A stretch of 64,000 bases of DNA from Acidimicrobiales bacterium. GTDB lineage: Bacteria; Actinomycetota; Acidimicrobiia; Acidimicrobiales; Aldehydirespiratoraceae. The position numbers were made by a program, and so were the translations under genes. How positions within the stretch are numbered: position 1 is the stretch's first letter; the number at the start of each line of letters is the position of its first letter. Location: contig JAWPML010000001.1 in assembly GCA_033344915.1 (NCBI GenBank), forward strand, positions 2,228,369 through 2,292,368. The letters run 5' to 3'. This document shows, in pieces, positions 1 to 64,000 of the stretch. A model generated the notes under the pieces. That model was not told the origin of the DNA. It did no database searches and saw nothing but the letters and a program-made list of their open reading frames with translations.

Positions 1-653
1 GCTTCGGTCGCGCGGGCCTGAGCGGCGTCGATCGCGTGGCGGGACGGGTCCATGCCGATCACGGTCGACGCGGGGTAGGCCGCGGCGATCGCCGAGGCCG
101 CGACGCCCGCCCCGCACCCGATGTCGACGACGGACGCGCCCTCGGTGAGGCGCTGGGTCATGCCCTCGATCGAGTCGAGGATCACCGGCACGAGCCAGGT
201 CTTCTGTCCGGCCGCGCCCATGGCGGCCTGGAAATGGCAGGTGTCCGCGCCGTGCTCGTCCCACGTCATACCGATCCCCGTGGCGAAGGCCTCGACGGTG
301 CGATCGATCTCACGATGGGTGATCGGCGGCCCGAACACGCCACCCACCGCGGCCGGGTGGTCCGGCTCGGTCAGGGTCGCCTTGGCCTCCGGGGTGAGGG
401 TGAACCGGCCGTCGTCGTGTTCGGCGAGCTCCGCCGCCGCGACCGCGTGCAACCACTCCCGCACCCAGCGCTCGTGCAGCCCGGTCGTGGCGGCCAGCGA
501 CTCACTCATCGCGCCGTCGTTCGCCGCGAGGGCGTCGAACAGCCCGAGGCGGTTGCCGATGTGCACGATGGCGCTCATCACCTCGCCCTGCTTGTAGCGG
601 TAGAGCTGTTGGACGGTCTCGCCCAGCTTCTCGAGATCGAGTTCGGTGCGCAT
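1..653 (-). CDS. Class I SAM-dependent methyltransferase (3' end beyond window)
   Basis: The gene is read from 653 down to base 1 and runs out of the window with no stop, so about 217 residues are seen. The N-terminal half looks like a winged-helix dimerisation domain (GLFDALAAN, ERWVREWLHA). The SAM-binding motif I is VVDIGCGAGV, followed by an acidic post-I stretch (VIGMDPS). This layout matches the small-molecule methyltransferases related to mycobacterial Rv2258c. The ATG is preceded by GGAGG about 8 bases upstream, inside the last codons of cinA, so the two genes are probably co-translated. The methyl acceptor cannot be told from the sequence. Confidence 0.85.
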   Translation of the reverse strand, partial: MRTELDLEKLGETVQQLYRYKQGEVMSAIVHIGNRLGLFDALAANDGAMSESLAATTGLHERWVREWLHAVAAAELAEHDDGRFTLTPEAKATLTEPDHPAAVGGVFGPPITHREIDRTVEAFATGIGMTWDEHGADTCHFQAAMGAAGQKTWLVPVILDSIEGMTQRLTEGASVVDIGCGAGVAASAIAAAYPASTVIGMDPSRHAIDAAQARATE

Positions 654-655
654 GT

Positions 656-1906
656 TCACGATCCTCCGAGGATCCGGGTACGAAGCAGGTCGAGCGCCAT
701 GATGCACGTGAACTGCCGGATGCGCTCACGATCGAACGGCAGGGTGAGGGTGATCGCCTCGGAGTGACCGGGCCGATGCAGGCCGATCCACAGCGCGCCG
801 GGGTCGAGCCCCTCGTGGGGGTCGGGACCGGCGACACCGCTCACCGCGATGCCCACGTCCGAGCCCAGGATCTCGCACACGCCCTCGGCCATGGCGAGCA
901 CCATCTCCTCGGACACCGCGGGCACGTCCGGCGCGCCGAGGACGGACTGCTTCAGGTCCCGGTGGTAGGGCACGACGGCTCCCCGGAAGACGTCCGAGCA
1001 CCCCGGAATGTTCGTGAGCCGGCTGGCGATCAGGCCGCCGGTCAGCGACTCCGCCAGGCCCAGCGTGAGGCCGCGGTCGCGCAGCAACTGGAGGACGACG
1101 GACTCCATCGTGTCGTCGTCCATCCCGAAGACGACGTCGCCGATGATCTCGCGGACACGCGCCTCCTCCTCGTCGAGGATGTCGATCACCTCCGCCTCGG
1201 TGGCGGCCTTGGCGGTGATACGGACCTTCAGCCCCTCCCAGCCGCTGGCGAGGAACGCGATCGTCGCCGTGCCGGCGTCATCGAGGCGGCGGATCTCCTC
1301 GTCGAGCTGTTCGGCCAGCCCGGACTCGGACTGTCCCCAGGTGCGGAGCGTCCGGCTGCGGAGCACGGAGGTGATCCCGGCCCGGACCTGGAGATCGGGC
1401 AGGATGCCGGCGGTCACCATCTGCTGCATCTCCCACGGCACGCCGGGCACCGCGTAGATGACCTTGCCCTCGTCGGTGCCGGTCAGCGGGCAGATCAGTC
1501 CGGGCGCGGTGCCGGGCATCGCCGGGTTCAGCGAGGCCCCGATGGGGACATCCGCCTGGAGCAGGTTGTTCTCGGGCATGACCCGACCCCGTCCGCCGAA
1601 CATGTTCCGGATCTTGTCGACGAGCTCCGGGTCGCGAACGAGCTCGACGCCCATCACCGCGGCGATGGCGTTGCGGGTGATGTCGTCCTGCGTGGGACCG
1701 AGCCCGCCGCACACGATCACGGCGTCGCTGCGATCCACGGCCTGACGGAGCACCTCCACCATGCGGTCGAGGTTGTCGCCGACCTTGGTCTGGTAGTGGC
1801 TGTCGATCCCGACCAGGGCGAGCTGCTCCCCGATCCACGAGGAGTTGGTGTCCACGATCTGTCCCAACAACAGCTCGGTACCCACCGCGACCACTTCACA
1901 CTTCAT
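656..1906 (-). CDS. cinA: CinA family protein (MoCF-like domain plus NMN deamidase-type domain)
   Basis: This 416-residue protein has the usual CinA length. The N-terminal molybdopterin-binding-like domain starts MKCEVVAVGTELLLG and contains VCGGLGPTQDD. The C-terminal PncC-type domain carries GLAESLTGGLIASRL and AVSGVAGPD, the signature of nicotinamide-mononucleotide amidohydrolases in pyridine nucleotide salvage. In many bacteria cinA is linked to competence and lies near recA, which is not in this window. The chosen ATG lies 5 bases downstream of the pgsA stop. The open frame extends farther upstream, but that part is antisense-like and overlaps pgsA, so it was excluded. Confidence 0.93.
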   Translation of the reverse strand: MKCEVVAVGTELLLGQIVDTNSSWIGEQLALVGIDSHYQTKVGDNLDRMVEVLRQAVDRSDAVIVCGGLGPTQDDITRNAIAAVMGVELVRDPELVDKIRNMFGGRGRVMPENNLLQADVPIGASLNPAMPGTAPGLICPLTGTDEGKVIYAVPGVPWEMQQMVTAGILPDLQVRAGITSVLRSRTLRTWGQSESGLAEQLDEEIRRLDDAGTATIAFLASGWEGLKVRITAKAATEAEVIDILDEEEARVREIIGDVVFGMDDDTMESVVLQLLRDRGLTLGLAESLTGGLIASRLTNIPGCSDVFRGAVVPYHRDLKQSVLGAPDVPAVSEEMVLAMAEGVCEILGSDVGIAVSGVAGPDPHEGLDPGALWIGLHRPGHSEAITLTLPFDRERIRQFTCIMALDLLRTRILGGS

Positions 1907-1911
1907 GTCGC

Positions 1912-2490
1912 TCAGTCGCCCGTCGTGCTCAGCGCGTTCTGACCGTCGATCAGATACTGGATGCCGGTCACGGCGGTCCACGCCACGGCGATCCACAACA
2001 GCACGGCGATCGCCGTGTCCTGGTCCTCGAGCGTCGGCATCACCGCGGCGGCGAGCGCCACGCCCTGCACGACGGTCTTGTACTTCGCCGAGCGCCGCGC
2101 CGGAAGCGACAGCCCCTCCCGGGCCCACCGGCCGCGCCAGGCCGTGATCCCCAGCTCGCGCACGGCCATGATCGTCACGGGGAGCCACCAGTAGCGCTCC
2201 ACCGCGACCAGACAGAACGCGGATCCGAGGATGACCACCTTGTCCGCGAGCGGATCCAGGAACGCGCCGCTGCGGCTGACGACGTTGGCCCGGCGCGCGA
2301 CCTTGCCGTCGAAGAAGTCGGTCGATGCGAGCGCGACGCCGAGGCCGAAAGCGGCCCAGGAGACGCCGCGGGTGTCCTCCGCGTCCAACAGGAGCCAGAA
2401 CAGCAACGGCGCGAGCACGAGGCGCGTGATGGTCAAGAGGTTCGCCGGGTGGGTGATCCCGGCCTGGCGCGGCTCCACGAGCTCGCTCAC
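1912..2490 (-). CDS. pgsA: CDP-diacylglycerol-glycerol-3-phosphate 3-phosphatidyltransferase-like protein
   Basis: This 192-residue integral membrane enzyme belongs to the CDP-alcohol phosphatidyltransferases. The full family motif D-x2-DG-x2-AR-x8-G-x3-D-x3-D is visible (DFFDGKVAR, then GAFLDPLAD). The early LLTITRLVLAPLLFWLLL is the amphipathic entry and first membrane helix. The expected product is phosphatidylglycerophosphate for phosphatidylglycerol and cardiolipin synthesis. Its ATG overlaps the rimO stop by 4 bases (ATGA), and cinA follows after 5 bases. The pgsA-cinA order is conserved in Actinobacteria. Related family members use other alcohols, so the exact substrate is inferred from context. 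Confidence 0.9.
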   Translation of the reverse strand: MSELVEPRQAGITHPANLLTITRLVLAPLLFWLLLDAEDTRGVSWAAFGLGVALASTDFFDGKVARRANVVSRSGAFLDPLADKVVILGSAFCLVAVERYWWLPVTIMAVRELGITAWRGRWAREGLSLPARRSAKYKTVVQGVALAAAVMPTLEDQDTAIAVLLWIAVAWTAVTGIQYLIDGQNALSTTGD

Positions 2491-3752
2491 GAGGCCTCGA
2501 GATCGGGCCCGAGGGCGCCGGTGACGGTCAGGGTGGCGAAGGTGCCCACCTCGACAGTCTGGGGCACGGCGATGATCCCGTCGATCTCAGGAGCTTCGCG
2601 ATGGCTGCGACCGATACCGGGTTCGTCCACGAGCACTTCGACCGTCTCGCCGACCAATTCGTCACGTTTGGTCGCCGTGATCCGGTCCTGGATCTCGCGG
2701 AGCTCCGCCAGCCGCTCCCCGGCGAGGGCTGCGTCGACGGCTCCGTCGAGGCCCGCGGCGTAGGTGCCGTCCTCCTTCGAGTAGGCGAAGAAGCCGCACC
2801 AGTCGAGCTGTGCGGCTTCGACGAAATCGAGCAGCCGATCGTGGTCGTCCTCGGTCTCGCCCGGGTAGCCGACGATGAAGTTGGAGCGGAAAGCGGCGTC
2901 GGGCTCCCGGTCGCGGATCGCGGCGATTCGCTCGAGGAACCGCTCACCGTCACCCCAGCGACGCATCCGGCGCATGAGCGGGGGCGAGACGTGCTGGAGG
3001 CTCAGGTCGAAGTAGGGCACGCCGGTCGCGCAGATCGCATCGATGAGCGCCTCGTTCAGGTCGGACGGATACAGGTAGAGCAGGCGCACCCGATCCACCC
3101 GGGCGGCGACCTGCTCGACGAGCGGCACGATGGCCCGCTCCCCCACACCCTGATCGCGGCCGAAGGCGGCCAGGTCCTGGGCGACCAGCACGATCTCCCG
3201 GGCGGCGAGCTGCTCGACCTCGGTGAGGATCTGCTCGATGGACCGGCTGCGTTGCGGACCGCGGAACGTGGGGATGGCACAGAAGCCACAGGCCCGGTCG
3301 CAGCCCTCGGCGATCTTGACGTAGGCCCACGGACGGGCCGAGGCCGGCCGCGGCAGGTTGAGCAGGTCGAAGTCCGGCGCACGGCGGGTCGGCCCCAGCG
3401 AGACGGGGACGGCCGTGTCCGCGTGCAACGACACGCCGAACGGTGCGACATGGTCGATCTCGTCCAGTTCCGCTGCGAGTTCGGCGCCGTGCCGCTCCGC
3501 CATGCAGCCCGTGACCACCAGATGCGCCCCGGGGCGACGGTCGGCCGCCGCGGCGAGGATGGTCTCGATCGACTCGGCCCGGGCCTCCTCGATGAACGCG
3601 CAGGTGTTGACGACCACGATGTCGGCCGCGCCGACGTCGTCCACGCGCGCCAGGCCGTCGGCGACGAGGGTGCCCTCCAGCTTGTCGGAGTCGACCTCGT
3701 TCTTCGGACAGCCGAGCGTCGTCAGGTGGTACGTCTGGCCGGCCCCGCTCAC
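2487..3752 (-). CDS. rimO: Ribosomal protein S12 methylthiotransferase
   Basis: This 421-residue radical-SAM enzyme attaches a methylthio group to an aspartate of ribosomal protein S12. The N-terminal UPF0004 domain shows the three iron-sulfur cysteines in TLGCPKN, VNTCAF and VTGCMAE. The radical-SAM cluster is CDRACGFC (CxxxCxxC). A C-terminal TRAM-like segment follows. The early LGCPKNEVDSD sequence separates RimO from the tRNA enzyme MiaB. The stop overlaps the pgsA start by 4 bases. A gap of 11 bases separates its start from the upstream surface protein. Confidence 0.93.
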   Translation of the reverse strand: MSGAGQTYHLTTLGCPKNEVDSDKLEGTLVADGLARVDDVGAADIVVVNTCAFIEEARAESIETILAAAADRRPGAHLVVTGCMAERHGAELAAELDEIDHVAPFGVSLHADTAVPVSLGPTRRAPDFDLLNLPRPASARPWAYVKIAEGCDRACGFCAIPTFRGPQRSRSIEQILTEVEQLAAREIVLVAQDLAAFGRDQGVGERAIVPLVEQVAARVDRVRLLYLYPSDLNEALIDAICATGVPYFDLSLQHVSPPLMRRMRRWGDGERFLERIAAIRDREPDAAFRSNFIVGYPGETEDDHDRLLDFVEAAQLDWCGFFAYSKEDGTYAAGLDGAVDAALAGERLAELREIQDRITATKRDELVGETVEVLVDEPGIGRSHREAPEIDGIIAVPQTVEVGTFATLTVTGALGPDLEAS

Positions 3753-3763
3753 GGGGAGGGAGT

Positions 3764-4474
3764 CTACGACCGGAACGGGCTCGCCCCGCCCGGTCGACCG
3801 GCCCGCACCACCATCAGGGCGCCCAGCGCGATGAGGGCGACACCGAACACGACCGCGGCGGGGCCCGGCCCGCCCGTGACCGCGAGGCCGGGTGGTTCGG
3901 TCGGCGGCACCGACGACGCAGGCGGCGGAAGCAGGGTCGTCGGCGGCTCAGACGTGGTCGTCGGCGGCTCGGACGTCGTGGCCGGCGGCTCGATCGTGGT
4001 CGTCGGCGGCTCGGTCGTGGTGGTGGTCGTGGTCGTCGTCGTTGTGGTGGTCGTGGGCGGCTCGAGTTCGCACTCGATCGAGATGAGGAACCCACCGCTC
4101 GACACGCCGTCGGGGCCCAGCCGGACGAGCACGTCGACGCGGGCGGGCATCTGTTCGATCTGGCGGAACTCGTAGCGGATGTCGCGCTCGTCCTCGAAGT
4201 TCTCGATCACCCGGACCTGGTCACCGAGGCGGACCAGGAGATCGTTGCCCTCGTGCACCGAGTCCTGGTTGAGCGTCTCGCCGACCATCTCGCACTGCAA
4301 GCCGACGAGATCGGCCGGCACGTCCGCCGACGCGACCAGGATCTCGTCGCCTTCGTCGCCGCGGGTGATCTGCTCGATCGGTATGGAGATCAGCTCCGAG
4401 GCGGCCGCAGCCGGCCCGACGACCGTCCAACTCATCGCGGCGAGCAGACCGATCAGACAACTGGCACGCCGCAT
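3764..4474 (-). CDS. Secreted Thr/Pro-rich protein with LAxTG-type sorting signal
   Basis: This 236-residue protein starts with a signal peptide (arginines, then CLIGLLAAMSWTVVGPAAA). A globular part of about 110 residues of unknown fold follows. Next is a low-complexity linker with 14 consecutive threonines and repeated EPPTTT units, encoded by a GGT/GTC-type tract around 4016-4063 on the plus strand. The C-terminus has LAVTGG, a hydrophobic helix and a positively charged tail, which is the layout of a sortase substrate. LAxTG is the motif reported for class E sortases of high-GC Gram-positives. No sortase gene lies in the window. The function of the globular part is unknown. Confidence 0.8.
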   Translation of the reverse strand: MRRASCLIGLLAAMSWTVVGPAAAASELISIPIEQITRGDEGDEILVASADVPADLVGLQCEMVGETLNQDSVHEGNDLLVRLGDQVRVIENFEDERDIRYEFRQIEQMPARVDVLVRLGPDGVSSGGFLISIECELEPPTTTTTTTTTTTTTTEPPTTTIEPPATTSEPPTTTSEPPTTLLPPPASSVPPTEPPGLAVTGGPGPAAVVFGVALIALGALMVVRAGRPGGASPFRS

Positions 4475-4495
4475 GGCATCGCCTCCGGCGTCAAA

Positions 4496-5476
4496 CTAGC
4501 CGCCGAACAACGCGCTCGCGTTCTCCGTCACCTCACCACCGGAGAGCACCACGACGCTGGCGACCCAGAGCCCCAGGAGCACGACCGCATCGCGTCGGGT
4601 GACCCGCCCGCCGAGCAGCATCATCAACCAGCTCAACACCACCACGATCGCCATGAGTATCGACCCCCACTGGGCGAGTCGGGTGTCGAGCACGGGCCCG
4701 GGGCCGATCACGCCGATGAGCCCGCCGACCGCGAGGCTGTTGAAGATGTTGGAGCCGAGCAGGTTGCCGATGAGCAGCTCCGTCTCCCCCTGGCGGACCG
4801 CGGCGATGGCGGTCACCAGCTCGGGCGCCGAGGTGCCGACGGCCACGAGGGTGAACCCGACGAAGCCGCCGGACAGCTCGAGTTCGTCGGCCACCCGGGT
4901 GGCTCCTTCGACGATGAACCACGCCGACCCGGCCACGAAGACGAGGCCCACCAGCGTGCGCACCGACTCCGCGGTCACGGAGTGCTCCTCGTCGCCGACC
5001 AGGCCCTCGACTTCGACGAGGAGTGGGTCGTCGGGCCGCGCCGCGCCGAACACGAGGGCCAGGGCGAGGACCAGGAGCACGCCGAGAGCCGCGCCCTCCG
5101 CCCGGCTCAGCTCACCCTGGAGAAACGTGGCGAAGACGAGGACGGAGGCGACCGAGATCGGCGCCTCGAGGCGGACCGTGGCCGAGTTGACGGGGATCGT
5201 CGAGATGAACGCCGCGGCGGCGAGGACCAGCGAGATGTTGGCGACGTTGGAGCCGATGATGTTGCCGACGCCGATGTCGAGATTGCCGTCCACCGCGGCG
5301 AGGCCTGACACGACCATCTCGGGCGCACTCGTGCCGAACCCGACGATGATCGCACCGACGATCACCGGCGCGACCTGGAAGATCACGGCGACGCGGGCCG
5401 CGCCCTTGACGAACTGGTCGGCGGCGATCGTGAGTACGGCCAGCCCACCGACCGCGTAGACCAGCCCGAGAACCAT
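4496..5476 (-). CDS. Calcium/cation:sodium antiporter of the CaCA family (YrbG-like)
   Basis: This 326-residue protein is strongly hydrophobic, with about ten membrane helices in two homologous halves. Each half carries the alpha-repeat signature: GFGTSAPEM with GNIIGSNVAN in the first, and VGTSAPELVTA with GNLLGSNIFN in the second. These repeats form the ion-binding centre of Na+/Ca2+ exchangers. A short acidic cytoplasmic loop (PDDPLLVEVEGL) joins the halves. Length and motifs match bacterial YrbG/CaxA-type exchangers. The ion specificity (Ca2+, other divalent cations or K+-coupled) cannot be told. It lies between ftsK and the surface protein, with gaps of 27 and 21 bases. Confidence 0.88.
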   Translation of the reverse strand: MVLGLVYAVGGLAVLTIAADQFVKGAARVAVIFQVAPVIVGAIIVGFGTSAPEMVVSGLAAVDGNLDIGVGNIIGSNVANISLVLAAAAFISTIPVNSATVRLEAPISVASVLVFATFLQGELSRAEGAALGVLLVLALALVFGAARPDDPLLVEVEGLVGDEEHSVTAESVRTLVGLVFVAGSAWFIVEGATRVADELELSGGFVGFTLVAVGTSAPELVTAIAAVRQGETELLIGNLLGSNIFNSLAVGGLIGVIGPGPVLDTRLAQWGSILMAIVVVLSWLMMLLGGRVTRRDAVVLLGLWVASVVVLSGGEVTENASALFGG

Positions 5477-5503
5477 CCTCGAGGAGGCTATCGCCGGGTG
5501 CGG

Positions 5504-7894
5504 TCAGCCCTCGCCGCGGCGGGCCGCGAGCTCGTCCGGGCCGATGAGCACGTCGCGCGCCTTCGATCCGGTCGACGGCCCGACGACGCCGCTCTCCTCC
5601 AGGAGATCCATGATGCGCCCGGCCCGGGCGAAGCCGACCCGGAGCTTGCGCTGGAGCATCGAGGTGGAACCGAGCTGTGTCTGCACGACGAGCTCCATCG
5701 CCTGTCCGAGCAACTCGTCGCCGTCGTCGTCCGTCGCGGGCGGGGCGTCGGTGATGTCGAGCGAGGGTGGGGTGTCGCTGACGCCACCCGGGTTGGCCGC
5801 TCCCGGCCCGGCACCGGGGTCGAGCGCGACGGTCGCCGCGTTGTCACCGTCGGTCGCCACCGACTGGTCGTCGGTGAACTCCGGCGCCTGGTCCTTCCAG
5901 TGCTTGACGATGGCGCGGACTTCCTCCTCCTCGACCCAGCATCCCTGCACGCGGTGGGGGCTGGACGACGAGGGCCCGAGCATCAACAGGTCGCCCTTGC
6001 CGACGAGCCGTTCGGCGCCGGGCTGGTCGAGGATCACCCGGGAGTCCGTGAGGCTCGACACCGCGAAGGCGAGACGGGCCGGCACATTGGCCTTGATGAC
6101 GCCGGTGATGACGTTGACCGACGGGCGCTGGGTGGCGATCACCAGATGGATGCCGACGGCGCGGGCCATCTGGGCGATGCGGGCGATGGAGTCCTCCACG
6201 TCACGCGCCGCGACCATCATGAGATCGGCGAGCTCGTCGACCACGACGAGGATGAACGGCAGGCGGCGGTGCTGGAGCGGCTCGCCGTGCTCGTCGGTCT
6301 CACCGAGCCCGACCTCGAGCGAGTTGTTGTCGACCGCGTTGTTGTAGCCCGTGATGTCACGGAAGCCGACCTTGTGGAGCAGGTCGTAGCGGCGCTCCAT
6401 CTCGCGCACGGCCCAGGCCAGCGCGTTCGCCGCCTTGCGGGGATCGGTGACCGGCGCGGTCAGCAGGTGCGGCGCCTTGTCGTACTGGCCCATCTCGACT
6501 CGCTTCGGGTCGACGAGGATCAGCCGGACCTGGTCCGGCGTGGACCGCATGAGGATCGAGGTGAGCAGGGAGTTGAGACACGACGACTTGCCCGCACCGG
6601 TGGCGCCGGCGATCAGCACGTGGGGCATCGTCGCCAGGTTGACCATGAGATTGCGGCCGTTGATGTCGCGACCGATCGCGACCTCCAGCGGATGGGCGGC
6701 CTGCCGGGCCTCCTTCGAGGTGAGGATGTCGCCGACGGTGATGATGTCGCGACTGGTGTTGGGCACCTCGACACCGATCGCACGCCGGCCGGGGATCGGC
6801 GCCAGGATGCGCACGTCCGGCGAGGCCATCGCGTAGGCGATGTCCTTGCGCAGGCTCTCCAGCTTCGAGACCTTGACGCCCTCGCCGAGCTCCAGCACGT
6901 AGCGGGTGACGGTGGGGCCGACGACGGGTTCGAGCAGGGTGGTCTCCACCCCGAACTGGTCGAGGGTCGCCTGGAGCAGACGGCCCCGCTCGGCCACCTC
7001 CATCGCGTCGACTTCCTGCTTCGCGCTGCGACCCAGCATCGAGAGGGGCGGCAGGGTCCACTCGCCCGGATCCATCGGCAGCGCCTGCTGCTCCTGCTCG
7101 CGGACGGGCTCGGCCGGTGTCTTCTTGCGCGACTTCTTCGGCTTCGGGTCCGGCTCGAGCGCCACGGTCTCCTCGGGCTCGGGAGCGGGGGGCGGGGCGG
7201 GTTCGTCGCGGAGATCGATCACGTCGGAGTTGGGATCGGCGAAGAGGCCGCGGAAGGAGCGGGAGACCGCGGCCCAGACCGGCCGCAGGATCCGCCCGGC
7301 GCCGGACCCGACCTCGCGAGCGGACGAGGCCGTGAGCACCATGACGCCCACGACCGCGATCGCGCCGAGGATGAGGACACTGCCGATGAGCGCGGTGAGC
7401 CCGTGGAGCGGACCGCCGACCGCCATGCCGAGCACACCACCGGCGGCGCCGATCTCGCTGACCGGATCATCGATTCCGGGACGGCCCCGAAGCACGTGGA
7501 AGAGGCCGGCGAGTGCGACCAGCACCAGGGCACCGCCGACCGCGGCGCGTGCGAGGCGCTCGGCATCGCTGTCGTCGCTGTCCTCGTCGCCGCCGCGGAT
7601 CAGGGCGATGCCGACGAGCACGAGTCCGATCGGAACGAGCACTCGGAGGAGACCGAGTCCGAGCGCGAGCACGTCGTCGAGACCATCGCCGATGGGACCG
7701 GCCGCGCCGATCCACACACTGGCCGCTGAGAATAGGCCGAGCAGGATCGCCCCGACGCCCCAGATGTCGGCCTGATGGCCCGACAGCACCGAGCCGACCG
7801 CCTGGCGGGACGCGGAGGGGCCCTTCGCCGCCGATTTCCGGGCGGGGGCGCGCTTCTTGGACGGGGATTTCCGGGATTTCGTTTTCGTGGCCAC
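5504..7894 (-). CDS. ftsK: DNA translocase FtsK/SpoIIIE
   Basis: This 796-residue septal DNA pump clears chromosome ends from the closing septum. A lysine-rich start is followed by four membrane helices within roughly the first 200 residues and a short acidic/proline-rich linker. The motor domain has Walker A GATGAGKSS, Walker B LILVVDELADLMM-type (ILVVVDELADLMM) and IATQRPSVNVITG. The C-terminal winged-helix gamma domain (LRVGFARAGRIMDLLE) recognises the polar KOPS-type repeats. The linker is short compared with E. coli FtsK, so this is the SpoIIIE-like form usual in Actinobacteria. The start is followed closely by lysine-rich codons and lies 82 bases from the HNH gene stop. Confidence 0.95.
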   Translation of the reverse strand: MATKTKSRKSPSKKRAPARKSAAKGPSASRQAVGSVLSGHQADIWGVGAILLGLFSAASVWIGAAGPIGDGLDDVLALGLGLLRVLVPIGLVLVGIALIRGGDEDSDDSDAERLARAAVGGALVLVALAGLFHVLRGRPGIDDPVSEIGAAGGVLGMAVGGPLHGLTALIGSVLILGAIAVVGVMVLTASSAREVGSGAGRILRPVWAAVSRSFRGLFADPNSDVIDLRDEPAPPPAPEPEETVALEPDPKPKKSRKKTPAEPVREQEQQALPMDPGEWTLPPLSMLGRSAKQEVDAMEVAERGRLLQATLDQFGVETTLLEPVVGPTVTRYVLELGEGVKVSKLESLRKDIAYAMASPDVRILAPIPGRRAIGVEVPNTSRDIITVGDILTSKEARQAAHPLEVAIGRDINGRNLMVNLATMPHVLIAGATGAGKSSCLNSLLTSILMRSTPDQVRLILVDPKRVEMGQYDKAPHLLTAPVTDPRKAANALAWAVREMERRYDLLHKVGFRDITGYNNAVDNNSLEVGLGETDEHGEPLQHRRLPFILVVVDELADLMMVAARDVEDSIARIAQMARAVGIHLVIATQRPSVNVITGVIKANVPARLAFAVSSLTDSRVILDQPGAERLVGKGDLLMLGPSSSSPHRVQGCWVEEEEVRAIVKHWKDQAPEFTDDQSVATDGDNAATVALDPGAGPGAANPGGVSDTPPSLDITDAPPATDDDGDELLGQAMELVVQTQLGSTSMLQRKLRVGFARAGRIMDLLEESGVVGPSTGSKARDVLIGPDELAARRGEG

Positions 7895-7976
7895 GATGGC
7901 CCCGACGCTACCAGCGCCGTGTGACGGGTCTGGCGCACCCTCGCGCGGACCGCGCGATCAATCGCGCGTGAGGAGG

Positions 7977-9389
7977 TTATCCACAGCCCTGCGGGCCGGA
8001 TTCGTGCTCGTTGCCCGGCGTCTCCGCGGAGACGTCGACGGCGCGCCGTCGCGCGATGTGCTGGGCGAGCACGCTCACCACGAAGTGGAAGTCGAGCCGG
8101 TCGTTCGCCTTCGATTCGATGGATCTCGGCGTGATGCGCAGCGGTTGCTGCGACGCGACGAGGGTGTCGGCGTCGCCGCGGAGCGGTTCGACCGTGGCCG
8201 GGACACCGTCGGGGTCCGACCACACCACCGCCCCATCGGCGATCGCCACCGCCCAACCGCCCTCGTGGACCAGCCGGTGATGGAAGCCGCACAGGCTCAC
8301 GAGGTTGTCGAGGTCGGTCGGCCCGTCGTGGCTCCAATGGACGATGTGGTGGGCATGCAGCCACGAGGAGACGCCACAACCCGGGAACCGACACAGACCA
8401 CCGTCGCGCCGATGCAGCGCCCGGCGGAGCTTGCGGTTGAGCACGGGGGTGTCGCGACCTTCGTCGTGGACGTGACCCTCGTGCTCGAGCATGACCGACG
8501 CCCGGATGTCACAGCACCAGCGCTTCGCCACCTCCGGCGCGATCCGTCGGCCGGACAGGGTGATCTCGCCGGCTTCGGCCTCCCCAGCATCGTCGGCGTT
8601 GTCGTCGGCGGCGGCGATCTCGGCCAGCCCGTCGGTGTCGATCACCAGCGCCAACCGGCCGACGTCACCACGAACGGCGGCAGCCGGGGTCGAGGCGACC
8701 GCCCGCTCGGCCACCTGGGTGAGCGCGTCGAATCGCATCGCCGCCATTCCGCCACGCTCGGCCATCACCTCCCGACGGGTGCGCCCCGACCCGGCCACCG
8801 CCTCGTCGACCATCTGCGAGACCACGACCTCCACCGCGGCCCAGATCACCTCGACCGCGTCGGCGGGGCCGATGATCTTCATCTCGTCCTGCCCGTCGGG
8901 CCGGCGGCCCCGGGTGACCATCCGGCGCTCGAAGGCCCGGCGGGCATCGGCGTTCTCGCCCCGGGCGATCGCCGCCCGTGCGGCGGACACGGACTTCTCG
9001 AGTTGGGCTCCCGTGGAGTGTCGGGCCATCTCCACCCACTCGTGTTCGTCGGCCGGTACGGCGACCCTCGTGACGGCGCGCACCTTGGTGAACGACAGCT
9101 CTCCCGCCGCGAACGACGCCGCGAGCACCGGGAGGGACTCCAGCGCACGCGCCGTACGCACCTTCTCGCGCGCGGCATGGAGCCCGTCGCCACACTTCCA
9201 CGCCAACCATTGGGCCGCCGACGCGCAGCCCCAGGTACGCCACCCCTCGCGCCGGTCGTACTCGGCGATCCACATCAGCAGCCGGGCACTGGCCGCGGCG
9301 ATGTGGCCGGAGAGCTCGGCGATCTCGGCTTCCAGCCGCTCGAGCGGCATGTCCGCCGGCGAGATTCCCGTCGTGTCGATCACGGTCAT
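7977..9389 (-). CDS. DUF222 / HNH endonuclease (13E12 repeat family)
   Basis: This 470-residue protein has the DUF222 helical domain in its first 300 residues and a C-terminal HNH nuclease site: CRFPGCG, then HAHHIVHWSHDG, NLVSLCGFHH and a final H. Family members are multicopy in many actinobacterial genomes and are suspected to be selfish or repeat-associated; their role is not settled. The ATG at 9389 was chosen because GAGG lies just upstream and the N-terminal MTVIDTTGIS suits the family. The open frame continues much farther upstream only as antisense to the kinase gene. A 16-bp perfect palindrome lies near the 3' end inside the gene and an 18-bp version lies upstream, both encoding VSAET in this frame. 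Confidence 0.85.
   Translation of the reverse strand: MTVIDTTGISPADMPLERLEAEIAELSGHIAAASARLLMWIAEYDRREGWRTWGCASAAQWLAWKCGDGLHAAREKVRTARALESLPVLAASFAAGELSFTKVRAVTRVAVPADEHEWVEMARHSTGAQLEKSVSAARAAIARGENADARRAFERRMVTRGRRPDGQDEMKIIGPADAVEVIWAAVEVVVSQMVDEAVAGSGRTRREVMAERGGMAAMRFDALTQVAERAVASTPAAAVRGDVGRLALVIDTDGLAEIAAADDNADDAGEAEAGEITLSGRRIAPEVAKRWCCDIRASVMLEHEGHVHDEGRDTPVLNRKLRRALHRRDGGLCRFPGCGVSSWLHAHHIVHWSHDGPTDLDNLVSLCGFHHRLVHEGGWAVAIADGAVVWSDPDGVPATVEPLRGDADTLVASQQPLRITPRSIESKANDRLDFHFVVSVLAQHIARRRAVDVSAETPGNEHESGPQGCG
8019..8034. repeat. 16-bp perfect palindrome, copy 1 (inside HNH gene 3' end)
   Basis: The sequence CGTCTCCGCGGAGACG is its own reverse complement. In the HNH gene frame it contributes VSAET, 15 codons from the end. 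The same 16 bases recur at 9462-9477 on the upstream side of the gene, so the endonuclease gene is bracketed by the two copies. Confidence 0.85.
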
Positions 9390-9403
9390 CGGATCCTCGT
9401 TTC

Positions 9404-9421
9404 TCGTTGTCGTTCCAACGA
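9404..9421. promoter_or_regulatory. Inverted repeat just upstream of the HNH gene
   Basis: TCGTTG (9404-9409) and CAACGA (9416-9421) form a 6-bp inverted repeat with a 6-base spacer, 15 bases upstream of the HNH start. In this position it could be a regulator site or leader hairpin. It is short enough to be chance. Confidence 0.3.
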
Positions 9422-9432
9422 AAATACCGAGG

Positions 9433-9445
9433 GGGTGTGACACCC
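9433..9445. promoter_or_regulatory. GGGTGT-N-ACACCC inverted repeat upstream of HNH gene
   Basis: This perfect 6-bp inverted repeat around one central base lies 44 bases upstream of the HNH start, in the 132-base divergent gap shared with the kinase gene. It is a plausible operator for a dimeric regulator. No regulator gene is adjacent. Confidence 0.35.
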
Positions 9446-9460
9446 ACGGATGGCGATCGG

Positions 9461-9478
9461 ACGTCTCCGCGGAGACGT
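9461..9478. repeat. 18-bp perfect palindrome, copy 2 (upstream of HNH gene)
   Basis: ACGTCTCCGCGGAGACGT is a perfect 18-bp palindrome whose central 16 bases are identical to 8019-8034. It lies 44 bases upstream of the kinase start and 72 bases upstream of the HNH start. Two copies bracketing an HNH endonuclease gene suggest a recognition or insertion site, or a small repeat family. Confidence 0.85.
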
Positions 9479-9521
9479 TCTTGCCGCTTCGGCTGCGCTC
9501 AGCCGTCGATAGGGTCCTCGG

Positions 9522-10415
9522 ATGATCACCGTCCCCGAGATCGTGCAGGAGAAGGCTCGGGTGGAGGGCGTTGCCTGGTGGATCGACGCCGCGCCACGCG
9601 TGGTGGAGGATCTCGCCGCTGCGTGGCAGTTGGAGGTCGGACCGGTGCTCACCGGAGGAACCGAGTCGCTCGTCGCCGAGGTCGTCCTGTCCGACGGCCG
9701 GGACGCGGTGCTGAAGGTCCTCATCCCCCGCCAGGACTTCGCCTCCGCCGAGGCGCTCGCGCTGCAGCGGGCGGACGGGCGTGGCGCAGCTCGGCTCTTC
9801 GCGTACGACGAGGAGCACGGCGCCCTGCTCCTCGAGCGCCTGGGGCCACCGTTGGATCGTGCCGGATTGCCGGCCGCCGCGCGGCACGAAATCCTCGCCC
9901 GCGCCGCACAGGCGTTCTGGCGCCCGATCGAGCCGGGTCTGCTGCGCGACGGCACCGAGCAGGCGACGTGGCTGGCCGACTGCATCGAACGCATGTGGGT
10001 GGACCTCGGCCGTCCGTGTTCGCGCGCGGCGATCGACCACGCGTTGTCGTGTGCCGAGCGGCGGGCGGCCGCGCACGACGACGAGCGCGCCGTCCTCGTG
10101 CACGGCGACGTCCACCAGTGGAACACGCTGCGCCGAGGAGACGAGTGGGTCCTGATCGATCCCGACGGCCTCTTCATGGCGCCCGCGTACGACCTCGGGA
10201 TCATCATGCGGGAGGACCCCGAGGAGCAGCTGAGCGGCGATCCCCGCGACCGCAGCCGTCGGCTCGCCGCGCTGACCGGTGTCGACGAGACCGCAGTGTG
10301 GGAGTGGGGCGTCGTCGAACGGGTCGCCACGGGACTCACCGCCCGCTCGATCGATCTCGAACCGGTGGCGACCACCATGCTCGCCGTCGCGGACCGACTG
10401 GCCGCCCGCCGCTGA
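9522..10415 (+). CDS. Aminoglycoside/hydroxyurea-type phosphotransferase family kinase
   Basis: This 297-residue protein resembles the family that includes streptomycin 6-kinase and hydroxyurea phosphotransferase. The catalytic loop VLVHGDVHQWNTL carries the aspartate and asparagine, and the Mg2+-binding loop is VLIDPDG. The N-lobe has a nucleotide-binding lysine in AVLKVLIP. Members phosphorylate small molecules and can inactivate aminoglycosides. The natural substrate here is unknown and resistance should not be assumed. The gene is alone on the plus strand between the HNH gene and the LuxR-type regulator. Its stop lies 4 bases from the convergent LuxR-gene stop. Confidence 0.85.
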   Translation: MITVPEIVQEKARVEGVAWWIDAAPRVVEDLAAAWQLEVGPVLTGGTESLVAEVVLSDGRDAVLKVLIPRQDFASAEALALQRADGRGAARLFAYDEEHGALLLERLGPPLDRAGLPAAARHEILARAAQAFWRPIEPGLLRDGTEQATWLADCIERMWVDLGRPCSRAAIDHALSCAERRAAAHDDERAVLVHGDVHQWNTLRRGDEWVLIDPDGLFMAPAYDLGIIMREDPEEQLSGDPRDRSRRLAALTGVDETAVWEWGVVERVATGLTARSIDLEPVATTMLAVADRLAARR

Positions 10416-10419
10416 CAGC

Positions 10420-13035
10420 TCAGCCCAGGGCGGGCGCGAGGACCACGGCGAGTTCCTCGCGGCTGGCGACGTCGAGCCGTCGATAGACGGCTCGCAGGTG
10501 GTTGTCGACGGTACGCCGCGCGACCACGAGGCGATCGGCGATCTCCTGGCTCGAGAGCCCGCGCCCGGCGAGGCCGGCGATCTCGTGCTGCCGTTCGGTG
10601 AGCCCCCGCGGTGCGTCGGCGAGGGCGGGAGGCATGGTGCCGGAACAGCGCCGCCACCAGATCTCCGATCGGGCCGCCGATCTGGCCTGCGTCGTCTCGT
10701 CGCGGCCGTGGCGGGACGCCTGCGCCGCTGCCTCGGCGGCGAGGAGCGGGCACCCCAGGGCGGCTAGGTCGTGAGCTGCGGTGTCGAGACCGGCCGCGCT
10801 TGCGGCGACGAGCGACTCACCGTGCGCGGCGAACGCCCCCACCAGCGCCCCTCCGATCTCCGTCGCAGCCGCCGTCAGGTCGTCGATCACGAGCTCGGCC
10901 GCGCCCAGTCGCACCGCCTCGTGGAGTCCGACGACGCCCCACAACCGGTGACCGGCCTCCATCGCCAGGCGCGCCGCGGACGCGGCCTCGCCGGCACCCA
11001 CCGTGCGCTCGCCGCGCCGCACCGCCTCCCAGGCGCGCCGGCGCCCGGCCGCGATCTCGCGAATTCTGGGGTCGGTGATCCCGACCGCGGACTCTGCAAC
11101 CCGAGCGAGCGTGGTTGCCATGCCGGGCCGACCGGCCTGCCACGCGGCGGTGGCGCCGACCGCGGCGGAGAAGGGTCGCAAGCCGAACGGGTCCATGGCC
11201 CGGAAGCTGCGATCGGCATCGAAGGCCGCCGCCGCGGCGCCGTCGAGATCGCCGGTGAGCGGACCTGAGAACGCGACGCACAACCCCCACATACCGAGCG
11301 GCTCACCACGCGCCGTCGCGGCGGCGAGGGCTGTGGTGGCCGCGGCGTGGGCCTCGCCGACCCCACCCCGGCCCACGAGCGCGAGATGTTCGCACACCGC
11401 GATGCGGGCCTGGATCAGCGGCTCGGGATCGTGGTCTTCGACCGACGCGCGAAGCCGAGCGAGCACCGAGTCCAGCCCGCCGAGGTCGAGGTGCAGACAC
11501 CGCAGCAAGGCGACGGCCAGTAGTTCCTCCGTCCGCGCGTCAGAGACCCGAGCATCGACGGGTCCGGAACCGGTGACGGTGTCGACCGGCTCGACGAAGG
11601 AGCGGACGAGCTCCTGCTCGCGCGACAGCCGCCGCGTCGCGCCGGGGTCCGAGACCGTGGTCGCCGCCGCGTCGAGATGCCGCAACGCCGCGTCCGGCGC
11701 CCGATTGAGCAACGTCTCGATCTGGGACCGCAGAACGGCGATGTCGGCGCGCTGCCCGTCATCGTCGGCGTGCGTCGCCGCGACATCGAGTTCGGCGAGC
11801 GCATCATCTGCGCGACGACCGCGACGGAGACACTCCGCGAGGACCAGACGCACGGACACGTCGTCGGGCTGCGCGGTCGACGCGGCATCGGCCAAGTGCT
11901 CAGCGAGGTCGAGGTCGGACTCGTCGAGGGCCAGACGGGCGAGTCCGGCGAGGTCCGCGGTGCCCAGCGGCACCGCGGACTCGATGGCCCACCGGGCGTG
12001 ACGAAGCGCCCACGACGCGTCTGGCTCCGGGTGGACGCCGGCCAACCGCGCGAGGTGCCGGCGTCGCGCCGCGGGACCCAATCCGGCGGCCACGCACGCG
12101 GCGACCAGCGGCCGGGCGGGCAGAATCGCACCGGACTCACCAGTCCGGGCTGAATCCAGCAGTTCGGCCCGCTCGAGCTCCTCACGGGCGTCGTCGTCGA
12201 GCACCACGTCCGCGACGAGCGCCGGCAACGGCGCGCCGACCGCGACGAGCTCGTACGCGCGCCGAGCACCGTCGCCGAGCCCGGCGAGGTGCTGGTCGAC
12301 GACGGCGCGGAGGCCGCTCGACACCGTGATCTCGCCGGTCCAATGCCAGACCTCGGCATCGGGGTCGACGCCCCCGGCGCGGTCGATGGCGTCGAGAAGG
12401 AGCTCCAGGTCACGGGGCCGACCACCCGTGTGATCCCAGAGCCGCTGGGCGCTCTCACGGGTCACCGGCCTGTCGCACACCGTGCCGACGAGCTGATCGT
12501 GCGCCTCCCGGCCGAGCGGCCCGATGTCGATGATGGTCGTGTCGGTCGTGGCGAAGGACCAACCCGTGGCCGCGGGCGCGGCTCGGGCATCGCGCCCGAC
12601 GATCACGATCCGGGACCCCCGCCGGCTCCGGAGACGCTCCAGGAGCGCGACGGACGCGTCGTCGAGCCACTGCGCCTCGTCGACCACCATGAGGAGGTCC
12701 ATGCCGTCGGCGGCATCGAGAAGATCCTGTTCGAGTGCAGCGATCACACCCAGTCGGTCGGCGGTGTCCAGTGCGCCGTCACGCGCGGCGAGCGGCGCCA
12801 CGGCGCCGAACGGCACGGTGTGGAGCGCCCGCGACGCAACGCTCGTGCACACGTGCCAGCCCCGCCGACTTCCGTGCTCGACGACGCATTCGAGCAATCG
12901 GGACGTCCCCGCGCCCGGAGTGCCGACGAGCGCGACGGGGCGCCGGGACGGATCGTCGAGCGCCTCCCGGATGCGCCGGTCCTCGCTCTCTCGCCCGATC
13001 AGCGGCCATGCCATCGCCGGCAGCGTACCGACCAT
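10420..13035 (-). CDS. LuxR-family transcriptional regulator with N-terminal AAA-type ATPase domain
   Basis: This protein of about 871 residues combines an N-terminal NTPase domain (PLIGRESEDRRI), a long alpha-helical solenoid-like middle and a C-terminal LuxR helix-turn-helix (GLTERQHEIAGLAGRGLSSQ, then VDNHLRAVYRRL). This is the layout of the LAL regulators related to MalT. Walker B is clear (LLMVVDEAQWLDD). Walker A reads GTPGAGTSR, so the invariant lysine is replaced by threonine. The start is uncertain: ATG 13035 has a GGGTGG stretch upstream; GTG 13066-13068 would overlap the previous gene by 11 bases; ATG 13014 directly precedes WPLIGRE. Target genes are unknown. Confidence 0.85.
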   Translation of the reverse strand: MVGTLPAMAWPLIGRESEDRRIREALDDPSRRPVALVGTPGAGTSRLLECVVEHGSRRGWHVCTSVASRALHTVPFGAVAPLAARDGALDTADRLGVIAALEQDLLDAADGMDLLMVVDEAQWLDDASVALLERLRSRRGSRIVIVGRDARAAPAATGWSFATTDTTIIDIGPLGREAHDQLVGTVCDRPVTRESAQRLWDHTGGRPRDLELLLDAIDRAGGVDPDAEVWHWTGEITVSSGLRAVVDQHLAGLGDGARRAYELVAVGAPLPALVADVVLDDDAREELERAELLDSARTGESGAILPARPLVAACVAAGLGPAARRRHLARLAGVHPEPDASWALRHARWAIESAVPLGTADLAGLARLALDESDLDLAEHLADAASTAQPDDVSVRLVLAECLRRGRRADDALAELDVAATHADDDGQRADIAVLRSQIETLLNRAPDAALRHLDAAATTVSDPGATRRLSREQELVRSFVEPVDTVTGSGPVDARVSDARTEELLAVALLRCLHLDLGGLDSVLARLRASVEDHDPEPLIQARIAVCEHLALVGRGGVGEAHAAATTALAAATARGEPLGMWGLCVAFSGPLTGDLDGAAAAAFDADRSFRAMDPFGLRPFSAAVGATAAWQAGRPGMATTLARVAESAVGITDPRIREIAAGRRRAWEAVRRGERTVGAGEAASAARLAMEAGHRLWGVVGLHEAVRLGAAELVIDDLTAAATEIGGALVGAFAAHGESLVAASAAGLDTAAHDLAALGCPLLAAEAAAQASRHGRDETTQARSAARSEIWWRRCSGTMPPALADAPRGLTERQHEIAGLAGRGLSSQEIADRLVVARRTVDNHLRAVYRRLDVASREELAVVLAPALG

Positions 13036-13057
13036 GATCCACCCGGTTCGAACGCTG

Positions 13058-13684
13058 TCATCCGGCACACTCCACGGCGAAGGCGAACGGCACGGGTGTC
13101 GGCATCTCCGTCCCTCCCGCCGCGGCGGTCGTGACGGCGAAGGTGTCGATCATCTGCCCGCTGCCGGTCGCCCGCCTGCCGTCGATCGAGAAGTCGTTGA
13201 TCACGGCAGTGCTCGCGTCCACGTCGGCTGCGAGCCCGATGTCCGGTCCCGACTCGAAGATGCGCCAGTTCAGCTCGTCGCGCTCATCTCGAACCGTCAT
13301 CGAGGGTGGCGCCCAGTCGACGGTCGTCGATGACTCCCAATCCTCGACCGGCAGGTCGATCGACATCTCCAGACCGGCCCCATCGGTAAACGTCGCGCTC
13401 AGCGCGCCCTGCAGCGCGACGCAGACGAGCTCCTGGGGAAACGTGAGCTCCTCGCCGACCGGGAAGATCGTCACGAGCGCGCCTGCGTCACCCGAGGGCG
13501 CCGAGGGACCGTCGTCGGCCCCGTCGTCGGTGCCGTCATCACCGCTGTCGTCGGTCTCGACGGGTTCCGGATCGTCGGCCGGATCCGCGGTTCGCCCATC
13601 ATCGCCGTCATCACCACACGCGGCCAGGACGAGCATGAGACCGAGGAACAGGGCGAGGAGCCGACGGGTCGAGGGAATGGTCAT
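13058..13684 (-). CDS. Predicted lipoprotein, function unknown
   Basis: This 208-residue protein has a lipoprotein signal: RRLLALFLGLMLVLAAC, with the cysteine in LAAC. A very acidic, Asp/Gly/Thr-rich linker follows, then a domain of about 130 residues ending in VECAG. ATG 13684 was chosen over a start 45 bases upstream because GGAG lies about 8 bases before it and the signal peptide then begins correctly. The gene starts 41 bases after the stop of the larger lipoprotein gene. Its C-terminal domain resembles the last part of that protein in general character (FAV-type ending, size), but the resemblance is too weak to claim duplication. Confidence 0.75.
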   Translation of the reverse strand: MTIPSTRRLLALFLGLMLVLAACGDDGDDGRTADPADDPEPVETDDSGDDGTDDGADDGPSAPSGDAGALVTIFPVGEELTFPQELVCVALQGALSATFTDGAGLEMSIDLPVEDWESSTTVDWAPPSMTVRDERDELNWRIFESGPDIGLAADVDASTAVINDFSIDGRRATGSGQMIDTFAVTTAAAGGTEMPTPVPFAFAVECAG

Positions 13685-13725
13685 GGGAAATCTCCGATCA
13701 ATGGCGGGTGGATGGGTCGTCCGGG

Positions 13726-16407
13726 TCACGATGTGCAGTCGAGGTCGAGGGTGAAGGGGTCGAAGGTCGCTCCGTCGGGGAGCTCCGACCCGGGGGCCAG
13801 GCGGTCGAAGGACTCGTTCACGTACAGCTCGCCTCGCGCGGTGAACCGCTCACCCTCGATCGTCATGGTGTCGACGGCGTCGGCGAAGTGCGGAGCACGG
13901 GTCTCGACCCAGGCGTAGTTGCTGGTGACGCCTTCCTCGTTCGGGGTGGTGAGGATCAGGGTGAGTCGGGGCTCGGAGGCGAGGTACTGCACGGTGATCG
14001 AATACGGCGGCCCATCGGCCAGGTCGATGCGACCGTCGGCGAAGAGGTCGCCATCGGTGATCTGGCAGTTCCACGTCGCCTGGATACCGCGGGGACGCTG
14101 ATTGGGCGGGTCGTGGCCGAACACGAGGATCTCGTCACCGATGGCGAGGATCGTGTCGCCCGGTGCCGGGGCCGGAACGGACGAATCACCCGCGGCGATC
14201 TCCCGCTCCGCCACCATGAGGAGGGCATCGAACGAATCGAGCGCCAGTGCGGGCTCGCCCGTCACCGCAACGTCGATGACGCAGGAGTCGAAGAGCGGCC
14301 CGTCGACGAAGACGCCGGCCGTGCGACAGGCCTGCTCGCCGAACACCCGGTCCTCCTCCGACAGCGACCCGACCACCACCTCATCCTCCGGGAACCCCTC
14401 GATCGTGAACGTCTCGTTCGACTCGCCGTCGTCGTAGTGGAAGAGCGATTCCGCGGCGGCGATGCGCCACGTCTCGATGAACTCGGGGTAGATCCGGTCG
14501 GTGAGCCGGCGCGGGTCGCCGTCGAACGGCGTGCCGTCGCGCCGGACGAGGTCTCCCTCGGGATCGCCGTCGCCGTCGCCGAACAACCCCACGGATCGAC
14601 CACCGGCAGCCGGCTCGACCGTGATGACGAGGCTGAACAGGTTCTTGTCGACCCGGATCACCGTGCCGTCCGGGGTGATCGCCAACCATCGGTCACCGAA
14701 CGAGACCAGCTCGCCCCCGCCCAAATCGAACGCGACGCCGCGCTCCAGCTCGACCGGCTCGCCATCGACCCACACGCCGCCGTCGAGGTGGAGCGAGACC
14801 TCGTGTCCGTCGACGGCCAAGCCCGCGGCGGTGGCGACCGACACGCCGATCGTCCCGTCGGCCCAGGGTTCGAGCCGCACCTGCACGATGGTGGAATCGT
14901 CGTCGTACAGGATGAACTCCCCGGCGGCGTTGTTGGTGTAGACCACCCCGTCGATGGTCGTGATGCGCACGTCGCCGTAGGCGATTCCCCCGGGCGACGG
15001 GGGCAGTTCGCCCGAGAATCCCGGCTCCTCGCATCCCGGGGGAGGCGGCGGCTCGTCGTCATCCTCCGGAGGATCGAAGTACGGGGTGAGGAGGGGCAAT
15101 TCCGGCGCGCTGTCGTCCACCTCGCCCTCACCGATGATCTCGACGCCGAGCGGCGGATCTGCCTGCTCCCGCACACTCGGGAACGAGTCGATGATCGGGA
15201 ACACCGGATCCGGCGACGAGGCGGCCTCGTTGAGCTCCCGGGCGACCGTGGCGAGGACCACGCAGCGGGCACGTGCCGCCAGGAGTCGGACCGTCGCGGT
15301 CATCTCCGCCTTCGAATCCATGGTGAAGATCTCGCCCAGATAGTGGACGGCGAACGATTCCTGGCCGTCCTCGACGTCGCCGGTGACGATGCCGGGAACG
15401 TCCGAGCCCGGAATCGTGAACGTCGTACGGAAACTCGCCGTGCCCGGCGACGACGCCGCCCGGTTCTTCACCAGCGAGTCCCAGACCTGATCCGTGTCCG
15501 GGCGTTCCAAGGCGAGGTCGAGCTGGACCAGAATGGCCGCCTTGACGTGACGATCGAGCAAGGTCGACCCCTCCCGTACCTCGACCGCCGTGTCGAGGAA
15601 CGGTGCCGCCACACCATCGTCGCCCAGGAAGCGGACGAACCCCTGGTCCCACCGGTGGGCGAAGAGCTCGATCGGCGACAGCCCGACCTCGGCGTCGGGG
15701 GCGTCGGGAAGCGTCTGGGCGAAGAGGTACTCCATCGCGACCGAGTCACCGGGCTGGATCTGGTCGACGACGGTGATGTCGACGACCGACCGGTCCGTAG
15801 AGCCCACGTGGTTGAGACCGTCGGGCTCGGCGGTGATGACCTCGACCAGAAGCGGTTGTCCCTGGGCGTCGTCGGCGAGCGCAGCAAGGACGTCCTCCGC
15901 GCCCTCTCCCTCCGCATTCGCCACAAGCTCGTCGATCAGATCGGTGTTCTCGCCCGGCGTCGCCGAGAGAAGGGCGAAATCGGACGAGAGGCCGGGGATC
16001 TCGTCTCCGTCGGCGTCGAGCACCCGGCCGTCCAACCCCGCGACCGGCTGGAGGGTCATGCCGTCGGCGAGTTCGATCGCGTCGCCCACCGGAACGGCCG
16101 TATCGACCACCGAGGCGAGGAACGACTCCACCCCGTCGTCGCGTTCGACCCACATGCCGAGGTGGACCGCCACGTCCTGGACCTTCGGCGCGCCCCGCAG
16201 GGCGTCGGCCACCGTCATCGGGCGCGGCTCGTCCGGTGGGTCCGCCACCGTCGTGGTGGTCGTGGATGCGGTCGTTGTCGTCGTGGGTGCGAGCGTGGTC
16301 GTCGGAGGGTCGGGGGCTGTCGCGCCGCCGTCGTCGCCACTGCACGCCGCCGCCAGGAGGGCGACGCAGAGGAAGACCGACACCGCCGTCGACCGGGCTC
16401 GCTCCAC
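13726..16407 (-). CDS. Large lipoprotein with von Willebrand factor type D-like domain
   Basis: This 893-residue exported protein has a lipobox (LLAAACSG, Cys22) and a Thr/Pro linker. Residues roughly 470-625 look like a VWD domain: GDVRITTIDGVVYTN and GEFILYDDD at its start, and GLFGDGDGDPEGDLVRRDGT at its end, matching the GLLGN-DGD-ND-type end of bacterial VWD domains. The rest is unrecognised. GTG 16407 was chosen because a strong purine-rich site (GGGGAGGGAG) ends 2 bases before it; a TTG 33 bases upstream is less likely. Bacterial VWD proteins are poorly studied. Adhesion or a binding role at the cell surface is only inferred. Confidence 0.75.
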   Translation of the reverse strand: MERARSTAVSVFLCVALLAAACSGDDGGATAPDPPTTTLAPTTTTTASTTTTTVADPPDEPRPMTVADALRGAPKVQDVAVHLGMWVERDDGVESFLASVVDTAVPVGDAIELADGMTLQPVAGLDGRVLDADGDEIPGLSSDFALLSATPGENTDLIDELVANAEGEGAEDVLAALADDAQGQPLLVEVITAEPDGLNHVGSTDRSVVDITVVDQIQPGDSVAMEYLFAQTLPDAPDAEVGLSPIELFAHRWDQGFVRFLGDDGVAAPFLDTAVEVREGSTLLDRHVKAAILVQLDLALERPDTDQVWDSLVKNRAASSPGTASFRTTFTIPGSDVPGIVTGDVEDGQESFAVHYLGEIFTMDSKAEMTATVRLLAARARCVVLATVARELNEAASSPDPVFPIIDSFPSVREQADPPLGVEIIGEGEVDDSAPELPLLTPYFDPPEDDDEPPPPPGCEEPGFSGELPPSPGGIAYGDVRITTIDGVVYTNNAAGEFILYDDDSTIVQVRLEPWADGTIGVSVATAAGLAVDGHEVSLHLDGGVWVDGEPVELERGVAFDLGGGELVSFGDRWLAITPDGTVIRVDKNLFSLVITVEPAAGGRSVGLFGDGDGDPEGDLVRRDGTPFDGDPRRLTDRIYPEFIETWRIAAAESLFHYDDGESNETFTIEGFPEDEVVVGSLSEEDRVFGEQACRTAGVFVDGPLFDSCVIDVAVTGEPALALDSFDALLMVAEREIAAGDSSVPAPAPGDTILAIGDEILVFGHDPPNQRPRGIQATWNCQITDGDLFADGRIDLADGPPYSITVQYLASEPRLTLILTTPNEEGVTSNYAWVETRAPHFADAVDTMTIEGERFTARGELYVNESFDRLAPGSELPDGATFDPFTLDLDCTS

Positions 16408-16505
16408 GTCTCCCTCCCCCGCCGCTCGTGTGCGGTTCAACCTAGGGACGCGGTGCCGTGCCGTCAGTACTCAATCACCCGGGATTCGCTACTCAGTCCT
16501 CGCGC

Positions 16506-18167
16506 TCAGCCCTCGCGGACCATGGGCACGATCATCGGGCGGCGCCGGGTGCGGTCGCTCACCGTCTGACCTGCCGCGCGACGGGTGACCTGGTTGAGCT
16601 TCTCCAGGTCCTTCTCGCCCTTCTTCAGGGCCTTGTGCAGCTCCCGTTCGACTGCGTCCGCCACGGCGTCCTCGTGGGCGAGCAGGGCCGGCTTCTCGAC
16701 CCAGCCGCGGGAGATGACGTCGGGCCCGGCGGTGATCTCCCGCCGTTCGATGTCGACGTGCACGACCACGGACACGAATCCGTCATCGCCCAGCACCCGG
16801 CGGTCGCCGAGCACGGCGTTGCCGATGTCGCCGACGGTGCCGTCGACGTAGACCCGGTCGGTCCCGATCGAACCGAGATGGGTGATGCCGTCGTCGGCGA
16901 TCTCGATCTGGTCGCCGTCCTCGCAGAAGACGACACGGTCTTCGGGCATGCCCATGCGGTGGGCGAGGTCACGATGGGCGACGAGGTGGGCGTACTCCCC
17001 GTGGACCGGGACGAACCATTCGGGCACGGCCACCGAGTGGAGCGTGGCCAGCTCCTGCTGCTTGCCGTGGCCGCTCGTGTGGACGTCGACCTGACCACTG
17101 TGGAGCACCTTGGCCCCGAGGCGGGCGAGGCCGTTGCGCACGGCCGCAACCGCGGCTTCGTTGCCGGGAATCGGGTGCGAGCTGAAGACGACCGTGTCGT
17201 TGCCGTCCAGCTTCAGCCAGCGGCTCTCCCCGATCGACATCTGGGTCAGCGCGGCCCGAGGCTCGCCCTGTGAGCCGGTGCAGACCACACAGATCCGCTC
17301 CGGTTCGAGATCGTCGATGTCCTCGATGTCGCGGATCGACGCGTCGGGAATCCGCAGGATGCCCACGTCACGGGCGAGCTTCACGTTGCGGCGCATCGAC
17401 AGGCCGAGGGTGACGAGCACCCGGCCCGTCTCGACCGCGGCATCGGCGATCTGCTGGATCCGATGGATGTGGCTGGCGAACGAGGCGATGATCACCCGTC
17501 GCCCCTCCTCGCCGCGGATGACGGCGTTCAGCGCGGCACCGACGTCCTTCTCCGAGCGCGACGCACCCGGCTGATCGGCGTTGGTCGAGTCGGCCAGCAG
17601 CAGCCGGATTCCCGGGTCGGAGCCGAGCGCGCCGATGCGCGAGAGATCGGTGCGGCGACCGTCGACCGGTGTGAGGTCGAGCTTGAAGTCGCTCGAGTGC
17701 AGGATGACGCCCTGCGCGGTGTGGAACGCGGTGATGTTGCCCGACGGGATCGAGTGGGTGACCGGGAGGAACTCGCAGTCGAAGGGACCCACCATGCCGC
17801 GGTCGCCGTCGTTGATCTTCTTCAGCGTTGTCTTGTCGAGCAGGCGCGCTTCCTTGAGCTTGTGCTGGACGAGCCCGAGGGTGAAGGCGGAGCCGTAGAT
17901 CGGCGCCGAGAGGTGTTCCATCAGGTACGGCAGGGCGCCGATGTGATCCTCGTGGGCATGCGTGGCGATGATCGCCTCGACCCGATCCGCGTTGTCGATC
18001 AGGTAGGAGAGATCCGGCAGGACGGCGTCGACGCCGGGGAGATCGTCGCCCGCGAACATCTGGCCGCAGTCGAGCACGACGATCCGGCCCTCGGTCTCGA
18101 TCGCGGCACAGTTGCGGCCGATCTGACCGAGGCCGCCGAGGAAGGTGATCTTGACCGGTGCGGCCAC
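16506..18167 (-). CDS. rnj: Ribonuclease J
   Basis: This 553-residue metallo-beta-lactamase/beta-CASP ribonuclease has both 5'-exonuclease and endonuclease activity in this family and acts in mRNA decay and rRNA maturation. The metal-binding motif is HAHEDHIGALP, and later motifs include LLLADSTNA, SGHGKQQE and VPVHGEY. Length is typical. The start is GTG (GTGGCCGCACCGG), one base after the dapA stop, so the two genes are coupled. The dapA-rnj pairing is conserved in Actinobacteria. The window also codes PNPase and RNase III. Confidence 0.95.
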   Translation of the reverse strand: MAAPVKITFLGGLGQIGRNCAAIETEGRIVVLDCGQMFAGDDLPGVDAVLPDLSYLIDNADRVEAIIATHAHEDHIGALPYLMEHLSAPIYGSAFTLGLVQHKLKEARLLDKTTLKKINDGDRGMVGPFDCEFLPVTHSIPSGNITAFHTAQGVILHSSDFKLDLTPVDGRRTDLSRIGALGSDPGIRLLLADSTNADQPGASRSEKDVGAALNAVIRGEEGRRVIIASFASHIHRIQQIADAAVETGRVLVTLGLSMRRNVKLARDVGILRIPDASIRDIEDIDDLEPERICVVCTGSQGEPRAALTQMSIGESRWLKLDGNDTVVFSSHPIPGNEAAVAAVRNGLARLGAKVLHSGQVDVHTSGHGKQQELATLHSVAVPEWFVPVHGEYAHLVAHRDLAHRMGMPEDRVVFCEDGDQIEIADDGITHLGSIGTDRVYVDGTVGDIGNAVLGDRRVLGDDGFVSVVVHVDIERREITAGPDVISRGWVEKPALLAHEDAVADAVERELHKALKKGEKDLEKLNQVTRRAAGQTVSDRTRRRPMIVPMVREG

Positions 18168-18168
18168 G

Positions 18169-19059
18169 TCAGCCCCTTCCGAGGTCGGCGAGGACCTGCT
18201 TGGCGTCGGCTTCGACGAAGTCCGGTTCGGGCCCCATCGGCATACGAGTGGGTCCGCCGGGCAGGCCGAGCACCCGCAGCATCGCCTTGCTCGGAATCGG
18301 GTTCGGGGCGAGGTCGCCCGTCTCGAACTCGTAGGACGGGATCAGCCGTCGGTTGATCGCGGCGGCGCCACGCACGTCGCCGGCGAAGAACGCGTTCATC
18401 ATCTCGGTGGTCTCGTTGCCGACCCAGTGGGTCGCGACGCCGATGGTGCCGACCGCACCGATGGCGAGCAGAGCGAGCGTGAGCCCGTCGTCGCCGCTGT
18501 AGACCTCGGTGCCCTCCGGGGCCAGCGACAGCAGCCGCGCCGTCTCGCCCGGATTGCCGGCGGCGTCCTTCACGCCGATGATGTTGTCGACGTCCGCGAA
18601 CAGGTCGACCATCGTCTCCGTCGCGATCTTGCGGCCCGTCCGTCCGGGGATGTCGTAGAGCAGGATCGGCAGGTCCGTGGACGCGGCGCAGGCCCGGAAG
18701 TGTTCGCTCAGCCCGGCCTGCGACGGCCGGTTGTAGTAGCCGGCGACGTGGAGCAGGCCGGCCGCGCCGACCTCCGTGGCCCGCTCGGTGTTGCTGATGG
18801 CCGAACGGGTGTCGTTGCTCCCGACCCCGGCCACGACCGGCACGTCGACCGCGTCCACGACGGCGGCGATCAGGGCGATGTGTTCGTCCTGCGTGAGCGT
18901 CGGTGCCTCACCGGTGGTGCCGGCGACGACGAGACCGTCGTTGCCGCCCTCGGTGGTCAGATGGGAGGCGAGCGCCCGAGCTCCGTCCAGATCGAGCGAG
19001 CCGTCCTCGTTGAAGGGTGTGACCATCGCCGTCAGTACCCGGCCGAAACGTGCGTTCAT
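18169..19059 (-). CDS. dapA: 4-hydroxy-tetrahydrodipicolinate synthase
   Basis: This 296-residue (beta/alpha)8-barrel aldolase condenses pyruvate with aspartate semialdehyde in lysine and diaminopimelate synthesis. The Schiff-base lysine is in IIGVKDAAGN, the pyruvate-binding loop is GTTGEAPTL and the catalytic tyrosine is in LLYDIPGRTG. ATG 19059 was chosen because MNARFGRVLTAMVTPF is the family N-terminus; the upstream extension is low-complexity and out of family. The gene is followed after one base by rnj. dapB lies about 1.3 kb upstream, separated by SURF1 and a small protein. Confidence 0.94.
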   Translation of the reverse strand: MNARFGRVLTAMVTPFNEDGSLDLDGARALASHLTTEGGNDGLVVAGTTGEAPTLTQDEHIALIAAVVDAVDVPVVAGVGSNDTRSAISNTERATEVGAAGLLHVAGYYNRPSQAGLSEHFRACAASTDLPILLYDIPGRTGRKIATETMVDLFADVDNIIGVKDAAGNPGETARLLSLAPEGTEVYSGDDGLTLALLAIGAVGTIGVATHWVGNETTEMMNAFFAGDVRGAAAINRRLIPSYEFETGDLAPNPIPSKAMLRVLGLPGGPTRMPMGPEPDFVEADAKQVLADLGRG

Positions 19060-19093
19060 GTCGTCATCGTGCCACGTTCCGTCCCGATTCCCA

Positions 19094-19654
19094 TCAGCGT
19101 TCGCCGGTGCGGTCCCGCCCGAGGGTGGCGAGCAGGTGCTCGTGGAGCTCGAACCAGATGGTGTGGACGGAGTCACGCGTCGGCGACGCGATCCAGTCGG
19201 GGTCCATTTCCGCGAGCCCGAGCGCCGTGTCGAACCGGGCGCGATAGGACCGGAACCGGGGCAGGGCCGTCGTGAGGACCTCGAGCACCGGCTCCAGATC
19301 GTCCACCATCTCCCGCAGTGCCTCGACGGGCACGTCCTCCGCCTGCACCGCGGCGAGGAAGGCCCGGTTGAGCGGGAGGAAGGCCTCGTAGGCCGTGGTC
19401 AGATCGGCCCGACCGACGACGTCGGTCTCCGCGCCGAGGTGGGCCGCCAGCTCCGCCTCACCGGCGCCCGTCAGCGAGCGCCGCTCCTCCTCGCCTCGGG
19501 TGCGGACCTGGTCGAGCGCCCCGGCCGCGGCGAGCCGCCGGTCGAAGGTCGCCGGGTCGCCGCCGAGCAGCGCGTCGGTGACCTGCACGAGTTCGCTCGG
19601 CGCACGGCTGCGCAGCCGGACGGCCAACAGCACGAGGATGTCGGGATGGGTCAC
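19094..19654 (-). CDS. Uncharacterised protein with possible winged-helix N-terminus
   Basis: I do not recognise the family of this 186-residue soluble protein. Residues 1-65 could form a winged helix: helices, then a turn-rich RTRGEEERRSLTGAGEAEL that resembles the wing of MarR/PadR-type proteins. The remainder is helical and acidic, with a hydrophobic repeat (YEAFLPLNRAFLAAVQ) and a C-terminus ending TLGRDRTGER. The GTG start overlaps the SURF1 stop by 4 bases (GTGA), so both are probably made from one mRNA. It could be a regulator of its neighbours; nothing seen proves DNA binding. Confidence 0.7.
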   Translation of the reverse strand: MTHPDILVLLAVRLRSRAPSELVQVTDALLGGDPATFDRRLAAAGALDQVRTRGEEERRSLTGAGEAELAAHLGAETDVVGRADLTTAYEAFLPLNRAFLAAVQAEDVPVEALREMVDDLEPVLEVLTTALPRFRSYRARFDTALGLAEMDPDWIASPTRDSVHTIWFELHEHLLATLGRDRTGER

Positions 19655-20379
19655 CCGACCGCCTGGGGCTCGGCCCGGCGGCGGTGCAGGATCAGCGCGT
19701 AGGCCACGATCGTCGCCGCGGAGAAGAAGAACCACTGGAACGCGTAGGAGAGATGCGACCCCTCGTCGAGCCCGGGCGGCGGGACGGGGACGGGCAGGTC
19801 TCCGAGCGGTGGAGCCTGCTCGACGAGCTGGACCCAGACCGTGCCGAGGTCGTCGATCGCAAGGACCTCCTCGACGCGAGCGAGGTCGAGCCGCGTGATC
19901 TCGACAATGCCGATGTCGGTCGCCTCCCCGATCCGGCCACCGCCGACCGACGCGTTCACCCGGCCGAGGATCTCGATGTCTCCCTGCGGGGTCTCGATCG
20001 CCCGGCTGTCGTTTCCGGCGACCCATGACCGCGGCACCCAGCCCCGGCTGACCATGACCCGTCGTCCGTCCTCCAACCGCACTGCGGTGACGAGCCAGTA
20101 GCCGGCCTGGCTCTCGTGGGTCCGATTGGCGACGAGGACCGACAGGTCCGGCTCGTAGGTGCCCCGCACGAGGACGGGGCGGTGGTCGGCCGGTTCGGTG
20201 TCGAGGAGATCCTCGAGCGGCACGGGCTCGGCCTCGATCGCGGCCTGGACCTCCGCGTTCAGCGCCTTGCGCTCGTCCAGACGCCGCAGCTGCCAGAAGC
20301 CGAGGTTGACCATCAGGACGATCATCGCCAGCACGAAGACGTGCGACAGGATCCACTTCGGCGTGAGGAACTGCCGCAC
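19651..20379 (-). CDS. SURF1 family protein (cytochrome oxidase assembly)
   Basis: This 242-residue membrane protein has the SURF1 layout: an N-terminal membrane helix (ILSHVFVLAMIVLMVNLGFW) followed directly by QLRRLDERKALN, an extracytoplasmic domain with VLVRGTYEP, GYWLVTAV and VMVSRGWVP, and a C-terminal helix (YAFQWFFFSAATIVAYALIL). SURF1 proteins help insert haem into aa3-type cytochrome oxidase. No oxidase gene is in the window. It is coupled with the small protein downstream, and dapB lies 9 bases upstream. Confidence 0.88.
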   Translation of the reverse strand: MRQFLTPKWILSHVFVLAMIVLMVNLGFWQLRRLDERKALNAEVQAAIEAEPVPLEDLLDTEPADHRPVLVRGTYEPDLSVLVANRTHESQAGYWLVTAVRLEDGRRVMVSRGWVPRSWVAGNDSRAIETPQGDIEILGRVNASVGGGRIGEATDIGIVEITRLDLARVEEVLAIDDLGTVWVQLVEQAPPLGDLPVPVPPPGLDEGSHLSYAFQWFFFSAATIVAYALILHRRRAEPQAVG

Positions 20380-20388
20380 GGGTGCGGG

Positions 20389-21117
20389 TCAGAGACCGAG
20401 GTAGCTGTCGAGCCCGACGGTCAGGCCGGGATGGTCCGCGATGCGCTTGCAGGCGAGGACGACCCCGGGCATGAACGACGTGCGATCAAGGGTGTCGTGA
20501 CGGATCGCGAGCGTCTGTCCCGTCGTGCCCAGCAGCACTTCCTGGTTCGCGACGACACCCTTCATGCGGACGGCGTGGACCCGGATGCCGGCCGGCCCCT
20601 CGCCGCCACGAGCGCCGTCGAAGACCTCGGTCTCGGTCGGGTCCGGCGCCCAGTCGGACTTGGCCGCGGCCATGCGCGCCGCGGTGTGGGTCGCGGTGCC
20701 GGACGGCGCATCGACCTTCTCGTTGTGGTGGTACTCGACGATCTCGGCGGTGTCGAAGAAGGGGGCCGCGAGCTCGGCGAAGCGGGTCATCAGCACGGCC
20801 CCGATGGCGAAGTTGGGCGCGAGGAGGCAGTTGCTCGAGGTGAACGCGGCGGCGAACGACTCGTGGTCCTCGTCGGTGAGTCCGGAGGTGCCGACGACCG
20901 CGTGGATGCCGTTGGCGGCGAGGAACGGCAGCGTCGTGCGGACGGCCTCGGCGACCGTGAAGTCGACGACCACGTCACACCCGGCGTCGACGAGCGTCTG
21001 GAGGTCGTCGTCCTCGTCCACCGTCGCCACGAGCTCGAGCGAATCGTCGTCCTCGACCGCGCGGCAGACTTCCTGACCCATGCGCCCGGCGGCGCCGACG
21101 ACTCCGACTCGTGTCAT
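20389..21117 (-). CDS. dapB: 4-hydroxy-tetrahydrodipicolinate reductase
   Basis: This 242-residue NAD(P)H-dependent reductase follows DapA in the lysine/diaminopimelate pathway. The dinucleotide-binding loop is GVVGAAGRMGQ, the active-site region is EYHHNEKVDAPSGTA, and HAVRMKGVVANQEVLLG is the conserved C-terminal block. Length is normal. It heads the dapB-SURF1-small protein-dapA-rnj run. In mycobacteria thyX commonly lies between dapB and dapA; here SURF1 and the small protein occupy that place. Confidence 0.94.
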   Translation of the reverse strand: MTRVGVVGAAGRMGQEVCRAVEDDDSLELVATVDEDDDLQTLVDAGCDVVVDFTVAEAVRTTLPFLAANGIHAVVGTSGLTDEDHESFAAAFTSSNCLLAPNFAIGAVLMTRFAELAAPFFDTAEIVEYHHNEKVDAPSGTATHTAARMAAAKSDWAPDPTETEVFDGARGGEGPAGIRVHAVRMKGVVANQEVLLGTTGQTLAIRHDTLDRTSFMPGVVLACKRIADHPGLTVGLDSYLGL

Positions 21118-21146
21118 GCCCCGAGACTACGCGGCCGTGTGCGCCT

Positions 21147-22586
21147 TCAGACGGAGAGTGCGATCGCTGCGACCAGGTCGGCCGTGACGCCGTCGAGCTC
21201 GGCCTGCGAATCGGCGACGGCGGCGACATAGCGGTCCGGACGCACGATCGAGCAGGCATGCCCCCCGATCTCCGCGGCCTCGACCGGCACGACGACACCG
21301 TGCGGGAGCCAGACCGACGGGACGGTGAGGGAGGAGTCCGCGACCAGCACCGCGAATCCCGAGCCGAGTCGATCGTCCGAGTAGGTGCCGTCGTCGCGGC
21401 GGATCTGGGTGCACTGCGCGCCGACGAACGTGCCCTCACCGACGAAGAGCGGGCCAGCGAGGCCCGGGAACTCTCGTCCGCCGCCGTAGCCCGCGGACTC
21501 GTCGATCTCACCGCCCTTGCCGGACAGCGCGTCGATCAGGCGCCCGGCGTCCACCGCGTACTGCACGACCGTGGCCGCGTGGGGCCGCCGCTCCCCGTCG
21601 TAGCTGTCGAGCAGCCGGTCGTCCGCCTCACCGCGGGCGACCATGCCGAGCTTCCACGCCAGGTTGAAGACGTCCCGCAGGCCGGAGTTGAGCCCCTGGC
21701 CGAGAAAGGGCGGCATCTGGTGGGCGGCGTCGCCGGCGAGGAACACATTCCCCGCCCGCATGCGATCGGCGACGACCGCGTGGAACCGGTACGCGACGGC
21801 CCGGATGAGCTCGCCGTCGTCGGGCGTCATCCACGGGGCGAGCAACTCCCACACCTTCGCCGGCGATTCGAGCTCCTCGCGGGTCTCGCCCGGCAGGGCC
21901 TGGAACTCCCAGCGGCGATGATTCCGGTCGCCGGGGACGAAGGTCCCCGGCCGCGCCGGGTCACAGATCTGCGTCGCATTTCGCGGCAGCCCGTCCGCGG
22001 CGCCGTGCCACTCGATGTCGATGACGATCCACTCCTGATCGAACCCCTGGTCGATCGGCTGGATGCCGAGCCGCTTGCGGGTGGCGCTCGACGCGCCGTC
22101 GCAAGCGACCACCCAGCGCGCCTCGATCGCCTCGCCGGCGGCCAACTCGACGGACACCGACTCCGCCCCCTCGACGACGTCCGTCACCTCGACCGAGAGC
22201 CGCAGGTCGGCCCCCCGCTCGACCGCCGTCCGTCGCAGCAGTGCGTCGAGGTTGGGCTGGTAGTACATCGCCATCGGCGGATGGCCGAGGCGACCGACGG
22301 TGCCGTCGGGCAGGTCGAAGCCGACGATGCGGTTGCCCTCGACGTCCACGAACTCGGCGCCGGGGAGCGGCGTCGTGATCTCGTCGATCTCGTCCCCCAG
22401 GCCGTGGTTCCGGAACGCCCGGAAGAGCTCCTCGTCCAACCCGATCGCCCGGGGCAGGTGGTAGATGTCTGGCTCCTTCTCGAGCACGGTCACCGACAGG
22501 CCCTGCGCCCGCAACGCGATCGCCAGCGCGGCGCCGACGGGCCCGCACCCGATCACGGCGACATCGCAGGTGGGCCCGTTCGCCAT
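21147..22586 (-). CDS. FAD-dependent aromatic hydroxylase (MhpA-like)
   Basis: This 479-residue flavoprotein belongs to the class A monooxygenases that hydroxylate phenolic rings. The FAD Rossmann motif is AVIGCGPVGAALAIAL, the middle motif is WVVACDGASSATRK and the flavin-binding GD motif is FLAGDAAHQMPPFLGQGLN. It is closest in layout to 3-(3-hydroxyphenyl)propionate hydroxylases. It starts 4 bases after the stop of the extradiol dioxygenase gene, so the two form an operon: the hydroxylase would make a catechol that the dioxygenase opens. The actual ring compound is unknown. Confidence 0.85.
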   Translation of the reverse strand: MANGPTCDVAVIGCGPVGAALAIALRAQGLSVTVLEKEPDIYHLPRAIGLDEELFRAFRNHGLGDEIDEITTPLPGAEFVDVEGNRIVGFDLPDGTVGRLGHPPMAMYYQPNLDALLRRTAVERGADLRLSVEVTDVVEGAESVSVELAAGEAIEARWVVACDGASSATRKRLGIQPIDQGFDQEWIVIDIEWHGAADGLPRNATQICDPARPGTFVPGDRNHRRWEFQALPGETREELESPAKVWELLAPWMTPDDGELIRAVAYRFHAVVADRMRAGNVFLAGDAAHQMPPFLGQGLNSGLRDVFNLAWKLGMVARGEADDRLLDSYDGERRPHAATVVQYAVDAGRLIDALSGKGGEIDESAGYGGGREFPGLAGPLFVGEGTFVGAQCTQIRRDDGTYSDDRLGSGFAVLVADSSLTVPSVWLPHGVVVPVEAAEIGGHACSIVRPDRYVAAVADSQAELDGVTADLVAAIALSV

Positions 22587-22590
22587 CGCC

Positions 22591-23514
22591 CTAGCCCTCG
22601 GCCATGGCCGCGAACACCTCGTCGATGTCGGGCGGGGCGAGGAACGACTCGGGGACGGGCGGTCCCCAGCTGGCGAGACCCTCGGGTCCGCTCCAGTCCT
22701 TGGGGCGGTACGCGTCCTGGCTGGAGATCCGGTCGATGTCCGACGAGTACTCGGCGAAGTTGCCGGACGGGTCCCGGAGGTACCAGAAGTAGTTGGAGCC
22801 GATCGCGTGGCGGCCGAGGCCCCAGACATGGCTGTCCGCGTCGAGTTCCAGCATGTGCGCCGCGCCGCGACCGACCTCGTCCACGTCGTCGCACTCGAAA
22901 CTGACATGGTGCAGGAACGGGGCCGGGGCCTTCTGCACCGCCATGTTGTGGTGCACGTCGCTGCAGCGCATGAACCCCCCGAAGTCCCCGAGGGCGTCGC
23001 TCAGCTCGAACCCGAGGACCTCGGTGTGGAAGCGAATCGATTCGGCGGGATCGGTCGTCCCCCGCACGAGATGCGTCAGGTTCGAGGGCCGCACCGCGCT
23101 CCCCCGCAACACCGCGTCCGCCGGCACGTCGCGCCGTTCGACCGCGCTCGGACGGTTGACCGTCGAGGGGCCGATCGGTGCCGCGTCGTAGCGTGGCGCG
23201 ACGGAGACCTCGTAGGGGATCGCGTCGATCGGGTCGCGGAAGCGGAGGGTCTCATCGTGCGCGACCTCGATGCCCATGTCCGCCGACTCCAGGGCGGCGG
23301 CGAGTCGGGCCAGGTCGTCCGGGTCGTCGACCCCGAGGCCGATCTGGCGGATGCCGCGGTAGGGCGCCTCGACGACGCGGAGCTGGACGCCCCCGTCGCG
23401 GGTCGCCAGCTCGCCGGGGGTCTCCTCGGTCAGCCCGAAGGCGCGGTACCACGCCCGGGTCTCGTCCAGCCGGGTGACACCGACGTCCAGTGTCGTGATC
23501 CGATGCAGTGCCAT
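22591..23514 (-). CDS. Extradiol ring-cleavage dioxygenase (vicinal oxygen chelate fold)
   Basis: This 307-residue protein is built of paired VOC modules. The probable iron ligands are the histidine in NLTHLVRG, the histidine in FLHHVSFECDD and the glutamate in GNFAEYSSD, the 2-His-1-carboxylate set of type I extradiol dioxygenases. The reaction would be meta-cleavage of a catechol. ATG 23514 gives the correct N-terminus (ALHRITTLDVGV); the open frame upstream is antisense to the FAH gene. It is the first gene of a minus-strand pair divergent from the FAH hydrolase. Confidence 0.85.
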   Translation of the reverse strand: MALHRITTLDVGVTRLDETRAWYRAFGLTEETPGELATRDGGVQLRVVEAPYRGIRQIGLGVDDPDDLARLAAALESADMGIEVAHDETLRFRDPIDAIPYEVSVAPRYDAAPIGPSTVNRPSAVERRDVPADAVLRGSAVRPSNLTHLVRGTTDPAESIRFHTEVLGFELSDALGDFGGFMRCSDVHHNMAVQKAPAPFLHHVSFECDDVDEVGRGAAHMLELDADSHVWGLGRHAIGSNYFWYLRDPSGNFAEYSSDIDRISSQDAYRPKDWSGPEGLASWGPPVPESFLAPPDIDEVFAAMAEG

Positions 23515-23526
23515 GTGACCGACTAT

Positions 23527-23538
23527 TATCAAGTGATA
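23527..23538. promoter_or_regulatory. TATCA-AG-TGATA inverted repeat in divergent catabolic promoter
   Basis: A perfect 5-bp inverted repeat with a 2-base spacer lies in the 57-base gap between the divergent dioxygenase and FAH starts. The gap is locally AT-rich in a GC-rich region. Its position between two catabolic operons is typical of a MarR- or GntR-type operator controlling both directions. No regulator gene is adjacent. Confidence 0.45.
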
Positions 23539-23571
23539 TGGTTTCGTCAAGTGCCTGACCAGGGAGAGAGC

Positions 23572-24426
23572 ATGGGATTCCGCTTCGCCAACGTCGACAA
23601 CCGCGCCGTTCTCGTCACCGGCGACCACTACCACGACGTCGAGTCGCTCTCGGACGGCGCCATCCCGAGCGACCCGATCCAGGCGATCGGCGCGGCCGAC
23701 CGGCTCCACGAGCTCGCCGCGAAGCTCGATGCGAACACACCGACGGGGGCCCTCGCCGATGTCACGCTCGGCGCGCCGATCCCTCGTCCCTGCAACTCCA
23801 TCGCGATCGGCCTGAACTACAAGGACCACGCCGCGGAGGCGGACATGGAGCTGCCGGAGAACCCGATGGTGTTCACCAAGTTCCCGTCGTGCATCGTCGG
23901 CCCGACGGCCACCGTCGAGATGCGGGGCGACATGGTCGACTACGAAGGCGAGCTGGTCGTCGTCATCGGCAAGCAGGGCAAGGACATCGCGGAGGCCGAC
24001 GCCTACGACCACATCGCCGGCTTCACGATCGGCCAGGACATCTCCGACCGCCCCGCCCAGTTCATGGCGAAGCCCGCCCACTTCGCCCTGGGGAAGTCGT
24101 TCGACACCTACGGGCCACTCGGTCCGTGGGTCGTCTCCTGCGACGAGTTCGCCGACCCGAACGATCTCGGACTGACCACCGTCATCGACGGGGAAGAACG
24201 CCAGAACGCGCGGACATCGAGTCTGATCTTCGACGTGCCGTTCCTCGTCTCCTTCCTGTCTCACATCATGACGCTCCAGGTCGGCGACCTCATCTGGACC
24301 GGCACGCCCGAGGGCATCGGCTTCACCTCGGGCAACCTGCTCACCGACGGCCAGGTGATCACCACCGAGATCGAAGGAATCGGCGCACTGGTGAACCCGT
24401 GTGTCCGAGTCGGCGACTGGCGCTGA
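23572..24426 (+). CDS. Fumarylacetoacetate hydrolase family protein
   Basis: This 284-residue protein has the FAH C-terminal-domain fold. Signatures include IAIGLNYKDHAAEA, VFTKFPSCIVGP, the metal-binding DYEGELVVVIGK and WTGTPEGIGFTSG. Members hydrolyse or decarboxylate ring-cleavage products such as 2-hydroxyhepta-dienedioates. ATG 23572 follows a GGGAGAG site by 3 bases. It is divergent from the dioxygenase/hydroxylase pair and would act downstream of them. Its 3' end overlaps the possible start of the enolase-superfamily gene by 26 bases. Confidence 0.88.
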   Translation: MGFRFANVDNRAVLVTGDHYHDVESLSDGAIPSDPIQAIGAADRLHELAAKLDANTPTGALADVTLGAPIPRPCNSIAIGLNYKDHAAEADMELPENPMVFTKFPSCIVGPTATVEMRGDMVDYEGELVVVIGKQGKDIAEADAYDHIAGFTIGQDISDRPAQFMAKPAHFALGKSFDTYGPLGPWVVSCDEFADPNDLGLTTVIDGEERQNARTSSLIFDVPFLVSFLSHIMTLQVGDLIWTGTPEGIGFTSGNLLTDGQVITTEIEGIGALVNPCVRVGDWR

Positions 24427-25462
24427 CCCTCCCGTGACCCCGGGACCACACCACACCGTCGACACCGCGCTCGTCGCCCTCCCGCTCGCCCAGCCGATCG
24501 AGACGCCCCACCATCGCATCGAGTCCCTCGCGTGTGTGCTGGTGACGACGCGCACCGAGGACGGCACCGAGGGAACCGGCTTCTGCTATTCGATCGACCG
24601 GGATCACGCGGCGACGTTGCGGGACCGGGTGACGGCGCTCGCCGCCGGTGCCACCCCGACCGGCGAACGGGACGACGTGCTCGCCGCGGCGGCGCTGGAC
24701 GTCGCCGCGTGGGACGCCCACGCGCGCTCGGCGGGCGAACCGCTGGCCGCCCTCTGGGGCCGGACCCGCACCCACGTCGACTGCTACGCGTCCGCCGGGT
24801 TCTGGCTCACCGCCTCGATCGGCGAGCTCGCGGCCGAGGCGCGACGGTGTCGCTCAGCGGGGATCCGCACGGTGAAGGTGCGGGTCGGCCACGACCTCGA
24901 AACCGATCTCGCCCGGGTGGCCGCCGTCGCCGACGCGCTCGGGCCGGGCGGCACCGTCCTCGTCGACGCGGCACAGGCGTTCGGGCCGGACGACGCGATC
25001 CGGCGGGGCCACGCCCTCGCCGAACTCGGCGTGACCTGGTTCGAGGAACCCGTCGCCTTCGACGATCACGCCGGCATGGCCGCCGTGCGCGACGCGGTGA
25101 CCATCGACGTCGTCGCCGGCGAGAGCGAGATCGGGGCGCGGGCGTTGGTCGACCTGCTGGACGCGGGGGCCGTCGACATCGTCATGCCGGACCTCCAGAC
25201 GGTCGGCGGCTTCACGCCCTTCCGGCAGGTCGCGGCCGACGCCGAGGGCCGCAGCGTCCCCGTGTCCTCGCACTTCTTCACCGAGTACACGCTGTCGTTG
25301 GCGGCAGCCACACCAGCGGTGGGCGCCATCGAGTGGATCGACTGGTTCGCACCCTTGTTCGCCGAGACGCTGACGTTCGACGACGGCCGGCTCGTCGTGC
25401 CGGAACGGCCCGGCCACGGGTTCACGTTCTCGACCGAGACCATCGGGCGCTACGGCATCTGA
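24401..25462 (+). CDS. Enolase-superfamily enzyme (mandelate racemase/muconate lactonising group)
   Basis: This protein of up to 353 residues has the capping domain and (beta/alpha)7-beta barrel of the superfamily. Likely metal ligands are the aspartate in VLVDAAQAFG, glutamate in WFEEPVAF and glutamate in VAGESEIG. KVRVG carries the barrel lysine, PDLQTVGGFT and the histidine in VSSHFFTEY follow. The usual VDAN motif reads VDAA here. The start is either GTG 24401, overlapping FAH by 26 bases, or GTG 24434. Co-direction with FAH suggests a role in the same catabolic route. The substrate is unknown. Confidence 0.82.
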   Translation: MSESATGADPPVTPGPHHTVDTALVALPLAQPIETPHHRIESLACVLVTTRTEDGTEGTGFCYSIDRDHAATLRDRVTALAAGATPTGERDDVLAAAALDVAAWDAHARSAGEPLAALWGRTRTHVDCYASAGFWLTASIGELAAEARRCRSAGIRTVKVRVGHDLETDLARVAAVADALGPGGTVLVDAAQAFGPDDAIRRGHALAELGVTWFEEPVAFDDHAGMAAVRDAVTIDVVAGESEIGARALVDLLDAGAVDIVMPDLQTVGGFTPFRQVAADAEGRSVPVSSHFFTEYTLSLAAATPAVGAIEWIDWFAPLFAETLTFDDGRLVVPERPGHGFTFSTETIGRYGI

Positions 25463-25477
25463 GCGCCGCGCGGGGTC

Positions 25478-26719
25478 TCAGCGCGGCTCGACGATCGAGC
25501 GGACCTGCGGGCCGCGGACGACCTTCGTGAGCACCCGCTGGACGTCGTCCGCGCTGACCGCTCGGACCTTCTCGAGGTACTCGGGGACGAGCACGACCCG
25601 GTCGCGCACGAGCAGGTTGGTGGCGATCTGGGTCATCCGCGAGCCGGCGTCCTCCATGGCGAGCACCGTGCCGCCCTCGAATCCGCCGCTCGCGACCTCC
25701 ATCTCGCGCTCGCTCGGCCCGTTCTCGACCAGATCGGCGAGTTCACGTTCGACGACATCGGCGAGCTCCGGCACTCGGGCGGGGTGGGTGCCGGCGTAGA
25801 TCGAGAACGTGCCGCTGTCGACATAGCTGCCCATCGAGGAGAAGACCGAGTACGAGATGCCCCGCTTCTCCCGGACCTCCTGGAAGAGCCGGCTGGACCA
25901 GCCACCCCCGATCAGCTGGTTCGCGACGGCCAGCGCGAAGCGGTCGTCGTCGAACTGGTCGACCGCCCGCCAGCCGAGGGTGACGTGGGACTGCTCGATG
26001 TCGCGGCGCACGATGGTCTCGGGAACGACCGGCTGGGTCGGCGCGATGCGCACGGGAGCCTCACCGTCGGCGAGGCCCCCGAGGCGGGCGTCCACCCGGG
26101 CGCAGATCTCGTCGTGATCGACGTCGCCGACCACGGCGACGACGAGATTCGCCCGCCGGTACCAGCGCTCGTGGAACGATCGGATGTCGTCCGCCGTGAT
26201 CGCGGCCACGGACTCGGCGGACCCGAGGACCTCCCAGCCGAGGGAATGGTCCGGGAACAGCCCGAGCGCGAGATTCTGGTGCACGACGTCGTCGGGCGTG
26301 TCGGCGCTCCAGGCCAGCTCCTCGAGGATCACCTGGCGTTCCGCGTCGACGTCCGCCGCGGTGAAACCGGGATCGGCGACGACGTCGAGCAGCGTGTCGA
26401 GCCCGAAATCGAGATCCTTCGCCGGGGTGCGGGCGTGGAAGGCCGTGTACTCCTTCGACGTGAAGGCGTTGAGGTCGCCGCCGACCGCATCGATCCCCTC
26501 CGCGATGTCGCGCGCCGAACGGGAGGTGCTCCCCTTGAAGAGGAGGTGCTCGAGGAAGTGGGACGCACCGGCGATCTCGGGCGTCTCGTCGCGGTTGCCC
26601 ACGCCGACCCACACGCCGACCGCGACGGACCGGGCCGTGGGGTCGTGCTGGGTCGCGAGACGAAGCCCGCCGGGCAGGCGGGAGACCCGGGTCTCCCGTT
26701 CGATGTCCGGCGTCGTCAT
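25478..26719 (-). CDS. M16 family zinc metallopeptidase (PepR-like)
   Basis: This 413-residue protein resembles the processing-peptidase group of M16. The inverted zinc motif is HFLEHLLFKG (HxxEH), with the third ligand in VILEELAWS about 75 residues later. The C-terminal half-domain contains the conserved EKRGISYSV. Actinobacterial genomes carry this gene (pepR) directly after pnp; here the sulfotransferase gene lies between. The ATG overlaps the sulfotransferase stop by 4 bases (ATGA). Substrates are unknown. Export is not indicated, since no signal peptide is seen. Confidence 0.9.
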   Translation of the reverse strand: MTTPDIERETRVSRLPGGLRLATQHDPTARSVAVGVWVGVGNRDETPEIAGASHFLEHLLFKGSTSRSARDIAEGIDAVGGDLNAFTSKEYTAFHARTPAKDLDFGLDTLLDVVADPGFTAADVDAERQVILEELAWSADTPDDVVHQNLALGLFPDHSLGWEVLGSAESVAAITADDIRSFHERWYRRANLVVAVVGDVDHDEICARVDARLGGLADGEAPVRIAPTQPVVPETIVRRDIEQSHVTLGWRAVDQFDDDRFALAVANQLIGGGWSSRLFQEVREKRGISYSVFSSMGSYVDSGTFSIYAGTHPARVPELADVVERELADLVENGPSEREMEVASGGFEGGTVLAMEDAGSRMTQIATNLLVRDRVVLVPEYLEKVRAVSADDVQRVLTKVVRGPQVRSIVEPR

Positions 26720-27393
26720 CGGGCGAACTCGTAGGCGAAGAGGTCGATGTCTCGACGGTAGACCTCGGCGACCATGTCTCTCGTTTCGGGCGTGTAGTAG
26801 TCCGGATAGTCGACGGTTCGCTCCGTCTGATTGAGGTGATCGAGCGAGAGCGCCCGGCCGAGCGCGGCCTCCACGACCTGCAGGTCCTCCGCGAGCCGTT
26901 CGACCCGGCCGACATGGTCGACCAGCGGCTCACCGCGGCGATCGCACAGGAACGTCCACTGGGGACGGAACACGACGTCGACCTCGCCCATGGGGGCGGT
27001 CACGAGCCACTCCGCCACGAAACGCTCGAACGTCGCGAACGACTCGGAGCGGTAGACGGGATCGGGGATGGGACGCACCCACTCCGTGCCGCCGGAGCGG
27101 GCGAACTCGTAGGCGGACACCACCCGATCCCAGGGATTGCGCACGAAACCGAACCGGAAGTAGCGCCGGAAGTGCCGGGCCGAGATCCGGTGGTACTCGA
27201 GGGCTGTGCGATGGCCGACGTTGCCGCCGTACAGCGCATGGCTGATGCTCGTTCCCGCCGCCTTCGGCACGTGGATCTGGATCGATCCCGTCTCCCGGAA
27301 GCACGGAAGGAAGACATCCGTGCCGCCCCGGGCGAGATGGATGCGTTGACGCCAGAGCTCCGGGACCAGCCGGTCGTAGGACCGACGGATCAC
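26716..27393 (-). CDS. Sulfotransferase family protein
   Basis: This 225-residue protein is of the sulfotransferase-2/carbohydrate type. The 5'-phosphosulfate loop is IHVPKAAGTSI and the 3'-phosphate loop is FVRNPWDRVVSAYEF, both binding PAPS. The GTG start at 27393 has GGGGAG about 5 bases upstream and lies 19 bases after the pnp stop. The stop overlaps the peptidase start by 4 bases, so it has been placed into the pnp-pepR transcription unit. The acceptor is unknown, probably a glycan or surface molecule. Confidence 0.85.
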   Translation of the reverse strand: MIRRSYDRLVPELWRQRIHLARGGTDVFLPCFRETGSIQIHVPKAAGTSISHALYGGNVGHRTALEYHRISARHFRRYFRFGFVRNPWDRVVSAYEFARSGGTEWVRPIPDPVYRSESFATFERFVAEWLVTAPMGEVDVVFRPQWTFLCDRRGEPLVDHVGRVERLAEDLQVVEAALGRALSLDHLNQTERTVDYPDYYTPETRDMVAEVYRRDIDLFAYEFAR

Positions 27394-27412
27394 CGGAGCT
27401 CCCCGTCGTGGG

Positions 27413-29869
27413 TCAGCGTCGACCGCGACCGCCGCGGCCACGGCCACGGCCGCCGCCACCACCGCCGCCACCGCGACGCGGGGCCTCGGGGCCGAGATCG
27501 CCGAACTCCTCGCTGAGCTCGGCGTCGAAGGCGTCCTCGAAGGACACCGTCTCGGCGTCGCGCTCGTCGGACGCCGGCGAGTCGTCGCCGTTGTCGTCGC
27601 GCTCGCGGCGGGGACCACGGTCACGGTCGTTGCGGTCACCACGGTCGTTGCGCTCACCGCGATCACGGTCACGACCGCCACCCGACTTCTTGTCGGAGTC
27701 GGGCGCGCCCTCGGGCTTGAGGCTGATCTTGCCGTTGGGATCGACGTCCTCGACGGTGACGGCCACTTCCTGGCCGAGCTCCAGCACGTCCTCGACGCGA
27801 TCGATGCGCTTGTCGCCACCGATCTTCGAGATGTGGAGCAGTCCGTCGCGGCCCGGGAGGATGTTCACGAACGCACCGAACTTGGTGATGTTCACGACCC
27901 GACCCTGATAGGTGGCGCCCACCTCGGCGGTCGGCGGATCGAGGATCAGCTCGATCTGACGCTGCGCCTCGGCGACCTTGGCGTTGTCCACCGAGGCGAT
28001 CGCGACCACACCAACCATGCCGTCGTCGTCGACGGAGATGTCGGCGCCGGTCTCGGCCTGGATGGTGTTGATGACCTTGCCCTTCGGGCCGATGACCTCG
28101 CCGATCTTGTCGATCGGGATCTCGAAGCTGACGATCTTCGGCGCGGTGTCTCGCACCTCGGGACGGGGCTCGGCGATTGCCTCGGCCATCACGTCGAGGA
28201 TGTCGAGACGGGCTTCCTTGGCCTGGGCCAGCGCATCGGCCAGCACGGTGGCCGGGATGCCGGAGATCTTCGTGTCGAGCTGGAGCGCCGTGATGAAGTC
28301 GGTGGTGCCGGCGACCTTGAAGTCCATGTCACCGAACGCGTCCTCCGCACCGAGGATGTCGGTGAGGGTGACGTATTCGCCTTCGGCATGGACGAGGCCC
28401 ATGGCGATACCGGCGACGGGGGCCTTGATCGGCACACCGGCGTCCATCAGCGACAGGGTCGAGCCACAGACCGAACCCATCGAGGACGAACCGTTGGAGG
28501 CCATGACCTCGGAGACGGTGCGGACCGTGTAGGGCCACTCCTCGAAGCTCGGGACCACCGGGAACACCGCACGCTCGGCGAGCGCACCGTGGCCGATCTC
28601 ACGACGCTTGGGACCGCGCATGAAGCCGGTCTCACCCGTGGAGAAGGGCGGGAAGTTGTAGTGGTGGAAGTAGCGCTTCTTGTCGGTCGGCGAGAGGTCG
28701 TCGATCATCATGTCGCTGCGGCCCATGCCGAGCGTCGTGAAGTTGAGGACCTGGGTCTCGCCGCGCTGGAAGAGGCCGGAGCCGTGCGCCGTCGGGATGA
28801 CGCCGACTTCGCTGGTGACGTGGCGCAGCTCGTTGGTCTTGCGACCGTCGATGCGGATGCCTTCCTCGACGATGCGCTTGCGCACGACCGCCTTGGTGAC
28901 CGAGCGGATCGCGTTCTTGATCTGCTGCACGGCGTCGTCGTTATCGGCGAACTGGCCTTCGAGCTCCGCGATGAGCGCGTCCTTGAGCTCACCCTCGGCG
29001 TTCTGACGGGCCGTCTTGTCGGCGATCTTCTGGGTCTCGGCGATGCGATCGGTGCCGGCCGACTGCACGGCGGCGAGGATCTCGTCGGTGTAGTCGGTGA
29101 CCGTCGGCGGATCCATCTTGGCGATGGGCCCCGCGGCGTCGATCGCCTTCTGCTGAAGCTCGATCATCTCGCGGATCCACACCTTGCAGGCCTCGAGGCC
29201 ACCGGCGAGGACGTCCTCGTCGACCTTCGGCGTGCCGGACTCGTAGAGGTTCCACGAGTTCCCGGTGCCGCCGGCCTCGACCATCATCACGGCGACGTCG
29301 TCGTCGGCGAGACGGCCGGCGACGACCATCTCGAAGGCCGACTCCTCGGACTCCTCGTAGGTCGGGAAGGGGACCCACTCACCGTCGGGCGACCAGCTCA
29401 TCCGCACGGCACCGAGGGGGCCGTCGAACGGGATCGGCGACAGGCACAGGGCGAGCGACGCGGCGTTGAGGGCCAGGACGTCGTAGGGGTTCTCCTGGTC
29501 GGCGCCGAGCACGGTGCCGACGACGTGGACCTCGTTGCGGTACCCGTCGGGGAACGCGGGGCGCAGCGGACGGTCGATCAGGCGGCAGGTGAGGATCGCC
29601 TGCTCGCCGGCACGGGCCTCGCGCCGGAAGAACGAGCCGGGGATCTTGCCCGCGGCGTACATGCGCTCCTCGATGTCGACGGTCAGCGGGAAGAAGTCGG
29701 CGCCGGGACGGGCCGACTTCGCGCCGGTTGCAGTGACGAGGACGACGGTGTCGCCGATGCTCGCCGTGACGGAGCCACCGGCGAGAGGGGCGAACTTGCC
29801 GATCTCGAAGGTGGCGTCTTTGCCCTCACCGCGCGTGAATGCGCCGGTGAAGGAAGTGGTTTCAGTCAT
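27413..29869 (-). CDS. pnp: Polyribonucleotide nucleotidyltransferase (PNPase)
   Basis: This 818-residue phosphorolytic 3'-5' exonuclease has two RNase PH-like domains, a KH domain (VIGPKGKVINTIQAETGADI) and an S1 domain (GRVVNITKFGAFVNILPG). The C-terminus adds an acidic/arginine-rich region and a glycine-arginine tail (GGGGGGGGRGRGRGGRGRR), probably extra RNA contact. ATG 29869 was chosen because AAGGAA lies about 9 bases upstream and TSFTGAF is the family start. A long stem-loop in the leader (29893-29974) suggests post-transcriptional control. rpsO lies upstream, separated by a terminator. Confidence 0.96.
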   Translation of the reverse strand: MTETTSFTGAFTRGEGKDATFEIGKFAPLAGGSVTASIGDTVVLVTATGAKSARPGADFFPLTVDIEERMYAAGKIPGSFFRREARAGEQAILTCRLIDRPLRPAFPDGYRNEVHVVGTVLGADQENPYDVLALNAASLALCLSPIPFDGPLGAVRMSWSPDGEWVPFPTYEESEESAFEMVVAGRLADDDVAVMMVEAGGTGNSWNLYESGTPKVDEDVLAGGLEACKVWIREMIELQQKAIDAAGPIAKMDPPTVTDYTDEILAAVQSAGTDRIAETQKIADKTARQNAEGELKDALIAELEGQFADNDDAVQQIKNAIRSVTKAVVRKRIVEEGIRIDGRKTNELRHVTSEVGVIPTAHGSGLFQRGETQVLNFTTLGMGRSDMMIDDLSPTDKKRYFHHYNFPPFSTGETGFMRGPKRREIGHGALAERAVFPVVPSFEEWPYTVRTVSEVMASNGSSSMGSVCGSTLSLMDAGVPIKAPVAGIAMGLVHAEGEYVTLTDILGAEDAFGDMDFKVAGTTDFITALQLDTKISGIPATVLADALAQAKEARLDILDVMAEAIAEPRPEVRDTAPKIVSFEIPIDKIGEVIGPKGKVINTIQAETGADISVDDDGMVGVVAIASVDNAKVAEAQRQIELILDPPTAEVGATYQGRVVNITKFGAFVNILPGRDGLLHISKIGGDKRIDRVEDVLELGQEVAVTVEDVDPNGKISLKPEGAPDSDKKSGGGRDRDRGERNDRGDRNDRDRGPRRERDDNGDDSPASDERDAETVSFEDAFDAELSEEFGDLGPEAPRRGGGGGGGGRGRGRGGRGRR

Positions 29870-29892
29870 GTGGTGTATTCCTTGGAATTCGG

Positions 29893-29974
29893 ACACATGA
29901 CTGCCAGTTCCCAGTCGAGTACCTCGGAACCGGTGGGGCTCCGAAACACTCGACTAACACCAACTGCCATGTGT
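29893..29974 (-). promoter_or_regulatory. Long nested stem-loop in the pnp leader
   Basis: Four nested inverted-repeat segments share one axis: ACACATG (29893-29899) with CATGTGT (29968-29974), CAGTT (29905-29909) with AACTG (29962-29966), AGTCGAGT (29913-29920) with ACTCGACT (29948-29955), and TCGGA (29924-29928) with TCCGA (29940-29944). The hairpin lies 24 bases upstream of the pnp start. In E. coli a long leader hairpin is cut by RNase III and then lets PNPase repress its own mRNA. A similar mechanism here is inference. Confidence 0.65.
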
Positions 29975-30046
29975 TCGGTTGTTCGCAGGACGTTCCTGCT
30001 ACTGGGTTTCGTCGGGTTCGCCGGGATCCGTCCCGGTAAACCGAAA

Positions 30047-30071
30047 GGAGCGGCCCCGAAAGGACCGCTCC
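30047..30071 (-). terminator. Candidate terminator after rpsO
   Basis: GGAGCGG (30047-30053) pairs with CCGCTCC (30065-30071). The stem extends inward by CC/GG past one mismatch, leaving a 5-base loop. On the minus strand it begins 9 bases after the rpsO stop and is followed by TTTCGGTTT, a modest T-rich tail. It would end or attenuate rpsO transcription before pnp. Confidence 0.6.
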
Positions 30072-30080
30072 CACATCTTG

Positions 30081-30365
30081 TCAGCGACGCAGCCCGAGAT
30101 GGGCGATCACTGCTCGGTACCGCTCGACGTCGTTGTCCTTGACATAGTCGAGGAGTCGACGGCGCTTGCCCACCAGCATCTGGAGGCCTCGCCGGCTGTG
30201 ATGGTCCTTCTTGTGGACCTTCACGTGTTCGGTGAGGTGGTCGATGCGAGCCGAGAGCAACGCGATCTGGATCTCGGGAGATCCCGTGTCGTTCTCGTCG
30301 AGTTCGAAGGCCTTGGCCATCGTGGCCATGGTCTCGGACTTCGGAGGCAGGTTCACTGCGGCCAT
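30081..30365 (-). CDS. rpsO: 30S ribosomal protein S15
   Basis: This 94-residue protein is the S15 family: [40 protein letters not shown] and a C-terminal [12 protein letters not shown]. It binds the central domain of 16S rRNA early in small-subunit assembly. The annotated start adds a few residues before the usual one; ATG 30365 has an AGGAAAG site upstream, while internal ATGs at codons 13 and 16 have none. The rpsO-pnp order is conserved in bacteria. Confidence 0.96.
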
Positions 30366-30506
30366 AGTTCGTGTTCTTTCCTGTGGGTCTCGTACCCGGC
30401 CACAAGCCCCGCGGTGCGCAGGCCGTCGCCGCCGACTCGTCTGAATCGGACTCCCCCCACGCTACCCGCAACATCGCAGGTCCGACACCTGCAGCTTCGT
30501 GCTTCG

Positions 30507-30995
30507 TCAGGGCGCGATCTCGACGCTCCAGTTCCCGTCCCCGTCGAGGAGCCGCACGGTGAAGTCGATCGGTGACCCGTCGTTGCTGGCGGTACAGGGG
30601 ATCTCCGTTCCCGTGCGGGCGAGGACCACCGAGCGGGTGCACGTCACCGTCGGCGGACTGATGCCGAGGTCGTCGGCCAGTCGACCGGCCAGCTGCGCCT
30701 CGGCGTCGGCGACGCGGAAGAGCGTCTGACGCACCACGGCGGCGACGAATCCGACCTCGTCCACCACCACGTCCGCCGTGATCGGCTCGCCGTCGAGCGT
30801 GGCGGTGCACGCGACCGACTGGGCGATGAACTCGGCGAGGAGATCCGGACACGACACGTCGGCCACCAACGCCGGGTCGTCGGGCCAGACGAGCGCGGGC
30901 ACCACCTCGTGCACGCTCTCGACGTCCAGGGTCGGCGGTCCGGCCTCCGCACAGGCGGCGAGCAGGAGGACCAGCGAGATCAGGCGGCGAGCCAC
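30507..30995 (-). CDS. Lipoprotein with two DUF4333-like repeats
   Basis: This 162-residue protein has a short lipoprotein signal (ISLVLLLAAC) and two similar domains of about 60 residues. Each has a conserved cysteine pair region, VSCPDLL...SVACTATLDGEP in the first and VTCTRS...EIPCTASNDGSP in the second, as in actinobacterial DUF4333 proteins. Its function is unknown. GTG 30995 overlaps the 3' end of the YhhN gene by 16 bases, which suggests co-translation. The gap of 141 bases on its 3' side carries rpsO promoter sequence and nothing else I can recognise. Confidence 0.75.
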   Translation of the reverse strand: MARRLISLVLLLAACAEAGPPTLDVESVHEVVPALVWPDDPALVADVSCPDLLAEFIAQSVACTATLDGEPITADVVVDEVGFVAAVVRQTLFRVADAEAQLAGRLADDLGISPPTVTCTRSVVLARTGTEIPCTASNDGSPIDFTVRLLDGDGNWSVEIAP

Positions 30996-31624
30996 AGCAC
31001 CAGGCCCGCCTGGCCGAGGTGGTACGTGACGTGCACCAGCACTCGTCCACCCGGAGCGGGGCCGACGAAGCGGCCCCACCCGAGCAGTGCGTCGGAGACC
31101 ACGAAGAGCATGCCGCCGACGCCGGTGACGGCGACCGCGGTACCCGCCGCGACGACACCCATCGCGCTCACGACGAGGACATACGCCGCGACGGCGACGA
31201 CGATCGCCCGGCCGTGTGGCCGCGCGCCGGCGAGCAACTGCGGAACCACCCCGAAGCCCAAGGCGACGATGAGCAGGCCCGCGGCCAGGGCCGGCCCGAC
31301 CGTGAAGTCCGACGCGAGCGCGGCGATGTAGAAGAGGTGGGCGATCAGGAACGACGCCAGCCCCGCCTCGAAACGGGCGTCCGGCGTCATCAGCACGACG
31401 TCGCCCGCCAGCGACGCGCCGAGGGCGGCGATGATGATTCCCCGCTGGACGTTGGAGGCCCCGCCCGGTTCGATCTCGATCGCGAGCGCGACGCCGATCA
31501 GGCAGATGATCACCGCCGGCTTCGCGAGGAACTCGACGCCGAGCTTGTCCGTCGCCACGGACCACCAGTCGACGGTCGCGGCGAGGCCGGCCACCACGAG
31601 CAACACCACCGCCGTGGTCGTCAT
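30980..31624 (-). CDS. YhhN/TMEM86 family membrane protein (lysoplasmalogenase-like)
   Basis: This 214-residue protein is almost entirely hydrophobic, with about eight helices. It carries the family pattern of conserved charged residues between helices: an early KPAVI, GDVVLM with its aspartate, HLFYI, and a late VSDALLGWGRF. Family members in mammals hydrolyse lysoplasmalogen; bacterial members are mostly unstudied. ATG 31624 starts 2 bases after the stop of the ferredoxin reductase gene, so it belongs to the same operon. Confidence 0.78.
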   Translation of the reverse strand: MTTTAVVLLVVAGLAATVDWWSVATDKLGVEFLAKPAVIICLIGVALAIEIEPGGASNVQRGIIIAALGASLAGDVVLMTPDARFEAGLASFLIAHLFYIAALASDFTVGPALAAGLLIVALGFGVVPQLLAGARPHGRAIVVAVAAYVLVVSAMGVVAAGTAVAVTGVGGMLFVVSDALLGWGRFVGPAPGGRVLVHVTYHLGQAGLVLWLAA

Positions 31625-31626
31625 CG

Positions 31627-32829
31627 TCAGAGATCGGCCGCGAGGGCCTCGTCGTAGGACACGCCCTGCTCGATGAGCGTCTTGTACTGCATGACGTGAC
31701 GGGGGCGGTTGAAGCCGAGGACGCCGACGAGCCGCCCGGCGCGGCCGTAGAGGGCGGCGAAGCGCCGTTCCTCGACGGAACCGGTGACGATCTGCATGTC
31801 GTCGTCGGGGCGGATCCGCCCGGCGAGCTGGATCTTGCGGTCGTACTGGTCCGACCAAAACCACGGGACGGGCGTGAACGGCTCGGCCTCCTCGTCGGAT
31901 TGCAGGAGGCGGCGAGCGGCATGGCCGCCCTGTTCGACGGCGTTGTCCCAGTGTTCGACCCGCATCACCTCGTCGAATCGCTGGTTCGGCCACCGGGCGA
32001 CATCACCCGCCGCGGTCACGCCGGGAGCGGCGAGGCAGGTGGCGTCACACACGACGCCGTTGTCGATCTCGAGGCCGGAGCCCTCCAGCCACTCGGTGTT
32101 GGGGATCACACCGATCCCCACGACGACGACATCAGCGTCGATCACCGAACCGTCGGACAGGCGTACCCGCTCGACCCGGCCGTCGCCCTCGATCGCCTCG
32201 ACGCCGACGCCGAGCCGCAGGTCGACCCCGTGATCCCGGTGGACGTCGGCGCACACGGCACCCATCTCGTCGCCGAGCACACGGCCGAGCGGCTGCGGCA
32301 GCGCCTCGACGAGGGTGACGTCGAGCCCCCGGCCCCGCGCCGTGGCGGCGACTTCGGCCCCGATGAAGCCGGCCCCCACGACGACAACTCGGCTCGGACC
32401 GGCGTCGAAGGCGCTCCGGATCGCCGACGAGTCGTCCAGGTCGCGCAGGACGAACACGCCCTCGAGCCCTTCGGTGCCGGGAAGGGTGCGACACCGTGCG
32501 CCGGTGGCGATCAACAACCCGTCGACCTCCACCTCCTCGCCGCCATCGAGCGTGAGCCGGCGGTCGGCGAGATCGAACGCGGTGGCCCGGGTGCCGAGCC
32601 GGAAGGTGAGGTCGTGATCGGCGAGCTTCTCCGGCTTGGTGAGCGCCAGCCGTTCCTCGTCCCACTCGCCCGCGAGGAACTGCTTCGAGAGCGGCGGACG
32701 GTCGTAGGGCGCGTGCGGCTCGTCACCGATCAGGACGATCGGCCCGTCGAAGTCGTGCCGGCGCAGCGACTCGGCGGCCCGCAGGCCGGCGAGCGACGCG
32801 CCGACGATCGTGATGTGACGCCGGGTCAC
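31627..32829 (-). CDS. FAD/NAD-dependent ferredoxin reductase
   Basis: This 400-residue flavoprotein is of the oxygenase-coupled NADH-ferredoxin reductase type (BphA4/rhodocoxin reductase-like). The FAD motif is IVGASLAGLRAAESLR, followed by YDRPPLSKQ. The NAD motif is VVVGAGFIGAEVAA, and AAGDVARW is the second FAD contact. The GTG start overlaps the ferredoxin stop by 4 bases, so the two proteins are made together and should act as a pair. No P450 or Rieske oxygenase gene is next to them. Confidence 0.9.
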   Translation of the reverse strand: MTRRHITIVGASLAGLRAAESLRRHDFDGPIVLIGDEPHAPYDRPPLSKQFLAGEWDEERLALTKPEKLADHDLTFRLGTRATAFDLADRRLTLDGGEEVEVDGLLIATGARCRTLPGTEGLEGVFVLRDLDDSSAIRSAFDAGPSRVVVVGAGFIGAEVAATARGRGLDVTLVEALPQPLGRVLGDEMGAVCADVHRDHGVDLRLGVGVEAIEGDGRVERVRLSDGSVIDADVVVVGIGVIPNTEWLEGSGLEIDNGVVCDATCLAAPGVTAAGDVARWPNQRFDEVMRVEHWDNAVEQGGHAARRLLQSDEEAEPFTPVPWFWSDQYDRKIQLAGRIRPDDDMQIVTGSVEERRFAALYGRAGRLVGVLGFNRPRHVMQYKTLIEQGVSYDEALAADL

Positions 32830-33017
32830 TCCGCGATGGAGATGGCCTGCTTGGGGCAACGCTGCACGCACTCCTCGACGTCCGCACGGCGGTCCTCACC
32901 GGGCTCCTCGTTGAGCACGTAGAGGAAGTCGTCGTCGCGGACCTCGAACAGATCGGGCGCGATCTGCATGCAGATTGCGTTGCTCTCGCAGAGATCGAAG
33001 TCGACCACGATCTTCAT
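32826..33017 (-). CDS. Small [3Fe-4S]-type ferredoxin
   Basis: This 63-residue protein has the actinobacterial P450-partner ferredoxin pattern: the cysteines of DLCESNAICMQIAPDLFEV (C-x5-C) and the final C-P of VQRCPKQAISI, with one extra cysteine in EECV. Three cluster ligands with a non-cysteine at the second position (Asn/Ala) suit a 3Fe-4S cluster. ATG 33017 was chosen over a GTG 9 bases upstream because AAAGG then lies at a proper distance. It carries electrons from the coupled reductase to an unknown oxygenase. Confidence 0.88.
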   Translation of the reverse strand: MKIVVDFDLCESNAICMQIAPDLFEVRDDDFLYVLNEEPGEDRRADVEECVQRCPKQAISIAE

Positions 33018-33114
33018 GTGCGTCACCTTTCGTGCCTGTGGGCATCTGAGACAGGACGCCCATCATGCCCCACCCGGCGCGCCGGTGCGAACCCCTGCTC
33101 CGGGTGATTCGCGG

Positions 33115-33438
33115 TCATCCATCACAGGCGACGCGCGCCCGCTCGATGGTCGCCAGGTGCTCGGCGACGGCCGGACGCAGCGCGACCGCGGCGCGTTCCT
33201 CGAACGACGCGTCCGGCCCGAGGGCGCCGACCTGGCGCGACACCACGGCCAGCGCAGCGGCTGCCGCCGCCTCGTCACCGTCGAGCGAATCCGCGATCGC
33301 CCGCCAGCGCGCCTCGCTCTCGGGCTGATCCAGCGGCGGGAGCTCGCCGGCGATCAGCTCGCAGGGCGACGCGCCGTCGTCCGTGCACGCGACGAAGAAC
33401 AGCCCTGCCGTGATGCACACCGCCACTCCCCGACGCAT
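33115..33438 (-). CDS. Small predicted lipoprotein, function unknown
   Basis: This 107-residue protein has arginines, a hydrophobic stretch (VAVCITAGLFFVAC) and a lipobox-like cysteine followed by acidic residues. The mature part is alanine-rich and probably all helical, with four cysteines in total including CELIAG and RVACDG near the end. I do not recognise a family. It sits alone between the ferredoxin gene and the SDR gene. Confidence 0.6.
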   Translation of the reverse strand: MRRGVAVCITAGLFFVACTDDGASPCELIAGELPPLDQPESEARWRAIADSLDGDEAAAAAALAVVSRQVGALGPDASFEERAAVALRPAVAEHLATIERARVACDG

Positions 33439-33477
33439 CCCGGCACCGTAGGCGGCACCGAGCGTGGTCGAAACGCG

Positions 33478-34413
33478 TCAGGTGAGCACAGCGTCGTCCG
33501 CCCCGGTCAACTCGAGCGACAGGTCCCAGAGCCGCGCCGCGTCCGGTGCCGACCGCGCCTTGGCCGTGCGACCGACCTTCTTCGGGTGGCCCCGCATCTC
33601 GCCCAGTCCGTCCGGCCCGTAGTAGTCGTCACCGGCGACGCCGGGGGCGACGGCCGCGTGGAGCTGGGGCAGCGCGCCCATGGCCGCCGACTGCGACATC
33701 GTCGCGTTCGCCAGCGGCCGCACCACACGGAACATCGTGCTCACGATGCCGCCCGCGCTCTCCTTGCCGAGCTCGGTGCGCGACCCACCCGGGTGGGCGG
33801 CCGCGGCGATCGTCGGGTGACCGCCCGCGGTGAGCCGACGCTGCAGCTCGCTGGTGAACAGCAGGTTGGCGAGCTTGCTCTGCCCGTACGCACCCCAGGG
33901 GCTGTAGCGCTTCTCGCTCATGAGATCCCCGAAGTTCATCGAGCCGAACTTGTGCGCGTTGCTGCTCACGCTGACGACCCGGCTCCCCGGCCCGGCCGTG
34001 AACAACGACGGGAGCAGCGCCATGGTGAGCGCGAAGTGGCCGAGGTGGTTGACGCCCAACTGCTGCTCGAACCCCTGTGCGGTGACACCCTTCGGGGTCG
34101 CCATGATGCCGGCGTTGTTGACGAGGAGATCGAGACGGTCGTGGGCGGCGGTGAACTGGGCCACGGAGCCGGCGATCGAGTCGAGGTCGGCCATGTCGGT
34201 CAGGAGCACCTCGACCGAGCCGCTCGGATCGAGCGCGTTGATCCGTGCCTCGGCATCGGCGGCCTTCGTGGCGTTGCGACATGCCATCACGACGTGGGCG
34301 CCGTGCTGGGCCAACGCCCGGGCGGTCTCGAACCCGAGCCCGCTGTTCGCGCCGGTCACCAGGGCGACACGGCCCGACTGGTCCGGAATGTCGTCTTCGG
34401 TCCACGTGGTCAT
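33478..34413 (-). CDS. Short-chain dehydrogenase/reductase
   Basis: This 311-residue protein has the classical SDR features: cofactor loop TGANSGLGFETA, LLVNNAGIM, a serine in VVSVSSNAHKFG and the catalytic YGQSK (YxxxK). The length and C-terminal part resemble the retinol-dehydrogenase/oxidoreductase group common in Actinobacteria. The cofactor is probably NADP(H) given the arginine in CRN after the second strand. It is 20 bases downstream of the MttB-like gene and may be co-transcribed. The substrate is unknown. Confidence 0.85.
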   Translation of the reverse strand: MTTWTEDDIPDQSGRVALVTGANSGLGFETARALAQHGAHVVMACRNATKAADAEARINALDPSGSVEVLLTDMADLDSIAGSVAQFTAAHDRLDLLVNNAGIMATPKGVTAQGFEQQLGVNHLGHFALTMALLPSLFTAGPGSRVVSVSSNAHKFGSMNFGDLMSEKRYSPWGAYGQSKLANLLFTSELQRRLTAGGHPTIAAAAHPGGSRTELGKESAGGIVSTMFRVVRPLANATMSQSAAMGALPQLHAAVAPGVAGDDYYGPDGLGEMRGHPKKVGRTAKARSAPDAARLWDLSLELTGADDAVLT

Positions 34414-34433
34414 GGCGGACGGTACCGCGTGAC

Positions 34434-35972
34434 TCAGCCGCGGTCGACGGCGATGCCCCAACGATCGCGCACGGCGGCCTCGCGATCGGCGGGGATGTGC
34501 GCCGGATGGTGGGTCCGGAGGATCTCGCACGCCCGCTCGTGGGCGACGTCCATCGCCGACTTCCCGCCGGCCTCGAGCCAGTTGTCCGGGGTGTCCCGGT
34601 CCCCGATCTCCGGGTAGACGTACTCCTTCTGCATCAGCTCGAGGGTCTGGGCCGACCCGAGGAAGTGGCCGGGGCCGGCGATCACCTCGGCGATCACCTC
34701 CCGGGACAGGGTCTCCTCGTTGACCTCGATCCCCCGCACCGTGCGATTGACCGACCCGAGCATGTCGTTGTCGATCACGAGCGCCTCGTGGGAGCAGGCC
34801 AGCAGCGAGGCGAGCATGCCCGCGGACTCGTAGACCAGGTTCGCCCCGGCATGGCCAGCGAGCGTGATGTTGATGCCCTTCTCGTAGCCCGCCTGGTTGT
34901 CCGGGATCTTCGAGTCGGACATCCCGGCGGCCACGCCCGACGGCAGGCCCATCCAGTTCACCAGCTGGGCCGCCGCCGCGTTCAGCACACCCTCCTCCCC
35001 CGAGCCACCCGACATCGCGCCCGTGCGCAGATCGGAGACGAAGGGCCACAGCCCCATCACGCAGGGGTGGCCGGGCACCATGAGGTTCACCGCGGTGAGC
35101 GCCGACAGGCACTCCGCGAGCGCCTGGGCCAGCGACCCCGCGAGTGCCGCCGGCGACGTCGCGCCCGCCTGCCCGGCGGACAGCAGGTTGATCGGCATGC
35201 CCATCTCGACCTGCGCCACCATGCAGGCCGTCGATTCCTCGGCGTAGCGCAGGGGCGGCACCACGAAGGTGTTGTTGGCCGCGACGAAGGGCCGCTTGCG
35301 GAACTCCCCGGCGCCGCCGGCGAGCATGTCGTACATCGCCACGGTCTCGTAGACGTGCTCGCGCTCGAACCACGACGTCCCGACCGGCTTACCGGTGCCG
35401 ATCGTCGCGCCGTACGCCGTGTTGAGATCGAGGAGGCGGGCGTCCTCCTGGTCGCGAGCGACCACCGTGCGCACCAGGAAGTGGATGTTGTCGAGCGTGT
35501 CGACGAGCCGGGCGGTGTCGTAGACGTCCTGCGCGGTGCTGTGACGGAACGTGTTGGTCGCGTAGTCGTGCATCAGCACGGCGGCCCCGGCGGTGCCGAA
35601 GTGGACCCGGTCGCCACCGACCTCGATGGAGCGGTCGTCGTCGAAGCCGTGCCAGACCCACTCCTTGCGAGCCGTGCGGATCGCGTTCTCCACGATCGCC
35701 CTCGGAAAGAAGAGCCGGTCGCCGTCGACGCGCCCGCCGGCCCCGGTGACGACCTGGACGAACTCGGGAACCGGCGAACCCATGCCGACGTTCTCCAACA
35801 GCCACAGCGCCGTGTCGTAGACCTGCTGGAGATCGGACTCCGACAGGGGCGCGTACCTCCCGCCGGGGAGCCCGGGCCGCACCGCCCGCTCGTCGACCGC
35901 GATCGGGGCGGCCCGCTCCGCGAGGCGCCCGGCCCGGCCGCCGGAGCGACGACGACGGGGCTCCTCGGTCAT
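34434..35972 (-). CDS. Trimethylamine methyltransferase (MttB) family protein, non-pyrrolysine
   Basis: This 512-residue protein has MttB-superfamily features: VYDTALWLLENVGM, FGTAGAAVLMHDY, MGLWPFVSDLRTGAMSGGS and a C-terminal block with YEKGINITLAGHAGANLVYE. The frame is complete without an internal amber codon, so it belongs to the non-pyrrolysine branch, whose studied members demethylate glycine betaine, proline betaine or carnitine using a corrinoid protein. No corrinoid protein or its activator is in the window. It lies 6 bases downstream of a dimethylglycine-dehydrogenase-like gene, which points to stepwise N-demethylation of a methylated amine. Confidence 0.85.
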   Translation of the reverse strand: MTEEPRRRRSGGRAGRLAERAAPIAVDERAVRPGLPGGRYAPLSESDLQQVYDTALWLLENVGMGSPVPEFVQVVTGAGGRVDGDRLFFPRAIVENAIRTARKEWVWHGFDDDRSIEVGGDRVHFGTAGAAVLMHDYATNTFRHSTAQDVYDTARLVDTLDNIHFLVRTVVARDQEDARLLDLNTAYGATIGTGKPVGTSWFEREHVYETVAMYDMLAGGAGEFRKRPFVAANNTFVVPPLRYAEESTACMVAQVEMGMPINLLSAGQAGATSPAALAGSLAQALAECLSALTAVNLMVPGHPCVMGLWPFVSDLRTGAMSGGSGEEGVLNAAAAQLVNWMGLPSGVAAGMSDSKIPDNQAGYEKGINITLAGHAGANLVYESAGMLASLLACSHEALVIDNDMLGSVNRTVRGIEVNEETLSREVIAEVIAGPGHFLGSAQTLELMQKEYVYPEIGDRDTPDNWLEAGGKSAMDVAHERACEILRTHHPAHIPADREAAVRDRWGIAVDRG

Positions 35973-35978
35973 GGCCGT

Positions 35979-38402
35979 CTAGCTCCGCAGCGCCACGTTG
36001 GCGGGGTCGTAGGCCGGCTCGGCCAGGACGGTGGCCGTTCGCCGGTTGCCCAGCATGTCCAGCTCGAAGGTCGACCCCGGCGCCTCGTAGTCCGGGTGCA
36101 CGTAGACGAACCCGAGCGACGAACCGACGGTGTGACCGAACGCCCCACTCGTGCCGATGCCCATTACCTCGCCGTCGCGGCCGTACGCCGGTTCGTTGCC
36201 GAGCAGGTCGGAGGGCCCGTCCTCGATGGCGCAGTACACCAGGACCATCGACAGCGGCTCGGCCTGATCCCGCCGGGCGATCGTCGCCTCCTTGCCGATG
36301 AACTCGCCGTCGAAGTCGACGAACCGTTCGAGGCGCGCTTCGATCGGAGTGATCTCGGTGGTGAGCTCGCTCCCCCAGGCCTTGTAGCCCTTCTCGATGC
36401 GCATCACGTTCATGGCGTAGGAGCCGAAATGGACGAGACCGTGCGGCTCCCCCGCCTGGACGATCGCGTCGTAGAGCGACGCCATCTGCTCGATCGGGAC
36501 GTGCAGTTCCCATCCGAGCTCGCCGACGTAGCTGACCCGCAGGGCCTTGCACGGCACCCCGGCGACGTCGATCTCCTGCGCGGTGAGCCAGCGAAACGAC
36601 TCGTTCGTGAGGTCTGCGTCGGTCAGCGTTTCGAGCAGCTCGCGGGACCTCGGTCCGGTGACGGCGAGCAGGCCGAGCCGATCGGTCACGTCGGTCACGG
36701 TGACGTCCTCGCCGTCGAGGATGTGGGCGTTGAGCCAGTCCTCGTCGTGGGTGGTGCCCATGATCGCGGAGTTCAGGTAGAAGCGATCGTCACCGAAACG
36801 GGTGATCGTCATCTCGCACTCGATGCCGCCGAGGTCGGTGAGCATGTGGACCAGCCGCATCCCGCCGGTCCGAGCGGGGATCCGGTTGGCCGACACGCGA
36901 TCGAGCAGCGCCGCGGCGTCGGCACCGACCACCTCGAACTTGGCGAACGCGGTCAGATCCGCGATGCCGACCCGTTCCCGCGTGCCCCGCACCTCCTCGG
37001 CGACGATCGGGAAGGCGTTGGAACGTAGGAACGAGTGCTTCTCCGGCTCGCCGTAGTACTGGGGCCGCTCCCAGCCGTACACCTCCTGCCACTGGGCGCC
37101 ACGGGCATCGAGCTTGTCGTGGATCGGCGTGACCTTCTGCCTGCGCGCCGCCGGGAGGTTCTCGCCCGGGAGCCGGGCCTGGTACATCTCGTGGTATTCC
37201 TCGATCGCCTTCTCGCACGCGAACACACCCTTCGGTCCGGTGTGATCGCCGAAGCGGCGGGGATCCATCCCCCGCACGTTGATCTCGGTCTGACCATGGA
37301 CCATCCACTGGGCCAGGTACTTCCCGGCCCCGGGGCCCTGGGTGATTCCGATCGACGCGCCGTTGCAGTGCCAGTAGTTGCGCAGACCGGGCGCGGGGCC
37401 CATCAGGTAGCCCGAGTCCGGCGTGTGGGTGATCGGTCCGGAGACCACCTTCTTGATGCCGGCATCGGCCCACGCGGGCACCCGGTCGAGCGCGATGGTC
37501 AGGCACTCGGCGATCGCGTCCATGTCGGGTGGGGTCAGGTGGAAGTCGAGCTTCCAGTCGATGCCGTCGACGCCGTAGGCCTGCGCGCCGGACGTCTCGT
37601 AGGGGCCGATCAGCAGACCGTCGATCTCGCGGCGGTAGTACGACGACGAGATCGGGTCACGGGTGACCGGCGGCTCGAACCCGAGCTCCTTCATCGCGTC
37701 GAGGGGCTCGGTGATGATGTACTGGTGGATCACCGAGACGATCGGGACGTCGAGGCCCACCATCGCGCCGAGCTGGGGCGCGTAGCAGCCCGCCGCATTG
37801 ACGACGTGCTCGCAGACGATCCGACCCTTCTCGGTGATGACCTCCCAACGCCCGTCGGCGAGCTGGTTCATGTCCGTGACCCGGTTGTGGCGTTCGATCT
37901 CGCAGCCGAGAAGCCGCGCGCCCTTCGCCATCGTCATCGTCGTGCCGGTGGGGTCGGCCCAGCCGTCGTTCGGCGTGTAGAAGCCGGTCTGGACGTCGTC
38001 GATGTTCTCGAAGAGCGGGTTGAGCTCCGTGATCTCCTTCGGGGAGATGATGTGGCTCTCGAGTCCGAGCTGCTCGAGCTGGGCATGGACCTGCCGGTGC
38101 CAGAGCACCTCCTCGTCGGTGATGGCGAAGCGGATCGCGCCACATCCGTGCCACCCGGATGCCAGCCCGGTCTCCTCCTCGATCCGCGGGTAGAGGGAGA
38201 TGGCCTCCTGGTGGACCTTGGCCATGTTGAGGTCCCCGATGAAGTTGGGGACGAGCCCCGCCGCGTGCCAGGTCGACCCGGAGGTGAGTTCGCCCTTCTC
38301 GATCAGGACGGTGTCGGTCCAGCCCTCGTGGGCGAGGTGGTAGAGGAGGCCGGCGCCCATCGCGCCGCCGCCGATGATGACGCACTGCGCCTCGTCCTTC
38401 AT
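35979..38402 (-). CDS. Dimethylglycine/sarcosine dehydrogenase-like flavoprotein (copy A)
   Basis: This 807-residue fusion has an N-terminal FAD oxidoreductase domain (VIIGGGAMGAGLLYHLA), a middle FAO domain and a C-terminal GcvT-like folate-binding domain (VGIADLTAFAKFEV, VSYVGELGWELHVP). STWHAAGL contains the histidine that in dimethylglycine dehydrogenase holds FAD covalently. The reaction expected is oxidative removal of an N-methyl group, with the carbon passed to tetrahydrofolate. It begins at ATG 38402 and is divergent from an IclR regulator across a palindromic operator. MttB and the SDR follow in the same direction. Copy B lies at 45884-48328. Confidence 0.87.
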   Translation of the reverse strand: MKDEAQCVIIGGGAMGAGLLYHLAHEGWTDTVLIEKGELTSGSTWHAAGLVPNFIGDLNMAKVHQEAISLYPRIEEETGLASGWHGCGAIRFAITDEEVLWHRQVHAQLEQLGLESHIISPKEITELNPLFENIDDVQTGFYTPNDGWADPTGTTMTMAKGARLLGCEIERHNRVTDMNQLADGRWEVITEKGRIVCEHVVNAAGCYAPQLGAMVGLDVPIVSVIHQYIITEPLDAMKELGFEPPVTRDPISSSYYRREIDGLLIGPYETSGAQAYGVDGIDWKLDFHLTPPDMDAIAECLTIALDRVPAWADAGIKKVVSGPITHTPDSGYLMGPAPGLRNYWHCNGASIGITQGPGAGKYLAQWMVHGQTEINVRGMDPRRFGDHTGPKGVFACEKAIEEYHEMYQARLPGENLPAARRQKVTPIHDKLDARGAQWQEVYGWERPQYYGEPEKHSFLRSNAFPIVAEEVRGTRERVGIADLTAFAKFEVVGADAAALLDRVSANRIPARTGGMRLVHMLTDLGGIECEMTITRFGDDRFYLNSAIMGTTHDEDWLNAHILDGEDVTVTDVTDRLGLLAVTGPRSRELLETLTDADLTNESFRWLTAQEIDVAGVPCKALRVSYVGELGWELHVPIEQMASLYDAIVQAGEPHGLVHFGSYAMNVMRIEKGYKAWGSELTTEITPIEARLERFVDFDGEFIGKEATIARRDQAEPLSMVLVYCAIEDGPSDLLGNEPAYGRDGEVMGIGTSGAFGHTVGSSLGFVYVHPDYEAPGSTFELDMLGNRRTATVLAEPAYDPANVALRS

Positions 38403-38437
38403 CCCCGTTCCCCCGGAGCAACCCTCGGTGTTCCACT

Positions 38438-38455
38438 GAATGGAACGTTTCATTC
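38438..38455. promoter_or_regulatory. Imperfect 18-bp palindrome, likely IclR operator
   Basis: GAATGGAACGTTTCATTC has 8 of 9 paired positions and lies 36 bases upstream of flavoprotein A and 23 bases upstream of the IclR gene. TTCCA/TGGAA half-sites overlap it on both sides. IclR-family proteins bind such TGGAA-type inverted repeats, so this site probably serves both promoters. Confidence 0.6.
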
Positions 38456-38478
38456 CATGAGCTAGTGTAGTTCCTGTC

Positions 38479-39234
38479 ATGCAGGCGATCGAGCGAACCT
38501 TCGGCATTCTCGGCGCGCTGGCCGAGCACCCGGAACGGGCCGGGGTCAGCGAGATCGCCCGACGGGCCGATCTGCCGAAGAGCACGACCTCGCGGATTCT
38601 CGCCAGCCTCGAGTCGCTCGGCATGGTCGAACGGATCGGCGATCAGTACGGCATCGGCGCCGCCCTCGCGACCCTGACCCACGGGGCGTCCCCGATCGGA
38701 TCGCTGCGCGAGGTCGCCCGGCCCCAGCTGGTCGAGCTCGCCGATGCGTTCGGGGAGAACGCGTCGCTCGTGGTCGACGACGGCGACATGGTGCTCTACA
38801 TCGACACGGCGACCCCGTCCGACACCCAGGTGCAGGTCCAGGACTGGACGGGCGAACGCCTGCCCTTCCACCCGGCGGCGGGTGGGCTGTCGCTGATGAG
38901 CACCTGGCCCGACGAGCGGGTCGCGGCGCTCGTCGACGACGGCCTCGAAGCGTTCACGGACGCGACGGTGACCTCGATCGAGGCGTTGCGCGCCAAGCTC
39001 CACGACGTGCGCACCCGCGGCGTCGTCTGGACGATCCAGGAGTTCGCCGACGACGTGAACGGCATCGGCGCACCGATTCTCGGCCCGGACGGCGCGGCGG
39101 TCGGGGCCATCAACGTCTACGGGCCGACCTATCGCTTCCCGGGCGACCGGACGGCCGCAATCGAAGCCGCCGTGCTCGACGCGGCCCACCGGATCGCCAC
39201 CCGCCTGGTCGGCACCGCTCAGACCTCGAGATAG
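38479..39234 (+). CDS. IclR family transcriptional regulator
   Basis: This 251-residue protein has the N-terminal winged helix (VSEIARRADLPKSTTSRILA, LGMVERIGDQYGIG) and the C-terminal ligand-binding domain (ENASLVVDDGDMVLYID, HPAAGGLSLMS, GIGAPILGPDG). It is transcribed away from flavoprotein A across a shared palindrome, so it likely controls the demethylation genes and itself in response to a methylated amine. Its last 16 bases overlap the convergent microprotein gene at the end of the Dlt-like operon. Confidence 0.92.
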   Translation: MQAIERTFGILGALAEHPERAGVSEIARRADLPKSTTSRILASLESLGMVERIGDQYGIGAALATLTHGASPIGSLREVARPQLVELADAFGENASLVVDDGDMVLYIDTATPSDTQVQVQDWTGERLPFHPAAGGLSLMSTWPDERVAALVDDGLEAFTDATVTSIEALRAKLHDVRTRGVVWTIQEFADDVNGIGAPILGPDGAAVGAINVYGPTYRFPGDRTAAIEAAVLDAAHRIATRLVGTAQTSR

Positions 39235-39362
39235 CGGAACGGCGCGCCCGGCTCCGCCCAGAACCACCAGATCGCCACGATCGCGGCGGCGAGCACGATC
39301 GCCGTCACGACGACCGCGACGGGACGAGGCAGCACGGACGCCACGAGCCGGAAGATGACCAC
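39219..39362 (-). CDS. 47-residue membrane microprotein with C-terminal Tyr hexapeptide (DltX-like)
   Basis: This GTG-initiated frame begins one base after the MBOAT stop and encodes 47 residues. A short N-terminus (MVIFRLVASVLPRP) is followed by one membrane helix of about 20 residues (VVVTAIVLAAAIVAIWWFW) and a short outside tail, AEPGAPFRYLEV. The last six residues FRYLEV fit the pattern F-x-Y-x-E-hydrophobic. In the Dlt pathway the microprotein DltX ends in a comparable hexapeptide whose tyrosine receives the acyl group from the MBOAT and passes it to the outside transferase. Size, topology, motif and operon place all agree. Homology itself is not shown, and the frame is too short for routine gene calling. 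Confidence 0.72.
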   Translation of the reverse strand: MVIFRLVASVLPRPVAVVVTAIVLAAAIVAIWWFWAEPGAPFRYLEV

Positions 39363-39363
39363 G

Positions 39364-40482
39364 TCACCAGCCTCCCACGAAGAGGTCGCGGAACTCGTCG
39401 AGCATGACGTCGACGGATGCGGCCCGCGTGATCGTGAACCCGGCCATCACGAACGCGACGGTGAGCAGCGTCGCCGCACCCCGGGAGACCAGGCCCGCAC
39501 GGGCGGGGCCCCGTCGATCCGCGTACGCACGATGGATCGCCAGCCCGGCGGCGTGGTACGCGCCCCAGATCAGGTAGCGAGCGGTCAACTCGTGCCACAG
39601 CCCGATCGCGACCATCGTCACGGTGATCGCCGGCACGTGGCGACGCCATTGGGCCATTGCCGGCCGGTACAGATAGTCCGTCGCCCAGCGGGTGAGCGAG
39701 ATGTGCCACCCCCGCCAGAAGTCGGCGATGTTGCGCTGCAGGAACGGACGGTGGAAGTTCGGCAGCACCCGGATGCCCTGGAGATTCGCGATGCCGATCG
39801 CGACCGCACTCCATCCTGCGAACGCGGCGTAGAGGTTCGCGCCGTACTCGACCGAGCGCAGCGCCGACACGAGGCCGGCCCGTTCCGGGTCGATGCCGTC
39901 GATCCAGTCGCCGAACCAGCGGGACACGACGATGTTGGCGATCACCACGGCCGTGAACAGCCCGACGACGACCCGCTCGACCCCCTGGGCCAGGACCGCC
40001 GGGTCGGCCCGGTGGCGACGGAACTCCCGCTCGTGGTCGGGGAACCGGTGGATCGGACCGATCACGAGCAGCGGCCAGTACCAGAGGTAGCTGCACAGGG
40101 CGAGCAGCGACGGTGGGCGAAGACGCCCCGAACGGACGTCGATCACGACGTGGGCGACCCGCGGTGCCGTGTAGGCGAAGCCGAGCAGGGTCGCGACCGT
40201 GGCGACGTCGCGCTCGGCCGAGTCCATCGCCAGGAGCTTCGCCAGCACGAAGGCCGTCGCGATCGTGACGAGGGCGATCGCGGTGCGACTCGCCCGCGCC
40301 CCACGTGTGCCGAGGAAGGCGATCGTCGTCGCGCCGACGAGGGCGGCGGCACCGACCGGCGAGGCCGCGGTGAGGAGAACCACGCCCACGGCGAGGTTGA
40401 CGCGGGCGCGATGGCGATGGGGCGTGATCCAGTGGATCGCCACGGCGACCGCGACGGCGAGGATCCAGCGTCCGTCGATCAC
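39364..40482 (-). CDS. MBOAT-family membrane O-acyltransferase (DltB-like)
   Basis: This 372-residue polytopic protein has the MBOAT signatures: IADFWRGWHISLTRWATDYL, and GLWHELTARYLIWGAYH with the catalytic histidine at about position 297. Around ten membrane helices are present. DltB and AlgI are of this class and take an acyl group from a cytoplasmic thioester and carry it across the membrane. The GTG start overlaps the SGNH stop by 4 bases, and the microprotein follows after one base. The protein itself ends LFVGGW, without an acyl-shuttle hexapeptide; that motif is on the microprotein. Confidence 0.88.
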   Translation of the reverse strand: MIDGRWILAVAVAVAIHWITPHRHRARVNLAVGVVLLTAASPVGAAALVGATTIAFLGTRGARASRTAIALVTIATAFVLAKLLAMDSAERDVATVATLLGFAYTAPRVAHVVIDVRSGRLRPPSLLALCSYLWYWPLLVIGPIHRFPDHEREFRRHRADPAVLAQGVERVVVGLFTAVVIANIVVSRWFGDWIDGIDPERAGLVSALRSVEYGANLYAAFAGWSAVAIGIANLQGIRVLPNFHRPFLQRNIADFWRGWHISLTRWATDYLYRPAMAQWRRHVPAITVTMVAIGLWHELTARYLIWGAYHAAGLAIHRAYADRRGPARAGLVSRGAATLLTVAFVMAGFTITRAASVDVMLDEFRDLFVGGW

Positions 40483-41318
40483 CCGTCGCTCCTGTCGAGC
40501 GCCTCGTGCACCAGCGCGGCGACGGTCGCGGACACCACCGCGCGACCGTCGTCGTTGACATGCGTCCAGTCGCAGAACGAGTCGAGACCGAGCTCGACGC
40601 CGGCCTCGACGGGCCCGATCACGTTCGGCTCTCCGGCCAGCGCGTCGAACAGCACCGCCCGCCAGGCCTCGTCGACGCCGTCGATCGCCTCGATGATCGG
40701 CGGCGATCGCGGGGGTACGTAGAGCACGATCGCCACGCCGTTGCGGGCCGCGTGGTGGACCAACTCGAGTGCCTCGGCGACATACGGCACGGTGGTCGTG
40801 TGCCGGGCGAGGTTGCGCTCCACCGACGTCTCGAAGGCCCGGTCCGTCTGTTCGGGACAGCGACGCGTGTCGAGCGGCGCGAGGTCGGGCGGGTCGAAGC
40901 GGCGACGCAGCCGCTCCCGCAGCGTGTTCTCGTCGTCGCGCACCTCCGGTCGGAAGACGTCCGGTTGGAGGACGAGCACGTCGGGGTCGGCCGCCCACAC
41001 CCGGTCGAGGATCGGCGCGAACGTCTCGTAACCGGCCGCGCTGTAGCCGAGGTTCACCGCACCGACCCGTCGGTCCTCGGTGCTGAGCACGGCGCTCAGT
41101 TCCGCCGCGGTCCCGAGCGCGTTGCGGTCGAGGCTCGTGCCGAGCACGACGACTCGATGATCGACGTCGGCCCCGCCGAGGCCGTCGAGCAGCTCCACCA
41201 TCTGGACCTGGTAGGGATGCAGGGTCTCGGTGGTCCGGTCGGCGACGAACCAGGCGATCCCGAGCAGGGCCACCACGAGCCCGACGATCGTCGCCAACTC
41301 ACCGCGGCGTGGCGTCAC
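40479..41318 (-). CDS. Membrane-anchored SGNH-type acyltransferase (DltD/AlgX-like role)
   Basis: This 279-residue protein has one N-terminal membrane helix (residues about 9-26) and an outside domain. The likely nucleophile is Ser62 in VVLGTSLD and the acid/base pair is D250 and H253 in DWTHVNDDG, the GDS-like and DxxH blocks of the SGNH fold. In Dlt and alginate acetylation systems such proteins take the acyl group delivered by the MBOAT and put it on the polymer. GTG 41318 was chosen because it overlaps the ligase stop by 4 bases (GTGA); an ATG 24 bases upstream is possible. Confidence 0.82.
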   Translation of the reverse strand: MTPRRGELATIVGLVVALLGIAWFVADRTTETLHPYQVQMVELLDGLGGADVDHRVVVLGTSLDRNALGTAAELSAVLSTEDRRVGAVNLGYSAAGYETFAPILDRVWAADPDVLVLQPDVFRPEVRDDENTLRERLRRRFDPPDLAPLDTRRCPEQTDRAFETSVERNLARHTTTVPYVAEALELVHHAARNGVAIVLYVPPRSPPIIEAIDGVDEAWRAVLFDALAGEPNVIGPVEAGVELGLDSFCDWTHVNDDGRAVVSATVAALVHEALDRSDG

Positions 41319-43123
41319 GTGGGCAGCTGATCCCGAACGCATTCCACGATGTCACCGAGCGATCGGATGCCGATCACCGCGGTGTTGGACAACTCGATCG
41401 TCCAGTGCTCCTCGACCGCGGCCACGAGCTCCATGTGCGCGAGCGAGTCCCAACCCGGCGTGGCATCGATGTCGCTGCCGAGCGACAACGCCGCGACGTC
41501 GACACCGAGCACCGTCGCGGCGAGCTCCAGCACCGTCTCGTCGACCGAGCTGCCGGTCACCGCGACCCGGTCGAGCTCGGCGAGCGTCACCGCGACCGCC
41601 CGCGCGTCGATCTTTCCGGCCGGAGTCCGGGGCAGGGCCTCCAGCCGCACCACCTCCCGAGGAACCTTCTCCGGCGCGAGCTGCCCCCGGCAGTACGAGA
41701 GCACGGCGGCCGGGTCGAAGGGGTCGCCCGCCGTCACGGCGGTGACGACACGCTCTCCCCACACGGCGTCGTCGAGGCCCACGGTGCACGACTCGACGAC
41801 GCCCGGAGCGGCACCGACCACGTCGTCCACCTCGTCCGGGGCGACGTTGGTGCCGGCCGTGATGATCATCCGTGACGCACGACCGACGATGACGAACGCC
41901 CCGTCGTCGGTCCGGCGGGCGAGGTCGCCGGTACGGAAGCGGGTGCCGTCGAACACGGCCGCGGTCGCCGCCGGGTCGCCGAGATACCCGGAGAAGAGAT
42001 GGTCGCCCTCGATGACGAGTTCGCCGACCTCCCCGTGGGCCGCAGGTGCACCGTCCTCGCGCACGATGGAGATGGTCGCGTCCAGTGGTCGACCCACCGT
42101 CCCGACGGCACGGCCGGTCTCGGCCGTCGGCCCGCTCAGCAGGCTGCTCGTGACCGTCTCCGTGAGGCCGTAGCTGTTGCACACGGTCACCCCGAACTGG
42201 TCCTCGATCCGACGCCAGAGACGCTCGCCGAGCGGTGCGGCGTTCGAGACGATCGAGCGGAAGTCGTCGGTGCGGAACGCATCGTGGAAGTCCGCGCCGA
42301 GCCGATCCAACAACGCCAGGATCGTCGGCACGGTGATCATGTGGGTCACCCGGTGCGTGTACACGGCGTCGACGATCTCCGGCAGCGCCCCGACCGAGAA
42401 CGCGCCGGGCCGGACCCACGTGCCGCCGTTGACCCACGCCTGGAGCGGACCCTGCACGAGCCCGTCGCTGTGATGGAGCGGGAGCACGTTGTGGATGACG
42501 GTCGCGTCGTGGTCGAGCGCCCGGCGCAGACTCTCGAGGTGCACCGACAGCGCCCGCCGGCTGAGCAGGACGCCCTTCGGCGCGGCGCTCGAGCCGGAGG
42601 TGAACATGATCAGGGCGATCGACGCCGCGTCGCCCGCCGAGTCGACCGCGACCGGTTCGATCCCCGCGAGCCGCTCCGTCAGTTCGTCGGCCGGACCGGC
42701 GGACTTCCGGCGACCGAGGAGCCGCGACGCCATGGTGGGCCGAGCGACGGCGTCGAGGGGCAGCAGCGCCACACCGCACTGGGCCGCGCCGCTCGACTCG
42801 ACGGCCGTGCGGTCGACGACGATGAGCTCGGGTTCCACGAGTCCGACGGCATGGTGGAGTTCGCGGGGTCGGGCCGAGGGGTCGACAACGGCGAGCGTGC
42901 GGCCGGACCCGACGACGGCCGTGAGCACCGCGGCGACGTGACGGGGTTCGGCGCTCATGAGCACGACCCGTCCGGTCGCGCTCACGTTCTCGGCGTCGAG
43001 CAACCCGGCCAGGCGACCGGCCCGGTCGCGCAGCTCGCCGTAGGTGAGGGAGCCGTGCTCGTCGACGAGGAACGTCGCGCGGTCCGGGGTGTCGCGGGCG
43101 CGGGCGTGGAGGTCGGCGGTCAT
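41315..43123 (-). CDS. AMP-forming ligase fused to acyl/peptidyl carrier domain (DltA-DltC-like fusion)
   Basis: This 602-residue protein has an ANL-family adenylation domain (FTSGSSAAPKG, NSYGLTET, FRTGDLARR) including the C-terminal lysine motif RTPAGKIDA. A carrier domain occupies the last 75 residues, with the phosphopantetheine serine at position 560 (GWDSLAHMEL). It can therefore load an acid onto its own carrier arm, as DltA does for DltC. ATG 43123 overlaps the stop of the upstream gene by 4 bases. The substrate cannot be read from motifs; the ligase resembles fatty-acyl/aryl ligases as much as D-alanine ligases. Confidence 0.88.
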   Translation of the reverse strand: MTADLHARARDTPDRATFLVDEHGSLTYGELRDRAGRLAGLLDAENVSATGRVVLMSAEPRHVAAVLTAVVGSGRTLAVVDPSARPRELHHAVGLVEPELIVVDRTAVESSGAAQCGVALLPLDAVARPTMASRLLGRRKSAGPADELTERLAGIEPVAVDSAGDAASIALIMFTSGSSAAPKGVLLSRRALSVHLESLRRALDHDATVIHNVLPLHHSDGLVQGPLQAWVNGGTWVRPGAFSVGALPEIVDAVYTHRVTHMITVPTILALLDRLGADFHDAFRTDDFRSIVSNAAPLGERLWRRIEDQFGVTVCNSYGLTETVTSSLLSGPTAETGRAVGTVGRPLDATISIVREDGAPAAHGEVGELVIEGDHLFSGYLGDPAATAAVFDGTRFRTGDLARRTDDGAFVIVGRASRMIITAGTNVAPDEVDDVVGAAPGVVESCTVGLDDAVWGERVVTAVTAGDPFDPAAVLSYCRGQLAPEKVPREVVRLEALPRTPAGKIDARAVAVTLAELDRVAVTGSSVDETVLELAATVLGVDVAALSLGSDIDATPGWDSLAHMELVAAVEEHWTIELSNTAVIGIRSLGDIVECVRDQLPT

Positions 43124-45840
43124 GGGGCGGGCAGGCGGTCGACGAGGTCGATCCGGTCGGGGGTCTTGTCGGGCCCGAGCGTCTCGTGCAGGCGCGTTCG
43201 GAGATCGGCGACGAGGTACTCCCGGCCGGCATCGGGAATCGCGACGACCAGGGCTCGCAGCTCGCCCCGCTCCGCCGTCGTCGCCACCGTGCAGGAGGCG
43301 ACGCCCGGGTGGGCGCGGATCGCGTTCTCGATCTCCGCACCCGAGACCCGCTCGCCGACGCGATTGTTCAACAGTGCGTCGTTGCGCCCGAGTAGGCGGA
43401 CCGTTCCCCGCTCGTCGACGACACCCTGGTCGCCGGTGTGGATCCACCCGTCGTGACGAGCCATCACTGCATCGCCCACATAGCGGCCGGCGATGCCTGG
43501 CCCACTGACCCGGATCTCCCCCACCTCGCCGACCGCGGCGCGCCGACCGTCGACATGCACCTCGACCACCGCGCCGAGCGCCCGCCCGAGCGACCCGTCC
43601 GCTTCGGCATGGGGCAGGCTGCCCGCGCAGAACCCGCCGGTCTCGGTGAGGCCGTAATAGTCACCCACCCGGACGCCGGTCGAGCGTTCGAACCGGGCGG
43701 CCCGGGCCGGGTCGAGAGGCGAGCCGGTGCTGAGGAGCAGGCGAAGGGCGCCGAGCGGCCGGGACGCGGGCAGGCGGTCGGCCTGGGTCTCGATTGCCGA
43801 GACGAAGCTGGGCCCGGCGGTGAGCACGGACACGCCGGTGCGGCGGACGCACTCCGCCGCACCGAGGCCGTGCTGGGCGTCCGGGCCGGGGACGACCACG
43901 CTCGCGCCCGCCCGGAGCGCGACGAGCGACGGGTTGCGCAGACCGGACATCGTGTGGAAACCGCTCAGCGACATCAGGGTGTCGTCGTGACGCAGGCCGG
44001 CGAAGTCGGCGACGCCGGCCGACGTGTGCATCAGCGAGCGCATCGTCAGTTCGACGCCCTTCGGCTCGCCGGTGGTGCCCGACGTGAAGAGGACCGCGGC
44101 CGCGACGTCCGGACCTTGGTCCGCCCCGGGGGGCGGCGGGGCATCGAGAAACGGTTCGACGACGACGGCGAAGTGCTCCTCGGCCAGCTCGGCCTCCAGG
44201 TCGACCGGGTCGAACACGACGACGGCGTCGTCCCGGAAGCGGTGGCGATGCCGGTCGTCGACGAACACGGCCTTCGGGGTGATCTCGCACCGAATGGCCT
44301 GGACCGCGGCCGGCGTCGATCTCGTCGGCAACGGGACGACGACGAGCCCCGCCCGCCAGGCCGCCCAGATCGTCATCAGGTACTCGGGATGCGGCTCGGC
44401 CATCAGCGCGATCGCGTCGCCTTCGACGAGTCCGCGATCCGCGAACCAGCCCCGCAGGCCGTCGGTGACGACGGCGACGTCCTCCACGGTGAAGATGCTC
44501 CCGTCGTCTGCAGCCAGCAGCGCGCCGTCGCCGTAGCGAGCCGGAAGGACGTCCCAGAGCGCGGCGAAGTCGTCGCCTTCCGGCCGGAGGTCCACGTAGG
44601 TCCGCTGCGACGCCGCCGTGGCCGGCGCCACCTCCGCGACCACGGCGAGCCCCCGGTCCACGAGGTCGGCGACCGGTTCGCGGAGGCCCTCGACCGTTGC
44701 ATCGAGCCGGTCGGCGATCTGGCCGAGCGTGAGCCCGGCCCGGGCGTGGACCACCAGCTGCAGCTGCCGACTGGTGAGATCCGGGGCGAGCCCGATCCGG
44801 TCGACACAGACCGCGTGCCGGGCCGTCATGTACTCGACGACGCTTCCGGGGCGGGCGTCGTCGACGGAGACAGCGCCGCCGGTCAGGTCGATGTCCACGA
44901 GGGGGTTGACGAAGAGTGTGGCGCTCGACGAGTCGATCGGGAGCGGCGGCGCCGCCAGCGTGCGGCCCTCCCAGGCCTCGTCGGCGATGAGGACGAGACC
45001 GTTGTAGTGCTCGGTGTCACGTTCGTCGCGGACGGCGAACGACGCACGTTCGGTGTAGGCACGGGCCTCGCTCATCACCCATGCCCGCCGCCGGTCACCC
45101 GCGAGCCGTGCGTCGAGGAACTCGCCCCACTCCCGACCGTGCCGCTGGGTGCAGCCGCGCTCGAACCACGGGTCCGGTTCGCTGTTCGTGAGATGGATGT
45201 GGGGGAAGACGACGACCGCGTCGGCGTCGCCCACCCGCAGGACCTCGTCCAGCAACGCCGCCTCCGGGTAGCGATGCAGCGTGTCGAGGCCGTGCACGAC
45301 CCGGAACGAATCGTCGACGAAGGGCAGCGGGTCGCCGGGGTGGGCGAACGCGAGCGTCAGGTTGTCCGGGCGGCCAGCCGACGGGAGCGCCTCCAGGAAC
45401 CCGCCGTAGCCGAGCTGGTCTGTGTCGCCCTCCCAGATCGAGACGACCTCGACGTCGGGGAACAAGCCGGCGAGCCACGCTCCCGTCCAGCCCGTCCGGT
45501 TCCACAGATCGAGGATGCGACCACCGCCGATCAGCGCCTCCTCCAGGATCGGCAGGAGCGGTTCGAGCGCGCGGCTCGATTCGTTGAACGGACGGAACCA
45601 CGCGTACGGCTCCCGATGCCCCCGGCGCCGCCGCGCCTCGGACAGCGCCACGAACCCCTCCCGGAAGCGGGGAGCGTCGTCCGTCGCGAACGCCACCGGG
45701 TCGCGACCGCGTTCACCGAAGAACGCGATGCCGTCCACGACCGGGACGGCCGAGCGGCAGCGCTCGCACCAGAGGCCGCCGCCGACCTCCGCCAACCGGC
45801 CCCGACACGTCGGGCACGCGCCACACCCCGAACCCCACAC
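43120..45840 (-). CDS. Zinc-ribbon / methyltransferase-like / AMP-ligase fusion protein
   Basis: This 906-residue protein has four parts. Residues 6-30 form a Trm112-like zinc ribbon (CPTC, CERC). Residues about 75-290 look like a Rossmann methyltransferase, but motif I reads ILDLWNRTGWTG instead of D-x-G-x-G. A helical segment with a helix-turn-helix look (LTLGQIADRLDATVEGL) follows. The last 450 residues are an ANL ligase (VLFTSGTTGEPKG, YYGLTETGG, HTGDQG), which stops at DRLPAP, just where the catalytic-lysine motif should begin. GTG 45840 is the only suitable start before the zinc ribbon and lacks a clear ribosome site. It is the first gene of the Dlt-like operon. Confidence 0.8.
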   Translation of the reverse strand: MWGSGCGACPTCRGRLAEVGGGLWCERCRSAVPVVDGIAFFGERGRDPVAFATDDAPRFREGFVALSEARRRRGHREPYAWFRPFNESSRALEPLLPILEEALIGGGRILDLWNRTGWTGAWLAGLFPDVEVVSIWEGDTDQLGYGGFLEALPSAGRPDNLTLAFAHPGDPLPFVDDSFRVVHGLDTLHRYPEAALLDEVLRVGDADAVVVFPHIHLTNSEPDPWFERGCTQRHGREWGEFLDARLAGDRRRAWVMSEARAYTERASFAVRDERDTEHYNGLVLIADEAWEGRTLAAPPLPIDSSSATLFVNPLVDIDLTGGAVSVDDARPGSVVEYMTARHAVCVDRIGLAPDLTSRQLQLVVHARAGLTLGQIADRLDATVEGLREPVADLVDRGLAVVAEVAPATAASQRTYVDLRPEGDDFAALWDVLPARYGDGALLAADDGSIFTVEDVAVVTDGLRGWFADRGLVEGDAIALMAEPHPEYLMTIWAAWRAGLVVVPLPTRSTPAAVQAIRCEITPKAVFVDDRHRHRFRDDAVVVFDPVDLEAELAEEHFAVVVEPFLDAPPPPGADQGPDVAAAVLFTSGTTGEPKGVELTMRSLMHTSAGVADFAGLRHDDTLMSLSGFHTMSGLRNPSLVALRAGASVVVPGPDAQHGLGAAECVRRTGVSVLTAGPSFVSAIETQADRLPASRPLGALRLLLSTGSPLDPARAARFERSTGVRVGDYYGLTETGGFCAGSLPHAEADGSLGRALGAVVEVHVDGRRAAVGEVGEIRVSGPGIAGRYVGDAVMARHDGWIHTGDQGVVDERGTVRLLGRNDALLNNRVGERVSGAEIENAIRAHPGVASCTVATTAERGELRALVVAIPDAGREYLVADLRTRLHETLGPDKTPDRIDLVDRLPAP

Positions 45841-45883
45841 GGGGACGAATCTAGGGGATCGGCGCGGACGTCCTGTCACCGGG

Positions 45884-48328
45884 TCACATCTTCGGACGCT
45901 CGTTCCCGGGGTCGTACCACGAGCCGATGCCGCAGGAGACGGGAACCCGGGCACCGGCGATGTTGGTCTCCCATGTGCCGGCCGCGATCCACTCCTTGGT
46001 GATCGCCTCGTCGTGTTCGACATAGCCCATCGCGCAGCAGCGACCCTGGGTCGCGCTCCACATCGACGACGACGTGCGACCGACGACAAGACCGTCGCGG
46101 TAGAGCGGTTCGTCGTGATACGTGAGCAACTCCGGATCCTCGATCCGGAACTGGAGGAGCCGCTTCGTCCGCGGCGCGGCCCGCTGGGCGTCGAGCGCGG
46201 CACGGCCGACGAAGTCGACGGGCTTGTCCCAGGCGACCGCGAAGCCGAGACCGGCCTCGAGCGGGGTGTCCTCGTCCGTGATGTCGTGGCCCCAGTGCCG
46301 CATGCCGGCCTCGAGGCGCAGGGCGTTCATGGCGTGGTAGCCCGCGTGGACGAGGCCGTGGCTCCTGCCGGCTTCCACGACCGCGTCATAGACCGCGACC
46401 GCGTCCGCATTCGCCACGTAGAGCTCCCAACCGAGCTCGCCGACATAGCTCATCCGCAGGGCGAGCACGTCGGCCCCGGCGATGTCGATGGACTGACCCG
46501 TGCCGAACGCGAAGCCGTCGTTCGACAGGTCGGCGCGGGTGAGCTCGGCCAGGAGCGCACGGGAGTTCGGCCCCATCACGCCGAGCACGGCCTGGTCGTG
46601 GGTGACGTTCGCGAGGGTGACGTCCCGGCCGACGGCCGCCCGCCGCAACCATGCCCAGTCGCGGGTCTCGCTCGCCGCCGCGGTCACGACGAAGAACCGA
46701 TCCTCGCCGAGCCGGTTCACCGTGAGGTCGGCCTCGATACCGCCGCGGTCATTGCACCATTGCGTGTACACGGCCCGGCCGAGAGGGGCGTCGATGTCGG
46801 CGACGCTGATCCGGTTCAGCACCTCGAGCGCGTCGGGCCCCTCCACGGTGAACTTCGCGAACGAGGTCTGGTCGAACAGACCGACCGTCTCCCGCACGCC
46901 GAGGCACTCCCGGACCATGTTGTCGTGCCAGTTCTGCTTGCCGTACGAGTACGTGTACTCACGGGTCTGGCCGGGGTTGGCGTACCAGTTCGGACGCTCC
47001 CAGCCCGCGAGCTCGCCGAAGACGGCGCCGGCCCCCTCGATCCGCTCGTGCAGGGGCGACAGCCGGATGCCCCGCGCACTCTCGTACTGGCGGAACGGCC
47101 AGTGCATCGCGTAGAGCAGGCCGAGGCTCTCGGAGACACGGTCCCGGAGGTACGCCTCGTCCGCCTGGAACGGCTGCGCCCGGCGGATGTCGACCGAGTT
47201 GAGATCCATGGGCGGGTGCGCGTCGGCGATCCAGTCCGCGAGCGCCCAACCGACCCCACCGGCGGACTGGATGCCGACCGAGTTGAAGCCGGCGGCCACG
47301 TAGCAGTTGTCGACCTCGGGGGCTTCGCCCAGGTAGTAGACGCCGTCCGGGGTGAACGCCTCCGGTCCGTTGAAGAAGAGCTGGAGTCCGCACTCCCCGA
47401 GCGCGGGGACCCGATGGATCGCCCGCTCGAAGATCGGGCCGATGTGCTCCCAGTCCTCCGGCAGGCTCTGGAACGAGAAGTCGCGCGGGATCCGGTCCAT
47501 CCGCCAGACCTTCCCCCGCGGCTCGAAGAAGCCGGCCATGATCTTGCCGGTCTCCTCCTTGAAGTACGTGTGGTTGCCGGGGTCACGCAGGGTCGGCGTG
47601 CCGATCACCATGCCCTCGACCGGTTCGGTGACGATGTAGAAGTGCTCGCACGCCTGGAGCGGCACGTTGACCCCGATCTGCGCGGCGAGGTGGCGGGTCC
47701 ACATGCCGGTCGCCAGCACCACGATCTCCGCTCCGATCGCGCCCTGCTCAGTGATCACGCCGGTCACCCGCCCGTTGCGCGCCGTGAGATCGGTGACGGC
47801 GACGTTCTCGATGATCGTCGCGCCGCGGGACTTCGCGCCCTTGGCGAGCGCCATGGTGGTGTCGACGGGCGACGTCTGCCCGTCGCGCGGGATGTAGAGC
47901 GCGCCGACCAGGTCGTCGGTACGCATCAACGGCCAGCGCTCGCTCGCCTCGTCGAGGTCGATGACGCGGGTCTCCACACCGACACCCTCCGCCATCGTGG
48001 CCCCACGCAGGATCTCCTCCCAGCGCTCCTGGTTGTCCGCCACCGACAGTGAGCCGGGCGTGCGGTAGCCGGTCGCCTGGCCCGTCTCGTCCTCGAGCTC
48101 CTCGAACAGGCGGGCCGAGTAGGTGGCCAGCTTCGTGAGCGAATGCGTCGACTTGAGCTGGGACACGAGCCCTGCCGCATGCCAGGTGGTGCCGCAGGTG
48201 AGCGTTCCCTGCTCGAGCACGACCACGTCGGTGATGTCGCGCCGGGTCAGGTGGTAGGCGATGCTCGCGCCCACGATCCCGCCGCCGACCACGACAACCT
48301 GCGCGCGCTCCGGGACGATGGGTGGCAT
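45884..48328 (-). CDS. Dimethylglycine/sarcosine dehydrogenase-like flavoprotein (copy B)
   Basis: This 814-residue protein has the same three-domain layout as copy A: FAD domain (VVVVGGGIVGASIAYHL), covalent-FAD histidine in TTWHAAGL, middle FAO domain, and GcvT-like domain (VGLFDQTSFAKFTV, SYVGELGWELYV). The probable substrate is an N-methylated amine, with the carbon going to folate. The two copies differ clearly in sequence, so they are old paralogs with possibly different substrates. Copy B lies just upstream of the Dlt-like operon (43 bases to its first start), so read-through is possible. It is divergent from the kinase-like gene at 48395. Confidence 0.87.
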   Translation of the reverse strand: MPPIVPERAQVVVVGGGIVGASIAYHLTRRDITDVVVLEQGTLTCGTTWHAAGLVSQLKSTHSLTKLATYSARLFEELEDETGQATGYRTPGSLSVADNQERWEEILRGATMAEGVGVETRVIDLDEASERWPLMRTDDLVGALYIPRDGQTSPVDTTMALAKGAKSRGATIIENVAVTDLTARNGRVTGVITEQGAIGAEIVVLATGMWTRHLAAQIGVNVPLQACEHFYIVTEPVEGMVIGTPTLRDPGNHTYFKEETGKIMAGFFEPRGKVWRMDRIPRDFSFQSLPEDWEHIGPIFERAIHRVPALGECGLQLFFNGPEAFTPDGVYYLGEAPEVDNCYVAAGFNSVGIQSAGGVGWALADWIADAHPPMDLNSVDIRRAQPFQADEAYLRDRVSESLGLLYAMHWPFRQYESARGIRLSPLHERIEGAGAVFGELAGWERPNWYANPGQTREYTYSYGKQNWHDNMVRECLGVRETVGLFDQTSFAKFTVEGPDALEVLNRISVADIDAPLGRAVYTQWCNDRGGIEADLTVNRLGEDRFFVVTAAASETRDWAWLRRAAVGRDVTLANVTHDQAVLGVMGPNSRALLAELTRADLSNDGFAFGTGQSIDIAGADVLALRMSYVGELGWELYVANADAVAVYDAVVEAGRSHGLVHAGYHAMNALRLEAGMRHWGHDITDEDTPLEAGLGFAVAWDKPVDFVGRAALDAQRAAPRTKRLLQFRIEDPELLTYHDEPLYRDGLVVGRTSSSMWSATQGRCCAMGYVEHDEAITKEWIAAGTWETNIAGARVPVSCGIGSWYDPGNERPKM

Positions 48329-48394
48329 CGGCCGGAGGCTAGACCGTCGCTTGCAATTCGGACACTGATCCGGGCGTGTCGTATCTTGCGCTCG

Positions 48395-49543
48395 ATGAGT
48401 GACGACACCACGGCCGAAGACGACGTCAGCAGCGCCCCGAAGTTCCACACGGATCGCAGCCACTACGGCCCCGCCTTCGAGGCGTGGTTCGCGAGCCGGC
48501 ATCCGGAGCGCACCGACATCACCGTCACCGAGATCGACATCCCGGTCTCCACCGGCTTCTCGAACGAGACGGTGTTCGTCGACCTCGCGTGGACCGAAGT
48601 GGGCGAGTCCCGCACCGACAAGTACGTCGCCCGCATCGAGCCGACCGGCGGTGCGCTCTTCCCCGCCCAGACGGACCAGTGCGGTGTGTCCGTGGAGGTT
48701 CAGTACCGAGCGATGCAGACGGTCGGGGCCCACTGCGACGCCCCGGTGCCGGAGCTGCTCGGCTACGAGGCCGATCCGTCCGTCCTCGGGCAGCCGTTCT
48801 TCGTGATGGGCTTCACCGAAGGCCGCGTCCCGTCCGACACGCCGCGCTATTCCGAGGAGGGCTTCCTCGTCGACGAGGCGACCCCCGAGGACCGCACCCG
48901 CATGGTGACCACCGGTCTGCGGGCCATGGGGCAGATCCACAACATCGACTGGCGCACGGCCGACCTCGACTGGCTCGACACGAGCGGCACCGGCGAGCCG
49001 TCCACCAAGGTCCAGCTCGACCTCTACCGGGCTTCCACGCTCGCCGAACTCGACGGGCGGCCCCACCCGGTGCTCGACGCGGCGTTCGACTGGCTGTACG
49101 AGCACGATCCGCACGACGATCGCATCGGCCTCAGCTGGGGCGACTCCCGCCTCGGCAACATCCTGTGGCAGGACTACACCCCGGCCGCCGTCGTCGACTG
49201 GGAAGCGTGCGCGCTCTCCCCCACCGAGGCCGACGTCGGTTGGTGGCTGATGTTCGACCGCATGTCGTTCGACGAGCCGGGGAACCCCCGCATGGAGGGC
49301 TTCCCCACCCGCGAGGAGATGGTCGAGATCTACGAGCGGGAGTCCGGGCGCGAGGTCCGCGACCCCCACTACTGGGAGGTTTTCGCCACGATGCGGTTCT
49401 GTGCGATCTTCATCGGGCTCGCCGACCGGATGGTCGCCAACGGCCTCGTTCCCGCCGAGATGAACATGGCCATCGCGAACATGGTGACCCAGTCACTCGC
49501 CACCCACCTCGACATCGAGAACCCCACCCCCAGCGCCTTCTGA
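48395..49543 (+). CDS. Phosphotransferase family protein (APH fold, ACAD10/choline kinase-like)
   Basis: This 382-residue protein has the aminoglycoside-phosphotransferase fold. The catalytic loop is GLSWGDSRLGNILW, with Asp and Asn present and Ser in place of the first His as is common in this group. The metal loop is AAVVDWEACALSP. This subgroup is widespread in Actinobacteria next to acyl-CoA or LLM-type genes; substrates are hydroxyacyl or other small alcohols. ATG 48395 is a short distance from the divergent flavoprotein. The stop precedes a 14-bp inverted repeat shared with the convergent LLM gene. Confidence 0.82.
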   Translation: MSDDTTAEDDVSSAPKFHTDRSHYGPAFEAWFASRHPERTDITVTEIDIPVSTGFSNETVFVDLAWTEVGESRTDKYVARIEPTGGALFPAQTDQCGVSVEVQYRAMQTVGAHCDAPVPELLGYEADPSVLGQPFFVMGFTEGRVPSDTPRYSEEGFLVDEATPEDRTRMVTTGLRAMGQIHNIDWRTADLDWLDTSGTGEPSTKVQLDLYRASTLAELDGRPHPVLDAAFDWLYEHDPHDDRIGLSWGDSRLGNILWQDYTPAAVVDWEACALSPTEADVGWWLMFDRMSFDEPGNPRMEGFPTREEMVEIYERESGREVRDPHYWEVFATMRFCAIFIGLADRMVANGLVPAEMNMAIANMVTQSLATHLDIENPTPSAF

Positions 49544-49555
49544 CCCGACCCCACG

Positions 49556-49606
49556 CGTTCTGGGTGAACGGGGGCGCGGATTCCAGCCCTATGTTCACCC
49601 AGAACG
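49556..49606. terminator. 14-bp perfect inverted repeat between convergent genes
   Basis: CGTTCTGGGTGAAC (49556-49569) pairs exactly with GTTCACCCAGAACG (49593-49606) around a 23-base loop. It lies between the stop of the kinase-like gene and the stop of the LLM gene, 12 and 4 bases from them. A bidirectional terminator is the simplest reading. No U-rich tail is seen on either strand. Confidence 0.6.
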
Positions 49607-49610
49607 GGGA

Positions 49611-50453
49611 TCAGGACGAGGTTTCGATGACCGCGGCGTAGTCGTCGAGCAGGGGGAGCAACACGTCCTCGCCGGCCGGCGGGAGCCCGAAGATGAACCG
49701 CGAGACGCCGGCGGCTTCGTGGGTCTCGACGACCGCCGGGTCGGGCGGCGCGGCGTAGAGCGACAGCTCGATCTCGGCGACGTCGCGTCCGTTCTTCTCG
49801 CATTCGGTGGCGAGAACATCGAGCTCGTCGAGCATCGAGCCGCGGCCGTGGATCGGCATCCAGCCGTTGCCGTAGCGGGCCGCGCGGCGCGGCCCCGACG
49901 GGGACCCGCCACCGACATGGATCGGCGGATGCGGCGTCTGCACCGGCTTGGGCTTCGACCAGATCGGATCGAAGTCGACGAGCTCGCCGTGGTACTCGGC
50001 CGGGTCGTCGGCCCAGATGGCCTTCATCGCTTCGATGCGTTCGCGCATCAGCTTCCAGCGGGTCGAGAAGTCGCCGCCGTGGTTCTCCATCTCCTCGGCA
50101 TTCCAACCGCCGCCGACACCGAGGATGAACCGGCCACCCGACACCTGATCGAGTGAGGCGACCTGCTTGGCCAGCGTGATCGGATGGTGCTGGGGCACGA
50201 GGGTGATCCCGGTGGCGACCTTCAGGGTGGTCGTCGCCGTCGCCGCCGCGGTGAGGGCGACGAACGGGTCCATCGTCTCGTAGTACATCTGAGGCAGTTC
50301 GGCGCCGCCGGGCCACGGACTCTTCCGGCTCGCGGGAATGTGGGTGTGCTCCGCGACCCACAGCGACTCGAAGCCGCGTTCCTCGAGCGCCCGCCCGAGA
50401 TCGGCCGGATGCATGGCATCCGCGGTCGGGAAGATCGTCGCGCCGAAGTGCAT
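49611..50453 (-). CDS. LLM-class F420-dependent oxidoreductase
   Basis: This 280-residue TIM-barrel protein matches the luciferase-like F420 group: an N-terminal FGATIFPTAD, GFESLWVAEHTHIP, LKVATGITLVPQHHP, the conserved FILGVGGGWNAEEMENHG and IHVGGGSPSGPRRAARYGNG. Actinobacteria use such enzymes with coenzyme F420 to reduce or oxidise many metabolites. No F420 synthesis gene lies here. The gene starts 4 bases after the smc stop and reads in the same direction, so it may be the tail of the smc operon. Confidence 0.88.
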   Translation of the reverse strand: MHFGATIFPTADAMHPADLGRALEERGFESLWVAEHTHIPASRKSPWPGGAELPQMYYETMDPFVALTAAATATTTLKVATGITLVPQHHPITLAKQVASLDQVSGGRFILGVGGGWNAEEMENHGGDFSTRWKLMRERIEAMKAIWADDPAEYHGELVDFDPIWSKPKPVQTPHPPIHVGGGSPSGPRRAARYGNGWMPIHGRGSMLDELDVLATECEKNGRDVAEIELSLYAAPPDPAVVETHEAAGVSRFIFGLPPAGEDVLLPLLDDYAAVIETSS

Positions 50454-50457
50454 CGGA

Positions 50458-53400
50458 TCAGGCTACGTCAGCGGTGGCGCTCACGACCTTCTCGCTCACG
50501 ACCCGGCTGGATCCCCCCGGCTTCATCGACACGCCGTAGAGACAGTCGGCCGCTTCCATGGTGCGCTTCTGGTGACTCACGAGCAGCAGCTGGGCGTCGG
50601 CCCGGAACTCCTCGACCAGCGACAGGAACCGGTGGAGGTTCACATCGTCGAGCGCGGCCTCGACCTCGTCCATCACGTAGAACGGCGAGGGCCGACTGCG
50701 GAACACAGCGAAGAGGAACGCCAGTGCGGTCAGGGTGCGCTCGCCGCCGCTCAGCAGCGAGAGCTTGCGCACATTCTTGCCGGACGGACGGGCGCTGATC
50801 TCGATCCCGGTGTTGAGCAGATCGTCCGGGGTCGTGAGGGCGATCGAACCCTGGCCGCCGGGGAACAACGTCTCGAAGAGATGCTGGAAGTTCACCGCGA
50901 CGTCGGCGAACGCAGAGGCGAACACCGTGACGATCTCCTCGTCGATGGAGGCGATCACCTTGCTGAGCTCGCGGCGGGTGCCGCGGATGTCGTCGAGCTG
51001 CCCCTGGAGGAAGGTGTGACGCTCCTGGAGCGCCTGATACTCCTCGAGCGCGAGGGGGTTGACGGGGCCCATGATCTCCAGCTCGGACTCCAGCTGGGCG
51101 GCCCGCGCCGCGGCCTCGACGCCCTCGTCCAGGGGCGGACAGGGGGCCGACACGGCAACGTCGGGCGCCAGATCGTGCTCCTCGCGCAGGCGGTCGACGG
51201 CGACCTGCAGCTTCGTGCGCAGCTCGGCCTCCTCCACCTCGGCCCGGGCCGATTGCACCCGGAGGTTCTCGAGCTGCTTCTCGGCCTCGGCCCGCGACCG
51301 ACGGAGATCGTCGAGGCGGCGGGTGACCTGCTGGGCCGCCTCGGACTGCTGACGACGGCGGTCGCGCACGTCCTCCAGCCGTTCGTCCACCACGGCCGAT
51401 CGAACGGCGACGGAGGCGGCGAGTTGCTCGAGGACGAGGGCCTTGCGTTCGAGGTTCTCCCGCTGCTCACCGGCCTCGGCCCGCTCGACGGCGTCACGCT
51501 CGAGCCGTTCGTCGATCTCGGCGAGGCGAGCGGTGAGGAACGTACGACGCTCCTCGAGCCCGGCGGCACGGACCTCGATGTCGGTGCGCAACGACCCGAC
51601 CTCGGCGGCGCGGGCCTCGATGTCGGACCGGTCTGCGGCAAGGCGGCGACCCTTCTCGAGCGACTCCGTCTCGTCCGCCTCGAGCAGCGGCAGGCTCGTC
51701 TCGAGCTCGTCGACCCGACTGGACTCGCGTTCGACGCGGGCGGCGAGTTCGTCGAAGCGGCCCTGGAGCGCGTCGGCCTCGGTGGCCACGTCACGGCGGT
51801 CGGCCTCGATGCGCTGGAGCGCGTCGGCGGCGGCGGTGAGGCCGCCGTCGATGCCGTCGAGGCGCGCCGCGAGCTCAGCGGCGGCCCGGCGACGCCCGTC
51901 GAGCGCCTCGCGCGCGGCCGACACGTCGCGGTCACGGGACTCGCAGATGGCCTGGGTGGCGGCCGAACGCTCCTCTGCCTCGGTCAGCGCTGCGCCGGTG
52001 GCGCCGGAGGCCCCGGTGCCGAGACGCCATCCATCGGGACCGAACCGATCGCCGTCGCGGGTGACCACGGTGCGACCCGGATCGGCGACGACCGCATCCG
52101 CCGCCGCCCGCCAGTCGCCGTCGACGACGCCGACATGGCCGATGAGCGCGTCGAGCAGGGCATCGACACCGGGCTGGGTCCCTCGGACCCGAGCACGGAT
52201 GGTGTCCCCTCCGGCGGTGGCCGTCCGCGGCTCGGCCCCGAGAGCCAGCACCGCGCCGGTCGAGTCACCGGCGCTCAGCAGATCCAGCGCCGCCCGGGCG
52301 GTCTGCGGATCCCGCACGACGACCGCGCCGAGCGCGTCGCCGATCGCCGATTCGAACGCCTGTTCCCAGCCGCCGTCGACCTCGACGAGATCGAGCACCG
52401 TGCCGAGCACGCCGTCGACATCGGTGAGCTGCGCCGCGCCGGCCGCGTCGCGCGCTTCGTCGAGGGCCAGGGCGAGCGCCTCGGCGCGCGCGGACCAACG
52501 ATGGTGGTCCGCTTCGGCATCCGCTTGCGCGGCCTGGGCGGCCGCCAGCTCGTCCTCCGCCGAGAGTCGCGCCGACTCAGCGGCTTCGAGCGCCGCGACC
52601 AGCGGCTCCTCTTCGTCCTGGAGCGCGCCGAGCTCGCTGCGACGCTGTGCGGCGTCGCGCTCGAGCGCGGTGCGCCGCTCGTCCAGCTCGGTGAGCCGAG
52701 CCTGGAGACGGTCGACTTCGCTGCTGCCCCGCTCGATCGACGCCTTGAGGGCGCCGAGCTCGCCGCGCACCTCGGCGGCCTGCCCGCTGGGCACCGGCAC
52801 GCCGTCGCCCCACTCCTCCTGGAAGCGCTCACGATCGGCGGCCAACCGACGTTCGGTTTCGGCGAGCCGGGCCGTGTCCGGCGCCAGGGCCGCGAGCTCT
52901 GCCTCGACCCGACCGAGGTCATCACGCGACCGCGCGGCCTCGGCTTCGAGGTTGGCGATGACGCCGCGATCCGTGAACGCGGCGCGCTCGCGATCGACAC
53001 CACGCCGTCGTTCCGCGATCACCGCCGACAAGCCCCGCGCCCGCTCGCGCATCGACTCGAGGCGGACGAGGGTGTCACCCAGATCATCGCCGCCGTGTTC
53101 GGCGAGCTGCTGCTCGTCGGCCGACACCGCCGCGCTCAGGCGAGCGAGCTCGGCCTTGGTGGTGCCCTCGCGCTCGCCACGGGTGCTGCGCAGCTCGCTG
53201 ACCGTCTGGAGCCTGACCCGCAGGTCGTCGATCTCACGACCCGCGAGATGGATGCGCAGTGCAGTGAGTTCGCCCACCAGATCGCCGTGGCGGCGCGCCG
53301 CCTCGGCCTGCTTTTCGAGGGGGCGCAGCTGACGCCGGACTTCGCGCATGAGGTCCTTCACGCGGGTGAGATCCGCGTCGCTCGCGGTGAGACGCCGTTC

Positions 53401-53931
53401 GGCGCGATCCTTGCGCTTGCGGTACTTGAGGACGCCGGCCGCCTCCTCGATGATCGCCCGACGCTCCTCGGGGCGTGCGTTCAGCACGGCATCGATCTGG
53501 CCCTGGGACACGATCACGTGCTGCTGGCGACCCACGCCTCCGTCACTGAGCAGCTCGGTGATGTCGAGCAGGCGGCACGGCACGCCGTTGATCGCGTATT
53601 CACTGTCGCCGGAACGGAAGAGCGTGCGGGTGATCGTCACCTCGTTGAACTCGACCGGCAGCATCCCGGAGTGGTTGTCGATCGTGAGGGCGACCTCGGC
53701 GCGACCGAGCGCGGCCTTGCCGGTCGTGCCCGCGAAGATGACGTCGTCCATCTTCCCGGAGCGGACCGCGGTCGGCGCCTGGGCACCGAGCACCCAGGCA
53801 ATGGCGTCGACCACGTTGGACTTGCCCGAACCGTTGGGGCCGACGACGACGGTGACCCCCGGCTCGAGGTCGATCGACGTGGTGTCGGCGAAGGACTTGA
53901 AGCCCTTCAGCGTGAGGTTCTTGAGATGCAT
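50458..53931 (-). CDS. smc: Chromosome segregation protein SMC
   Basis: This 1157-residue ATPase has the SMC layout: N-terminal head with Walker A (VVGPNGSGKSN), coiled coil, hinge at about residues 500-640 (VDGVLGTVLDLVEVDGGW), return coiled coil, and C-terminal head with the ABC signature LSLLSGGERTLTALAFLF and Walker B FYVMDEVEAALDD. It organises and separates chromosomes with ScpA/ScpB. ATG 53931 gives MHLKNLTLKGFKSFAD, the family N-terminus; a TTG 18 bases upstream is less likely. The Fpg-like gene lies 182 bases upstream. Confidence 0.96.
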   Translation of the reverse strand: MHLKNLTLKGFKSFADTTSIDLEPGVTVVVGPNGSGKSNVVDAIAWVLGAQAPTAVRSGKMDDVIFAGTTGKAALGRAEVALTIDNHSGMLPVEFNEVTITRTLFRSGDSEYAINGVPCRLLDITELLSDGGVGRQQHVIVSQGQIDAVLNARPEERRAIIEEAAGVLKYRKRKDRAERRLTASDADLTRVKDLMREVRRQLRPLEKQAEAARRHGDLVGELTALRIHLAGREIDDLRVRLQTVSELRSTRGEREGTTKAELARLSAAVSADEQQLAEHGGDDLGDTLVRLESMRERARGLSAVIAERRRGVDRERAAFTDRGVIANLEAEAARSRDDLGRVEAELAALAPDTARLAETERRLAADRERFQEEWGDGVPVPSGQAAEVRGELGALKASIERGSSEVDRLQARLTELDERRTALERDAAQRRSELGALQDEEEPLVAALEAAESARLSAEDELAAAQAAQADAEADHHRWSARAEALALALDEARDAAGAAQLTDVDGVLGTVLDLVEVDGGWEQAFESAIGDALGAVVVRDPQTARAALDLLSAGDSTGAVLALGAEPRTATAGGDTIRARVRGTQPGVDALLDALIGHVGVVDGDWRAAADAVVADPGRTVVTRDGDRFGPDGWRLGTGASGATGAALTEAEERSAATQAICESRDRDVSAAREALDGRRRAAAELAARLDGIDGGLTAAADALQRIEADRRDVATEADALQGRFDELAARVERESSRVDELETSLPLLEADETESLEKGRRLAADRSDIEARAAEVGSLRTDIEVRAAGLEERRTFLTARLAEIDERLERDAVERAEAGEQRENLERKALVLEQLAASVAVRSAVVDERLEDVRDRRRQQSEAAQQVTRRLDDLRRSRAEAEKQLENLRVQSARAEVEEAELRTKLQVAVDRLREEHDLAPDVAVSAPCPPLDEGVEAAARAAQLESELEIMGPVNPLALEEYQALQERHTFLQGQLDDIRGTRRELSKVIASIDEEIVTVFASAFADVAVNFQHLFETLFPGGQGSIALTTPDDLLNTGIEISARPSGKNVRKLSLLSGGERTLTALAFLFAVFRSRPSPFYVMDEVEAALDDVNLHRFLSLVEEFRADAQLLLVSHQKRTMEAADCLYGVSMKPGGSSRVVSEKVVSATADVA

Positions 53932-54015
53932 CGGGAACGACGGTAGCAACCCGAATTACATCTGTGTAGTCCTCCCCCTGTGGAAACCCTGTGGATACCA
54001 GAATCCCCCACCCGG

Positions 54016-54088
54016 AATCTCTGGTCACGAAAGGGTCGAACTCGGCCGTTTCGAGGCCCGCAGAGCGACCCTTTCGTGACCAGAGATT
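54016..54088. repeat. 23-bp perfect inverted repeat between the Fpg-like gene and smc
   Basis: Bases 54016-54038 are exactly complementary in reverse to 54066-54088, 23 bp without a mismatch, around a 27-base loop. The arms contain CTGGTCACGAAAGGGTCG. The element lies 26 bases after the Fpg-like stop and 85 bases upstream of the smc start. It may end the rnc operon or be part of the smc leader. The arm length is far more than a usual terminator stem. The rest of this 182-base gap holds TGTGGAAAC and TGTGGATAC, weak DnaA-box-like words. Confidence 0.75.
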
Positions 54089-54113
54089 GCAGAACAGGAA
54101 GAAAGAGAGGGCG

Positions 54114-54947
54114 TCAGACCTGGGTGTCGCAGTAGTAGGTCCAGCTGCCGCCGAACTTCACGCGCTGGATGGGGAGGCGACTGCGGCCGCTGAGTTGGCC
54201 GTGCTTGCCCCAGACCTCGAGGTGCTCGGCGTATTCGCCGGGCTGGCCGAACGGGTCGATGAACGGCCGGCTCTCGACGGACGTGCCGCGGTACTTGATC
54301 GCATCGTGCAGGGTCCCCACGACAGCGCGGTGGAGCCGACGGATCTCCTGGCTCGACAGCGAGTCGCTCAGACGATCGTGGCGCAGACCGGCGTGGTACA
54401 GGATCTCGTCGGCGTAGATGTCGTCGATGCCCACGACGAAGGACGAGTCGGTCAGCAGCGTCTTGAGCTTCGTCTGATGCTGCAACAGCGAACGGCCGAA
54501 CGCCGTCCACGACACCGGCTCGTCGACCGGGTCGAGACCGTAGCCGTCCAGCTCGGGCAGCTCGTCGGCGAGCGCGTCGGTGTCCACGACGAACGCCTGG
54601 GCGCTGTTGCCCGAGTCCAGCAGCCGGAGCTGGCCGTGCTGGGTGAAGGTGATGACGATCTCGGTGTCGCTCTCGACGGCGTCCTTGTTGGCGTTGCGTC
54701 GCAGCGAGCCGGTGGACCCGAGGTCCACGACCAGCGTGGAGTCGCCGTCGAGCACGATGGTGATGTACAGACCCTTGCGCTCGACGCCGAGGATCTTCAT
54801 CCCCTCGAGCTGGGAGGTGAAGGCCTTGCGGTTCTTGTAGCGACCGAGCGTCTTCATGCTCATCGCCTCGGCCTCCTTCACCTTCTTGCCGACGAGGTCA
54901 CGATCCAGATCACGTTTGACCGTCTCGACTTCGGGGATCTCAAACAT
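54114..54947 (-). CDS. Degenerate Fpg/Nei-family protein (DNA glycosylase-like)
   Basis: This 277-residue protein aligns along its length with MutM/Fpg and keeps its place between rnc and smc. Key residues are changed. The N-terminus is MFEIPEVE, so the catalytic proline 2 is Phe, though Glu3 and Glu6 remain. The lysine of the GKY-type loop is Leu (ERKGLYI). The zinc finger region (VWGKHGQLSGRSRL, YYCDTQV) keeps one of four cysteines. ATG 54947 has GGAG 8 bases upstream and overlaps the rnc stop. Normal 8-oxoguanine glycosylase/lyase activity is doubtful. DNA binding (GIDDIYADEILYHAGL is kept) remains likely. Confidence 0.8.
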   Translation of the reverse strand: MFEIPEVETVKRDLDRDLVGKKVKEAEAMSMKTLGRYKNRKAFTSQLEGMKILGVERKGLYITIVLDGDSTLVVDLGSTGSLRRNANKDAVESDTEIVITFTQHGQLRLLDSGNSAQAFVVDTDALADELPELDGYGLDPVDEPVSWTAFGRSLLQHQTKLKTLLTDSSFVVGIDDIYADEILYHAGLRHDRLSDSLSSQEIRRLHRAVVGTLHDAIKYRGTSVESRPFIDPFGQPGEYAEHLEVWGKHGQLSGRSRLPIQRVKFGGSWTYYCDTQV

Positions 54948-55650
54948 CGGATGCTCCATCCTCAGCCGAGTGCGCGTCCCATGCGGCACGGGCGGCACGT
55001 TGTTCGGCTTCTTTCTTGGACGAACCGTCGCCGGTTCCTCGCACCACGCCGCCGATGGCGACCGTGGCTTCGAACTTCTTCAGGTGATCGGGTCCGCTCT
55101 CGGTGATCTCATAGGCGGGCGGACCTTCGCCGTCAGCGGCGGCGAGTTCCTGGAGACGGGTCTTGTAGTCGCGCGCGCCCGGCCGCGACGCGGCCTCGGC
55201 GATGCGATCGTCGAGCTGGTCGAGCACGAGCGTCCGCGCCGGCTCGATACCGCCGTCGAGATAGACGGCGCCGATCACGGCTTCGACGGCGTCGGCCAGG
55301 ATCGACGATTTCTCACGACCACCGGACGCGGCCTCGCCCTTGCCCAGCTTCAGATGCTCACCGAGGTCGAGCGCATGGCCGACGTCGGCGAGTGTCGCCG
55401 CGCTCACGACCGCCGCCCGGGTCTTGGCGAGTTGGCCTTCGGGCTCGTCGGGAAATGTCGCGTAGAGATGCTCGGTGACGACCACGCCGAGAACGGCGTC
55501 GCCGAGGAACTCGAGCCGCTCGTTCGACTGTTCACCCTCGTGCTCGGCACACCACGATCGGTGAGCGAGTGCGACCTGGAGCAACTCAGGGTCGCGGAAG
55601 CGATACGCAAGGCGCTCCTCGAGCGCAACTGCGGTGGACGGGGAGGCCAG
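54940..55650 (-). CDS. rnc: Ribonuclease III
   Basis: This protein of about 236 residues has the RNase III signature NERLEFLGDAVLG, the second acidic site DAVEAVIGAVYLDGG and a C-terminal dsRNA-binding domain (DYKTRLQELAAADG, GSSKKEAEQRAARAAWDAH). It processes rRNA and structured mRNAs. The conserved first helix (EERLAYRFRDPELLQVAL) lies upstream of the first TTG codon (55584), and no ATG, GTG or TTG is in frame before a stop. CTG 55650, four bases after the acpP stop and with GAGG just upstream, is the likely start. Confidence 0.88.
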   Translation of the reverse strand: MASPSTAVALEERLAYRFRDPELLQVALAHRSWCAEHEGEQSNERLEFLGDAVLGVVVTEHLYATFPDEPEGQLAKTRAAVVSAATLADVGHALDLGEHLKLGKGEAASGGREKSSILADAVEAVIGAVYLDGGIEPARTLVLDQLDDRIAEAASRPGARDYKTRLQELAAADGEGPPAYEITESGPDHLKKFEATVAIGGVVRGTGDGSSKKEAEQRAARAAWDAHSAEDGASDV

Positions 55651-55654
55651 TGCC

Positions 55655-55945
55655 TCAACCCAACTTGGCGATCACGTAGTCGACCGCGTCGCGCACCGTG
55701 CGAAGGTCCTCGAGGTCCTCGTCGTCGATGCGAAACCCGGACGCCCGCTCGGCGAGCTCTTCTTCGAGCGCTTCGACCAGCTCGATCAACGCGAGGGAGT
55801 CCGCGTCGAGATCGTCGGCGAACGCGTCGCCTTCGTTGATGGACGAGGGCTCGATCTCCAGGATGTCGGCGAGCTGCTCCTTGACGATCGTCAGGACCTC
55901 GTCACGACCGATCGGACCCTGTTCGACATGCGTTTCTGCGGGCAC
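55655..55945 (-). CDS. acpP: Acyl carrier protein
   Basis: This 96-residue acidic protein has the phosphopantetheine attachment serine at position 50 (DLDADSLALIELVEALEE). A 14-residue N-terminal extension precedes the usual four-helix domain, and an extra acidic loop (ERASGFRIDDEDLEDL) lies between helices III and IV. It carries fatty-acyl intermediates. Placed between plsX and rnc it is the standard fatty-acid ACP, distinct from the carrier domain in the Dlt-like operon. A 126-base gap upstream separates it from plsX; nothing distinctive is seen there. Confidence 0.92.
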   Translation of the reverse strand: MPAETHVEQGPIGRDEVLTIVKEQLADILEIEPSSINEGDAFADDLDADSLALIELVEALEEELAERASGFRIDDEDLEDLRTVRDAVDYVIAKLG

Positions 55946-56071
55946 TTCATCCCTCCGTGGATGCGCACGACTGACGACATCCGGTCCGGATGTCTGCTGG
56001 CACGCTGACCCTAGCGGCCGAGATCGCTTGTGCGCTTGTGAAGACCGATTTCCTGGGGCCTTGGACTGAAT

Positions 56072-57064
56072 TCAGTCCTGTGGACGAGCGGCCGCCGTCA
56101 GATGGTCGACCATCTCGACCTCGACCATCTCCGCCGCGACGCGGATCGCGTTGGTCATCGCGTCGGCCGAACTCGACCCGTGGGAGATCACACAGACGCC
56201 CTTCACGCCGAGCAGGAGGGCTCCACCCACGGAATCGGGGTGCAGCTCGGTCATCATGTCGCCGAGCACGCCACTCAGCGCCGCACCGGCAGCCCGGGTG
56301 TCATCGTCGGTGTCGATGCCGACCAGGAGCCGGCCGATCAGCGCCTTCATCGCCCCTTCGAGCGTCTTCAGCGTGACGTTGCCGGTGAACCCGTCGGTCA
56401 CGATCACGTCGACGTCGGTGGTCATCACGTCGCGACCCTCGACATTGCCGATCCAGTCCGCGCCGGCCACCGACGCCCAGCCCGGTTGGTCCAGGAGCTC
56501 GAAGCACTCCTTCACGAAGGGACTGCCCTTCCCGGCCTCTTCACCGATCGACAGCAGGCCGACCCGCGGACGCTCGATGCCGAAGCGATCGCGGGCGTAG
56601 ACGGCCCCCATCTGGGCGAACTCCACGAGCCACTCGGGCTTGCACTCGGCGTTGGCGCCGGCGTCGAGCAATGTGGTGGGCGTGCTGCCCGGAACGGGAA
56701 TCGGCGTGGCAATCGCAGGCCGGTTGATGCCCTTGATCCGGCCCATCCGCAACAGCGCGGACGCCATCGTGGCGCCGGTGTTCCCCGCCGAGACCATGGC
56801 GGAGGCATGACCGTCGCGCACTGCTTCGGCCGCGCGGACGAGCGAGGAGTCCTTCATCCGGCGGACACTCGAGCCGGGCTCGGCGTCCATCGCGATGACT
56901 TCGCTCGCCTCGATGATCTCCAGATCGCCCGTGTCGGTCAGATCGGCCGAACGACCGACCAGAACCACCGGGATGCCGAGCTCTTCCGCGGCGCGGCGGG
57001 CACCGGCGACGATCGCTCCCGGCGCATGGTCGCCGCCCATGGCGTCGACCGCGATGGGCAGCAT
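56072..57064 (-). CDS. plsX: Phosphate acyltransferase PlsX
   Basis: This 330-residue enzyme converts acyl-ACP to acyl-phosphate, the first step of phospholipid synthesis with PlsY. Signatures are IAVDAMGGDHAPGAIV, VSAGNTGATMASALL, LLDAGANAECKPEWL and VTDGFTGNVTLKTLEG. Length is typical. It starts 4 bases after the rpmF stop. The rpmF-plsX-acpP-rnc order is the classical bacterial arrangement. Confidence 0.95.
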   Translation of the reverse strand: MLPIAVDAMGGDHAPGAIVAGARRAAEELGIPVVLVGRSADLTDTGDLEIIEASEVIAMDAEPGSSVRRMKDSSLVRAAEAVRDGHASAMVSAGNTGATMASALLRMGRIKGINRPAIATPIPVPGSTPTTLLDAGANAECKPEWLVEFAQMGAVYARDRFGIERPRVGLLSIGEEAGKGSPFVKECFELLDQPGWASVAGADWIGNVEGRDVMTTDVDVIVTDGFTGNVTLKTLEGAMKALIGRLLVGIDTDDDTRAAGAALSGVLGDMMTELHPDSVGGALLLGVKGVCVISHGSSSADAMTNAIRVAAEMVEVEMVDHLTAAARPQD

Positions 57065-57068
57065 CGAC

Positions 57069-57248
57069 TCAGTCGACCTCGATGGCCTGACGGCCGGCGT
57101 ACCAACCGCAGTTGCCGCACGCCCGGTGAGGGCGCTTGGTGGAGCCGCAGCGATCGCAGGCGCTGCGAGCCGAGGCGCCGACGCGCCACGCGGACGCCTT
57201 GCGGCTGCGGCTCTTCGACTTCGACATCTTCTTCTTCGGGACAGCCAT
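57069..57248 (-). CDS. rpmF: 50S ribosomal protein L32
   Basis: This 59-residue protein was read directly from the sequence. It begins MAVPKKKMSKSKSRSRK and has the zinc-binding cysteines CDRC and CGNC, ending GRQAIEVD. It binds 23S rRNA near the exit region of the large subunit. Because all four cysteines are present it is the zinc-containing form. plsX follows after 4 bases. Upstream lies the anti-sigma gene instead of the usual DUF177 gene. Confidence 0.95.
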   Translation of the reverse strand: MAVPKKKMSKSKSRSRKASAWRVGASARSACDRCGSTKRPHRACGNCGWYAGRQAIEVD

Positions 57249-57325
57249 GGCGTTCCTGCTCTACGGGCCCAGCTGGGGCGTACTCGAACAGTGAAGGTTA
57301 TCGACGCCGGGTGTCGGCGCCACCC

Positions 57326-57922
57326 TCACTCCACGAGACCCTTCAGAACGACCCGACCCGAGCTCGTCGGGTCGGCCTCGTCCTGGATCGTGATGGTGAA
57401 GAGCGGGTAGTCCTCGATCGTCACGCCGGCCCACAGCTCGATCCGGCCGTCGCCGCCGCGGAGATGGAACGTGCCGGCGCTGACGCCCACGTCGGGCCCC
57501 GTCCGCAGCCACGCTTCGTAGTACTGCCCGGCGGGGGCCGGGGGCAGGCCGGACACGTCGAGGATCAGGCGCGTGCCCAGGGGCGTGGTGTCGATCTCGA
57601 CGAGCCCCTCGGCGCTCGGCGCCAGGTCCGTGGCGTCGAGGGCGAGCTCGATCTCGGGCGTCACGGTGTCGTCGCGCAGGAACGTGACGAGCAGTCCGGC
57701 GACGAGCACCACGACCGCGGCCCCCGCGAGCAGCGGCGTGACCCACCGGCGACGAGCGTCGACCGCGATGACGGGAGCCACGAGATCGCGCTCCTCCGCG
57801 ATGGCGGCCACGATCGCGTCCTCGACCGCCGGATCGAGTTCGTCCCACATGGACGGCTCGGCCAGGAACGCGGCGAGGTCGGCGTCGACGGGATCCTGGC
57901 TGTCGAACGAATCCTCGGTCAC
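57326..57922 (-). CDS. Anti-sigma factor (RskA C-terminal domain type)
   Basis: This 198-residue protein has a cytoplasmic N-terminus of about 60 residues without the zinc anti-sigma HxxxCxxC motif, one membrane helix (VTPLLAGAAVVVLVAGLLVTFL) and an outside domain resembling anti-sigma-K (RskA) C-terminal domains (GQYYEAWLRTGPDVGVSAGTF). It should hold the ECF sigma factor until an outside signal leads to release. The GTG start at 57922 overlaps the sigma stop by 4 bases and has AGGAG 5 bases upstream. Confidence 0.85.
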   Translation of the reverse strand: MTEDSFDSQDPVDADLAAFLAEPSMWDELDPAVEDAIVAAIAEERDLVAPVIAVDARRRWVTPLLAGAAVVVLVAGLLVTFLRDDTVTPEIELALDATDLAPSAEGLVEIDTTPLGTRLILDVSGLPPAPAGQYYEAWLRTGPDVGVSAGTFHLRGGDGRIELWAGVTIEDYPLFTITIQDEADPTSSGRVVLKGLVE

Positions 57923-58497
57923 GGTTTCTCCTCGCTCTGCTCTACGTCTCCGGCGTCCGTTCGGTTCGCGAGATGCCCGAGCGCGGCGGCAAGCCGCGCG
58001 TGGGCACGCGCCGAGCGGGACTTCACGGTGCCGACCGGGATCTCGAGGCGTTCGGCGATCTCGGGGTGCGAGAGGCCGGCGAGGTGGCTCAGGCGTACGA
58101 CCTCGCGTTCGGCCGCCGGTAGCCCGTCCAGGGCGCGCCGCACCTCGTGGATCTCCCACGTCCGCTCGAAGGACATCGTGGTCACTGCGGCATCGGTCTC
58201 CGGTTCGTGATCACCGCGCGTCGGCTGCATCTCGCGCCGTAGGACGTCGACCGCTGTGCGCCGGGCGATCGTGTACAGCCAGGGCGCCAGATCGCGGGTG
58301 TCGTCGAAGGTGGCCGCCGCCCGCCACGCCTTCACGAACGTCTGTTGCACGATCTCCGCCACGAGCTCGGCATCACCCGTCATCGACCGGGCGACGGTCT
58401 GCACCGGTCCGCCGTAATGACGGAAGACGGCGCGCACCGCGTCGTCGTCGCCGGTACGGAACCGAGCGACGAGATCGGAGGAGAGGGGCTCGGGCAT
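57919..58497 (-). CDS. ECF-type RNA polymerase sigma factor
   Basis: This 192-residue protein has sigma region 2 (YGGPVQTVARSMTGD, DLAPWLYTIARRTAVDVLR) and region 4 (LPAAEREVVRLSHLAGLSHP, VGTVKSRSARAHARL). It lacks regions 1 and 3, as expected for extracytoplasmic-function sigma factors, and resembles the SigK group by its RskA-type partner. It is divergent from a three-gene plus-strand set (membrane protein, cupredoxin, lipoprotein), which is probably its regulon. The 98-base divergent gap must hold both promoters; I could not assign a convincing -35/-10 pair. Confidence 0.92.
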   Translation of the reverse strand: MPEPLSSDLVARFRTGDDDAVRAVFRHYGGPVQTVARSMTGDAELVAEIVQQTFVKAWRAAATFDDTRDLAPWLYTIARRTAVDVLRREMQPTRGDHEPETDAAVTTMSFERTWEIHEVRRALDGLPAAEREVVRLSHLAGLSHPEIAERLEIPVGTVKSRSARAHARLAAALGHLANRTDAGDVEQSEEKP

Positions 58498-58595
58498 CGC
58501 CGCACGATGATCGCGCGAAAAATCCGACGTCGGCGCGAACCGCGGCACGGGGTCGCCCGTACAGGTCCCCGAACGACCCAAACCTGGAGGCGACC

Positions 58596-59180
58596 GTGAC
58601 GACCACGGCAACCGAAACGAATCCGACCGCGATCGGGCCGGCACCCCACGCGGCAGCGCTTCTCGTCGCCGCGGCGATCGGTGGTGCCGTCGCGATCAGC
58701 CTCGGCGTCTACGGGAGCGTCCACGACGGCACGGGCCAGACGATCTGGCAGTTCGGGTTCCCCACGATGCTGTCGATGAAGGCGTGGTTCACCACCGCCG
58801 CGGCGGTCCTGGCCCTCGCCCAGGGCACGACCGCCCTCTGGATGTGGAGCCGCCTCCCCGGCGCGGGCCCGGCCCCGGCCTGGGCATCGGCGGCGCATCG
58901 CTGGCTCGGGACCGTCGCGTTCCTCTGCACACTGCCGGTCGCCTACCACTGCCTGTGGGCCCTCGGGTTTCGCACCACCGACACCCGAGTCGTCGCCCAT
59001 TCGATCCTCGGCTGCGCGTTCTTCGGCGCCTTCACCACGAAGATGCTCGTCCTGCACTCCCGCCGGATGCCGGCGTGGGCACTGCCGGGCGCCGGCGCCC
59101 TGCTCGTCGTCCTCCTCGCCGCCATCTGGACGACGTCGTCGCTGTGGTTCTTCACGACCATCGGTTTCCCCGGCGTCTGA
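58596..59180 (+). CDS. Four-helix membrane protein (DUF6529-like)
   Basis: This 194-residue protein has four to five membrane helices. Histidines near helix ends, as in VAYHCLWALGF, VAHSILGCAFF and LVLHSRRMP, recall cytochrome b561-type haem sites, though haem binding is not shown. The GTG start at 58596 has GGAGG 5 bases upstream. It is the first gene divergent from the ECF sigma factor and is followed by the cupredoxin. The family name is from memory and should be checked. Confidence 0.65.
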   Translation: MTTTATETNPTAIGPAPHAAALLVAAAIGGAVAISLGVYGSVHDGTGQTIWQFGFPTMLSMKAWFTTAAAVLALAQGTTALWMWSRLPGAGPAPAWASAAHRWLGTVAFLCTLPVAYHCLWALGFRTTDTRVVAHSILGCAFFGAFTTKMLVLHSRRMPAWALPGAGALLVVLLAAIWTTSSLWFFTTIGFPGV

Positions 59181-59226
59181 TCCCCCCATGCCCATCTCCA
59201 CCCTCCCCTGGCGAAAGGAACACACC

Positions 59227-59592
59227 ATGCGCGCCCGTCCCTCCCTCCCCCTGACGATCTGCCTGCTGGCCGCCGCGGTCGCGGTCCTCGGCCTCCTGCG
59301 TCCCGGCGACCGGCCCCCGGCGGCCGACGCCGTGTCCGACACGGCCGGCGACGCAGTCGACATCGCCGGGTTCGCGTTCAGCCCGCTGCCGGCAAGGAGC
59401 GGCGGCACGACGATCGAGGTCACGAACAGCGACGGCGCCGCCCACACCCTCACCGCCCGCGACGGTTCGTTCGACACCGGCCTGCTGAGCGGGGGCGACC
59501 GCGCCACCTTCACCGCACCGCTCGCCCCCGGCACCTACGAGTTCTTCTGTGAACTTCACCCGTCCATGACGGGCACCTTGACCGTCGGCTGA
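59227..59592 (+). CDS. Exported cupredoxin (plastocyanin-like copper protein)
   Basis: This 121-residue protein has a signal peptide (LPLTICLLAAAVAVLGLL) and one cupredoxin domain. The type 1 copper ligands are visible: His in GAAHTLTA, then Cys, His and Met in FFCELHPSM. It is an electron carrier or copper-binding protein outside the membrane. ATG 59227 was chosen over ATG 59188 because AAAGGAA lies about 8 bases upstream and the signal peptide then starts correctly. It is flanked by the membrane protein and the lipoprotein, all in one direction. Confidence 0.88.
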   Translation: MRARPSLPLTICLLAAAVAVLGLLRPGDRPPAADAVSDTAGDAVDIAGFAFSPLPARSGGTTIEVTNSDGAAHTLTARDGSFDTGLLSGGDRATFTAPLAPGTYEFFCELHPSMTGTLTVG

Positions 59593-59636
59593 TGGACCAG
59601 CCGAGGACCCCGATCCACCCAACCAGGAGAAGACCC

Positions 59637-60233
59637 ATGACCACCCCCACCCGGCGCGCCCGCGCCCGACTCCTCGCCCTCCTCGCGGCGATCGCCCTCG
59701 TGCTCGCCGCCTGCGGTGACGACACCGAGACCTCGGACCCGACACCGGACCCCGGCGCCGGAACATCCGATGACGGCGACGGCGGCACCCCCGATGCCGA
59801 TCCGCCCGCCGATCTCACGACGGACGACGTGCTCGTCGCACTGGCCGCCAGCGGACTGGGCGACATCCTCGTCGACGGCGCCGGGCTGAGCCTCTACGGC
59901 TTCACGAACGACGTCGACGGCGTGCCCGCCTGCTACGACGCCTGCGCCGACGCATGGCCGCCGATCGTCGTGGACGGCGCGCTCGACGACGGCGCGCTCG
60001 GCGCCGGTCTGGACGCGGCGGTCTTCTCGACGGTCGAACGGACGGACGGCACCAACCAGCTGGTAGCCGGCAACTGGCCCCTGTACCTCTTCGCCGGCGA
60101 CGGCGCTCCGGGCGACGTCAACGGCCAGGGTTCCGGCGACGTCTGGTTCCTCGCTGCGCCCGACGGATCACTCATCGGCCGTGACGCGCCGGCCGGCGAC
60201 GATGCCGCCGCGGTGCCCGCCAACGACTACTGA
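59637..60233 (+). CDS. Lipoprotein with Yx(F/W/Y)xxD repeats (COG4315-like)
   Basis: This 198-residue protein has a lipobox (LALVLAACGDD) and an acidic linker. Two repeat-type motifs follow, LYGFTNDVDGVPACYDACAD with AWPP and LYLFAGDGAPGDVNGQG, typical of the secreted repeat proteins of COG4315. Their role is unknown, but they often lie next to cupredoxins and ECF sigma/RskA pairs, as here. ATG 59637 has AGGAGA 8 bases upstream. The last 7 bases overlap the convergent DUF177 gene. Confidence 0.85.
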   Translation: MTTPTRRARARLLALLAAIALVLAACGDDTETSDPTPDPGAGTSDDGDGGTPDADPPADLTTDDVLVALAASGLGDILVDGAGLSLYGFTNDVDGVPACYDACADAWPPIVVDGALDDGALGAGLDAAVFSTVERTDGTNQLVAGNWPLYLFAGDGAPGDVNGQGSGDVWFLAAPDGSLIGRDAPAGDDAAAVPANDY

Positions 60234-60769
60234 TCCCCGTCGTCGAAGCGCAGTTCGTCGAGGGCCGCCCACCGGGGATCCGGGGGCGGCTCCTCGGCGA
60301 CCAGGTCGACGTCGGCCTCGACGTTCGCCGGGAAGCGCTCCGGTTCGGGTCCCTCGCAGTCCTCCCCGCACAGCGGGACGAGCGGGAGCGCGAGCAGGGC
60401 GCTCTCGCGGATCACGGGCGCGAGATCGATGCGTTCGTCCTCGATCGGCCAGGTCTCGCCTTCGGTAGGTTGGCGCTCGAAGATCTCCCGTACCTCGATC
60501 TCCAGCGGCCGCTCGATCGGATCGAGACAGCGTCGACAGGGCCCCGTCCAGCGGCCCCGGAGGTAACCCGTCGCGCTGACACCCTCGGTCACGGCCTCGA
60601 TCACGAGGTCGACATCGATCCGGCCGTCCACCACCGAGAACTCGCCGGCAACGAGATCCGGGAACCGGGTCGCCGCGACGAAGGGGCGGCGGGTCCCCGT
60701 GTGCCGCCGTACCTCGACGGTGTCGACGATCAGCTGGCTTGGCGGAGTGATGCGCGGCGACTCGGCCAC
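60227..60769 (-). CDS. DUF177 (YceD) family protein
   Basis: This 180-residue protein has the YceD pattern: VSATGYLRGRWTGPCRRCLDPI with its CxxC, an acidic middle, and a second cysteine pair in PLCGEDCEG. YceD proteins are linked with 23S rRNA and normally lie directly upstream of rpmF. Here a sigma/cupredoxin cluster of about 3 kb separates them. The GTG start shares one base with the stop codon of the SepIVA-like gene. Confidence 0.88.
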   Translation of the reverse strand: MAESPRITPPSQLIVDTVEVRRHTGTRRPFVAATRFPDLVAGEFSVVDGRIDVDLVIEAVTEGVSATGYLRGRWTGPCRRCLDPIERPLEIEVREIFERQPTEGETWPIEDERIDLAPVIRESALLALPLVPLCGEDCEGPEPERFPANVEADVDLVAEEPPPDPRWAALDELRFDDGDQ

Positions 60770-61347
60770 TAGTCGTCCTGGTCGAACACCAGGTCGTCGG
60801 GCATCGGCGGCTCGGGCTCACCGCTCATCTCGCGTTCTTCGACCGCACCCTGGAGTCGGGCGCGGCCCGAGGCCACGGTACGCAGGGTGCGTTCGAGCAC
60901 GACCTCCATGCCGCCCAGCTTCTGGTCACACCAGTCCTCGGTCTCGAGACGGAGGTTCTTGGCCCGCTCCTCGGCGTCGGACACGACCCGGCGGGCCCGC
61001 TCCTCGGCCGACTTCACCAGCTCCGTGCGCTGCACCATCTGCTCGGCTCGGGTGCGAGCCCGGGCGATCAGCTCGTCGCCCTCGCGTTGCACGCGGGCGA
61101 GGAAGTCGTCGCGTTCCTTGAGCAGCCACCGGGCCGACCGCAGCTCTTCGGGCAGCGCCTGCGCGGCCGCGGTCAGCACGGCGAGGACCTCGTCCTTGTT
61201 GATCATGGAGGAGGCCGACAACGGCATGGGCCGCGCCTCCTCCACGAGCTCGATCGCCTGCCGCAGAAGCGATTCGGTCTCGGGCGCGCGATAACTCGGC
61301 GCGACGGCATCGGCCGACGCCTCCTGCTGCTCCGACTCGTCGCTCAC
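60769..61347 (-). CDS. DivIVA-like coiled-coil protein (SepIVA-type)
   Basis: This 192-residue protein has a short globular start (SLLRQAIELVEEARPMPLSA) followed by a long charged coiled coil (residues about 60-165), with no membrane segment. Its position between coaD and DUF177 is the same as that of mycobacterial Rv2927c/SepIVA, a septum-associated DivIVA-domain protein needed for division. Sequence alone shows only the coiled coil and the N-terminal hydrophobic pattern. The GTG start overlaps the coaD stop by 4 bases. Confidence 0.78.
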   Translation of the reverse strand: MSDESEQQEASADAVAPSYRAPETESLLRQAIELVEEARPMPLSASSMINKDEVLAVLTAAAQALPEELRSARWLLKERDDFLARVQREGDELIARARTRAEQMVQRTELVKSAEERARRVVSDAEERAKNLRLETEDWCDQKLGGMEVVLERTLRTVASGRARLQGAVEEREMSGEPEPPMPDDLVFDQDD

Positions 61348-61817
61348 CCGTACTGCTCCTTCAACTTGCGGGCCACGGACTCCGGCACCATGCCCGAGAT
61401 GTCGCCGCCCCAGCGGGCGAAGTCACGGATGAACTTGGACGCGAGGAACGAACTGCGCGAGGCCGACGGGATGAACAGGGTGTGGATCCCGGACGCGGCG
61501 TTGTTCATCTGGGCCATCTGGAGTTCGTTCTCGAAGTCGCTGACCGCGCGCAGGCCCTTCACGATGAAGTCGGCCTCCAGTTCGCGGGCCAGATCGACGA
61601 CGAGGCCGGAGAACATCTTCACCGACACGTTGTCCATGTGGGCGACGGACTCGTTCAGCATCTCCTCACGGTCGTCGAGCTGGAACACGCCGTCCTTGGT
61701 CGTGTTCACCATGGCGGCCACGACGACCTCGTCGAACAGCGACGCCGCTGTCTCGATGATCTCGATGTGCCCGTTGTGCACAGGATCGAACGAGCCGGGA
61801 TAGAGGACGCGCGTCAC
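61344..61817 (-). CDS. coaD: Phosphopantetheine adenylyltransferase
   Basis: This 157-residue nucleotidyltransferase catalyses the fourth step of coenzyme A synthesis. The phosphate-binding motif is YPGSFDPVHNGHIEI (HxGH), FIVKGLRAVSDFENELQMA is the substrate loop and SSFLASKFIRDFARWGG carries the second nucleotide contact. Length is typical. rsmD lies 17 bases upstream and the SepIVA-like gene overlaps its stop. Confidence 0.95.
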   Translation of the reverse strand: MTRVLYPGSFDPVHNGHIEIIETAASLFDEVVVAAMVNTTKDGVFQLDDREEMLNESVAHMDNVSVKMFSGLVVDLARELEADFIVKGLRAVSDFENELQMAQMNNAASGIHTLFIPSASRSSFLASKFIRDFARWGGDISGMVPESVARKLKEQYG

Positions 61818-61834
61818 GGTGTTGAGAACTCCAC

Positions 61835-62371
61835 TCAGTCGGAGACCGACGCAGGTGGGGCATCGGCAAGGGTCACCACGGTAGTCCCGTACTCACGCAC
61901 TCGGTGCGGAACCCACCCGGCCGGCAGCTCGATCGCCCGGTCGGACTCGATCACGACGACAGCGTCGCGGACGGTACCGAGCAACGCGGGCCACTCGTCG
62001 AACGCATACGGCGGATCGAGCAACACCAGGTCCACGTCGTCGACCAGGCGAGCGACCGCGGCGACGCCGTCGCCCGAGATCACGGTTGCGTCGGCCTCGA
62101 AGCCGAGGGTCTCGAGGTTCTCGCTCAGTGCGGCGAGGGCCCGCCGGTCGTTCTCCACGAACGTGCAGTGCGCGGCTCCCCGGCTCAACGCCTCGATCCC
62201 CAACGCCCCCGATCCCGCGAAGGCGTCGAGCACCCGCACGTCGTCGAGCGCCCCGAGGGAGTACAGCGAGTTGAACACCGCCTCGCGGACACGATCGGCC
62301 GTCGGGCGCGTGTGATCGCCGTCGGGCACCACGAGGCGACGGCCCCGCGCCGAGCCGGAGACGACACGCAT
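61835..62371 (-). CDS. rsmD: 16S rRNA (guanine-966-N2)-methyltransferase
   Basis: This 178-residue SAM-dependent enzyme has the family start MRVVSGSARGRRL, the SAM loop VLDAFAGSGALGIEALSRG and the catalytic DPPY motif (LVLLDPPYAFDEW). It modifies the small subunit during assembly. The rsmD-coaD pair is conserved in bacteria. It is divergent from the small zinc-ribbon gene, with 49 bases between starts. Confidence 0.94.
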   Translation of the reverse strand: MRVVSGSARGRRLVVPDGDHTRPTADRVREAVFNSLYSLGALDDVRVLDAFAGSGALGIEALSRGAAHCTFVENDRRALAALSENLETLGFEADATVISGDGVAAVARLVDDVDLVLLDPPYAFDEWPALLGTVRDAVVVIESDRAIELPAGWVPHRVREYGTTVVTLADAPPASVSD

Positions 62372-62420
62372 CGGGCCAGTGTGGCCGGAATCCGGCCCGG
62401 TGGCGCGTTACGGTCGCCCC

Positions 62421-62588
62421 ATGCCGCTGCCGGAGACCATCACGTGCGTCGACTGCGGCGGCGAGTGCGGCCGGATCACCTACGAACCCGACGAGGGATT
62501 CGAGCCGGGTGACATCGTCGCCTACCGGTGCCGTGATTGTCTCGACCGCTGGGACATCGAGATCACCGCCGACGACCTCGACATCTGA
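62421..62588 (+). CDS. Small zinc-ribbon protein, function unknown
   Basis: This 55-residue protein has CVDCGGECG and YRCRDCLDRWD, two CxxC knuckles that should bind one zinc. The remainder is acidic. ATG 62421 gives the compact protein MPLPETITC; an upstream start would add 14 residues overlapping the rsmD promoter region. I do not recognise a family. The methyltransferase gene follows after 32 bases on the same strand. Confidence 0.65.
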   Translation: MPLPETITCVDCGGECGRITYEPDEGFEPGDIVAYRCRDCLDRWDIEITADDLDI

Positions 62589-62620
62589 CACCTCGCGCGT
62601 CCACTGGTACTACTGGAGCG

Positions 62621-63403
62621 ATGTCCAGCGAGATCGAGATCAACGGCCACCGGTTCACGCTGGACACGCACCAGGGGCGACGGGGCAGCGGCGAGGTCAT
62701 CACGCTCAAGAAGCCGATGTGGATGCTCGAGCGCTACCGGGAGCTCGCCACGGAGTTCACCGCGCCCAACATGGTCGAAGTCGGACTGTGGGACGGCGGC
62801 TCGACGGCGTTCCTCGCCGCAACCTTCCAACCGCTCACTCTGGTCGGTGTCGAACTCGACACGCGACCGCTCGAAGCGCTCGACCGCTTCCTGACCGACT
62901 CGCCGCTTCGGCCGCACGTGCACGCCTACACCGGCGTCGACCAGGCCGACACCCGGCGGCTGACCGAGCTGGTCGACGCCCATGTCGACGGCGAACTCGA
63001 CGTGGTGATCGACGACGCCTCCCACCTGCTCGAGCCGACCACCGCGACGTTCGACTGCCTGTTCCCCCGCCTCCGGGCGGGTGGTGTGTTCGTGATCGAG
63101 GACTGGTCGCACGACCACCAGATGGCCTACGGCATCCGCCGGGCGATCGCCCGCGGCGACCTCGACGCCGACCAGGTTGTCACCGGTGACGGCCAGATCC
63201 CCGACTCGCCGCAGAGCCGCATCGTTCTCGACTGCGTGCTCGCGACCGCGAACAACGACGGCGTCATCGCCGACGTGCGGGTGCGCCAGGGCCTGGCCGA
63301 GATCCGCCGCGGGGACGCACCGGTGCCCGCCGACTTCTCGATCCGCGAACACATCGGGGAGATGGGCCGACTCGTCTCCCCGCGGCCGGCCAACCCGGAC
63401 TAG
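62621..63403 (+). CDS. Class I SAM-dependent methyltransferase
   Basis: This 260-residue protein has the SAM-binding strand MVEVGLWDGGSTAFLAA, an acidic post-I residue (LVGVELD) and DVVIDDASHLLEPTT, as in the cephalosporin-hydroxylase/rhamnosyl O-methyltransferase-like group often acting on sugars or antibiotics. ATG 62621 is preceded by GGAG at a short distance. Its stop overlaps the convergent recG stop by 3 bases. The acceptor is unknown. Confidence 0.8.
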   Translation: MSSEIEINGHRFTLDTHQGRRGSGEVITLKKPMWMLERYRELATEFTAPNMVEVGLWDGGSTAFLAATFQPLTLVGVELDTRPLEALDRFLTDSPLRPHVHAYTGVDQADTRRLTELVDAHVDGELDVVIDDASHLLEPTTATFDCLFPRLRAGGVFVIEDWSHDHQMAYGIRRAIARGDLDADQVVTGDGQIPDSPQSRIVLDCVLATANNDGVIADVRVRQGLAEIRRGDAPVPADFSIREHIGEMGRLVSPRPANPD

Positions 63404-64000
63404 CCCTTCATCAGGAACTCGGCCTCGTCGTCACCGAGCAGCAGGGCGATCTCGTCGGCCAGGGCGGGGTGCGCCTCGAGCTCGGGGTCGCCGTCGATGA
63501 TCTCGACCGCGACCTCCCGTGCCGTCGCGACCCACTCCTTGTCCCGCCGCAGCGACGCGAGGCGCAGGTCGTTGCGGCCCTTCTGGCGCTCACCCATGAT
63601 CGTGCCCTCGCCCCGCAGTTCGAGATCCACCTCGGCCAGCTCGAAGCCGTCGGTACTGTCCACCAGGGCCTGGATGCGCGACTCGCCGTCCGTCGTCGTC
63701 GGTTCGCCCACCAGGAAACACCGGCTCGCGTGCTCGCCGCGCCCCACGCGGCCGCGCAGCTGGTGGAGCTGGGCGATGCCGAACCGGTCGGCGTCCAGCA
63801 CGACCATCACGGTGGCATTCGGCACGTCCACCCCGACTTCGATGACCGTCGTCGCCACGAGGACCTGCACATCGCCGGCCCGGAAGCGTTCCATCACCGA
63901 CTGCTTGTCGTCGCTCGGCATCTGGCCGTGGAGGAGGGCGAGGGACAGTCCGTGGAGGTGCCCGCCCTCGAGTTCCTCGAACGTCTCCGTGGCGGAACGG
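63400..64000 (-). CDS. recG: ATP-dependent DNA helicase RecG (C-terminal part; 5' end beyond window)
   Basis: About 200 residues from the C-terminal helicase half are seen. Motifs include TTVIEVGVDVPNATVMVV, the motif VI region QLHQLRGRVGRGEHASRC, and DLELRGEGTIMGERQKGR, which is characteristic of RecG. RecG remodels stalled replication forks and branched DNA. The gene continues past base 64000. The recG-rsmD-coaD neighbourhood is conserved; here the zinc-ribbon and methyltransferase genes lie between recG and rsmD. Confidence 0.95.
   Translation of the reverse strand, partial: RSATETFEELEGGHLHGLSLALLHGQMPSDDKQSVMERFRAGDVQVLVATTVIEVGVDVPNATVMVVLDADRFGIAQLHQLRGRVGRGEHASRCFLVGEPTTTDGESRIQALVDSTDGFELAEVDLELRGEGTIMGERQKGRNDLRLASLRRDKEWVATAREVAVEIIDGDPELEAHPALADEIALLLGDDEAEFLMKG

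Follow-up and report, generated by a model that had tools for sequence, protein, structure and literature searches.

Five consecutive genes on the minus strand, here called G1 to G5, lie within positions 39219-45840 of the window, the 64,000-nt stretch of DNA that we analysed (Table 1). The original prediction described five minus-strand genes joined by 4-base overlaps or one-base gaps, and the reading frames and junctions confirmed this arrangement, with three 4-base overlaps (ATGA, GTGA, and GTGA) and a single 1-base gap. The GC content at codon position 3 was 0.90-0.92 across all five genes, including 0.917 in the 47-codon G5, and this fits real coding sequence throughout. Pfam domains were found in three of the genes: AMP-binding in G1 and G2, PP-binding in G2, and MBOAT in G4. 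A convergent IclR gene overlaps the 3' end of the cluster. An FAD oxidoreductase/GcvT fusion (dimethylglycine-dehydrogenase-like) lies on the other side, 44 bases upstream of G1, and has no evident functional link to the five genes. No tRNA or Rfam features were found in the cluster part of the window. When the flanking IclR gene was used in an empty-site test, its homologues in the genus had at most 42% identity and were without a matching flank.

Table 1. Coordinates and assignments of the five genes and of other features mentioned in the text.
Feature	Sequence	Coordinates	Strand	Length (aa)	Start	Assignment	Basis
G1	Window	43120..45840	-	906	GTG	Zinc ribbon, class I methyltransferase-fold, winged-helix-like linker, AMP-ligase	Pfam, model, conservation
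G2	Window	41315..43123	-	602	ATG	AMP ligase and phosphopantetheine carrier domain	Pfam AMP-binding, AMP-binding_C, PP-binding
G3	Window	40479..41318	-	279 (alternative 287)	GTG (alternative ATG 41342)	N-terminal membrane helix and likely SGNH domain (Ser62, Asp250, His253)	L066 homologue, triad, weak model
G4	Window	39364..40482	-	372	GTG	MBOAT, His260 (GWHISL), His297 (GLWHE)	Pfam MBOAT, 74.5 bits
G5	Window	39219..39362	-	47	GTG	One-helix microprotein, DltX-like, C-terminus F42-R-Y44-L-E-V47	Sequence and hydropathy
FAD oxidoreductase/GcvT fusion	Window	45884-49369	-			Dimethylglycine-dehydrogenase-like	
Second Dlt-like cassette	L087 (G000:C1, about 3.96 Mb, 3953000-3967000)	6757-12852	-				
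MBOAT of second cassette	L087	6757-8313				MBOAT with added N-terminal domain	Pfam
MBOAT of same-genus genome	L088	6362-7918				MBOAT	
Third Dlt-like cassette	L089 (G202:C18:18000-35000)	about 6275-10290	+				
tRNA-Arg gene	L070	3134-3208					

The ligase and carrier functions expected of such a cluster reside in G2. Its motifs could be placed at position 174 (P-loop), 317 (A5), and Lys504 (A10), and the carrier serine is Ser560 within GWDSL. The carrier is the C-terminal domain of this protein; the cluster contains no stand-alone DltC-type carrier, although the carrier domain itself is present. The proposal that the DltA and DltC roles are fused in one protein is thus supported by the AMP-binding, AMP-binding_C, and PP-binding matches within G2. 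The nearest solved relatives of G2 are oxalyl-, oxalate-, malonyl-, and fatty-acyl-CoA ligases. Its A4 region, LPLHHSDGL in the window and LPLSHVDGL in the orthologue at locus L066 (45% identity), aligns with acyl-CoA ligases and is without the amino-acid Asp; the FDxS that amino-acid ligases carry at A4 is absent. Because of this A4 sequence and these relatives, the substrate of G2 is likely a carboxylic acid that is not an amino acid, which agrees with the suggestion that the acyl group is new, at least in that it is probably not D-alanine.

Positively charged residues precede the single helix of G5, and the protein ends PFRYLEV. The DltX of B. thuringiensis, a protein of 48 aa, shares this layout and ends in FIYNEF (PMC5541007). 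Another paper gives the shuttle motif as FXYXXF, with a tyrosine that carries the acyl group, and presents an acyl-Tyr relay as demonstrated in PatA and as described for DltX (PMC12148441). The FRYLEV end of G5 matches this motif at F and Y, but V takes the place of the final F; Tyr44 is a candidate acyl-tyrosine site. Among the 832 window frames of at least 30 aa, G5 is the only one that ends in F.Y..[FVLIMYW]. The other loci that we fetched contained 60 matches to this pattern in 8,745 frames, and 57 of the 60 were in frames of at least 300 aa, the length range of fetched MBOATs with a terminal shuttle motif. The three shorter matches were an MBOAT fragment, a weakly hydrophobic chance match, and a microprotein at locus L087 that is discussed below. 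Since G5 is the sole match in the window and the matches elsewhere are mostly MBOAT-sized, its ending is unlikely to be a product of chance.

The preceding gene, G4, aligned to DltB (6bug) over 235 residues (E 1e-26), and both conserved histidines match those of DltB. Its C-terminus (LDEFRDLFVGGW) has no fused shuttle motif. Most relatives in the class end FIYFQF or close variants, and the window genome has a third MBOAT, of the fused type, with the ending FIYFQF. Against the NCBIfam DltB equivalog TIGR04091, G4 scored 150 bits where the cut-off is 375, less than the 174-186 bits reached by fused-motif MBOATs from its own class. The TIGR04091 match alone therefore does not make G4 a DltB, and we found the model unusable as a discriminator for these proteins. 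No close G4 orthologues were found in the class, family, or genus samples, and a contig-wide scan of genomes for its relatives returned only fused-motif-type MBOATs of other phyla.

G3 has one strong helix at its N-terminus. The window protein had no Pfam match above the cut-off, and no DltD match was found for it in Pfam or NCBIfam. Three observations together point to an SGNH fold: the L066 homologue (31% identity) matches PF13472 Lipase_GDSL_2 (E 3e-5, under the curated cut-off), the block I and block V residues S62, D250, and H253 are conserved in that copy, and a structural model of G3 (pLDDT 52, poor) matches SGNH esterases and PatB at Z of about 8. We consider G3 a likely, not proven, SGNH protein; the fold proposed for it held weakly, on a homologue under the cut-off and a low-confidence model. 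A profile search of the PDB with G3 gave nothing significant, no significant similarity linked it to the SGNH-like proteins in the two cassettes described below, and it had no match in viral contigs.

The largest gene, G1, begins with a Trm112/RlmA-like zinc ribbon (C9, C12, C25, and C28). The model of its first 420 residues (pLDDT 73) was best matched by RlmA(I) (1p91; Z 14.5, 207 residues, rmsd 3.8), and like the RlmA(I)/Trm112-type methyltransferases it has a zinc ribbon ahead of a class I methyltransferase fold. Unlike those enzymes, G1 is fused to a ligase domain and has an altered motif I, ILDLWNRTG, in which W113 and R115 replace the usual glycines. Both residues are invariant in three aligned copies and are present in the copy at L085 too, so ordinary SAM binding by G1 is doubtful. 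The ligase domain matches AMP-binding and AMP-binding_C (profile 1-70 of 76) and retains the P-loop, A5, and A7 motifs, but ends with LPAP a few residues short of the A10 lysine. All of the copies (4/4) stop before A10, which argues for a retained, altered function over decay. Rescue of A10 by a frameshift was considered and rejected, as neither the overlapping frame nor the relatives supplied it. Searches for the G1 N-terminus in plasmids gave no match. The label methyltransferase/ligase thus holds for both folds but not for the activities. As a guess, G1 might tailor, hold, or proofread the acyl group.

We used G1 to follow the cluster into other genomes. It was present in four: that of the window, one of the same genus (G325), one of the same family (G336), and one of another family (G384), with conserved copies at loci L066, L070, and L085. 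By search, it was found in 3/397 genomes of the order, 3/51 of the family, and 2/395 of the class, and in the window genome alone (1/396) in the phylum search. In G384 (L066), G1, G2, and G3 occur in order at 42, 45, and 31% identity, followed by 32 codons (MTLSICGFTLVFLLYWTVPSRWKEVVLIAAGG) that resemble an MBOAT N-terminus and run up to the contig end. In G336 and G325, G1 and the start of G2 are present before the contig ends. The full five-gene set was seen in the window genome only, the contigs of the relatives ending before G4 and G5 are complete. Conservation of the five-gene order was borne out in part: one other family has G1-G2-G3 and an MBOAT start, two genomes have G1-G2, and the contig ends hide the rest. 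The sporadic distribution of G1 suggests horizontal transfer or frequent loss. As a separate observation, a tRNA-Arg gene of the same orientation adjoins the start of G1 in G336 (L070); acquired DNA is commonly inserted at tRNA genes.

Two further Dlt-like cassettes were identified. The first, L087, is in the same genome as the window and is apparently complete, with genes for an aldehyde dehydrogenase, a 78-aa carrier, a ligase, a microprotein ending FRYAGF, an SGNH-like protein, and an MBOAT. Pfam backs the ligase and the MBOAT, while the carrier (LLDSL), SGNH-like, and aldehyde dehydrogenase labels are our reading of the sequence, and the SGNH-like protein was without a Pfam match. The MBOAT has an extra membrane helix and an N-terminal domain of about 100 residues, and is nearly identical to an MBOAT at L088 in a genome of the same genus. 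L087 and G1-G5 have in common a carrier, a ligase, a microprotein ending in F.Y, an SGNH-like protein, and an MBOAT; L087 differs in its separate carrier, larger SGNH-like protein, N-terminal extra domain on the MBOAT, and adjoining aldehyde dehydrogenase. The second, L089, is in another genome and encodes a carrier, an amino-acid-type ligase, an MBOAT, an SGNH-like protein, and a microprotein with the ending SPYNNF. This cassette comes after a sulfotransferase-like gene, also so named from its sequence.

Taken as a whole, G1-G5 probably form a Dlt-type system in which an acyl group is carried across the membrane to esterify an extracytoplasmic molecule. The sequences themselves show the parts with their key residues, the order of the operon, and its partial conservation. 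Like Dlt, which D-alanylates teichoic acids, the cluster has a ligase, a carrier, an MBOAT, an SGNH protein, and a one-helix microprotein that carries F.Y at its C-terminus. Unlike Dlt, its ligase is of a non-amino-acid type and is fused to the carrier, its SGNH protein is outside the DltD family, its gene order is different, its shuttle ends in V, and it includes G1. The PatA/PatB system for peptidoglycan O-acetylation also pairs an MBOAT with an SGNH protein and uses an acyl-Tyr shuttle, and the G3 model resembles PatB; however, PatA/PatB have the motif fused to the MBOAT and acetyl-CoA as the donor, whereas in G1-G5 a separate protein bears the motif and a carrier domain is present. The cluster is best called a variant of the MBOAT-SGNH acyl-shuttle systems that works like Dlt but, by the features tested, is not Dlt. 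Of the Dlt-like system originally predicted, the relay of ligase-carrier, MBOAT, one-helix shuttle, and SGNH protein is supported, with the qualifications that the DltB score of G4 (150 against 375 bits) does not by itself make it a DltB and that G3 is not DltD by Pfam or NCBIfam.

A true Dlt system that has been rearranged and D-alanylates a teichoic-acid-like polymer would account for counterparts of all five Dlt roles and for the match of the MBOAT to TIGR04091. We find it improbable, as the A4 region of G2 is acyl-CoA-ligase-like rather than FDxS and its solved relatives are oxalyl, malonyl, and fatty-acyl ligases; by contrast, the ligase of L089 retains FDLSMHD, and its matches are to NRPS and D-Ala ligases. 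In addition, G4 is below the DltB cut-off, G3 is not DltD, and G1 has no Dlt counterpart.

We give equally little credence to G4 and G5 being the halves of a split PatA/AlgI-type O-acetyltransferase that uses acyl-CoA, with the ligases belonging to another pathway. In plain identity, G4 reaches 35% with fused-motif MBOATs of the class, many of which are closer to it than is the DltB fragment (28%), and G5 resembles the last helix and motif of such proteins. However, the cluster has tight overlaps with G2 and a carrier domain within the operon, and the order G1-G2-G3 followed by an MBOAT start is conserved at L066. An IQ-TREE phylogeny also placed G4 with DltB and the microprotein-paired MBOATs of both other cassettes, split from 30 fused-motif-type MBOATs with support of 98.1/98, in an alignment of 233 columns with a single DltB fragment and long branches; the grouping of G4 with DltB could be a long-branch effect.

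Two ligase modules and a methyltransferase-fold domain are typical of natural-product clusters, and with the sporadic distribution they would suit a biosynthetic cluster that makes a small acylated metabolite or lipid, with the MBOAT and SGNH proteins acting on a lipid and not an envelope polymer, but this is very improbable given the unrelated IclR and FAD oxidoreductase/GcvT neighbours, the absence of a PKS and an exporter from the five tightly linked genes, and a shuttle motif that implies transfer outside the membrane.

For the Dlt-type system that we favour, we infer each transfer step from the biochemistry of Dlt and PatAB. G2 would adenylate a carboxylic acid and load it as a thioester onto its own carrier at Ser560. 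G4 would then move the acyl group from the carrier to Tyr44 of G5 (FRYLEV) at the outer face, from which it would pass to Ser62 of the membrane-anchored G3. In the last step, G3 would transfer the acyl group to a hydroxyl on a polymer or lipid of the envelope. Binding or tailoring of the acid, acyl-adenylate, or loaded carrier is the probable role of G1, which would not act as a complete ligase. The more specific proposal, in which carrier-fed, DltX-type export brings a non-amino-acid acyl group to an envelope molecule and G1 is a new kind of helper whose methyltransferase-fold and A10-less ligase domains were repurposed, for example to hold or edit the acyl-adenylate or loaded carrier, seems to us evenly poised between right and wrong.

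MBOAT/SGNH pathways other than Dlt have been described as having neither a carrier protein nor a DltX-like microprotein (2025 paper, PMC12148441). G1-G5 and the two sister cassettes look carrier-fed and microprotein-shuttled, outside the classical dlt operon, and at least one of the three has a ligase that is unlikely to use an amino acid. If this is right, the Dlt relay would serve generally to export several acids, and these bacteria would bear an undescribed ester in their envelope.

What the first reader, a model, noticed from the sequence alone, without database searches (positions are those of the whole stretch)
39219..39362. Uncalled 47-residue microprotein ending in FRYLEV, a likely acyl-shuttle peptide
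The frame starts one base after the MBOAT stop, has a single membrane helix and ends in a hexapeptide with Tyr at position 3 and Glu at position 5. The Dlt pathway uses a microprotein of this topology, and a C-terminal hexapeptide tyrosine carries the acyl group between the MBOAT and the outside transferase. The MBOAT here lacks such a tail itself, so the motif being on a separate peptide is the expected complement. It is outside usual gene-calling length and overlaps the IclR gene end by 16 bases.
Basis: partly seen in the sequence, partly recalled or inferred. Interest (0 to 1): 0.87.

Follow-up and report, generated by a model that had tools for sequence, protein, structure and literature searches.

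The report
Detached acyl-shuttle microprotein of an MBOAT
A tiny, easily missed 47-residue membrane protein next to an acyltransferase in an actinobacterium very likely acts as the separate "arm" that carries an acyl group across to the outside of the cell, a role so far described as a separate protein only in the D-alanine (Dlt) pathway.

Summary
The ORF is real: GTG start one base after the MBOAT stop, a ribosome-binding site 8 nt upstream, host codon-position composition, one membrane helix, C-terminus FRYLEV. No such frame with a helix arises in 200 simulated windows. A remote relative in another family of the order (MBOAT 36% identical) has a 47-residue ORF at the same place, 34% identical without gaps, ending FRYANL. 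Phe and Tyr are kept; the Glu is not. Both loci pair it with a tail-less MBOAT, a ligase fused to a carrier domain and a likely SGNH protein. About 60 other MBOATs, one in the same genome, carry the helix and motif (FIYFQF) fused. Most tail-less MBOATs examined have a separate microprotein, as in dlt operons (FIYNEF, FVYEQF). Aligned with fused MBOATs, the microprotein lies without gaps on their last helix. It works like DltX but is not shown to be DltX: Pfam DltX does not match, the ligase is not close to DltA, and the MBOAT is a third lineage beside DltB and the fused type. Acyl group and acceptor are unknown. New variant of a known kind.

The parts
39219..39362 (-). 47-aa membrane microprotein (proposed acyl shuttle), GTG start at 39362, stop 39221-39219
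   Evidence: same-length relative in G106; motif and helix census
39222..39239 (-). codons of the C-terminal hexapeptide F42-R-Y44-L-E-V47; Tyr44 proposed acyl carrier
   Evidence: Tyr is the only invariant column among eight microproteins; Phe/Tyr (near-)invariant when aligned with fused MBOAT tails
39258..39320 (-). predicted single transmembrane helix (residues 15-35), N-terminus in, C-terminus out by analogy with DltX
   Evidence: hydropathy; DltX topology from PMC5541007
39371..39376 (-). Shine-Dalgarno-like GGGAGG, 8 nt before the GTG, inside the last MBOAT codons
   Evidence: sequence
39364..40482 (-). tail-less MBOAT acyltransferase (372 aa, GTG start overlapping the stop of the preceding gene)
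   Evidence: Pfam PF03062 1.2e-20; DltB structures 6bug/8jem 1e-26 with both active-site His aligned, H260 and H297
40479..41342 (-). membrane-anchored SGNH-like protein (N-terminal helix, block I GTSLDRN, block V D-x-x-H), proposed outside transferase
   Evidence: motifs shared with the G106 protein; no Pfam match, so motif-level only
41315..43123 (-). AMP-forming ligase fused to a C-terminal phosphopantetheine carrier domain (GWDSL), proposed acyl activator and donor
   Evidence: PF00501 1.8e-56, PF00550 2.6e-07; 38% identical to the G106 fusion over the whole length
43120..45883 (-). upstream gene of the same run: Trm112p-like/methyltransferase-like N-terminus and a second AMP ligase (5' end not determined; upper bound given); accessory, not in G106
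   Evidence: ATGA overlap with the ligase-carrier gene

Best explanation
The ORF encodes a real single-helix membrane microprotein that works as the detached acyl-shuttle arm of the MBOAT beside it. Proposed path: the AMP ligase loads an acyl (or amino-acyl) group on its own carrier domain in the cytoplasm; the MBOAT moves it, with its two active-site histidines, to Tyr44 in the C-terminal FRYLEV on the outer side; the acyl-Tyr swings to the SGNH protein, which passes the group to an envelope polymer or glycan. Shown here: gene, conservation, motif, gene order, complementarity with fused tails. Inferred: topology, the acyl-Tyr chemistry, docking on the MBOAT, donor by the fused carrier, and the SGNH step. 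Acyl group and acceptor are unknown.
For: Real gene: start, ribosome-binding site, codon-position composition, chance control. Same-length, same-place, gap-free relative with FRY kept, 16 of 47 identical, 0 of 20,000 segment shuffles as good. Core gene set (SGNH-like, ligase-carrier fusion, MBOAT, microprotein) shared by two genomes whose MBOATs are only 36% identical. Census: about 60 MBOAT loci with fused tail and no MBOAT-linked microprotein, against tail-less MBOATs with a separate one (window, G106, Leptolinea and the Dlt-type loci). In 544 kb and 9,721 frames, all nine membrane frames with the motif lie at MBOAT loci, eight of them at tail-less MBOATs. Alignment with fused MBOATs puts the microprotein on their last helix without gaps. 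In PatA and Dlt the Tyr of this motif is the acyl carrier (PMC12148441). The own genome's other MBOAT has the fused tail ...EFIYFQF.
Against: Only one orthologous locus was found (2 carriers in about 400 genomes of the order, none in six congeners), so conservation rests on one comparison. The SGNH protein is recognised by motifs only; profile comparison with DltD finds nothing. The last motif residue is Val or Leu, not Phe. Five of twelve true dltB loci of Actinomycetota show no motif-bearing microprotein within 5 kb, so the pairing is not perfect. The Leptolinea pair has no ligase or carrier nearby. No expression or chemical evidence.
Confidence: 0.85

Rival explanations
1. It is DltX in the strict sense: a D-alanylation operon in which the microprotein has moved to the 3' end.
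For: Same size, topology and motif as DltX; true dlt operons of other Actinomycetota have their microprotein at the 3' end after dltD; a carrier domain is present.
Against: PF12459 (DltX) does not match it or anything in the genome, though it also fails on microproteins of true actinobacterial dlt operons. MBOAT scores 150 against a DltB cut-off of 375, no better than fused MBOATs, and lies outside the DltB clade. The ligase is 22% identical to DltA and matches fatty-acyl ligases best. No DltD similarity.
Confidence: 0.1
2. A real microprotein that only stabilises or regulates the MBOAT and carries no acyl group; the motif is a docking plug.
For: Small single-helix partners of membrane enzymes are common (general knowledge); for DltX itself an alternative regulatory role has been raised (PMC11035591).
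Against: The only invariant residue across the microproteins is the Tyr that carries the acyl group in PatA, and the motif is complementary to fused tails.
Confidence: 0.07
3. A spurious reading frame in the gap between convergent genes.
For: It overlaps the IclR end and is short.
Against: Ribosome-binding site, codon-position composition, chance control and a gap-free relative in another family.
Confidence: 0.02

Closest known systems
DltX of the Dlt D-alanylation pathway (Pfam PF12459)
   Same: 45-50 aa, one helix, C-terminal FxYxx[hydrophobic] with Tyr fourth from the end, separate from a tail-less MBOAT that works with a carrier protein
   Different: No profile match; gene lies after the MBOAT, not before dltA as in Bacillota; Arg at motif position 2 and Val/Leu at the end; ligase and carrier are one protein and not DltA-like
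Fused C-terminal tail of PatA/AlgI-type MBOATs
   Same: Same last helix and hexapeptide, gap-free alignment, Phe and Tyr kept
   Different: There the tail is part of the MBOAT and the donor is acyl-CoA (shown for PatA, PMC12148441); here the arm is a separate protein and a carrier domain is encoded beside it
Leptolinea sp. HRD-7 hrd7_34310/hrd7_34320 (Chloroflexota plasmid)
   Same: 47-aa one-helix peptide (...LWIYQGF) beside a tail-less MBOAT
   Different: Upstream of the MBOAT, no ligase-carrier nearby, MBOAT not closely related

Membership tests
DltX (PF12459) | match to the family profile | tested here: not met
   no match at E<=10 for P0002 or P0004, none in the genome
DltX (PF12459) | about 50 aa, single helix, C-terminal FxYxxF with Tyr fourth from the end | tested here: met
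   47 aa, helix 15-35, FRYLEV; Tyr invariant in the alignment with DltX sequences; last residue Val instead of Phe
DltX (PF12459) | encoded with DltA, DltB, DltC and DltD | tested here: not met
   analogous parts only: ligase-carrier fusion not DltA-like, MBOAT outside the DltB clade and under the DltB cut-off, SGNH not DltD-like
DltX (PF12459) | Tyr accepts D-Ala from the MBOAT and hands it to the SGNH protein | not testable with these tools
   needs biochemistry
MBOAT acyl-shuttle motif proteins (functional class, PMC12148441) | Phe-x-Tyr motif at the extreme C-terminus after a final outward-going helix, paired with an MBOAT | tested here: met
   (helix direction inferred)
MBOAT acyl-shuttle motif proteins (functional class, PMC12148441) | conserved MBOAT active-site histidines | tested here: met
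   H260 and H297 align with the DltB histidines and are invariant in 14 and 27 aligned MBOATs
SGNH hydrolase-fold transferase (partner gene 40479-41342) | SGNH fold with blocks I and V | tested here: inconclusive
   G-[TD]-S block I and D-x-x-H block V present in both loci; no Pfam, PDB-sequence or DltD profile match; model too poor, pLDDT 40

The most novel reading that the evidence does not exclude
A third lineage of envelope-acylation systems, separate from Dlt and from the fused acyl-CoA systems, in which a ligase with its own carrier domain feeds a split MBOAT/shuttle pair that moves a group other than D-alanine; free shuttle microproteins are a general and overlooked part of such systems in several phyla.
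Probability: 0.6. Interest if true: 0.72.

Novelty: new variant of a known kind. Interest (0 to 1): 0.6.

Why it matters
Published work states that MBOAT/SGNH acylation pathways other than Dlt lack both a carrier protein and a DltX-like microprotein (PMC12148441). This locus and its relative have both outside the Dlt family, and a tail-less MBOAT with a microprotein also occurs in Chloroflexota. It supports the acyl-Tyr shuttle as the common principle, suggests that the arm comes either fused or free, and gives a simple rule for annotation: an MBOAT that ends about 70-85 residues after its WH motif should make one look for a 45-50 aa partner.

Tried and rejected
AlphaFold of the SGNH-like protein from two sequences gave pLDDT 40, so no fold search was made. 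The genome-contig scan with the single MBOAT sequence returned only remote MBOATs, nearly all with a fused tail; the plasmid search gave fused MBOATs, true dlt loci and the Leptolinea pair. Phylum-, class- and genus-wide searches found no further orthologue. The DltB profile score turned out not to separate split from fused MBOATs, so a tree was used. Profile search of the SGNH-like pair against PDB sequences and DltD gave nothing. No terminator or promoter by consensus near the ORF. A suspected fusion of the shuttle to DltD in L093/L096 proved to be a separate ORF.

Full report
Observation. Three facts read directly from the DNA support a gene: a GGGAGG eight bases before the GTG; codon-position GC (0.71/0.48/0.92) equal to that of the MBOAT (0.70/0.52/0.91); and tight coupling of the whole run, with ATGA, 28-base and GTGA overlaps between the genes upstream. 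It is the only frame of the window that ends in F.Y..[FVILM]; simulated windows give 0.01 such frames each and, in 200 of them, none with a membrane helix.

Surroundings. In order of transcription: a gene with a Trm112p-like start and an AMP ligase; an AMP ligase with a C-terminal carrier domain; an SGNH-like protein with one N-terminal helix; the MBOAT; the microprotein. The MBOAT matches DltB structures over residues 91-325 at 1e-26, and both active-site histidines align. It ends 78 residues after its WH motif and lacks the two extra helices that PatA-type enzymes have.

Conservation. In samples of about 300 and 400 genomes of the order, plus class, phylum and genus searches, one other genome, G106 of another family, has the orthologous MBOAT (36% identical). 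Twenty-five bases after it lies a 47-residue ORF, MKLYLWLRQRVPWPVAAMVTSVWLASLLFLAVFFLDEPAATFRYANL: 16 of 47 residues identical without a gap, 0 of 20,000 segment-preserving shuffles as similar. Upstream are an SGNH-like protein and a ligase-carrier fusion 38% identical to the window's; a sulfotransferase is present where the window has its extra methyltransferase/ligase gene. So F-R-Y, length, helix and place are kept; the Glu is not.

Complementarity. Fused MBOATs (140-194 residues after WH...FIYFQF and variants) had no MBOAT-linked microprotein; this includes the window genome's own second MBOAT. Tail-less ones had one in the window, G106, Leptolinea (Chloroflexota...LWIYQGF), Limosilactobacillus, Enterococcus, Niallia (...YIYNDF) and seven of twelve actinobacterial dlt loci (...FIYNQF...FVYEQF...FVYSSF). 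In five of those twelve none was found within 5 kb, and one plasmid dltB inside a bacteriocin region (L053) had none, so the rule is not perfect. Across 544 kb and 9,721 frames of 25-250 aa, eleven end in the strict motif; nine of these have a membrane helix, eight at tail-less MBOATs and one a DUF5989 protein. When the microprotein is set behind its MBOAT and aligned with fused MBOATs, its last residues fall on their last helix and tail with almost no gaps, and Phe and Tyr are invariant in 14 and near-invariant in 27 sequences (the alignment was computed with the two joined end to end, which favours but does not force this register). Among eight free microproteins the Tyr is the only invariant residue.

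Lineage. In a tree of 44 MBOATs, the fused enzymes form one side of a branch (100/99), DltB another (100/100), and the window with G106 a third (100/99) placed between them; branches are long, so the order of the three is unsure. The split state is therefore shared with DltB without membership in the DltB clade. The DltB profile does not separate them (150 and 164 bits, fused ones 165 and 186).

Mechanism. In Dlt and PatA the Tyr of FxYxxF takes the acyl group from the MBOAT and gives it to the SGNH protein; this is published chemistry (PMC12148441). By anatomy the same is the best reading here, with the fused carrier domain as probable donor. The acyl group is open: the ligase resembles fatty-acyl ligases most and DltA weakly (22%), yet by my hand alignment an Asp (HHSDG/HHTDG) falls where DltA has the Asp that binds the amino group, so an amino acid is not excluded. 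The acceptor is unknown.

Verdict. Observation confirmed, interpretation supported at the level of comparative evidence. It works like DltX; membership in the DltX family fails on profile and on the company it keeps. Published work holds that other MBOAT/SGNH pathways lack both carrier and microprotein; this one has both. New variant of a known kind.

Noticed in passing
L047:9494-9697 (+), Sinorhizobium chiapasense plasmid NZ_CP133152.1: A DUF5989 protein (PF19451, 8.6e-25) is a one-helix small protein ending ...APFIYTLF close to a GDSL/AlgX-like SGNH gene; DUF5989 may be another family of free acyl-shuttle peptides. No paper on DUF5989 in the library.
   Followed up: partly
L056:3771-5370 (+), Leptolinea sp. 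HRD-7 plasmid AP024711.1: 47-aa hypothetical protein hrd7_34310 (...LWIYQGF) directly before a tail-less MBOAT, with no ligase, carrier or SGNH gene recognised nearby.
   Followed up: partly
L089:7605-7766, L090:7598-7768, L093, L094, L096:7764-7916: True dlt operons of some genomes of the window's phylum have a DltX-like peptide at the 3' end after dltD (...FVYEQF...FVYSNF); the two of these scanned against Pfam are not matched by DltX PF12459.
   Followed up: partly
L087, L092, L095, L097, L098: dltB loci over the DltB cut-off with no motif-bearing microprotein within 5 kb; the shuttle may lie elsewhere or have diverged.
   Followed up: no
window 43120-45883 (-): Unusual fusion of a Trm112p-like zinc ribbon, a methyltransferase-like region and an AMP ligase, overlapping the start of the ligase-carrier gene.
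   Followed up: no
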